64,000 nt of DNA from Xestospongia bergquistia (taxonomy: Eukaryota > Porifera > Demospongiae > Haplosclerida > Petrosiidae): contig OZ014422.1 in the NCBI GenBank assembly GCA_963965975.1, forward strand, positions 2,806,155 to 2,870,154, given 5' to 3'. The first letter of the stretch is position 1. Each line of letters opens with the position of its first letter. Shown here in pieces: positions 1 through 64,000 of the stretch. Made by a program: the position numbers and the translations under genes. Below the pieces are notes generated by a model, which saw only the letters and a program-made list of their open reading frames with translations, did not search any database and had not been told where the DNA came from.

Positions 1-110
1 TTCCTTCAAGCCTTCTTTCCTCTTCTTTTATTATTTTTTTAAATTTTATTTTGGGCTATCTAGCCTATCTACACCATACACACACTCATACAATCTCTAA
101 AAATCATATT

Positions 111-174
111 CCCCCTGCCGCCTGGCGGCCAAAAAAATTTTTTTTTAAATCCAAGGCCGCCAGGTGGCGGGGGG
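111..174. repeat. GC-rich inverted repeat (hairpin)
   Basis: Two 20-base arms (111-130 and 155-174), almost perfect reverse complements with two mismatches, flank a 24-base A/T-only-to-A/T-rich loop. The arms are nearly all G and C in an otherwise very AT-rich region, so the strand could fold into a strong stem-loop. A TG dinucleotide run follows at about 190-222. It could be the end of a mobile element or a structured element; function unknown. Confidence 0.8.
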
Positions 175-430
175 AACCTCTGATCTTCTAGAGTGCGTGT
201 GTGTGTGCTGTGTGTGTGTGTAGGTTGGTAGTCCCTTTTCACTTCCTCTGTCTCTCTTCACTCTCTATCCATTCATTATCATCAGTTCAGTTATGACTAC
301 TCTTTTTCTTTCCCTGCAGGAGCAGCACTGTTGAAAAAGGTGAGCTATCTTTCCATCCAACCATCCATTCTTTAGTAATCCAGTTGTTCCAGATAACTTT
401 CTCTTTCTTCCTCTATGCTCTCTACTTGTG

Positions 431-546
431 GACTGACTGACTGGAAGACTCTTGGGGACTGACTGGAGGACTCTTGGGAACTGACTGGAGGACTCTTGGG
501 GACTAACTGGAAGACTCTTGGGGACTAACTGGAAGACTCTTGGGGA
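431..546. repeat. 22-bp tandem repeat, about five units
   Basis: The motif ggggactaactggaagact plus ctt recurs with a period of 22 bases; the ctcttgg landmark sits at about 449, 471, 493, 515 and 537. Units differ by one or two bases. It is a small minisatellite with no coding sense. Confidence 0.85.
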
Positions 547-1047
547 CTCTTCAACTACTTAGACTGTCTTATTTTATTTTTTAAATTTTTTTTTCTTTTT
601 TCTGTAATTTTTTAATGTTTTTTTTATGATTTGTTTTTAATTTAATATTGAAGTTCTCAAAACATTTTTATCTAAATTTTGTCAAAAGTCAATCATCTTA
701 TCTTTAGTTAAAATCTAAAGTTAATTAATCTTCAAATCAAACATTCCAGACTTTTTTAACTTTAAAAAAATTTAGTTAGTTTGACTTCTTTCAACTACAA
801 TGACACTGAAATCTTATACATTATTATACCAATAATTATAGATCATTTTTTTTATTGTTAACTTTTTTAATTGTTAACAATTTTGATTGTTAACAGTTTT
901 GGAAAAATAAAATAACTTTATTAGTTTGTATCATATTATCATTAATGTTTTTTAGCTAAAAGCTATATCATTTAATTAATCTTTTTCTTAATAATTAATT
1001 AAAATCTATTACTGTCTTGCTGTTCTCTTTACGAGTGCAATGTAATA

Positions 1048-1128
1048 TTTCGCGCCAAAATAGTAGTGGTCACGCGTTTGCTGTTCCTTGCTGGGTGCGT
1101 GCTCGACTGCTCGTGATATTTTCCCGCC
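1048..1128. promoter_or_regulatory. Promoter-like patch with two E2F-type sites
   Basis: Two strong matches to the E2F/DP consensus lie about 70 bases apart: tttcgcgccaaaa at 1048-1060 and ttttcccgcc at 1119-1128. The stretch between them is richer in CpG than its surroundings. E2F sites normally mark promoters of cell-cycle genes, but no start codon with a supported gene follows closely. The nearest coding sequence downstream is the broken DNAI2-like gene over 1 kb away. The motif matches are seen; promoter activity is inferred. Confidence 0.4.
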
Positions 1129-2148
1129 TAGCCAACCTGTGAATGTTCATTATCTTCACAAATGGAAACCTTCTTTGACTGGACTCTCTCCCTCCTTTGA
1201 CTGGACTCTTGAGATCATCATCTGTTAAGACAGTTTAATTTGTGTTTCAATGCTTCCACTCCACTAACTTAGTTTATTATTGATTGTGCCAAGAACAAGA
1301 ATATTGAGAGGGAGTGCCAAAAGAATACTTCATATATGTAATTGTGGTTGATCAATGGATGAATAAAACAATGATTTTTTTACCATGTAATACAGTTAAA
1401 GTATGTTTTTCATAGACTCCACTGTCTGGTACAAGTTTCAAGAATGTAACCTTGTTAAGTGCCTTCAATGTAGGTTATTTACATGTGTTCTCAATGAGTA
1501 TTGTACAATTATTGAATGATATGGTCAAGCACATACAATAGATATACAAGACTAGTTAAAATTCATAGATCACAACAATAAAAACTTGTAATTTGCTTTA
1601 TTATATATATAATACACTTACAAGACTTATTAAATATTCATAGACCACAACAATAAGTTATTGAATATTTATTAATCACAGTCTGTAGAGTTAGTCTCCA
1701 ATCAGTCCATTGGTATCCATTACACATCTGATCCCATTGATTTTCCTGTTGGAGAATAGAATAGACAACTTCTAATAGGAAGTAACTATTGCTGCTATAC
1801 ACTTTAAAGACGTTTATTGTTGAACATGATGGAGAGATGGTACAATTAGAACTTGATGTAAGAAATATGGAAACACAAGAAGGTATTGTTAATAAAACAC
1901 TATAAGAACAATACATGTACATAATTACATATGTCTTCTCTACTTATATACTTGAGGTTACTATCAGTTATATATCTATTGATTTTAACAGTTTTACTTT
2001 TAATGTTGACATATTTTATATAATTTTCATGTCGCACTTTTGGAATTAAAACTTAGGTATACACTCTTATTTTAGACAATTCTTACAACAAATAGTATGT
2101 CTAATTTAGTTAATGATTAGTGAGTCAGTGGTTATTAACTCTCATTAG

Positions 2149-4237
2149 ATGATAGTTGTTGATGAACCGCCCACTGCCAGAACTATTAATATACTCCGGT
2201 GAGCTGATGATCAAACATTAGACAAGTGATATGATATTTTCAATTCTAGTGATCCCAATGAAATAAAGAGAACAATTACAAATATATCCTGGTATCCAGA
2301 TGGAGCTCATAAAATAGCTACAGCATGCTCTTCTCTAGAATTTCAAAAATCTCCTGACAGTGTTTGTCTCGATTCATACATATGGGCCATTGGTAACCAT
2401 AGCAACATCTTTGAAACTGTTTAATACATCAAATCATGTTTAGATAATCCTAATCGTCCAGAAATGGCTCTTAAACCCACTTCACCAATGCTCTGTTTGG
2501 AGTATAATCCCAAGGATCCTCACACACTAGCTGGAGGTTGTTACAATGGGCAGATAGGTATGTGAATATATCTTTAAAATCAATGACTTGACTTAATTCT
2601 CATTGTAGTTGTGTTTGATACTCGAAAAGGCTCACAACCTATAGATACGACACCAGTAGAAATTAGTCACAGAGATCCAGTACATAAACTCATCTACCCA
2701 TCATCTAAAACAGGTGAAAAAAATTACCAGATAATGTGATACCAGTAGTTCCAGTACAACCATTATCTGTTATTGTGACCATATTCTTTTAAATCTGAAA
2801 GAACTGTTTTTTAGCAAAACTAGATTCAATTCACTATGTTCATTGTTTTAGGTAATGATGTGTTTTCCACTTCAACTGATGGTAACGTTATGTGGTGGGA
2901 TATTCGTAAACTGGTAGAGCCAGTTGAGACAGTAGTTCTGGAATATTCTGGTTATAAACCAGGTGTTGTTTTGGGTGGAATTACGCTAGAATATGAATCT
3001 ACTATGGTACAAACTTACCATTTTAATTTATTAGTATAACACTTTGTTTGTTTTGGTTTTAGCCAACTAAGTTTATGGTAGGCACTGAACAAGGTGTCAT
3101 CCTCTCTGGTAACCGTAAAGGTAAAACTCCTCAAGACAAACTAACACATGCTTTTGTTGGACATCAAGGACCCATTTATTCTCTACAAGTACAGCCCCTA
3201 CTCATTAAGTAATGATATGATATTATTTCTCTATTAATAGTGTAATCCATTCTATCCTAAATAGTTCTTATCAGTAGGAGATTGGACCGCTAAGGTAATA
3301 TTTATTGAGATCACATGACTACTGGTAAGAACATCCTTATAGATCTGGTCAGAAGATGCCAAAGAATCTCCTATCATGTGGACAAGGTAATGAACTACCT
3401 ATATCTCATTCATTCCATTATTATTGTGTATTGTTTAGGTTTAATACAACTCCATTAACTTTAAAGCTGTTGGAGTCCGACACGACCTGGTGTGTTTTTC
3501 ACAACATCTATGGGAGGGTCTCTAAATGTTTGGGATCTTTGCTTGAAGCAAACCACACCCACTCTCACAATACAAGTACACATGTTCATGTTAAAATGTA
3601 TTTTAATTGTATTCTTGAAGGTTTGTGATGATCCTTTGCATGGTATCAGAGTACATGAACAAGGAAGACTTGTAGCTTGTGGATCTCATTCAGGTAATAC
3701 AACTGTATTGGAGTTATCAGAAGCTCTGTCTTCACTACAACCCAATGAAAAACAAAACATTAATGCTGTATGTTCATAAATACTTTGAATGTTTCATGTC
3801 ATGTGTTGGTTATAGATTTTTGAGCGTGAAACAAGAAGAGAGAAAATACTAGAAGGTAGAAGAAGGGAATTGAAATTGAAAGCTAAGCAGGCAGCAGCTA
3901 CTGCAGGTGGAGGTGGAGGAGGAGAAGGAGGAGGAGGGGGAGGGTGAGATCACATACCAGTGATATTATATTAGTATTTCTTGTATAGAGATGAAGAGGA
4001 GGAAGATCCTATTAAAAAAGCTGAGGATGACTTTTGGTACACACTCAATCAAGAAAAGAAAGAATTAGATACTCGTGAGAAAAAGAGACAAGATGCTCTG
4101 ATGCCAAAACATCAACCAACTCCAATTCCTGAAGAGAGCTCGGAACAAACTGTAGCAGAAGGCAAGGTAAGATATTTAGTTATAAATTGTGCCACTTGTA
4201 AATTGTTAATATGATTTAGGAAGAAGACACAACATGA
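2149..4237 (+). pseudogene. DNAI2: DNAI2-like dynein intermediate chain, degraded
   Basis: DNAI2 is a WD-repeat intermediate chain that docks outer-arm dynein on ciliary microtubules. Exons by splice sites include 2149-2198, 2250-2392, 2444-2557, 2609-2713, 2852-3006 and from 3063 on. The WD core is recognisable ([50 protein letters not shown]), followed by the charged tail (IFERETRREKILEG) and a Gly/Glu-rich segment; the stop is at 4235-4237. Three lesions are visible. The N-terminal third is absent. A TAG at about 3262 follows NPFYPK where the family has a sense codon. A one-base deletion near 3471 separates FKAV from WSPTRPGVFF. The remaining exons are open with good splice sites, so decay looks recent. 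A sequencing error or an unusual splice skipping the stop cannot be excluded. Confidence 0.65.
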
Positions 4238-4388
4238 TGTACTTTAATGATACTAACCAGTCAATGTTTTATGTGTATGTCATTGGATACTATCTCTTGT
4301 CTCTCCTTCCATTACTGTTCCTTTCTCATAACCACTATATCTCAGGAATTACTTAGTTCAATACAAAACTACTGTTATTGTTTGTACA

Positions 4389-4470
4389 TCATATCAGTAT
4401 TAATAAAACATTAATAGTTACATGTAATATCAAAGTCACTATTACATTATATGCATACAAACTTTTTTAA
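4389..4470. repeat. Duplicated 3' flank of hydroxylase copies
   Basis: About 80 bases here are nearly identical to 8070-8151. Both lie just beyond the 3' end of a hydroxylase copy on the minus strand. The third copy (34429-35294) lacks this flank. The first two copies therefore share a duplication history that the third does not. Confidence 0.85.
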
Positions 4471-4479
4471 TAAAATTTG

Positions 4480-4835
4480 TTATTTCTTGTTAATTGTTAT
4501 TACTTCATTATATGCCACATATGAGAGATCAGTGCCACAAAGTTTGTCCCAAATGGTAAAGAATGCTCCAAAATTACCTTTATTATGAGAATGATAATAA
4601 TCGTGAGCTTGTGCACCTGGTCTGAAAGGAAAATATCTAAATGGCATAAACCATAAATCATAGCCTGAGTGACTATCCATTGATTCTATGATACGTATAC
4701 ACAACCACACCCAAAATGTATAGATGTGACTTTAAGAAATGGTCCTGTAATCAATGGTAAAGCTCCAGTAATTAATTTCTCTAATGGATGAGGATGACAA
4801 TAGGATATATAAGATGGTGATGAATTCAGTAGAAG
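4480..4835 (-). pseudogene. Fatty-acid-hydroxylase fragment (C-terminal)
   Basis: This is a truncated third copy of the hydroxylase at 8159-9024 and 34429-35294. The open part on the minus strand (4710 to 4480) gives the C-terminal 76 residues including SGYDLWFMPFRYFPFRPG and GNFGAFFTIWDKLCGTDL. Upstream, homology fades by about 4835 with small deletions, and the exons carrying the first two histidine boxes are missing. The last histidine box reads HDYYH instead of HDYHH, so a presumed metal ligand is lost. It cannot encode an active enzyme. Confidence 0.85.
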
Positions 4836-5200
4836 TCTTTACCTCAGTACATAACCTATAGTTCTTTTAATGATTGTTCATCATAATAAACTGCATTATT
4901 TAAATGATATTATTCTGGCATGCTTGTAGCAAATTGACCAATGAAATCAGGTTTGTGATATCGTGTTGACAGTGTGGCAAAAATAAGATGTATCCTGTGT
5001 TTAACATAATTATTATAGTCAGAAAAAAGACATCTTTAATAAAGATCCATGACAACGGTGTACCAGAAATACGTGGGCGTTTCACACACCCTGTGATTAA
5101 TCTTGTTAACGATATTCATACCCAACAGTTGTTAATATTATAATAATCCTCTTCATTATTATGATATAACCTATGTTCTGTCTCTTTTTTCTCTACTGTA
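4836..5200. other. Intergenic; Kelch gene promoter
   Basis: No supported gene. This is the upstream region of the Kelch gene that starts at 5201. It is AT-rich with pyrimidine runs just before the start codon. No clear TATA box or other site stands out. Confidence 0.4.
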
Positions 5201-7800
5201 ATGGCAACATCTAGCCGAGACGAGTTCCCCAGGCCTCGATCTGGAGCTATAGTGTTTGTTTATAACCATCAGTTAATGGTATGGGGTGGTATGACACAGA
5301 TCATAATGGGAGAAGGAGATGATCGGTTTCTAGTACAGATTGATTTACCTGGTCAGTCATTGAAGTATCATTTAGTAAAATGACTACTTATGTTGTGTCG
5401 TAAAAATAAAAATATATACTACTATAGAACAGTTTTAATATATGGAGTGATCACGTGTTGTCATTTTCAAGAAAGTCCAAGCATGGTCCTACTAATGGTA
5501 CCATCATTGAGGGCAAAAATTGGCAAATTTGTATTGGCAAGCTTTGTTTTAAAGTTTGCACTGAGTGGAATACAAAACGTATTGAGAATAAAATATATAA
5601 TAATGCAACTTAATTTAAATGCTTTTATTAAGAAACAAAGCTATAAACACATTCTGTACATTATACTTAATACTACATACCAAATGTAATCTGGTAGATC
5701 AATGAAACATGAGCAGACATAATTATATTAACTTTTTGTAAGCAGAACAATCATGTGAACAATAGTAATTTTGTCCATTTGTTTATGAACCTCTATCCCA
5801 AGCTGTAAAAATATTTTAATTATTTTAGATACTGATACAGAAGGTCCTGTACTTGAAATATTGGATCTGGAGTCCTATCAGTGGAGAAGGCAACAAACAC
5901 ATGGAAAAATACCAGACATTGGGAGAAGCTCATTTCACGTCATTATTGATGATCACTTATATTTATTTGGTGGTAATAATGATAAAGGTTACTGCAATAA
6001 TCTTTATAAGCTTGATCTGAATGAGTATAACTGGATTGAATTAAGTGATCGTCCAAACTCTCCACCACCCATGGCATTAGGTGGTACAGTATCATACAAT
6101 GGAACATTAATACTATTTGGCGGTGTTGGACATAAGTTTAGAAAAAGTCTTTATGGAGCTACTTTTGAATGGAGTCAGAGTTTTGGTTATATTTTTGAAC
6201 ACGGGTGGAACAACTATCTCATGGAATATGACCCTGTGTCTGGTACATGATTAATGTAATACAAACTTTAATAATTTAACAATGTTAAGGAACATAACAG
6301 TTTTAAAGTTGTAGTTAATCCTATATTTTATAGAGCATTGGAGAGAACTCAACTGTTCTGGTCATCGACCTCCACCATCATCACGTTTTAGTTTTAATAA
6401 AATTGATCGCAGTCATGCCCTCCTGTTTGGCGGCAAACAAGAAAAATATACTGTCACTTATGATCATGTTTTTATACTAGATATGGACACAGGAGTAAGT
6501 ATATTAATTATATACATAGATACATATATGAAATGACAAGTATAAGTATAGATAACTGCTGTTTAGAATGTGTTTTGTTATTAACTAATCACAATTAGTA
6601 AGTAGACAGCAAGTATAGACTTTAATAACTTGATCCAACCAAAAAAAACAATTGAGCAATAGTCAATTCAGTCAGTTCAATGTATGTTGCTATATTAAAG
6701 CACTTTGTATCAGTGACATTATTTAAGTAACTTCAAAAGTATGATTAGTGTCTACAGGTGTCACTAAATGGTGGAAGAGGAATCACAACTGAGGCGCATT
6801 GCAAAATCTATCACCAAACTGATATGTTCTTTCTTATAGCAATGGAGTGGACCATTTAAGCCTGTCCAAGATGAGAAATGGCCACGTGCTCGAGGGCTAC
6901 ATGCAGCTGCTTGCCTTGTTGATCCAGAGTCAAAGATAGCTGAGGAGGAACAATATGTTATAGTAGTATGGGGTCAGGGAGTTGATGCTAAACACGTTCC
7001 TGATATTTGGATTCTTCATGTTCAGTCTATGAAGTGGAAGGAGGTTAGCTATATTATATACTTAGACTATCTATTAACAATGTTGTATTTTTCAATAGTT
7101 TATTGTTCCTTCAACTCTGAGACCAAGAATGTTCCACATGTGCTGTAGTGATCATTTACAGGTCAAACAAACTGATGTTATTATATATGGAGGTAATAAA
7201 CAGAGACAGTCAAAATTTGATAGAAATGTCATCACCAGTCCTGTCATTATAAGATTTGGTAAGTCTTATCCATTTCAGCCATATTTTCTTTTTCATAGAA
7301 CTGGGTATAAATTGGAAAATTATTGATAGAATTAATATAATAGACAGTAACATAGTCTCTGTAAATTTTCCAAGTTTGAGTGTTTATGAAAGGGCCAGAT
7401 AAGAGAGACACTGACTTTTCTTTTATACACATACATATTTATTTTTTATCCTTGAAAGATGCTTCAAACCACCAAATCTTTGACTCCACTTTTTATAATC
7501 ACTATCGTAGATAAAACTGTAATGTCCTTTGATTATTTCATCAAAATAAGAAATATTCAATCTTACTGAAGTAGGACTAGACTAACTTTAAACTCATGCA
7601 TGTATTAGTTATTGTTAATTTATGTAGGGTCAGTCCAGAGGTTAGATGAACAGTGTATACAATGTTTACTATCAAATATGGACTATGTAGAACCAATGTT
7701 GAACATGCTACCTCCTCCATTGAAACTGAAAGTACTTCATTATCAAGAAAATTGTGAATTAACAATTATCTATCCTTTGGAAGCAAATTTCAAGTGTTAA
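5201..7800 (+). CDS. Kelch-repeat protein
   Basis: Six exons join in frame to 420 codons: 5201-5351, 5829-6242, 6334-6494, 6840-7043, 7099-7258 and 7628-7800. The product is a Kelch beta-propeller, a fold used for protein binding. Kelch blades show the usual pattern of paired glycines and a later Trp: VWGG, then LYLFGGNNDKGY with YNWIEL, LILFGGVG, ALLFGGKQ with DMDTGQW, VVWGQG with SMKWKE, and VIIYGG. No BTB, F-box or other partner domain precedes the propeller, so it is not a typical Cullin adaptor. The C-terminal 57 residues have no fold I recognise. No signal peptide or membrane segment is seen. The first intron is long (477 bp). A polyadenylation signal lies at 7831. The exact orthologue is not recognised. 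Confidence 0.85.
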
Positions 7801-7830
7801 ATATTTGCTTTATTTTGTTGTACTTAAGTA

Positions 7831-7836
7831 AATAAA
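7831..7836 (+). terminator. Polyadenylation signal of Kelch gene
   Basis: A canonical aataaa hexamer lies 31 bases after the Kelch stop codon, in the right orientation and distance to direct 3' end formation. Confidence 0.6.
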
Positions 7837-8158
7837 ATGATTCATTCTACTTCAATGGAGAATAAGAAATAATATATCAATGACATTTTTCTTGTTAGAA
7901 AAGTAGATTGTCATAAGTAGAACCAGTTAGTTATTTTAAGATTATACTGGAAGTAGATTAGCCTGCCATAGATGATATTGTATCAGAATCTTGGTTAAGT
8001 ATAATGGGGTTTGTTTCAGAGGTTACTGAATAATGTAGACCATTGATAGTAGAGTATAATACCTTGTGTCATATTAGTATTAATAAAACATTAATAGTTA
8101 CATGTAATATCAAAGTCACTATTACATTATATGCATATAAACTTTTTTAACGTAATTG
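7837..8158. other. Intergenic between convergent genes
   Basis: No gene seen. It holds the 3' flanks of the Kelch gene (+) and the hydroxylase (-), including the roughly 80-base duplicated flank at 8070-8151. Confidence 0.5.
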
Positions 8159-9024
8159 TTATTTCTTGTTAATTGTTTCATTATATGCCACATATGAGAG
8201 ATCAGTGCCACAAAGTTTGTCCCAAATGGTAAAGAATGCTCCAAAATTACCTTTATTATGAGAATGATGATAATCATGAACTTGTGCACCTGGTCTGAAA
8301 GGAAAATATCTAAATGGCATAAACCATAAATCATAGCCTGAGTGAGCATCCATTGATTCTATGATACGTATACACAACCACACCCAAAATGTATAGATGT
8401 GACTTTTAAGAAGAAATGGTCCTGTAAGTACTGGCAAAGCTCCTGTAAGGAAGTTCTCTATTGGATGGGCATATTGATATGACAATGAGATAGGGTAATT
8501 ATAACGATGATGGGTCTTATGGATGGTCTTATAAAGATATGGTGTATGGAGGAGACGATGGGTCCAGTAAAACTGAGTATCAACAATTATCATAAATATT
8601 GGAATCTGTATTATCATTTCTGTCCTAAGAACAAAGGATGATTATATATTTAGTGTCTAGGTTTGTTTTACCATGATGGAAGTGGTCCATCAAATGTCAT
8701 CCTTTGTTTTAATAGCAGATATGAGAATGGCAAACCTAAAGGTTGTATTATAAAATGAAACACTGCTACCACCTTAATACACTTGATTAGTTGTGGTCTT
8801 GAGAACTTTGTAGGCTGAAGAATCATATAACATATAATATATGTACAATGTTTATTTTTACTTACTGGAGATGTTTGAATCTTTGCATCTTCAAACAATG
8901 AATATCTTTCAATTATTTCGTAGAATAAAAATAACAGCACAGTGACGCTAGTATGAATTATCAAAGTAGTCACTGTAAACCATATCATTTCTCCCCAGTT
9001 GACAAGCCCTAGAAAATTATCCAT
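8159..9024 (-). CDS. Fatty-acid/sterol hydroxylase (FAXDC2-like), copy 2
   Basis: Three exons on the minus strand (8866-9024, 8672-8814, 8159-8624) join in frame to 255 codons plus stop. It belongs to the fatty-acid-hydroxylase superfamily: membrane di-iron enzymes that oxidise sterols or fatty acyl chains, usually in the ER. FAXDC2 is the closest human relative I recognise. Histidine boxes HRLLH (123-127), HKTHH (136-140) and HDYHH (217-221) are intact, along with AHPIE after the second box. Hydrophobic segments near residues 11-36 and in exons 2 and 3 fit membrane anchors. It is nearly identical to the copy at 34429-35294 and shares its promoter start, but the THOC1 gene that should stand opposite is reduced to a fragment. 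Substrate unknown. Confidence 0.9.
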
Positions 9025-9069
9025 TTTGTAGCCACGCCTTTACAATACATTCGCCCACTCGCTATTATA

Positions 9070-9245
9070 AGAGTAGCTGAAGCTGATATCAGTTTCCACT
9101 GTGCTCCGTTCTTTCGTTCAGATTGCAACATTTGTCCATGAACACAAGTTGTTTGATGTCATTGAGAGCAATATAAAAACTTGGATTTTCTATAGTTCAG
9201 GTAAAATCCTCTTATTTCATGACCTTAGATAGCTTTCCATCTCTT
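9070..9245 (+). pseudogene. THOC1: Decayed THOC1 exon fragment
   Basis: This stretch matches THOC1 coding sequence at about 35628-35805, for example gctgatatcag with ctccgttct, aagttgtttgatgt, taaaaacttgga and agttcaggtaaaatcctctt. It has many substitutions and broken frames. It lies directly upstream of hydroxylase copy 2, just as THOC1 lies upstream of copy 3, but about 240 bases of the THOC1 5' end present in the intact locus have been deleted. It is the far end of a segmental duplication. Confidence 0.85.
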
Positions 9246-9830
9246 AGAATACACCATATTTTGTGGTCATATATACCACTTTATGACAACGTGGCTCTCT
9301 GAGTTTTAAGATGGAAGTTGGAACTGAGTATGTTAATTAATTAGTGCATGCACAAACACACATACAGATATTTGTGTGTATGTGTGTGTGTTATCTATTA
9401 TGTGTAACAAACCTGCTAATGAGTGATTTGTAAAAGATATTAACCCAATAGCAAATCTTTTATGAAATTCCAAGTTGTTGTTATTGTTGCCAGGTACTCT
9501 GTCCTTAAACTTTGATTTCAATTATTGAAATCAACAATAACCCTCTATTATCATTTAGTGTACAGTAGTGCTCAATGGGCCCAAAATAACTGTTTAAGCA
9601 CCTACTTGCCATTATCAAGTCTTCATAGCTAGTGAGACTTACAATATCATTATTAAAACAGAGAACCAAGAACTAGAAACACTGAAATATAGTTTTGGTT
9701 CTCCTATTTCTTTTTCCTACTCGTGATCACAAGCACAATTGCAAGATTGCAAGGATTTTTCACAATGTTCTAAGACTAAAGTGCACTTGGGAACAGGCTA
9801 CAACACTTCCTCATTAGTCAAAAAAGTTCA
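9246..9830. other. Intergenic, no gene seen
   Basis: Contains a TG run near 9373-9391 and a short perfect inverted repeat near 9513-9533 (tgatttcaa, tta, ttgaaatca). No coding sequence is supported. Confidence 0.5.
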
Positions 9831-10858
9831 CAGAATAATAGTTTCTTGCTAACTCATAACCTTTCAGTTAAGTGAAATTTTACCTGCTTATCATTCATTA
9901 AGAATATAGCTGAGCATGCATATTACTACATGATAAGTGTTATTAAGATTGTAATTATTTGATACTGTACTGCTTCTATCCACTCTATGTGTTCCTACAG
10001 TTTCTTCCAAATTTTAATAATGTCCAGTTGTTGCTATAAGTCCTATACATAAAATATTAAAGTGTTAAGTATGTGGGCCCAATGTTCAGACTGTCCCACT
10101 GGGCCATGCCCAAAGGTCAGACCGTTCCACTGTACTTCTGTACACAAAGTTTATGAAAGCTTCATGAGAAAGCTTTTTTAGTACATTCTTGAGGTGAATC
10201 TTTGATGAAAGTACTCTAAGGGATTGATCCAGTAAAATCAACAAAAAAGAGGATTAAAAGTATTCCTTCCTCATTATATATTGATCAGTAGAGATAGCTC
10301 AAAAGCTTGAATATATCACTATAAAAATGGATTGGTTCATTTAATCAATCCATTGTCATTTTTGTTGCATAGTACATAATTATATACTGAGAAGTATAGT
10401 AAACGTCACTTTATTTATATACTACAGTTGCCCAAACAGAAAACAGATGTAGGTAAAAACAACAGATGCTCTACCCTTCCTTGTTACTACAATGTAAACA
10501 TAAGAAGTAAATAGACTACGTTATGTATACAAATTAAAGTGGTTATTATCTAATGAGATGTTATATCAACTATATTATTTGTCATTAGTATATTATTAAT
10601 GAGAGCATAGTAGTGTTTATTAAATTTCTCAATGTGTCATCTTATATTATATATCATGAAAATGAACATAGATTGGTTAAATCATTTAATCCATTTTATA
10701 AATGTAGTAGTCCTAATTGTTTTGGGCCACATGGTAACTATAGAGGTATGTCTACTCTCATTGTCTTTTATTTTTGCATTTTATTATCATTAAGTACCAT
10801 ATAAGAATAAACCACTGACTAACAACACACATCCCAACCTAAAGTTTAATTAAGTGAT
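9831..10858. repeat. Tandem duplication unit A (~1.03 kb)
   Basis: Nearly identical to 10874-11901; every landmark is offset by 1043 bases and only scattered single-base differences are seen. About 490 bases of unique left part are followed by a complete MITE (10321-10701). A 15-base spacer separates the two units, so this is a recent direct duplication of a MITE together with its flank. Confidence 0.95.
10321..10701. mobile_element. MITE-like element, copy in unit A
   Basis: Terminal inverted repeats of about 44 bases (10321-10364 and 10658-10701) pair as reverse complements with mismatches. Each end carries the core attggttnnatttaa, which is itself close to palindromic. The internal segment around 10430-10530 matches, in reverse orientation, the inside of the element at 14745-15072. 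There is no transposase coding region, as expected for a non-autonomous DNA transposon. The target-site duplication may be TA but is uncertain. Confidence 0.75.
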
Positions 10859-10873
10859 AATAAGAATAATAAA

Positions 10874-11901
10874 CAGAATAATAGTTTCTTGCTAACTCAT
10901 AACCTTTCAGTTAAGTGAAATTTTACCTGCTTATCATTCATTAAGAATATAGCTGAGCATGCATATTACTACATGATAAGTGTTATTAAGATTGTAATTC
11001 TTTGATACTGTACTGCTTTTATCCACTCTATGTGTTCCTACAGTTACTTCCAAATTTTAATAATGTCCTGTTGTTGCTATAAGTCCTATACATAAAATAT
11101 TAAAGTGTTAAGTATGTGGGCCCAATGTTCAGACTGTCCCACTGGGCTATGTCCAAAGGTCAGACCGTCCCACTGTACTTCTGTACACAAAGTTTATGAA
11201 AGCTTCATGAGAAAGCTTTTTTAGTACATTCTTGAGGTGAATCTTTGATGAAAGTACTCTAAGGGATTGATCCAGTAAAATCAACAAAAAAGAGGATTAA
11301 AAGTATTCCTTCCTCATTATATATTGATCAGTAGAGATAGCTCAAAAGCTTGAATATATCACTATAAAAATGGATTGGTTCATTTAATCAATCCATTGTC
11401 ATTTTTGTTGCATAGTACATAATTATATACTGAGAAGTATAGTAAACGTCACTTTATTTATATACAACAGTTGCCCAAACAGAAAACAGATGTAGGTAAA
11501 AACAACAGATGCTCTACCCTTCCTTGTTACTACAATGTAAACATAAGAAGTAAATAGACTACGTTATGTATACAAATTAAAGTGGTTATTATCTAATGAG
11601 ATGTTATATCAACTATATTATTTGTCATTAGTATATTATTAATGAGAACATAGTAGTGTTTATTAAATTTCTCAATGTGTCATCTTATATTATATATCAT
11701 GAAAATGAACATAGATTGGTTAAATCATTTAATCCATTTTATAAATGTAATAGTCCTAATTGTTTTGGGCCACATGGTAACTATAGAGGTATGTCTACTC
11801 TCATTGTCTTTTATTTTTGCATTGTATTATCATTAAGTACCAAATAAAAATAAACCACTGACTAACAACACACATCCCAACCTAAAGTTTAATTAAGTGA
11901 T
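10874..11901. repeat. Tandem duplication unit B (~1.03 kb)
   Basis: Second copy of the unit at 9831-10858, in direct orientation. It ends at the same sequence (cctaaagtttaattaagtgat) and then diverges into unique DNA. Confidence 0.95.
11364..11744. mobile_element. MITE-like element, copy in unit B
   Basis: Same element as at 10321-10701, duplicated with its flank rather than independently inserted, since the surrounding 490 bases are also duplicated. Confidence 0.75.
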
Positions 11902-12420
11902 ATGCTAAAGAATAGCAACATCTGTTCTCAAATTTTTTTTACAATTATAATTGGTGATTAAAGTGATATGTCAAATGTTACTGTGATCTCAGCCAGAGCT
12001 AAAACCACTCATATTTGAAGTTCTCAAAGCAAATACCTCCTTATGTATTATCCCCCTTTGAGTTATCATTGACTAATAAGATGAACAAATTTAGTGAATT
12101 TTATTGTAAAAACATAGTATTAATCTGTAGCAACTCAGCCTTTGTAACGGGGAATTAATTTGTGAAACAATAAACACACAAAAATTAAAATCGCAACAAA
12201 GAAAAGTATGGTAGATTGTAAGAAATTTAAAAATTAAGTCATATAATTTTAAATAAATTATTGTGTTCATTGAAAAAAACCCCACTTATATATATACGTG
12301 TGTGTGTCTGAATGTAGCTTCTGTGATATTCCTGCTATTTACTCTCTCTTAATTAGCCATTATTAAAGATTGTGGTTCTATTCATTTATAATTAGATTGC
12401 TTGCTCTAGCAAAAGATGAT
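11902..12420. promoter_or_regulatory. Upstream region of RNF213-like gene
   Basis: AT-rich, no gene seen. A likely splice acceptor (gcttgctctag) sits 12 bases before the chosen ATG, so a non-coding first exon may lie in this stretch. A short TA/TG run occurs near 12289-12308. Confidence 0.35.
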
Positions 12421-15400
12421 ATGGATCCATCACCTTCCAACTTTCCAGAGAATAAAAATGAGCAATTGCCTACAAACCTAGAAGATAGAGAGTCATCACC
12501 TAAGTTACAGGAGAAAAGCAATGAACATTCAATTAATATTGACCAGTCATCTCCTGAGAATAAAAAGTCATCTTCTGATGATGTCATTGACCATTCAACT
12601 TCTAATTTGCTGAATAAGACTAGTCAGTCACGCTTGTATCAGCATTCACCTTCTCCTTCAATGGAAGGTATTAATCCTATTTTATAGTTATACTATCGAA
12701 GTTAATTGGTTGATTTAACTATTATTCAGTTATATAGGTTGTAATTACAAACTTATTTTTGTTGGAAAAATATTCATAATATGTTTTTTTATTAATGTCC
12801 TACTGCTTATATATATAGCTACATAGCCATCAACTTCATAATACATTAGTAATGAAAATATTATTAAGTTTATTTTTTGCATATGTAATCCAATAACCAT
12901 GCATTAGTTAAATCAACTAATCAATTTTTACAGCGTAATATGTATTTATTCTGCTCTTTCAGATGACTTTGTAGATGTATCAGCCTTGCTACCAGAACGT
13001 ACAGCAAACTCTCAAGGTGCACCGTCACTGCAAAAGCTTTCTGAAGGTATTTCAATTTATACAAAAGAAATATTATTAAAACACACAACCTCAGGTTTGT
13101 GTGTTTGGGATGAGTCAGGAACTAAGACGTATATTGAGATTACTAAAGCACCATTTGAAGTATCTCAAAGTGAAAAATTAGAAGACCAAGAGTTCTGTAT
13201 ATCTTTCAAAGAGGAAACAGTTGAACATGTTCGCTGCCATTCCCTAGAAACTGATGATTCTCAAGTACTGAGAAGTCATTTGGAAACATATGAGAAGATT
13301 AAAGCAACCATAGCTGTACTATTGATCACAAAATTGCAGTTGAATCCACAGCTCCACATACCAGATTTTTGCATTCACATTCCAGTATATATCACTTCAG
13401 CCAGGAACAAGCAAATTCTTGAACGTTGTAGTAAATGTAAATTTTTTTCAATTGATGTTGATCAGGATGAAGGTTAGTATTCCTTCACAGATCTAAATAT
13501 ATTACTATTTCATTTAGATATTGAATCATCAGCACAATCTTTACTGGAATATTTTGAAACTTATGTTTTTCCTGGTCGATCAAGTTCAGTAACTATTAGT
13601 GATCATCCTGCTGTGTTTAAACAGATCACAAAAGTCATAGTTGATGAAGAACTGTTAAAAGTAGATTACTAATGAACTTATAGTATCTATATTTGTAATG
13701 TTCAATGGTGTAGCTAAATTCTTTTGCCTTATAATGCCACATATGTGCACTAGATTATATAGATAGATAGATATATTCATAAAGGTATGGTTAGTTATTT
13801 ATAGCACTAAATTAATAAATAACATTTTCTATATCAAAGCCATGATCATTAATTTTTAAAGGCCATTTTGAACTACTATAAGCTATCTGAAATTAAGTAG
13901 CCATGTGCCTAAAGCACCTATGTGAGTGATGAAGTGTCATTAAAAACTTGAAAACCCATATCCTTATGACTTGACCTAAACCTGACCTGGCAGGCCCTGG
14001 TATAGCTACATCACTGATGATTTTATTGACTAATTTATTGTTCTATTCTTGTTATAGGATAAAAGTGTATACGAAGCTGTAACACTCTTATGTGACAAAC
14101 TTGATGAAATCATTAATGATGATTTCCTTTTTCTTATTCATTTATTAGCCATATTGCTAAAGTAAGTAATATTGAGTGTACTAGACATAAAAATAGTTCT
14201 ATTATTAAAGGTCTAAACTTAGGTTTGGAAAGAAAACATCAACAGCTATCAAAGAATTAAGGGATAAAATGAAAAATTGCATCATTCTGTTGTCACAAGA
14301 GCAATTGACAAGGATAGTGAATACTTTCTATAGCAGGTATTCCATTTTATGTAAAAGTAACGAGAATATAATTTATAAATAGATTATAAATATTAAAAAA
14401 TTACACTATAACTGTCTTGTAAGTATTCCACATCAGACAGAATCTTGCCAACTAAATTTTCTGCTTTCCAAAGTAACTTAATTCATTAAATAAAAATACA
14501 GAGTGTACTATACAGAGATTAAACTTACCCCATTCATGCTTCTTTAGTCATTCTATAGCTTCTCCCAAATGACAATACTACCTCCACAAGACAGTAGGTG
14601 TGGCAAACATTGTTCACTACATAATATGACTAAACTAATTAAATAATTACTAGCACTATATACAAAACTATATCTTAGGTAATGATTACAGCAAATAACA
14701 TCATCGTATCTTTAATCATTATAACTTGTTTATAATTATCACTGTAAAAATAGATTGGTTGATTTAACCAATATATAGTCATTATTATTATATATATAAT
14801 ATGTACATGTGATGATATACTGAGAAATTTAATAATATACAATGTAGTCTATTTCCTTCTCATGTTTGCACTGTAGTAATATGGACAGGTAGAGCATATG
14901 TTGCTTTCTCTTAATAAGGAAATCAGTTACCTACATCTGTTTACACCATTGCAATCAGCAATGTCTAGCCAGCTATAATATATTAAAACATAATACTTCT
15001 AAGTATTTCATTATATACTTTTTACAACAAAAATGACAATGAATTGGTTAAATCAATCAATCTATTTTTATATTGGTATATCCCAATCAATAATGTTAGA
15101 AAACCCTACATTAGAGCTATTATAATAATCATGACACTATTGTTTACAAAATAATAATATCATTGTAGAGGGAATTTCAAAGTTAAGACATTTGATTCAA
15201 GTCCTTGTACTGTATATCACAGTCTTCACAATGCAATACTAATGCTACTGCGACACATTAAAGATGAAACCAAGCCTGAAGAAATGGATAAATCAAACTT
15301 GTCATTTTATTTGAAAGCACTTATAATGTTGAGTTAGTTTGATTGAAACCCAAACATTTTGTAATGTTAATGTTAATTCACTTTTTTTATAGTTAGTGTA

Positions 15401-18400
15401 GCAATTAAATTTAAAGATTGTGAAGTTGATAGATGTAAATTTTCTCCACTTAGTGCATGGAAGTACATGTCTAGTGTAAGTATTTTCTTTATAGTAATTT
15501 AATGCTCTTTGTTTTATTAGTTTCTCTCAGCCACACGTCTGACCTCTGAAGTAGTGGGAGAGTTATTCCGTTGTTTTCGAGATGCCACGTGTCTTAATTT
15601 ACCTCCTGAGCATAATTTCTTTGGCTGTGGAGCTCTTAAAATGATCCTGAAAAAATCTGGAAGACCACGCTCATTTTCTGACATGGAGTGAGGTCTTATT
15701 CATAATTTCAATTATAAATTCTTCTTGTAATAGAAATATTGTCTCATGCCTGAATAAATGGATAACAGTTGATATAGTTTGTGAATATTTTTGTCACCAA
15801 GCATTGATGGTTCACAAACAAGCTATTTTAGCAGATAATGAAGTAACTAAAGAAAGACAAAAACAGGAATACATATCAACAGTAACAGTGGAAGGAAATG
15901 TTGTAACAGAGGTACATTAAAATTTATAATTACTAAAATTAATTTTATTTTCAACAGGGATTTAGCTATCTTGAAAGTTTGTATTGCTGTTATAAGAGTG
16001 TTTACAATGAAAACCTTGAAATTGGATTAAAAGAGTGGATAACATTTATATTAAAATTCTTAAACATAACGTCTGAAGGAAGTTTATCCACTTTGGATAT
16101 GATTTTTAATAATCAGTCATATACATTTTGTGATCATTGTGAACTGTCAAAACACTGTTTCAAAAAGGTACTGTCTCAAATCATAACTACAATAATTATA
16201 ATCAAGTTAAAATACTATAGGTGCAGGAATGTGGGCAAGAAAATCTTCAAAGCATTAGTTTGAAACAATTTATTGAACTCTCTTGCCGCTATAAAATCTG
16301 GAATACAGAAGTAAATAGTTTTAATGTATATTTTAATTATACAATCTTTGATTTCTTAGATAGTTCTTCAGTTCTTCAGATCTTATGAAGGGATACTTTT
16401 TTTCAAATCTAATGGTGCAATATCTAGTGATCATGTGGAAGCTTTAGTTCACTTTTCAGAGAGGTTCATAGTATATTCTTTTTAGCACACTCAATTGTTT
16501 CTTTATCTACAGCTTTAAAGGAGCGTCAAATCATAAATTCTTAGTAGATCACCTGCTAAAACCATTATCTCAATGTTATGTATCAAGGGAAGAGCCCCTG
16601 AAGTTTGTATTGGATCTTGTCCAACTTCAAGTGAAGTCCTTGTTGGAGATCAATGACTATAATGATCTTGCAGCAAAAGAAGAATTCTGTGTTTTTTTGA
16701 AGGAGTATTGCTTAAAAAACAACATTGGAGCATTAATAATTGATAAAGATGTCTTTACAAAAATTCAGGTGAAATTATAATTCCTAGACTTTAATGATCC
16801 ATTATCATAATCTCTACAGAAACAACTAAATTCAGGAAATAATTTCAAAAATATTGTGTTAAATGCAATTGCTGAGGTAATGATAATATTTGTTTATTAT
16901 TATTATATTCACTACATTCAGAGCTTGTCTACTTTCTTTGTTGGTCATCTTAATGATGAACAGAAGCTTTATATCTTCAGAATCATAGTTAATTCTGTTT
17001 GTGGAGATATGAAGAAGATGCATATTTCTTCAGATAAACAGTCACTTGAATTTTATTGGAAAATCATTGGGCATGTTTGTAACAAGATCCGGACATCAGA
17101 GGAAAGTATGAACTGGATCTATCGACTTAAAGCTGTTCTTGTTCGAATTGGTATAATTAATCGTGAATTTAGAAAGACACCAGGTGTATCTCAACTTCCT
17201 AACATTCCTGGAGTAAAGGCATATATTAGTGTAGCAGATACACTTAGACGAGTGTTGCACAAATGGAAAGTACAGTTTGATAATGATAAAGTCAGCTATG
17301 ATCAACTGTATGAATATTTTGGCAAAAAAGTTATCATTAGTGAAGTAGCTAAACAATTTGGAATGGATGATATAGTAGTACTGGAACAAGATGTAAAAAA
17401 GAAACAGAAGGAATTTTGTGATTGTCACAAGAACCTATCCACCTCTTTAATTCGAGTTCAACCAAACAATCCATCTAATTGGTAAGTTTAAAATTGATCT
17501 CTTAAGCCTTAATAACAGGTTTCTGTTTGACAGTATTCCACACAACAGTAGTTATATAAACTTGTGTCTCCAATTTTGAAAATAAATTTATAAATACACA
17601 AAACTTCTAAGAAAGTAGTATTAAACATAACTATAATGTATAATAAATTTAAGAGCAACAGAAAAAACAAAGTAACTATGAAGACAAGAAAAGTAGTTGA
17701 CCTCTCTTATCTACATTTACTGAATAACTTTTAGCCTCCTTTAAACCAATACCAGATTCCATTTTTAAATGATTTTTATCCTCCATTACATTATTTAATC
17801 TACAATCACTTTCAGATGTAACAGTGACACTAGTCTTTATTGATAAGAAGAAATTTCATATATAATAATAATAATTATTATTATTATTGACCTTTAAAAT
17901 TTACTGTTTCCTTATTTTTTCTGAACATCTACAATTTTAAGCTATATTCATAATGCTTTGTATATGCCCAAAATTTGAGCTAAACTATATATACTGAATC
18001 AAACGTGAATGATATTTTTGGTCAATTAATGATGTCATTTATATGTAGTCTTGCTACATGAGTATTATGTTCCCATAATACTCAATGCTTACTTTAAATG
18101 AAATGCACTAAAGTGCTTAACCTTGGTGCAGTCTTATCCAGAGACTTTCTTTATTCTATATAGCCTCGTCAAGTGATGTAATCCACGTGATGCGCTAGAT
18201 GATTTGATGACTCACCATTTCTCTTCTATTAAAGGGAAAAAAAGCTTTGCCTTTTAGTGCATCTACTGGGTACTTTGCACTCTAATTGACAAAAGGTCCA
18301 ATACTTTCCAACTTTTTAGTAAAAGTTAGTGATTCTCCAATGACAGCTATAGTGCTAGTATTTTTAGTTCGCGCTCAATGTATCGACAAAGATGACTGCC

Positions 18401-21400
18401 AAAAGTTAGTAAAACTGTCATAACTTTCCAAAGAAGTATTTTGGCCAAAATTCTCACTTAAAAAGTTGGAAAATGTCATAATCTGTATGCAGGAGGTTTT
18501 TATTGAATTCTCGAGTCTTCACTGAAAGCTGTGCTTTTTTTCAAAGGTTTTTCAGACTTTTAAAGCTTTTTGTTCATTTGGCGGTCCTTTTGGCAGTATT
18601 CTTAAGAAGTACAGAAGTATTGCTCCTGTCCATTATAGTTTGGTGGCTACTAGTGCCGTGTTTGCTGAGTTATAGCAGTTCAAAGCCATTTGCCCGGGTA
18701 ACAGACAGACAGACACATACACTGACAGACTACGGTAACCTGCGCTATGTGCCCATGCACAGCGAGGTTAATTATGGTCAAAATTTAGTTGTGGCTCCTG
18801 AAACCAATGCATATGCTGTGAACACTACATGCAATGATGTGTACCTCTGGTCTTCATTGAAGATCCTTAATTATCTCTTCCCTCTCCAATCTTATTAGTT
18901 ATTTACTATTACATCATTTCATTAGTACCATCAAACAATCTTAGGATAATTTTTAATAAATACTGTTTATTTATGTAGCAACTTAATTGAAATCTTACTT
19001 AAATCATTGTAGGTCCAGTCTCCATGACATGTTATTGGGTTATAGGGTGGAAATTCCTGAAGAGCTTTTGAGGGATATTAAGAATTCAGTTTATTTTCCT
19101 GGCACAAAGCCCAGTGAAGTTATCTGCCAGCAATTACCTCCCACTAGTCTTTCTCTTCATGTTAAAGTAACACTGACCCTCAAGAAATTGAATGGTATCA
19201 TTAGAAAGTTGGAATGTTTCCTTCGTCCTCTATTGCCAGTGATGACTATACTTGATTATTTCCACTTACAGAAGAGTGTTCTCTTTAAAAGATGCATGGA
19301 AGACGACTTGTTACCACTTGACAAAAATGTAACAACTGAAGAGCTGGCACATATCTTAGAGATTGTGAAGCAAAAGTTAGAAAGCATTCTGACTGGAACT
19401 GCCACATTTATTAACATAAAGACATTCCCCAATGATATTAGAAAGGAACTTCAAATTCTCATTGATTTCGTTGGCTTCCAGAAACATCCCAATGTTGATG
19501 TTGTTATTTCTCATTTTGAATACAAGATGATTCTTCAAAATGTCAACTCACTTTTCACATTTTGTGAAGATTTTCAACTTTCACAATGTATGAACAGTCA
19601 GAATATGATAGAGTTAAAGAAACTTGTAAATGAAAACAGAATAGAGGAAAAACAAGAAAGAGATATTGAAGAAGAGTTAAAAACTATTATTAACACTATC
19701 AATAAAATTGAAAGCCTTTTATGTATCAAAGAAGTGCACCAAAATCCTAATGAGAAATTTCAGTTTTTGAATCTTTTTGAGCCTCTTAACGCAAATATTA
19801 AAGAACTACTACAGTTTCTGAATGAAAACAATTTTCGAGGAAAAGGCCAGGTTCAATTTGAACAGTTATTGACCCTTGTAACTCAGAGGTTTCAACATGA
19901 AGAATACAATGCAGAAATTCTAACAACTCTGTACACTGTGTTCTATCTTATTGTTCCATTATATAATCCAGAGCTCTCATTTCAGGAACTTATAGAGATT
20001 GTGTCCCAGCTGGAACCATCCACATGTCTCGCTCAGTTACAAATAGTCAGAAGTAATATAGATCTAATTACAATGTGGTTCTCAATAGCAGAGGTAAGTA
20101 TAAATAATGAAATAGTGTTACAATACTTGATTAATTTTTGCTTTGTTTCAACTTCAGGGAGATAGCACTACTACTGAGCTGTGCACCATTGTTGATAAAG
20201 GCACATTCCATATCACAATCTCAGCATTGGCTGAAAGCAATGCAAACAGACTTGTTTTGATGTTTCAACCATTCCAAAAGGAATTAAGCTCAAGCTCAGA
20301 TCTTGCTAGTCTTCAAAGCTCTAATGTAATTATCTGGAATAGCACTGAGATTAAAGACTTCATTCATCGACTTGGATTTGCTAATTCCAATGATGATAAT
20401 GCTAAAATAGGACCATTTATGGAGCTGTTTGAAGTAATTCATTGGATTATTTAATCAATTTAAATTTTCTTTTAATTATGTAGATAGTAATTAAGATGCA
20501 AAGACAGATGGAATCACTGTATGAGATGGGACATCCTGACTATTCTGAATCTGCTTTCCCTCATGAAGTCAAGTGTTCTGCTAACATTTTTGAGCTGAAA
20601 GAAGTAGTAAGTTGTAGAACTGTATACTAATACTGAGATCAATGACTTGTCATAGGTAATGGAATTAGAACAAGTTATGAAGGAATGGTCTGATGAGGCA
20701 TCAATTAACAGAGACAAAATTAAGTGGCTTTCCTTTTTTACAAATGCTAGAGTACTTAAGATCTATGAAGTAATCAACTCTGCTGACTTATCAAAAAGAG
20801 AAAAAGCAATGAAAATTTTAAAACAACTTTGTTTTCTTGTGCCATTTGGCTACAGTGATGGTGTCATGTGTCATATGGTAAGCTTTCTATATTCACATTA
20901 ATTTCAAGTATTAAATTATAGGAGACTCTATTGGATTCTGTAAGTCTTGTTGGAGTCCCAACAGAAATAGTTGGATCATTTCTCGATACATTATTTCAGT
21001 TCCCTGGATTACAGTTACCACTTCCACCTCCTCATCGCATTTCAACATACCATAACTATGCTGTTCTTCATCAGTGTCATAATTTTTCACCCAAGCAACT
21101 CATAGTGTATCTTGCTTCCATTAATGAGCAGTTACCTAAATCTTATGAGATTTTTCAATGTCATTCTGACACAACAGAAAGTGATATTAAGCTAATGTTC
21201 CAGAGGATAGAGTTTTTTCCCAGGCATTATTACTTTCTTGAAGTAAACACATTGCCCTCTGGGTTACAAGAGGTATATAAAATGACATAAAAATGAGTTT
21301 CAATATTGATCATGCAGAGTTTGATACAACAACATATAGAGATTTATGGAAGAATGCTAAAGTCAGGAAATTGTTGTACTCTTCATTTTGTTGAGACATC

Positions 21401-24400
21401 TTCTTCACTTTTATATGAAGCTCCGTACATCAACACTATTGTCAGTAAATGTGTGTGTGTGTATAAGCACACGCATGCATACATGCATATATTTTTCTTA
21501 TGCAGAAACCTGAGGCAAAAGAAGATGCAGTAAGAAAGCTCCCAGTAAATCACTATTTTGATGTTATTGAGCTAGTGTACGGCTCACAAGGTAATTTCAA
21601 TATCTAATTGTTATATGATTAAAGCACATGTAATAAACAGATTACACTATAAATAAATTACAGAACATAATAGCTGTAGTTTATCTAATATATAATCTGA
21701 ATATTTTTATGAATGTGTCATCTAGGTAATGGAAAGACACATTATATCAAAAGCCAGCTTGGTCAATCCTGTATGATTATGGCTATCAATGAGGCTTTCT
21801 CTACCAGTTGTGTTCTCAATAGTCTAAATTCCTTAAGTGATGAAAATGAGACTTCTATTCACATTAATTTCACACTTTTGCCACCAGGAGTATGTCATAT
21901 AATCATTTCACTATACATGATAATGTGTTTTGTATAGAGCAATGTAGCAGATGAAGAAACAAAGCAGTTCACTCAACTCATAAACAAAATTGGATGGTTT
22001 ATGTTTGACCTGTTCATTCTAGGTTTTGTACAAGACTTACACACTGGAGTGTCTTTTGGTGTTTCCAAACAACTTAAATGGAAAATATATATTGAAGTAT
22101 GATTAACATCTGTGTGCTAATGTCATAAAGTCTTTGTTTCTATAGGTTCCATCAATTACCAATGATCCTGACAAAAATCTTTCTTTGTTTCGAGATCTAC
22201 TGCCCACATTTTATTTTGTTGGCTCTGAGATATTGATTGATTCCAGTATACCTTATGTAGTTGATGATGATGTACAACTAGTGTGTAAATATTTGAGAGC
22301 TCTTAAATTAGAAGAAAAGAAACCAGGAAAAGGGATAGATCGCCTGTATAAAAAAGGTTAGTATTCATGTATACACTTAATTTAAAGTAGAAATATATTG
22401 AAGGTGGAGATCCAGTCAAGTTTTGTAATGAAAGAGACATTGACAGCTCTGAATGTCTACAGTTATTAAATGACAATATGCCTGATGTTTTAAAAGAGTG
22501 TAAGATCAGTCAGAAGCTGTTTATTAAGTAACTGATAACACTATAATATGAACTATTACTAATATTGTAGGTATATGAAGAGACGTTGCCAGTTTTTAGA
22601 TAATTTCCCAGCTTATAACTACAATCAAGGAAAAGGAACAAAAGGAGAAGATACAACAAAGTTAGGATCCACTCTAATGAAAGCAATGTTGAAGGAAGTT
22701 GAAGAATTTTGTGATCCCTCTACAAAAGAAAACTGGTCATTAAAAGCACATCAACAGGTAGACCTGGTAATATTAATTTCTTTTTTTATCAAACTACTAA
22801 TATACAGTTACTGTATGAGCAACATGAAGGTGGTGGTAGTATTGATTTAATTACTTTGTATCCTAACAATATCTCTTATGAAGAAAATGAAGCTTTTGAA
22901 ATTCTTGGTTTTGAAATTCCAACAATGATGTAAGTTTATTATATTACAGCAAAACTTGATTGTATTGTAGAAAACTTTATGAACGGAGTACATTGGATAA
23001 ATATTTAGCAAAAGCCCTCAGTTTGCCTCTGTCTAAAGTGACTGAAGTACAAGAAGGAATGAATAAAGAAAGGTACTACAAGAGGTTGAAAATTATTGAT
23101 GACAATAACTATGTCCTCACATTGGATTATGCTCTGAAAATGATCAATATTCATGAGAGACGTGAGTGTAGTATGCCTGTTATCATTGAGGGAGAAACTG
23201 GAGTTGGAAAAACAGAATTATTGAAGATGTTGTCTAAACTTTGGAACTACTCCTGGGAAGTTCAGTGGTCTAAATTGAAAGAGGAACTACAAACATTACT
23301 AAGAGAAATAACAAACAGTAAACAAAAAATACAATAATTTAACAATGTTTGTTTTTACTATAGATAGAAAATTAAGACTACAGTCATCTTGCCAGCATCA
23401 ACAAACAGGCATATCCATCAATAATGAAGAGAGTCTAATAGCTGAAAATTGGAGTGATGTGGAAGTGTTAGAGAAAGCTATTTCAAAATTAAAACAAAAT
23501 CCAATATTGTCTTTAATTCAACCAAAAAATATGACACACAATTTTTGGAAGATTATAGATGGAGCCAACATTCCACCAAATGAAATCAACATTTCATCAA
23601 TTGAAGTAAATTATTTTTGAATTAAAATGTTAGATTACGATTTGTTAACAGACTATGTTAAGAGAACTTCTTGAGACAGATGTATCTACTTTTTATAAAT
23701 TAGACATACATGCAGGTAGAGGTATAATTGAATTTTATTATTTATTGCCTTATCTTGAAAGGGTTAAATATTTCTGAAGTAATTAATTTCTTTGATGAAA
23801 TCAATAAACAAGCACAGCGGATTAAGAGATATTTTAGTACTTCTGAATGTGTACCTCGAGTAACAGTAAGATATTAAATATTAATAAGTGCATTACATGT
23901 TATTGAAAACAGGTATATCTTGATGAGATAAACACGTCATCATGTATGGGCCTTTTTAAAGAAATTGTTACAGACAGAACTGTTGATGGAAAGGTTAGAA
24001 TTAATACACTGTAATATAGCATTTATAATCACTTGTTGTATAGCCATTATCAGACAACATGTTCATCATTGCTTCTTGTAATCCTCTACGAGATGATAGT
24101 ACAGCTGTACTACGTAATATGAAGAATGTGTGGCTTAAACCAAGTTATTATGTACGAGAACTTCATCCTACAATAAATTATTTGAAATGGGACTATGGGG
24201 CTATGAATCATATCCAAGAACTTGAATATGTCACTGCAAAAATGAGAATATTAACAGAAGATTTTGATGATTCAAAATATCAAGAGTTAGCCTTTTTTAT
24301 AATGCAAAGCCAGCTTAGAATTAGGGAGTACGCTGAGGAGACATTAATTGAAGCAGGCTATTCAAATGATGAAGCAAAAAAGTGTGCAAAAGGTTGTGTT

Positions 24401-27400
24401 AGTCAAAGAGATATGCAGCGAGTATTTGATTTTTACAAGTGGTTGCTCAGCACATACAAACAATTTGAACGATTCTCTACCATTGAAGAGCAGCAAATGA
24501 GAGCTGTGCTAGTGGCATTAGGACTTGTGTATTATCTTCGACTGGGAAAAAAAGATAGAAAAAATTACAGTGAATTCCTTAATGCACACAAATTTGGATG
24601 TGTTGATTTTACAACTGTCTTTACTGAAGAACTAGATTGGTATATAGAAAGAGTAGATCTACCACCTGGAATAGCAAAAACAACTGCTTTAAAAGAGAAT
24701 GTTCTTGCAAACATTGTCTGCTGTCAAACACAGACTCCCCTTATTATCATTGGAGAACCAGGGACATCAAAAAGTCTGTCTTTTAACATTGTTGCAAACA
24801 CATTCAAAGGAAGAGCTTCCAAACATGATGATTTTAAAGTTATAAAACTCTTCAAGGGACTTCAACCATTTTTCTATCAATGCTCTCAACATACAACCTC
24901 AAAAGAGATTCAAAATCTCTTTAACCAAGCTATACAGCGGCAGAAGATATATGATACTTCCTCTGTTCCTACTTATTGTGTTGTCTACATGGATGAAGCT
25001 GGTCTTCCTGAAGAGCAACGTGAATCATTAAAAGTTCTCCACTATTTTCTTGATAGAAGAGAGGTTTCCTTTGTAGCTATCAGTAATCATGCACTAGATG
25101 CTGCTAAAACCAATCGAGCAATCAGTGTTTATCGTCCGGAAACATCTTCTGAAGACCTTAAGATTTTAGCAAATGATTTCCTACATTCCACAAAGCCCTT
25201 GGCTCAAGTGGAAACAAACATGATCACAGAGCTTTGTACAGCTTTTAGCTCAGTAATGAAAGTGAAAAAATTTAGATATTTTTATGGACAGAGAGATTTC
25301 CTTCATTTCATAAGTTTCTTACAAAGAAAGCGAGGCACTGGACTACTTAATGAAGAGATTGTACTTGAGGCTTTGGAGCGCAATCTGAATGGTCATGAAG
25401 ATTTTATGATAATACATAAATATTTCCTAAAAGAAGTAAGTCTTTCATTCCACTTATCACTATTCATGTTTTTTATAGATTGGTACTAATTACTCCAAAA
25501 TGTACCATAAGAATGTCCTTGAGATTGTTGATCAAAGTTTGAAAGATTTACCATCTAGTAATAGTCAAACTAAAAGTAGACCAGAACATACTGTTCGGTA
25601 CAAACTCATCATAGATACTAGTGAAGATGACTCAGTAGTTAGATATCTGTTTGCTTGTGGTATTCTTAACAAGAAGAAAACTCAAATGTTTGCATGTAGT
25701 GAATTTGTTGAAGGAAGTCACATGCATGTAAGTTATATGTTATAAGCAAGTCCCTTTGATTTGTTTTGATTATTTTAAAGATAAACACTATTGCTGGAAT
25801 TGTTCACTCAGTTGAACAAGGACATACTATACTAATGTTTCAGACAAATGAAATTCATGAGAGTTTTTATGAATTATTCAATCAGCATTTTCGAATTTTA
25901 TACGATCCGAAAAAAGGATTGAGATTATTTGCTAATATTTCCATTGGAGCTCATACCATGCCATGTAGAGTTCATCCAGAGTTTCAATGTATTGTAGTTG
26001 TGAAGAAATCTGAGCTAAACAAGACACCTCAGCCTTTTCTGAATCGGTTCGAAAAGTTCTTATTCTCTTATAATGCTATCTACTCCAGTGTATGTGAGAC
26101 CAAGCCTTCCAATATCCAAATTATTATTAAAACTACCTATGAGAAGGTATAATATACTTCAGAACATAGTATTGATATTAACCACCTGCTATATAGGTAT
26201 CTTTGTTGGTAAAGAAAGTTGGTGGTTCTAGAAGCTTTGTTGGGTACAGATCTCATCAAGATTGCTCTCTGCCTGACAGTCATTCTGACAGCCATAATGA
26301 AATGTCTTTTGACATACCTTTTGATCCAAATGCACTCAGTGGTAAAGAGTGTGGTTACAAGTTCATCCATGAGACACTTCATTCACTTCTTCTATCATTA
26401 CTACCTTCACTTGATCATGAATATGAAAGTGGATGTGAAATTGAAGAGAAATTTTGTGATGGTGACACATGCCTTGCAGTACTTGTTACTGCTTTGAATG
26501 CATTACATACTAAAGCTGGATGGAAAATACCTCAGGTATTGAATGAAACTGTCATAATTATTATAAACATATAAATGTACATCTTACAGGTCTCTGATTG
26601 TGAATTAAAGGTAGAGAGCAAAATCATCTTTGATATGCTCTTAAAAGATGAAGGGTTTTCTGGAGCTATTAAGGAGTTTGATTTTAAAGGTGCTATAGGT
26701 GAAGCACTTGATGCTCTACATAATAGAAAGGAAGTTCAGTTCATGGGTGAAGATTCTTGCCTAGTTATTGCAGTGATTGTGCAATGGCTTGTACAACATG
26801 TAACAAAACATTTAATGCATCTGCTAACTCCTGAAGCATTAGTTGTTAATGCTAGGCACATGCCTAACGTCTTAATTAAATCTTACTTTAAATTTCAAGA
26901 ACACTTTAGTTTGAAGATCTTAATCAAGTCACATCTTGAAAAGTTAGAAAGAAATCACTGGTGAGTTTAAAATAGGTCATTTTATGTTACATATAACTTG
27001 TTATATACAGGCAGTCTGAATTGTGTTCCAAGAAGGTTCTTGTCTACGCTCGACAATCTCACTTGTTTGGATGCTTACCATCAATTTACCCATCAGAAGG
27101 TGTGAAGGACAATAGCGATGTCAAATCATTAATTGAGAGTACAGTTTATGATGATCTAAAGGCTCTGAAAATCTACAAAATCTCTCCTGGTGACTTAGAG
27201 GGAGAAATTCAAAAACAAGTGCAAACATTTGTGGAAAACACTGTTCATACCATTTTTCTTATCATAGCTAATATGAAGGATATTAGTGTTAAGATGATTA
27301 ATCATCTTCGAATTATTGTTGAACAGAAAGAGAATGAGTCCTTAAATAGTAACAAACTCATTATGTTTCTTCTCCAATTTCCTCAAGAACAACAGCTTTT

Positions 27401-30400
27401 CACTCTGTGCTACCCTGTGTTATTTTTAAGTGGCTGGGACCACTTCTATTTGGATTCTCTCACAACAGATATTTCTGTACCTGGTCTTCCTAAATCTCTA
27501 CAAAATATTGTCGATATAAGACAATGCTTTCATGTAGCACTTGGTATTTCTAATACAGATTGCTCTATTAGATTAAGTCTAGAGCCTCTCTTAGAAGAAA
27601 CCATTACTGTTACATCTCCTAGGATGGTTGTTGGAACAACTGGTGGAGTGTACAACAAGCCAATGTCCATCATTGCTAGACAAACTCTGCTTAAGAAACT
27701 GTTGATAAAAGATATTGCACAACAACAAGAGAAACCCCAGTCTTTGTGTACTCCTGTCGGAGAAGCTCTTTGCTCTCTCTTCACTCAGTATTGGGATAAT
27801 GCTACTGTTGCAAAGTTTCTTCAAGATGCTGCACACTTCACATTTTGTCATCAGTCTACTCTTGGCATTACCAGTTATATCCAGACAAGAATAAAGTCAT
27901 TGTTTTATGAGTTTGTCATTTACATGCTATGGTTGATTAACCAAGATTGCAACTTGGACTGTTATGACTTTTCAGGTTCAAGCAGTAATACCACAATGGT
28001 AGAACTCTTTGGTGGTATCGTTAAGAGTCTATTTTTCAAATTACCAAGTTTATCTTTACTACCACATGCTTGTCATGCTCTTCAACCTCCCATGAATAAA
28101 GGTTTCCACTTTCCTTTCTTTGGTTTGGTCTATCACAATCTAGAAAAAATTCTGGATGGCTGTCAGCAAACTATAAACAAAACATTAAAATCTAAAGCAG
28201 TTGATCCATTTTCTAGTGTTCGTTCTAAACCAATTAAAGAATTTATGGAAAAGGAGATGTTTAAAATGATGAAAGAAAAACTACAAGAATTAGTCAATGT
28301 TAGCCAATATTATCTAGTTTACTATACATTTTATGTTTTTACTTTGTCATTTTAGCAAAGGACAGAGAATGATCCTATGATAATTGTTTTGTCTCATGTT
28401 GTGAAAGCTTTAAGAGATGATGAACTGTGGCAAAAATATTTAGTAGACTTCATAAAATACAAGTGTATATCTGACCACTCTGGCAGTCAGACTACTGCTA
28501 TACAGTCACAATATAAGGAAGATGATTGGAGTTGTGTTATTGATGCCTACTTTGATTTCAATCATAATGTGAACCCACAAGATCCCATTTCTCTTTTAGC
28601 CTGGGTCCATGTGCATTCTGAAATTCACAAAATGGATTTGATTCAAACCATCAAACAAATGGAGAGATTACAAATATTTCTACAGAATCAAACACTGTCT
28701 GAAACACCTATGAGTCCTACCAAAAAAGATTTGGGCAGTTTTGTTATCAAAAGAAGTTTTGACTCCATGAACAAGATCATTTTTCAACAGAGTGAGGACA
28801 AAGTAAAAGATTTCAAACAATGGTATTTAACATATCAAGATATTGTAAGTGCATTGTTACAAAATACAATATATATATACATTATCTATTGTCTCCAGAT
28901 TCAAACAGAGTCTTTGTATGATTGTCTTCATGATGTGGAAGATGATCATTTAAGACTGCTATTTTTCAAGACCTATATGATGTACATAGTCATCACTTGT
29001 AGTGAGAGCTTGACATTGACAAAAGATAACATAACATTTGCTATTAAATTTTTCCATGAATGTATTGAGGTGGTAATGATTTTAATCTAATTATAAAATG
29101 TCATTTTCTTGTAATTATAGATATCTGATGACATTAATATGGTAGAAGTTCTTTCAAGATGCATTTTGGTACTGAAAGATCAAAGCAGAACTTTCTTTTG
29201 CTCTGTTATTAATAAAATTCTGACTTTTATATTTCACACAGTCAATCTTTCCAGTGGGCTGCTATTATGTGAGTGGTTTTTCCAAGCAGCTTTACCTGAT
29301 AGTCCTAACTCAATTCCACTATTGGACTACCTATCTCCTGCTGAATATAAATACCACTTGCTTCGTATATTGACTAAAGATGACAACAAGGAAGTCGACC
29401 CTGATAATGTACTTGACCTATTCCAACCAACTGTAAGTATAACACAGATCATGAGTTACTAAAGAATTACTTGTTTCTACAGTTACGTATGGAAATAGGA
29501 AAAATGATGCCAAAAGACATCAATCCTATACAATGTGTAGAGGTTTTTATGTCAGATGAATCAAAGTCAAACAATGAAATGGTATAATTAAAAATGTGAA
29601 TGCTAACTATAAGCTTTGTTCTAGTGTGTATTAGCCAACATGTACTTGTTGGCAGCTTATGAGCAAATTTGCAGAAATACAGTCTCTATGAGTCTTTTTG
29701 TTGCCATTTCAAAACTAGAGAGATTCTTTGAAAAGGTACAATTTGAACTGTTGTATATATTTGTTCATATATATTCATCAAAAGGTGGAGAGCTCTACTG
29801 ATAATGTAAAAAGGATTTTACTAATTTTGGAAAGGGAGGCATTCATGCAGAGATGTCTACAAATTTTAGCAGAAAATTTAGCTAAAGATATTGGCTCACA
29901 AGAGGTATATATAATATGGATTCCATATTAGCTCTACTCTACATAAAATAGACAATATTGCACAATCTACCTGAAAGGATTGATGCTCTCTTAAAACAAG
30001 AAGGCTTAGAGGATAAAAGAGGTTTTTTTCTAAGCATGCATTTGTGGAAAGAGTTGAGAAATATTGAAAAGTTTATCAGAATAATGACAGAGGATTCCCC
30101 AATCACTTGTCTAAGTATATACAGTGATCAACTGAGAGTAAGATATAACAAAAATTTATTTGTGTTTGAGTCCACTTGTAGGAAAGACCTGATTACAAGT
30201 ACTCGCAATTCTCATTCTTAAGTTTTTTTGAAGGTAGTGAAGTAGGACTACTGTATAGTGAAGTTTGTACCTTACTGAGAAAAATACATGTAAATGAACG
30301 TGAAGGAAGGAAATTGAAATCAATGGCTAATTCTTGGTTAGAATTAGTAACTATTGTTCAGAATTTATGGTAAATTACATTTATATAGTAAAGAAAAAGT

Positions 30401-33400
30401 GATAGCAGTAGATTTCTCAACAGGAAAAGTCTTCAATATGCATAAAATACATGCATTTCGCATGTGTATTTGGCTTTGTGTATATAATGAATTCTATCAA
30501 AAGGATGTAAGATTTGATTACTTATTTCAATTTCAATTGTTTGAACTGTTATGTATGTAGATAAGATCTGAATCTCTTGCAAAAGTTGTTAGTAAACAAT
30601 GTCAGGGATATTTTTCTGATGAATTTATCAGATTAATTGTTTGTTTCCTGAACAAAGATCTTGTTCAGAAGCATCTTGAATTGGAGGGTATTGATAGTAT
30701 TCATATCAAGTCTGTAAACTATGAAGAAAAACAAGTCAATCCTGTCTATAACTTCTTTTTTGCCAGTCATCCAGGTTTGCTGTTGCATTCATTATTGTTT
30801 TTGTTATCTATAATATGTTAGATGCTCATGAGAAGCAAATTCGTAATGCATTACCAAGTGTGATTGCTGTTGCTCTAGCTTGTCCAGATCAAACCACACA
30901 TTTGTGGTATCATCTTTTCTCACCTGACAAACTTATAGGGACTTACATTTCTGGATTTTTGGTATGAGTTTGTCTAGTTTTATCTTATTTCATAATATCC
31001 TAGGTGGATTCAGAGATAAAAGAAGGAATACTTTGTGACTGTGGTGTTATGTTAAATGAACAAGGAGAGTATGGCAGACCAGAATATTTACAACGAGCTG
31101 AGAAGGGAATTTTAAATTTACATTCACTTTATTTACTTCTTTGGTGTAATTTTGGAGCATTTTGTGTCGATTTACTGACTCAACCAGGATCAATTATTAA
31201 AGGAGCTGTTATTTCTGACTATCAATCTGTTCATCACTATTGTAAATCACAAATGAATGCAATGTGGTTACATATGAGTACTAATCTTGGACTAACTGAT
31301 GAACAATTATCATTACTAATAGTGCGCTCTATGCAAAGAATGATACAGGTATACTATATATGAATAATTTATCATATACTATATTATTGATGAAGATATC
31401 TTGTGAAAATCCAAAGAGTGGTTTGTTAAGCACTTCAGAGCAAAGAGATGATTATGAACAGATGTGGCATCAACTAGTCTTTGTTCCTACGTTAGATGAA
31501 GTCAAAAATAAGGTTAGTATTTTAGATGAAAATGTTCTTGTTGTTTGAACTTATTGTACATAGTTTGGCCAGTATTTTCCAATATTTCAAACCAACACAT
31601 TCCTGGTAAAAATAAGGTAATGAATAAATGTTATCTTATTGTTGACTTACCTCTTTTCACAGACATTTAACTGATGTCTATCCCTTTCTTCCAACATTAC
31701 AAGAGTTCACACGTTATGTTCATGAAAATTGTTCATCCAATGAACTACTGGTTAGGTTTGTGAATCGTTACCCTCGTCTTCAAGCTGGAAGTGCTATACT
31801 TCCTTCTCTTATTGAGTTCTATCAATGGATACATGCTGAACTCTCTTACGTTATTACTAAGAGACAAGTTAATGAAATAACTGTTTATGAGGCTGTGGAT
31901 TTAGCTACTGAAATGTACTCATCAGAACTTGAAAATCACTACATAAAACTATTTGAAAAAGTTATTGGTAGGTGTGTTAGTATTAATACAATGATGGTTC
32001 TTAAATTCCACAGAGGGCTGCAACAATTACCTGAAAACTATTGGATATTCTATTAGTGTTAAGAACTGTGATGTGAGGAAGAAAATTGATTTTCCCTTCA
32101 TTACTAGAGAAACACCTCTTTTTTGTCTTACACCTGAAGATGCTACTAATGAAAATAGAGATATCATTTTTTTCTTAGTAATTGAAGATATTGTAAGTAC
32201 AGTATTCAATTATTATAAAAATATTTTGTTGTTATGACAGGTCAAGTTTCATAATAATTTCTTAGATGAGATGAAATCTTTAGTAGCTGAAAGTCATCTA
32301 GCTCTTCAGAAGTATATTTGTGACTCACCCAGTATACATCCAATAGGAGTTAATGAATATACGTGTATTGTAACTGAACACAGCAGGTTAACTAGTTCTT
32401 TCCTTTTTTGTTTTTGGATCATTGGATCATGTGTACTAGATCTCTGCTACAACTGGTATGCAAACATCAAACTAAAGAAGGGTATAATTTGGATAAGATA
32501 CAAGAAGACATTGTGATCAATTATATTGCTGGAAAGTTTAAGATTGATGACTGTCAAACAAAGTTAAAGAAAACCTTTTACTACATTGAAAATGAGCCTG
32601 TAAAATTGGAACATCCTACACAGTAAGAACTCCTAAAGATGGCAGTTTTTTTAAAATTTTTGATAAAGGTCAATGTTGACATTGAAGAGAGCTGATATAG
32701 ATAGTGACTTCAAGGTAACTTTTTACTATCAAAAAAACATTTTGTTTGTATTTTCTATACATAGATTTCACTATCTAAAGATGATGATTTTCTAGTTGCA
32801 TTAGAACATGAGCTATTGTCAATGAGTTATGAAGAAATAGTAGAAGTAGCTCGAGGTTTAAAAGCTATTATAGAACATATCAAACAGGTCAGTTACTGTG
32901 TTAGAACTTAGGATATAGCTTTTTAATGATCACTCCATGCAGAGACTGGACCAGGAACAATTACACAAAAACAATATCATAAATGATACAGTTAGAGAAG
33001 CATTACCAAAACTACTTTATGATCAACATGAGATTGACCTTGATGATTCAATGAAAATTTTTGATGATTTTGGAATGATAAAGTGAGTAGTCAGTTAAAG
33101 AGTTACCTTAGTTCATTGATATTAATTTAGACTTCAGAATTCTCATTGTGCATGTATTGGTGCCATACCAATGAAGAAAATAGTCACAACTCTTGCACTA
33201 ATTGTGGAATGGATTGAAGATGGAGTATATGATTTCTATACTCTACCCAAAGCAATGAAGAGACCATTGAGGGAAGAAGATAAACAGGAGATACTGGCAC
33301 TACCACAAACATATGATCAGAGTATGTAATTTCAACAAGTGGTATATCTTAATGTAATTACAGCATATCCTGATGAACTCCTTCACAAGCTAAAGGTCAC

Positions 33401-34240
33401 TGTTGAAGTACTAATAAACTGCCAACAGCATTTTGTTAGCAATATTGATAAAATCAATGAGGTCTGAATGATATTTTGTCATTATATATGTTACATTGCA
33501 TGTGCTATCACGCAGGAGAGTATATATAATTACATGAAAGGACTTTCCCTCATTCGTGATGAGCAAGAAGTAGAGATAAAGCAAGTATTGCCACAACAGA
33601 TATGTATACTAAAGAATTACATGGCATTAAGGATATGTCTGAGAAAGTCAGTTGTAAAATCTCAATAATAACAATACAATAATGTATTAATATAGAGTAA
33701 TTAATACTTTGGAAGAGAAAACAACAAAAGAGGAAGAACCAAAATGGTTTGAATATGTTGAAGATTTGTGGACATCTGAAAACAAATTTAAACACTTACG
33801 AGATGTTTCTAGGCCACTGACATTAGAAGAAGTCTATAATCCAACTACTGGTTTACAATATGGATTTGAAGCAGTAGATCAAAGCATCACATCCATTGAA
33901 AAAAAGAGCATAGAGAAAAAAGAACCTACAGTTTTACTGGAACAAATAGCTTCTAGCAGATTAGGTTAGCTAACAAGTTCAAATATAATTATTCTTGTCT
34001 GATGTTATAGATGATCAACTAAGTCAAGTTGCAGCCAAGCTCACACAAGATGATGTGGCAGATTATTTACGATGTCTGAAATTGGATCAATATGTTGATA
34101 CATTTCTGGAGAATAAAATAGATGGCGATATGATGTTTGATATAACTTCTGAAGTACTTGAGGAGCTTGGTGTGGATGTAAATGCTCATAGAATAAAGAT
34201 AAAATGTAAGTTCAAGCAGTGGCTAAGAAAAATGACATAA
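12421..34240 (+). CDS. RNF213-like: RNF213 (mysterin)-like giant AAA+ protein with SAM
   Basis: About sixty exons, mostly with tiny introns, sum to roughly 15.6 kb or 5,200 codons, close to the length of human RNF213. RNF213 is a cytosolic dynein-like AAA+ ring fused to an E3 ligase, linked to lipid droplets and defence against intracellular microbes. The order seen is an acidic/Ser-rich N-terminus, a long helical region (to about 21500), P-loop GSQGNGKT (split across 21589/21726), P-loop GETGVGKT (about 23190) with Walker B VYLDEIN (about 23915), P-loop GEPGTSKS (about 24752) with VVYMDEAG and ISNHALD, then hinge and E3-type scaffold, and finally a SAM domain. No RING or RZ Cys/His cluster was found where the family carries them. 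Start: first ATG after a likely acceptor; an upstream exon is possible. The apparent stop near 13669 lies in an intron (donor gtagat after EELLK). Exon edges were placed by eye, so some may be off. Confidence 0.88.
12701..12931. mobile_element. MITE-like element in RNF213-like intron 1
   Basis: Inverted ends carrying the same core as the other family members (12701-12729 and 12897-12931), inside the first coding intron. It is shorter (about 230 bases) and its inside is not clearly related to the other copies, so it may be a diverged or internally deleted member. Confidence 0.5.
13665..14058 (+). other. RNF213-like intron, nothing else seen
   Basis: A long intron between the exon ending in EELLK and the exon starting DKSVYEAV. 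It contains a short GATA run near 13758-13775 and no recognisable gene or element. Confidence 0.5.
14745..15072. mobile_element. MITE-like element in RNF213-like intron
   Basis: A 5' end of about 40 bases (from 14745, taaaaatagattggttgatt) is repeated inverted at the 3' end (to 15072). Internal blocks (gtagtctattt, ggtagagcat, acctacatctgttt) match the reverse strand of the element at 10321-10701, showing the two belong to one family but inserted in opposite orientation. It lies in the intron between exons ending about 14337 and starting about 15169. Confidence 0.8.
17483..19012 (+). other. Largest RNF213-like intron, unusual composition
   Basis: The 1.5-kb intron runs between exons ending NNPSNW and starting SSLHDMLLG. 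The part at about 18150-18870 is richer in G and C than the rest, has a CAGA-type run near 18705-18730, and contains an open frame of about 130 codons without recognisable domains. It resembles a repeated or mobile-element remnant more than host intron, but no terminal repeats were identified. Confidence 0.45.
21570..25434 (+). other. AAA+ motor core of RNF213-like protein
   Basis: Three P-loop-type motifs occur in order: GSQGNGKT (exon junction 21589/21726), GETGVGKT (about 23190) and GEPGTSKS (about 24752). In the RNF213 family the third and fourth AAA units are the active ATPases, and these would be the second and third motifs here. Walker B equivalents are VYLDEINTSSCMGLFKEI (23914-23967) and VVYMDEAGLPEEQ (about 24980). 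Sensor-like IIASCNP and ISNHALD follow. Both catalytic glutamates are present, so ATP hydrolysis is probably retained. Confidence 0.85.
28356..33965 (+). other. E3-type scaffold lacking RING and RZ fingers
   Basis: This part keeps segments I recognise from the RNF213 E3 module: KQCQGYFSDEF (about 30595), which in the family follows the RING; a helical block with LGLTDEQLSLLIVRSMQRM (about 31290); and YNLDKIQEDIVINYIAGK (about 32480). Between the exon ending VQNLW (30369) and the exon with KQCQGYFSDEF (from 30561) there is no cysteine cluster, and the intron there shows none either. The RZ-finger position near 31020-31080 has only CDCG and no CPNGH-type motif. The comparison is from memory of the human protein. 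Confidence 0.6.
34012..34240 (+). other. C-terminal SAM domain of RNF213-like protein
   Basis: The last exon encodes about 75 residues ending KQWLRKMT. The SAM pattern is clear: VADYLRCLKLDQYVDTFLEN, then IDGDMMFDITSEVLEELGV and HRIKIKCKFKQWL. SAM domains mediate self- or hetero-association and sometimes RNA or lipid binding. The preceding exon ends in phase (RL plus a split Asp codon) and joins cleanly, so it is part of the same gene. Confidence 0.85.
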
Positions 34241-34428
34241 TAACTAAACATCTAAGATTCTACTTATGTTATCTAACTGTTGTTCATTATATAACACACC
34301 TTTATTATCTTACTGGACTACTATAATTATGTTAATAATAATATATAACCTATTTTTGTTAGTTTAAAGGATTTGTAGAGTAACACGCAGAAACATTAAA
34401 TTATTTGGAACACAAAAACTAAAAATTG

Positions 34429-35294
34429 TTATTTCTTGTTAATTGTTTCATTATATGCCACATATGAGAGATCAGTGCCACAAAGTTTGTCCCAAATGGT
34501 AAAGAATGCTCCAAAATTACCTTTATTATGAGAATGATGATAATCATGAACTTGTGCACCTGGTCTGAAAGGAAAATATCTAAATGGCATAAACCATAAA
34601 TCATAGCCTGAGTGACCATCCATCGATTCTATGATACGTATACCAAACCACACCCAAAATGTGTAGATGTGACTTTTAAGAAGAAATGGTCCTGTAATCA
34701 ATGGTAAAGCTCCAGTAAGGAAGTTCTCTATTGGATGAGCATATTCATATGACAATGAGATAGGATAATTATAACGATGATGAATCTTATGGATGGTCTT
34801 ATAAAGATATGGTGTATGGAGGAGACGATGGGTCCAATAAAACTGAGTATCAACAATTATCATAAATATTGGAATCTGTATTATCATTTCTGTCCTAAGA
34901 ACAAAGGATGATTATATATTTAGTGTCTAGGTTTGTTTTACCATGATGGAAGTGGTCCATCAAATGTCATCCTTTGTTTTAATATCAGATAAAAGAATGG
35001 TAAACTTAAAGGCCCTATTATAAAATGAAACACTGCTACCACCTTAATACACTTGATTAGTTGTGGTCTTGAGAACTTTGTAGGCTAAAGAATCATATAA
35101 CATATAATATATGTACAATGTTTATTTTTACTTACTGGAGTTTTTTGAATCTTTGCATCTTCAAACAAAGAATATCTTTCAATTATTTCGTAGAATAAAA
35201 ATAACAGAGCAGTGACGCCAGTATGAATTATCATTGTAGTCACTATAAACCATATCATTTCTCCCCAGTTGACAAGCCCTAGAAAATCATCCAT
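34429..35294 (-). CDS. Fatty-acid/sterol hydroxylase (FAXDC2-like), copy 3
   Basis: Three exons (35136-35294, 34942-35084, 34429-34894) with the same boundaries and length (255 residues) as the copy at 8159-9024. The protein differs by roughly a dozen substitutions, such as TGVTALLFLFY for TSVTVLLFLFY. All three histidine boxes are intact: HRLLH, HKIHH and HDYHH. Expected to be an ER membrane di-iron oxidase acting on a sterol or lipid. It stands head to head with THOC1, the two start codons being 95 bases apart. Because THOC1 is whole here, this is probably the ancestral locus and the other two copies are derived. Confidence 0.92.
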
Positions 35295-35389
35295 TTTGTA
35301 GCCACTCCTTTACAAAATATAATCGCCCACTCGCTACTATAAAGAACACGAGACTACGACGACACCACACCTCTACCCTCGTGGTAATA
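35295..35389. promoter_or_regulatory. Compact bidirectional promoter
   Basis: Only 95 bases separate the hydroxylase ATG (minus strand) from the THOC1 ATG (plus strand). The first 45 bases, including cgcccactcgcta and a ctataaag TATA-like stretch, are conserved at the hydroxylase copy at 9025-9065. Both genes must be driven from this stretch or from sites inside the genes. Confidence 0.7.
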
Positions 35390-37003
35390 ATGGCGGCAGC
35401 CCAAAGTAGTTTAGAAACTCGCCGTTTCTTTGCCCAACACATTCTTCATTGTAACAACGACCTGTCAAAATTACAGCAAGCCTTTCAACAGGCTTTTGGC
35501 AACGAGAGTGACAAGAAATCGATTTTTGAGCAGTCTTTTCGTGATGTAATGCGAGATATTATTGTTGACAGTCACAAAACTGCAGTAGAGTCGTGTAAAT
35601 CCCTTGTTGTCTTAGCCATCCACAGTGCTGAAACTGATATCTGTTATCATTCTGTTCCGTTCCTTCTTCTTTCAGACGCTTTTGATTGCATCACACTCAA
35701 CCTTTGTGAGCACTTGTTTGATGTTGTTGAGACCCATGTAAAAACTTGGACGAAACCTACTTTCTTTAGTTCGGGTAAAATCCTCTTGCTTCGTATGTGT
35801 AATGATCTCCTTAGACGGCTCTCCTCCTCACAAAATACATTATTTTGTGGACGTATACAACTCTTTCTTGCTCGTTTGTTTCCTCTTTCTGAAAAGTCTG
35901 CTCTTAATCTTATGAGTCATTTCAATTTAGAGAATGTCACTTCATATAATGCAAAGAAACCAACAACAGATTCTGGAAAACAGAAACAAACTGAAGAGGA
36001 AGAAGGTGAAGAAATGGAATTAGAATTACCCTCAGAAAATACCTTGGCATCAGAACGACCAGTTGATTATAATCTTTATCAAAAGTTGTGGTACTTACAA
36101 GACTTTTTTCGTCAGCCTACACAATGTTTCCATAGTGATCGTTGGAAAACCTTCACAGCTACTGTTCAAGAAGTCCTTCAATCATTTTCTAGTTATAAAT
36201 TAGAGCATATCCAGACAAAGAAAAGAAGCAAAGATGACACAATGGAGGTCACCTCACAAACATTTACTAGTTCACATTATTTTGCGAAATATTTAACCAG
36301 TGAAAACTTAGTCAACTTACAATTGAGCGATAGTCATTTTCGACGTCATGTTCTCATTCAACTACTCATCTTGTTTCAGTATGTCACTGGTGATGTTAAA
36401 TTCAAGAATTCATCACAAATTCTAACTGATGCCCAAGCGCTTTGGGTGAGTGACACTACTACTAAAGTATATAACTTGTTAAGTGAGACACCACCTGATG
36501 GCAAACAGTTTGCAGACTACATTCGTCTTGTCATTCAAAGAGAAGAGACTTGGATAACATGGAAAAACGAAGGTTGTCCCTCTTTTGAAAAAAGTCAAGT
36601 CCAGTCTTCCATACCTACTCAATCCCCTCGAGTGAGACTTGGTGACAAACTCTATAAGACAAAAGAAGAAAAAGACATTGGTAGCAAAGAGCTTTCTCGA
36701 CTTTGGAACCTCTGTCCTGATAACCTTGATTCTTGTACTTCAGCTGAGCGTATTTTTGTCCCTCCTCTTGACATTTTTCTGGAAGAAGCTCTGGAGCAAG
36801 CTAAACCAGATTCTCAAGTCTCAAAAGAAGATAAAATAATAAATAAACCTAATTATTGTTGGCAAGCACTACGTCTTCTTTCACGAGAAAGCCCCCACTT
36901 CTTTCCCTATTCCAACCAATCTCAGATACGTCCACTCGATGAATACTTAGAAAATGTGATTGTACAAACTGCAAAAGACTTTCAAGCCAATGGCTCTTCA
37001 TAA
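35390..37003 (+). CDS. THOC1: THO complex subunit 1
   Basis: A single uninterrupted frame of 537 residues. THOC1 (HPR1) is a core subunit of THO/TREX, which couples transcription to mRNA packaging and export in the nucleus. Strong family signatures include LLRMCNDLLRRLS, NTLFCGRIQLFLARLFPLSE, NLENVTSYN, PVDYNLYQKLWYLQDFFR, LQLSDSHFRRHVLIQLLILF, TWKNEGCPSFEK, LSRLWNLCPDN and CWQALRLLSRESPHFF. Human THOC1 is about 657 residues with a C-terminal death domain; this protein stops before that domain. The ATG at 35390 is chosen; an in-frame GTG lies three codons earlier. The lack of introns is striking beside its many-exon neighbours and raises the question of a retrocopy that took over this promoter, though the locus looks functional. 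Confidence 0.95.
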   Translation: MAAAQSSLETRRFFAQHILHCNNDLSKLQQAFQQAFGNESDKKSIFEQSFRDVMRDIIVDSHKTAVESCKSLVVLAIHSAETDICYHSVPFLLLSDAFDCITLNLCEHLFDVVETHVKTWTKPTFFSSGKILLLRMCNDLLRRLSSSQNTLFCGRIQLFLARLFPLSEKSALNLMSHFNLENVTSYNAKKPTTDSGKQKQTEEEEGEEMELELPSENTLASERPVDYNLYQKLWYLQDFFRQPTQCFHSDRWKTFTATVQEVLQSFSSYKLEHIQTKKRSKDDTMEVTSQTFTSSHYFAKYLTSENLVNLQLSDSHFRRHVLIQLLILFQYVTGDVKFKNSSQILTDAQALWVSDTTTKVYNLLSETPPDGKQFADYIRLVIQREETWITWKNEGCPSFEKSQVQSSIPTQSPRVRLGDKLYKTKEEKDIGSKELSRLWNLCPDNLDSCTSAERIFVPPLDIFLEEALEQAKPDSQVSKEDKIINKPNYCWQALRLLSRESPHFFPYSNQSQIRPLDEYLENVIVQTAKDFQANGSS

Positions 37004-37151
37004 TCTCTTATAACAACATTGAAGTAATTGATGATTATGATAAGTTGTTATGTATTGTTTTCTTGATAACATTATTAAAGGAATGAATTATTTCAACAGA
37101 ATTCAAAATTTATATTCTGATAAATGAAATTAATGTTATATTCTACTTCTA

Positions 37152-39192
37152 TTACTGATTGTTTAGTTGTATGAGAAATCTTAATCCTATTCCCACAAGA
37201 CGAGAAAAAATGGGCCTGAATATACGGTCATAGGACAGTGAATAGATTATGTGAAAGAGAAGTAGATAGAACAAAATGTCCAGGGCAAAAGAGGGCAGAA
37301 GATAGCAGACTACTTGTCCAACAACCATCAAGATTAAATAAAAGGTAATGTACAAAAAAATACTCGTCAACAAAGATCTAAAAAGTGAAGGTATTAATCA
37401 AATGGATGGATGACTGGATGAACTCACTTCAACGCAGTTCTCTCACGCACAGCTCTCATGCGTAATTTGTTCCTTAAGTCTTTCACTTCCCTTAAGGTAG
37501 CTGTTACACAGTGTAACAAAATAATGATAGAGAGAAATAGGTCTGAAGGCAACCAGGTGAGAACATAAGCTGCTACCACAAGATGAGGAACAAGAAGAAT
37601 CTCAATAAATATGGCTATCAGTTGATTACGAGTTGGTTCCTGTTTGGACACCTAATGACAAGAGATAATTAAATCATTTTTTAAAATAGTTACTTACATC
37701 TTCAGATGGTTTTTCAGGTAACTTGTCCATTTTCTCATCAGCATCATCAACTCTAGTTTCTCCTTGTCCTTCCTCTTCTTCAATTGCTCCTTTGATGGAT
37801 TCAACTTTGATTTGTTCCTTTGGTATTTCAATGGCTGGCTCTTCAATAGTTGGGACAGTCACCTCCCCTCGATGCAACTGAGCTTGAACAACAGGTAGAA
37901 ATATCTCATAATAACGAAAGAAATAAAGATAGCCAAACGTCAGACGAGGAAATATTTTATACGTCAAGAGAAGCAACACCACATCTTCTTTGTTAGAAGC
38001 CTAAGAGAGATAAGCTTCATTTATCAAGTTCCTACTTGATTTACTAACCTTGAATTCATCAAAGTTACGTGGAGGAGCATATTGAACCTCTCGTAATTCA
38101 TCAATTGATAGTAACAATGAAGTCCTAGACACATCACTATCTACTCCGTAAGACTTAAGACTATCATCAGTTAGCTTTATCAAGTGACGACCATCAATTT
38201 TCTTCAAATACAAAAATGCAATCTAATGTTTGTTGAGACATGATCTTCTTACCTCCTTTTCAAAGATATCATGAGCATCCTTTTGAACAGATTCTCCAAG
38301 ACCTCCCAACCATTGCAGAACATCAGGATTGGACCAATGAGAGACAGGTTTACGTATAAAGCTACTTCCCATGCCTCCCATTGCCCATATACCAGCTGAC
38401 ACAATAACAATCTGAAAAAAATTTCATTCATTTTAATATTGACTATATGTATTTATAACTTACACCAACAAATATAGCGCAAAAGAATACAGCTGCTAAG
38501 AAACATAGCACATCAATTCGAGCGTTAATTTGTCTCCTTACTGGTCGAGTCTGTTGCCATAGGTTACCTTGTTGTACATTGTTGTATTGTCTTATTACTT
38601 CTAATTCAGATGTTGACATAGCATCTCGTCTCTCCTTGGTTTTATCAGGAAATGTATGCTCCAAAATATCTCTACATTTAAAAATAAATTCACATTGTAA
38701 TATGTTCATTTCTTTTACATACCTAAATATAACATTGACAGATGGGAGACGGCCTAACTGTTGAGCCCATGGCTGACGACACATGGGACAAAGGAGGGTG
38801 GGGTTACGCGATGTTTGCCACATATGTGCTAGACAGACGTGACAAAAGCTATGACCACAATTTAACGTAATAGGATCAAGTAGTAGTTGGAAACACACAC
38901 CACACATCATTGTGCTCATAATGCCTTCCTCGCTTGTTTTAGTCGTCTCCTCCATTTTATCTGGTGTTAACGTATTGTCTTTACTAACGTCTTGTTCTTC
39001 CTTCTCTTGAGGTACCATTGCATCATCTGGCAAAGTGGGCGTGGTTGATTGTGTATCACTGGGAGCTGTTGGGGCTAACATGTCTTCATCTGTAGTAGCA
39101 GATTCTGTTTCACTTTCGTCAGCAGCTCTAGGATAAAATGTTTCATCATAAGAGACTTGCTTCAACTCTTGATCTTGGTCCGAAGTGGACAT
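37152..39192 (-). CDS. BFAR: BFAR-like RING-SAM membrane E3 ligase
   Basis: Seven exons (38723-39192, 38464-38671, 38253-38411, 38049-38222, 37698-38000, 37428-37651, 37152-37377) join in frame to 587 residues. BFAR is an ER-anchored ubiquitin ligase that restrains apoptosis. Order: acidic Ser/Thr-rich N-terminus (1-90), C3HC4 RING (about 97-138, CGVC, CGHSFCHVC, CPMC), membrane segment (about 205-230), SAM domain (about 242-315, WLGGLGE, HLIKLTDDSLKSYGV), a segment like the family's YLYLFDYTDTFLP (YLYFFRYYEIFLP), an acidic insert, and two to three hydrophobic C-terminal segments. Human BFAR is 450 residues; the extra length lies in the N-terminus and the acidic insert. The in-frame codons upstream of 39192 start with GTG and are not used. 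It converges on THOC1 with 148 bases between stops. Confidence 0.93.
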
Positions 39193-39475
39193 CCTCTGAT
39201 ACCTACATAGAACAAATACCAATTGGTACAAGCTCTTTTGCTTCTTTCCGCTATGATACAGAGCCACGCCTCTAACTAACCACGCCTACATTCACAGTTT
39301 TTCAAACGTATAATTAGAATTAGTCAAATAACCACCACTTTTGTAGTTCGTTAAGTAGATAGGCCCTTGACTTCAGAGGGATTAGTCGCTGTGGTACAAA
39401 AAATCATAAAAGGTAATTTTAATATAAGACAAGTTACTAGTTAGTTTACTTACCTTTTTATTATAAAATAGTGCC
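39193..39475. promoter_or_regulatory. Shared upstream region of BFAR and NDE1
   Basis: 283 bases between divergent start codons. A possible acceptor just before the BFAR start (aggtatcagagg on the minus strand) suggests a non-coding first exon there. No canonical core-promoter motif is obvious. Confidence 0.5.
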
Positions 39476-40522
39476 ATGAGTCTCAATGAAGCCATGTCAT
39501 TTGGAAGCGTTGAAGAAGAACTAGAATACTGGAAAGATCAAACTGTACAGTTGAGACGAGAGTGAGTTGATAAAATCATTAAGGATAATATAATAGATAA
39601 TTGATAAGTTATAAACTTCGTTATTAAAGATATTGCTCAATAAAAATGAAATATCTGGCAGGCATTGTTTTCTGGTTAGTCTCATGAGCCCAGCCTCTCT
39701 TCACTTGGACCTTAGGGTCTGTTTATCTTTTTAAAATCATGGAATGGGAATGAGGATGTGCTTTGAATAACATAATGGCAAGTCTACTATGTACACATCA
39801 CATTGAGTATTATACTGCTTGTAATGAACCAGATCATTTTTAGTAAAATGGCTGCTTTTAGGCTATTTCATTTCAGAAGATATGTATTATAGAATCTTTT
39901 GTGGATTTTATGAAACTCACAAAAGTTTTTTAAAACCTGCTCCCTAAAATTTGTATTGTATATAAGAAGTTTGGGTTATTAATGACTACGTCTACTATTT
40001 GTAAATCATGGTCAGGGATTTGATCATGAATATAGTAAATTTTTTAATTTTTAGTTTGTTGTCTGTGATCCGTTCAATAATTGTATAAAAGATTCAAGTA
40101 TCATATCACTTATATGTTTAAAATGTTATCTATGTTATTGTATATGCATCTCTTTGATTTTGTAAAGGCCATTTTTAGTTCTTTTGTATATTTATGGAGT
40201 TAGAGCATGATTGGTATGTGTTACTTTACAGAAGATAATTACAGTTTATTTTGTTTCTCTGATGTTATTTTAATGCCATCATCTGATAACTGTACTAGTA
40301 GTCATGTGATTTACGTGTCTATTTATTGCCTTTTAATAAAATAAAAATTGATAACTCTTGTTACTTGATGATTTGAGTTTCCCAAATGTTGCCAGCTGTT
40401 TGATGAAAAGCATAGTTATATGAAATCAAATTGAAAGCTTTCTAATAACTGACTGTTCTTTTGATACATTGATAAATATTAGCTGTGATATCTGTAATCT
40501 TAGTCTGATTCTCTCTTTCTCA

Positions 40523-40573
<51 letters not shown>

Positions 40574-42717
40574 AGGTTAGAAGAATTAAGAGCTGAGTTT
40601 GATGAATTTCAAGAGAATAGTAGAGATCTTGAGGCTGAGTTAGAGACCTCATTAGAACAGACAGAAGCTAAGAACAGAGAATTACAAGCTAAAGTTCAAA
40701 GATTGGAAGAAGAAAATGAACAGATTAAGGTACTACCCCCATCATAACACTGTTGCCAGAATATCTCATCCAACTACAATGTCCATACATTTATATCACT
40801 CTTACTACTACCATATATGTCTATAAAGACATATATATCAATATAGTTTGTGTATTAACTGGTAGAGATTGGGCAATAATGAGTACACACAACAAGTTAT
40901 GTCAGGTGGTTGGCCTGTTTTATTTGTAATACTCCCTGACAGCATCCTGTAACAGCTGTTATTCTAAACCTATCCTTTCAATTGGTTTACTCTTCACCTT
41001 TCTTAAAAACTGACTCTTTACATGTATCCAGTCAACAAAGAGAACAATAAAAAAACTATCATTTAAAGAAAATTCAAATTTAAAGTTGTTTATGTTTTTT
41101 TAGTGGGGTAGTATATACTTTGTGTGTCGTGTGATATCTTCCCACTTTGATAACATCTGTCTTATCTCATTGTTTATCCCTCATTTCTAAACTTACGAAT
41201 CCATTTTACTCATCTGTACAACACCTATCTGTCCAATTTTTATATATTCTTATTTTCCATCCATTGTATTTATTCTCTCTATTTCAGACCAGATTAGAGG
41301 CTCAATCTACAGAGTCTTACGTCACTGTTAGCACATTACAAGCAGAGAAATTAGAATTGATTCAAATCAAAGACTCTATAATGAAATATGTCAGAGAATT
41401 GGAACAGATCAATGATGACTTAGAACGAGGAAAAAGGTATAAAAATCACTTGATAACATATCTTGTGTTATATCACTAACATCTGTGAACAATGTAGTAC
41501 TAGGTGGCCATATTATACTGTTGTGTTAATATTTACTAATGTGTATGTGTGTGTGTCATTAACACCATTGTTTTGTATACAAACCTTTTGTATGATAACA
41601 CACATTGGTAGCAGTATTGGTAGAACAGACTCATCTCATGCTAGTTTCCACATTGTTGAGTTAATGAACTGTGTATCATATTTTACATACCATAGCTAAT
41701 AATCAATTTGTGATGACTACCATCTTCATCCTGTGTTAATATGTGTGGGACTAATTGTATTGTAACACCCAGCAACTTGTGATAGTTCTTAATATAGATG
41801 TATCTCAAATTACTGTTTTATTCTTTGAGTGCAAATAGAACTCCTACTGTTTGATGTTTACGCTTATTATGATTGAATAACTAACATTAAATTATATGTG
41901 TATTCGTTATTAGAGTAACTATGACATCATTGGATGATTTTGAAACCAAGTTAAACCAGGTTAGTCTCTCTCACACACACACACACACTCAATTACCACA
42001 TTTTCTGTACTAGGCATTAGAAAGAAATGCTATATTAGAAAATGAACTCGATGAAAAAGATCAACTTTCTGTTGCCTGTCAGAGACTGAAAGATGAAGTT
42101 AGAGGTATAAGCCACAATTATGTAATCAAACTTAACCACATCTCTTATGATCTTTTTATGTAGATTTAAGATCAGAGCTTGAAATTAAGATCAAAGTAGG
42201 ACACCAGAACAAGTCAGAAGAAGCAAATCATTCTCCAATATCTTCTCGGCTTGCAGCTTCACAACCATCAACTATATCAGTTGGAATTCCTACGTCTCCT
42301 ATGATGAGGGTCACACCCACTGGCACACCCACTCATGCTGCAATACCACAGCCTCAACCTATCACACCATCTGCTAGAATCTCAGCTCTAAACATGGTGG
42401 GAGAATTGCTAAGAAAAGTGGGGGTAAGGATAGAGACAATACAATGTTGAATGATTATTTTAACTATGAACTAGGCGTTAGAGACAAGATTGGCATCTTG
42501 TCGTACTAACATATCTAAAGATACTATGAGACACACAAGATCAGGCAGTCCTATAGTTGGGTCTCCTAGGTAAGCCAATAAATAGATTGGCTATTGTCAT
42601 GATCACTTATTGTTTTATAGGGTAAAACGTATGCATAAGTTAAATGGTGAGACACCTACAGGAAATGTTACTATACCTCAACCAGCTGTAGGCAACCTAA
42701 CAAAAATAACTGTGTAG
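39476..42717 (+). CDS. NDE1: NDE1/NDEL1 (NudE) dynein-LIS1 adaptor
   Basis: Eight exons (39476-39561, 40576-40729, 41288-41436, 41914-41959, 42014-42104, 42164-42423, 42475-42569, 42621-42717) join to 325 residues, matching the family length of about 335-345. NDE1/NDEL1 binds LIS1 and cytoplasmic dynein in nuclear positioning, mitosis and transport. The N-terminus FGSVEEELEYWKDQTVQLRRELEELR is diagnostic, followed by a long coiled coil to about residue 175 (LEAELETSLEQ, LRAKVQRLEEENEQIK-like, YVRELEQINDDLERGKR, LERNAILENELDEK) and a Pro/Ser/Thr-rich C-terminus with [24 protein letters not shown]. Only one copy is seen, as expected before the vertebrate NDE1/NDEL1 split. Intron 1 is about 1 kb and ends in CT and CA repeats. 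Confidence 0.95.
39562..40575 (+). other. NDE1 intron 1 with CT/CA repeat at 3' end
   Basis: No gene seen in this 1-kb intron. Its last 60 bases are a CT run followed by a CA run, which directly abut the acceptor and form the polypyrimidine tract. Confidence 0.7.
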
Positions 42718-43029
42718 TCTATTTCATCAACCCACATTATATCATGATGTGTGTCTCAACAAAGTTTATTGCAGGAACATGCATTTGTTGTTGTTGTTAC
42801 TGTTAAAGTGTGATATGTTGTGTCATGTTTTTGTTATTTAATATTATATTATTAGCAGATACAAATTATGATAACATATTTTATAATCTCAAGCATAAAT
42901 CTCTTAAGCAAATCAGCAAAAAAGGTAAAGCTAAAAAGGTTTGCTAAAACAAAGTATATAAAAAAAGGAATTGTTTTTAGTTCTTATATGTATACCAATA
43001 ATGTGTATTGTAGGTTAATGTGTATGTAG
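42718..43029. other. Intergenic between convergent genes
   Basis: 312 bases between the NDE1 stop and the dynein heavy-chain stop. It must hold both 3' ends. A GTT run near 42786-42803 is the only repeat; no further gene is seen. Confidence 0.5.
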
Positions 43030-60154
<17,125 letters not shown>

Positions 60155-60924
60155 GACCTCCAATAGCTGCAATGACAAACAGTAACATTATGAATATTGT
60201 TATTTAAATAATTAAATTTGTAGGTCCGAGACTCATTCTCAGTACATGAATGTTGTTGTTAATTGTGTGTGTCACAGACACACCCATTGATAGCTCATGT
60301 TATTATGGTCTAAGATAAAAAATGAATGCTAATTTGTCATATTAGTTTTCTACTTAATAGTTAGTACATTTTTGAACATAGCAATAGTGGTAGCTGCTAG
60401 ACTACATTAAAATAATTATTAGGCAACATTTTTAGAATGAGGAACCCAAATGACAGTGTTGAAGGCTTTATCATGATATAGTATATATAGATGACCCTAT
60501 ATTACTAAAGCCAGTCAAACTTACATAACTGTCTAATCTTATGTAGTATATATAGATGAACCATATATTATTAAAGTCAGTCAAACTTTAACATAACTGT
60601 CTTTATACTAATCTTAGAAGTCAATTGCTACATATAATAATGCTATCTTTGCATCCTTTATAAATAATATTGCAATAGATTAATCTCATGCATTGGTGCA
60701 GTAATGTAAGGCTAACTTACTTTTTTTATGCTGCAGCTAGGAAAGGATTTGGCTTGTTTCCACTAACAACAGTGTTGTAGAAACGAACTCACCAGCAGAA
60801 AAAAGGCGCTCGGTTTAGTTAGGGCGTATTTTTTCTTTTGTTCGTTATCCAGCCACACCCATCATGTTTCTTAAAAAAATGGGGTGGGGCTCATAAATAC
60901 TTTCTCTTTTGAATAGCAGAAAAA
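60155..60924. promoter_or_regulatory. Divergent upstream region, dynein and receptor kinase
   Basis: 770 bases between divergent start codons. A direct repeat of about 60 bases occurs (atagtatatatagatgaccc / gtagtatatatagatgaacc, near 60477 and 60544, each followed by attactaaagccagtcaaac-like sequence). A cataaata TATA-like stretch lies about 35 bases before the receptor-kinase ATG. No gene seen. Confidence 0.5.
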
Positions 60925-63900
60925 ATGACTCTAGTTATATATACATGTGTTGGACTACTTCTCTTGATTGCTCTTACTCATGGACAACCTGGTAAAATCA
61001 GTAGAATATTCTATTCAATATTATTATGTTGTCATTTAGAGTGTCAAGCTCCAGTAACTCCCCTTTTAACAAATAGTCACCTCCTTGGTTTCCATAACTG
61101 TCAACTGATAAATGGGAGCCTTATATTGGGATATAGAGATTGTACACAGTCATGTACCATCACTGACTTTTCTTCACTAAGTAACTTAAACACCATCACT
61201 GACTCCTTTGTTATCCAGTGTTGTAACACACTCACTACCATCCCACCTCTACCAAGATTGACTTCTGTGCAAGGAACCTTTCGAGTTTATTATAATTCAG
61301 GTTTACGTAGTCTTGGTACTGGACTGATATTAGCTACAGTGGGAAACATTGAAATTGCTCAGAATGTAGCTCTAACGTCTATTGATGGTCTACAGCACCT
61401 TGCTAACATTAATGGGTACATATCCATCAGCTACAACCCTTCTCTGACCAGTATAACAGGCCTAACTAGCTTGGTCACCATTAGAGGCTCTGAATTAGTA
61501 AGTGGACATGCATTGAAGATACTATACAATGTTGCTTTGACTGATATTACTGGACTAAAAGAACTTCGTACAATTGAATATGGAGCAGTTCATATAGAAG
61601 GGAATACACAACTTTGTTATGCAGGATATCCAAAATGGAATTATGGCTCTTATGGTTCACGTTACTCTACAGGAGACAAAGGTATAGATTGGCGCAGTAT
61701 ACTGACAGTAACATGGCAATTTACTTGGGGTAGCAATGGAGTACCAATGTTAATTATTCGAGACAATGGCAATGAAACAACATGTGGTAAGAATCATGTG
61801 ACTTTGAAAAGCCATGTTTATTTAATATTGTATCATTTTAGTATCAGCAAGCTGCCACAGTTCATGTACAACAGGTGCAGGCTGTTTAGGTCCCAATGAA
61901 GCGGATTTATGTGGCAGATGCTATCAAACAAACACAATCAATTCCTGCAATGAAGTGAATTCTCCTGGTAGTGAGCAACAGACATGTTACACATTGTGGC
62001 CTCCAACTGAGCTCCCATTTTCTGCCATATTTGGACTATTAGTTGGTCTAGGTGGTATTCTTATTCTCATAATAGTGATTGCTATTTTGGTTGTGGGATG
62101 CAAATTATACAATCGATTTAATGATGAAAAAGGAGGAAATTATAATGTCTATGTAAGAAAAAAGAATTTTCTCTCTTACATATTTGACTATTTATCACTT
62201 TAGAGTAATGCAGAGTCAGGTTATGGCAGATCACAAGAAAGAAAGCATTATGCAGTAACATCTCAACAAAATCAATCTGCCAGTAATATCGCTGAGACTA
62301 CCAAAACTCAGAAACTATTGTCTCAATATGAACCAGTTGGATCTTTAACTAAAAAAGTCAATTCATTTGCTATTAGGCAGAAAAAATTGCAGAATGAAGA
62401 AGACTCAACAGATCAGGAAGTAGAAATTGTGGAGACACATTTAGGCTACGAGAAAGATGATGAACAAGAAGAGGAAGATGACCTGATGGAGTTTCCATCT
62501 CAAAAAATTCAACTTACACAAGAGATTGGTCAGGGAACATTTGGAAAAGTAAGTCCTTCAACAAATGTTGATTTTGTTAGTACTTACTTTTACATGTATA
62601 GGTATACAAAGCATTAGCTACTGGTATCCTATTTGAAGATAAGGAGACACCAGTTGTAGTCAAGGTAAGTAATATTATTATAAATATTTAACATTTATTT
62701 ATTTGTATAGCAATGCTATCAAAATGCTTCTGAAGAAGAATTGGAAAATTTTTTACAGCCAGCTGAAGCCATGAGGTCAGGAAAAATATAACCTGTGAAT
62801 ACATAATTCATTTCAATGCTGTTAGACATCTCAATCATGAGAACATACTTTCTCTTTTGGGTGTAAGTGTAGATGGCTCAAATATGATGATAATCATGGA
62901 GGACTGCATTAATGGAAACCTCAAAATCTACCTGAAAAAAAATCGGCCTCGTTTTGCTGTATGGAAGAGAGATGGTACTCTCGTACAAATGATTTGTGAT
63001 ATGGCAAATGGGCTGCTTTACCTTCATACAATGGAAATATTTCACAAGTTAGTAATGTTATTGTAAAGCCACATATAATAGTTTTATTTTTACAGTGACT
63101 TTGCTGCAAGGAACTGCCAAGTAAGTCGTGACAATCGTGTTAAAGTAGGAGATTATGGATTAGCAAGAACAATGTTTCGAGTAAAAACAATTCCATTTAG
63201 TGCTATCATAAACTATTTATTATACATTTAGGGAGATTATTATGCTAGGACACCTGGTCAACAAGCTTGGCCTGTGCGATGGATGGCTCCAGAGATCATA
63301 TTAGACAGAGAGAATGGAGTATTAGATTCTCTGCCAGAAACCGTTGAAAGCAATGTTTGGTGAGTTCCAAGTAGACTTTCTCTAGATCACCTAATCCACA
63401 CTATATTTTACTTTAATAGGTCTTTTGGAATTACACTTTGGGAAGTTTGCAAAGCTTGTGAGCAACCCTATCCTAATATGACAGATGAGATGGTTATTGA
63501 ACTATTGGACAGTAGTGGTGTTTGCAACCTAAAAAACCCAGTACCTTCCCCTGATCCACTCAGTTCTTTGTAAGTGTAGAAGCATAATATAGCTAGCTAG
63601 TGCTTTAATATCTCATTTAATTTAAAGGTATAGAATCATGAAACAATGCTGGAATGCAAAGCAAGACAGACCATCAATGAGAAAATTGACAGATCAACTG
63701 AGTCAATTAAAGGATGGCCTTAAGACAAATTCAGTAGTGTTAAGTGAAGAATTAAGTAGTGAGCTCAAAATCAAACATTCTGCTTCTGACAAAAGAAAGC
63801 GTCGAAGTGAAAGTGAAGAGCCATTATTATTTTCTCAAAGCTCTTTACAAGAAGAAACTGACCAAACAGTGGAGGTCAAAAGCACTGTAGCTTCTAAAAA

Positions 63901-64000
63901 ACTAGCTGAAAAACAACCTACAAAGCAACATACTGATAAACAAGACACAAAACCATTTATAAAAGATAAGAAACAGGCAGTACAAGAGAATACCAAAATA
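60925..64000 (+). CDS. Receptor kinase with L-domain and LMTK-like core (partial)
   Basis: Exons seen: 60925-60991, 61040-61786, 61842-62152, 62204-62548, 62602-62664, 62711-62775, 62826-63047, 63096-63180, 63232-63359, 63420-63569, and 63628 running past the window end. Order: signal peptide (LLLLIALTHG), receptor L-type domain (NCQLINGSLILGY, LTSIDGLQHLANI, LTDITGLKELRTI), a Cys-rich juxtamembrane segment (CHSSC, CLGP, CGRC), one transmembrane helix (FGLLVGLGGILILIIVIAIL), then a kinase: glycine loop GQGTFGKV, VVVK, catalytic loop HNDFAARN, DYG, RWMAPE, SFGITLWEV. HRD reads HND and DFG reads DYG, the latter as in lemur-type (LMTK) kinases. Lys, catalytic Asp and Asn remain, so activity is plausible. 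A Lys/Glu/Ser-rich tail follows and is cut by the window. Confidence 0.88.

Follow-up and report, generated by a model that had tools for sequence, protein, structure and literature searches.

In the window, meaning the whole stretch of 64,000 nucleotides analysed here, the segment 12421-34240 holds one intact gene on the forward strand, with its ATG at 12421 and its stop ending at 34240. It encodes a giant AAA+ protein of the RNF213 type that keeps the ATPase ring, shows neither a RING nor an RZ finger in our searches, and ends in a SAM domain. The gene belongs to an expanded RNF213-type subfamily, and we tentatively propose that it encodes a ubiquitin-independent, SAM-assembling AAA+ machine.

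Gene model and motor core

The features of the gene are collected in Table 1. The model was built by splice-aware dynamic programming, without RNA and with training on the same window; its median intron is 49 bases, and the exon at 29625-29735 was entered by eye. At 30370-30424 the frame seemed to break; seven paralogues settled this, placing the donor at 30337 and the next exon at 30389. The exons at 18235-18849, in repeat-like sequence, are doubtful.

Table 1. Features of the RNF213-type gene in the window.
Feature	Position	Strand	Basis or remark
Whole gene, RNF213-type AAA+ protein	12421..34240	+	model of 68 exons, 5,373 aa, stop-free
P-loop GSQGNGKT, intron-split	21581..21739	+	model; AAA2 by order only, no RNF213 alignment here
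AAA3 Walker A GETGVGKT	23191..23214	+	aligned to RNF213
AAA3 Walker B VYLDEINTSS	23913..23942	+	RNF213 match, model
Single exon across AAA3-AAA4	24044..25435	+	RNF213 match, model
AAA4 Walker A GEPGTSKS	24752..24775	+	inside exon 24044..25435
AAA4 Walker B VVYMDEAGL	24980..25006	+	inside exon 24044..25435
Single exon with an AAA fold, AAA6 by order, plus the beginning of the next helical part	27012..28298	+	hhalign E 1.3e-6, 90.7%
Stretch in which no RING, RZ or clear overall RNF213 similarity was found	28356..33964	+	Pfam, raw frames, cluster scans, profile comparison
Two exons round the previously proposed RING position (KVFNMHKIHAF; KQCQGYFSDEF)	30389..30774	+
Exon with CDCG, previously proposed RZ position	31004..31348	+	conserved in 13 clade A/B sequences
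30-residue stretch CKHQTKEGYNLDKIQEDIVINYIAGKFKID, weakly similar to start of L061 CTD part	32459..32548	+	profile comparison
C-terminal exon with SAM domain	34011..34240	+	PF00536 E 3.6e-11 (spliced), 7.4e-11 (raw frame)

Over 866 residues the motor matches nine distinct human and mouse RNF213 chain sequences (phmmer, best E 3.8e-48). Both AAA3 and AAA4 have complete Walker A and B motifs, in agreement with the preliminary description of this DNA, which had called the ATPase motifs intact; the AAA3 motifs were read in the window gene only. The gene carries a dynein-like AAA+ core in which AAA3 and AAA4 are both competent, and its homology covers AAA3 to the AAA6-type exon, the last part with clear RNF213 homology in profile comparison with the sponge copies. 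AlphaFold2 modelled this last part with a pLDDT of 69, and the best two Foldseek matches of the model are human RNF213, at a TM-score of only 0.27-0.29. The close RNF213 order described earlier could be traced as far as AAA6; at the proposed RING and RZ positions similarity is at chance level. In giant size, AAA3/AAA4 core and Walker motifs the gene is like human and mouse RNF213; it differs in that no RING or RZ was found, in that clear similarity to the E3 module is lacking, and in its terminal SAM domain.

The window gene is under purifying selection. For the AAA4 exon, seven pairs gave dN/dS ratios of 0.22-0.30; across 2,304 C-terminal codons compared with L057 the ratio is 0.37, and the gene is for this reason not a decaying copy. 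We give hardly any credence to the notion that the gene is nevertheless decaying or that a faulty model hides the fingers. The RNA-free model was indeed trained on the window itself, and some N-terminal exons are doubtful; however, 5,373 codons run without a stop, dN/dS is well below 1, and fingers were found neither in the raw frames nor in five further genes, L056-L060.

Search for fingers behind the motor

Against Pfam, the spliced C-terminal 1,336 residues gave SAM families only at E <= 0.01, with no RING and no RZ. The same search recovered the RZ finger of L061, a canonical copy, at 1.9e-12, which serves as a positive control; it is insensitive to the atypical L061 RING, which goes unreported at E <= 0.01 when spliced and has E 0.04-0.4 in the raw frame. 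The three raw frames of 28.9-34.24 kb yielded SAM and one chance match (E 0.16) but no finger; the control stretches of this search missed the RING exon, and thus do not count as a control. A genome-wide six-frame RZ search, which misses the C7 genes, where an intron splits the RZ, found nine places, none of them inside the window. A homology search with the L061 RING recovered the three C7 genes and weak places on C5 and C6, with no match in the window. The last 2,383 residues of the protein contain no CxxC pair.

A strict Cys/His cluster scan flagged the L061 RING and only one of three RZ fingers (L062, but not L061 or L055), and a laxer setting flagged the RING and all three. Within the window the laxer scan marks two loose clusters, at 26308-26652 and 30263-30683. 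The second spans the place to which the preliminary description had assigned the RING; as a finger it was rejected, since it is without finger spacing and most of its Cys/His are not kept in the paralogues.

Taken together, neither an RNF213-family RZ with its metal ligands and catalytic Cys nor an RNF213-family RING in an E3 module was found in the window gene, the latter by cluster scans and L061-RING homology. The absence of both fingers had been claimed beforehand, and it holds across Pfam, raw frames, six-frame RZ search, cluster scans and RING homology taken together; the raw frames of 28.9-34.24 kb, which cover 30370-30560 and the stretch near 31000, gave no finger match. Membership of ZNFX1, a helicase with an RZ finger, was likewise rejected, no RZ being found in the window gene.

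The preliminary description looked to a retained E3 shell as support for its claim; that such a shell is kept round two excised fingers is unsupported. Against the canonical RNF213 profile, 28.36-31.35 kb scores 20.6 (maximum in 25 shuffles, 22.4) for the E3-back, shell and core scaffold, and 31.4-33.97 kb as a whole scores 27.1 (shuffled maximum, 27.3) for the CTD, the part that docks the E2. Beyond about 28.3 kb, RNF213 similarity is at or barely above that of shuffled profiles, with the exception of the short CTD-like stretch in Table 1, whose score of 25.2 exceeds those of all 60 shuffles (maximum 19.3; E 0.011). The positions proposed for the RING, before KQCQGYFSDEF (30594-30626), and for the RZ, at CDCG (from 31034), fall where RNF213 similarity is at chance, and neither placement could be upheld. 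What survives of the RNF213-class machine without known ubiquitin chemistry is an AAA+ protein in which RING and RZ are not found.

In the 12 paralogues compared, the CDCG motif is replaced by YDCG, YDTG or YDAG, and its first Cys is not conserved. The cysteines at positions 54 and 80 of the same exon are invariant in 13/13 sequences and might belong to an unrecognised cysteine site through which the protein is still a ubiquitin ligase. We regard this as very unlikely, as similarity to known E3 enzymes was sought and none was found; moreover, in mammals RZ deletion or loss of the catalytic cysteine abolishes activity, although C4462S kept some autoubiquitination (PMC12075652 and PMC11549300).

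RNF213-type relatives in the genome

About 37 RNF213-type loci are present in the genome; three have RING matches, and six have an RZ but no RING. The window gene lies within clades A and B (14 loci), which are finger-free wherever read. Its SAM domain is clear at the sequence level (PF00536, 43.7 bits, cut-off 23), and SAM matches from the genome search pair with 13 of the 14 clade A/B loci, two of them with tandem SAMs; the pairing is our own, by strand and distance, among 77 SAM matches across the genome. The SAM exon had escaped the preliminary description, as had the 14 like loci and the relatives that carry RING+RZ, RZ alone or a fused kinase.

The canonical C7 copies, read in L061, have the motor family in common with the window gene. 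Unlike it, L061 has RING and RZ: it aligns to mouse RNF213 through both fingers (E 3.4e-30), and its CTD aligns to human RNF213 (E 2.5e-15). The other two C7 copies also differ from the window gene, with RING matches and partial RZ matches, and a SAM search at C7 7.36-7.44 Mb gave no match. In the C12 copies L055 and L062 no RING was found, as in the window gene, but the RZ finger is kept; because of this finger they are expected to be active, by analogy with mouse delta-RING RNF213 (PMC7311170). In at least four related genes the motor is fused to a protein kinase that follows AAA6-type sequence, so that, judging from sequence, C-terminal modules do swap in RNF213-type genes here.

These relatives bear on two other explanations. 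First, the window gene may be a remodeller or sensor that acts with a separate ubiquitin ligase, as the preliminary description had suggested; here the ligase would be recruited through SAM or through hetero-assembly with RZ-bearing relatives. RING+RZ and RZ-only RNF213 genes do occur in the same genome, and the 77 SAM matches are possible partners; however, the stand-alone RING gene near the window gene (38443-39285) has no SAM by Pfam, and we consider this option rather unlikely. Second, with a common motor and a missing output, the gene could be a regulator or decoy that modulates or titrates the ligands of active canonical copies. It coexists with RZ-bearing copies and is well separated from them in the tree, but its motor is far diverged, with only 32-34% of AAA4-exon residues identical to those of the C7 copies, a decoy would hardly need as many as 14 loci, and the RNF213 ring is complete in one chain (PMC7311170). 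A regulator or decoy is thus improbable.

Proposed mechanism and its meaning

For a ubiquitin-independent, SAM-assembling machine we propose the following. ATP binding or hydrolysis at AAA3/AAA4 would switch the ring from one state to another, as has been described for RNF213. The switch would not power ubiquitin transfer; it would expose or drive SAM-mediated assembly, and many copies might then form a coat on a target inside the cell or collect partners that bear a SAM domain. In mammalian RNF213, the E3 module is activated by ATP binding at AAA3/AAA4 (PMC12075652). Coats on the T. gondii vacuole form in RZ mutants and require the ATPase (PMC11549300); thus ATPase-dependent assembly without ubiquitin transfer is already known. 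Tandem expansion would fit a role in cell-autonomous immunity.

Some observations count against this proposal. SAM domains have roles besides polymerising, and the region at 28.4-34.0 kb may carry an activity that went unrecognised. Further points are the AAA4 Walker B, degenerate in two of the 14 clade A/B loci (L020 and L022), and the loose cluster at 30263-30683.

In humans RNF213 is a disease gene, and the protein acts broadly against microbes. In this one genome the ring comes with four kinds of module: RING+RZ, RZ alone, a protein kinase, and a long stretch, free of fingers, that ends in SAM. It is quite possible that the RNF213-type ring serves as a general chassis whose outputs can be exchanged, ubiquitin transfer being one of several, and that the window gene encodes an immune machine that forms polymers or coats and uses no ubiquitin. 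A natural subfamily with the motor and without the fingers would separate ring from ubiquitin function by evolution, thus offering a route to the ring's own role, and the kinase-fused and RZ-only relatives provide a natural domain-swap series.

A P-loop and a SAM domain also occur together in SAMD9 and SAMD9L, large proteins of immunity; their SAM domain is at the N-terminus, and their P-loop class is different from that of the window gene. In the Foldseek list for the AAA6-type model, SAMD9 stands at rank 22 (E 0.011).

The RNF213-type motor of the window gene

The window lies on contig C12 (2806155-2870154). The window gene is modelled with 68 exons, 5,373 codons, zero internal stops and a median intron of 49 bases; the codon and splice-site scores of this model were trained on the window itself and are thus not independent evidence. 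One of the exons, 29625-29735, was placed by eye. Seven tandem paralogues gave the true donor at 30337, removing a seeming frame conflict at about 30370-30424. Exons 18235-18849 are repeat-like sequence inside a large intron and may be false.

The preliminary description proposed an RNF213 homologue with an intact AAA+ motor, and this is confirmed. An 866-aa stretch matched nine distinct chain sequences of human and mouse RNF213 (best E 3.8e-48), a 395-aa stretch upstream also matches RNF213 chains around the AAA3 P-loop, and AAA3 and AAA4 each carry a complete Walker A and Walker B. Exon 27012-28298 still aligns with the canonical, finger-bearing copies in this genome (hhalign 90.7%, E 1.3e-6), scoring 61.9 where 25 shuffles reach at most 21.5. 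Its AlphaFold2 model, built from six sequences, has a pLDDT of 69 and a pTM of 0.63, and the first 150 residues are similar to AAA+ domains; the top two Foldseek matches are human RNF213 (E 3e-6 and 2e-5), though the TM-scores are low (0.27 and 0.29) and the rmsd is 15-16. RNF213 was not among the matches of a profile of this exon against PDB sequences.

Missing fingers, terminal SAM and a possible mechanism

In the spliced C-terminal 1,336 residues, Pfam reported SAM families only, with no RING and no RZ; the same run recovered at 1.9e-12 the RZ of L061, a copy on contig C7 in which both RING and RZ are present. Pfam is a weak test for an RNF213-type RING, as that of L061 goes unreported in the spliced protein at E 0.01 and gets no better than E 0.04-0.4 in a raw frame; the stand-alone RING gene of the window is recovered at 1.3e-10. 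The three raw frames of 28.9-34.24 kb held nothing beyond the SAM and one chance match (E 0.16). A genome-wide RZ search gave nine places but failed to pick up the RZ of the C7 genes, which is split by an intron. A homology search with the L061 RING hit the three C7 genes, with weaker places on C5 and C6. No hit of either search lies in the window. The last 2,383 residues of the window protein contain zero CxxC pairs; two finger-less relatives, L057 and L058, have one and two. A strict Cys/His cluster scan picked up the L061 RING and the L062 RZ, was negative for the RZ of L061 and L055, and found nothing in the window gene or L056-L060. The proposal that the fingers are missing holds.

A laxer scan flagged all four fingers, one or two clusters per finger-less relative at other places, and two loose clusters in the window gene, at 26308-26652 and 30263-30683. 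The latter coincides with the place where the RING had been thought missing; we do not take it as a finger, because the paralogues do not conserve most of its Cys and His.

The further proposal, that an E3 shell survives around excised fingers whose gaps can be placed, was not borne out in either part. A profile of six finger-less genes over 28.36-33.97 kb scored 27.6 against the canonical copies (E 0.095), only just exceeding the best of 25 shuffles, 27.1; the subregions 28.36-31.35 kb and 31.4-33.97 kb scored 20.6 and 27.1, against shuffled maxima of 22.4 and 27.3. A 30-residue stretch close to where the CTD should begin scored 25.2 (E 0.011), and none of 60 shuffles exceeded 19.3. Apart from this stretch, the similarity after AAA6 is at or near the shuffled level, so an E3 shell may or may not survive here. 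The C-terminus of the protein is a SAM domain (PF00536 at 43.7 bits, with a cut-off of 23).

The RZ of mammalian RNF213 holds the catalytic cysteine and the RING is dispensable, the CTD is the E2 docking site, and transfer is activated by ATP binding at AAA3/AAA4 (PMC7311170, PMC12075652, PMC11549300); RNF213 coats on T. gondii vacuoles require the ATPase and not the RZ (PMC11549300). Of these features, the window protein retains those required for coat assembly and not those required for transfer, and it has a SAM in addition. We therefore tentatively favour a ubiquitin-free machine, in which ATP would switch the ring and assembly would proceed through the SAM. The main rival, a remodeller that acts together with a separate ligase, seems to us less likely.

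Relatives in the genome

An AAA4-exon search of the genome (146 Mb, 21 contigs) matched 55 stretches, which group by position into at least 37 loci; all counts are lower bounds.

Loci matched by the AAA4 exon, and features in the window and elsewhere
Feature	Position	Strand	Loci	Basis
Window gene	ATG 12421 to stop ending 34240	+		splice model
Clade A	window; tandem array of 7 (C12 1.59-1.80 Mb)		8	AAA4-exon match
Clade B			6	AAA4-exon match
C2 array	C2		11	AAA4-exon match
C7 loci	C7		3	AAA4-exon match
C12 loci	C12 0.86-0.97 Mb		5	AAA4-exon match
C12 locus	C12 2.45 Mb		1	AAA4-exon match
C2 loci	C2 10.1-10.2 Mb		2	AAA4-exon match
C15 locus	C15		1	AAA4-exon match
Motor-kinase fusions	L064:1050-2653; L065 from 1206; C2:9719403, 9742458, 9765795, 9789140, 9842672			
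Flanking ORF	8159-8641	-		
Flanking ORF	34429-34911	-		
Presumed THOC1-like gene	35273-37003			
Stand-alone RING gene	38443-39285	-		
Dynein heavy chain gene	~43000-59500	-		ORFs, by eye

The C-terminal half was read in 9 of the 37 loci (the window gene and L055-L062), several ending short; parts of the kinase-fused L064 and L065 were read as well. The models of L055 and L062 have an RZ without a RING, and those read for the window gene and L056-L060 have neither. In the L061-RING search, the five genes at C12 0.85-0.97 Mb match solely the part that follows the RING. RZ matches fall in the C7 genes (two partial), in six loci on C12 and in the one on C15; on C14 they fall in two large open frames that we presume to be ZNFX1. 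The RZ-only genes at C12 0.85-0.98 and 2.44 Mb (L055, L062) are a natural counterpart of a delta-RING mutant.

A tree built on the AAA4 half (30 rows) splits clade A, clade B and the C2 genes (24) from the RZ-bearing copies and human RNF213 (6) with support 100/100, and places the window gene in clade A (99/99); it leaves the finger-less branch unordered relative to the split between human and this animal. Across the seven clade A pairs, dN/dS is 0.22-0.30 in the AAA4 exon and 0.22-0.40 in the exon at 31004-31348; against L057 it is 0.37 (2,304 codons). In the same pairs dS is 0.15-0.23 in the 31004 exon and 0.47-0.58 in the AAA4 exon. This low dS may reflect gene conversion, so the 89-90% protein identity of the 31004 exon is no simple proof of strong constraint.

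Of 77 SAM matches in the genome, paired with loci by strand and distance, SAMs accompany 8/8 clade A and 5/6 clade B loci, and at two of these they are in tandem; the SAM exons were read directly in L057, L066 and L067. The SAM-less clade B locus (C14:1550943) has a degenerate AAA4 Walker B as well. For two further SAMs, found 14-19 kb downstream from loci of the C2 array, the pairing is loose only. L047 (C12:1641733-1644968), inside the clade A array, is a partial clade A copy, with a 31004-type exon and a SAM and without an AAA4 match.

Two C2 genes read run from RNF213-like sequence through a coiled-coil-like stretch into a protein kinase in a single open frame (L064 kinase: PF00069, 5.7e-32). 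A query spanning the junction matched over almost its whole length at four C2 loci and over residues 98-397 at a fifth; the four form a single clade (100/100), and the AAA4 Walker B appears degenerate in the four kinase-fused copies compared. Within this one genome the RNF213 motor comes with at least four kinds of C-terminal region. C11 carries a large array of related protein kinases, which holds most of the kinase query's 103 matches.

Neighbouring genes

The two ORFs flanking the window gene are near-identical, and the one scanned is a fatty acid hydroxylase; the pair suggests a segmental duplication or insertion. The protein of the stand-alone RING gene has a hydrophobic stretch at its C-terminus; the gene lies downstream of one that we take to be THOC1-like.
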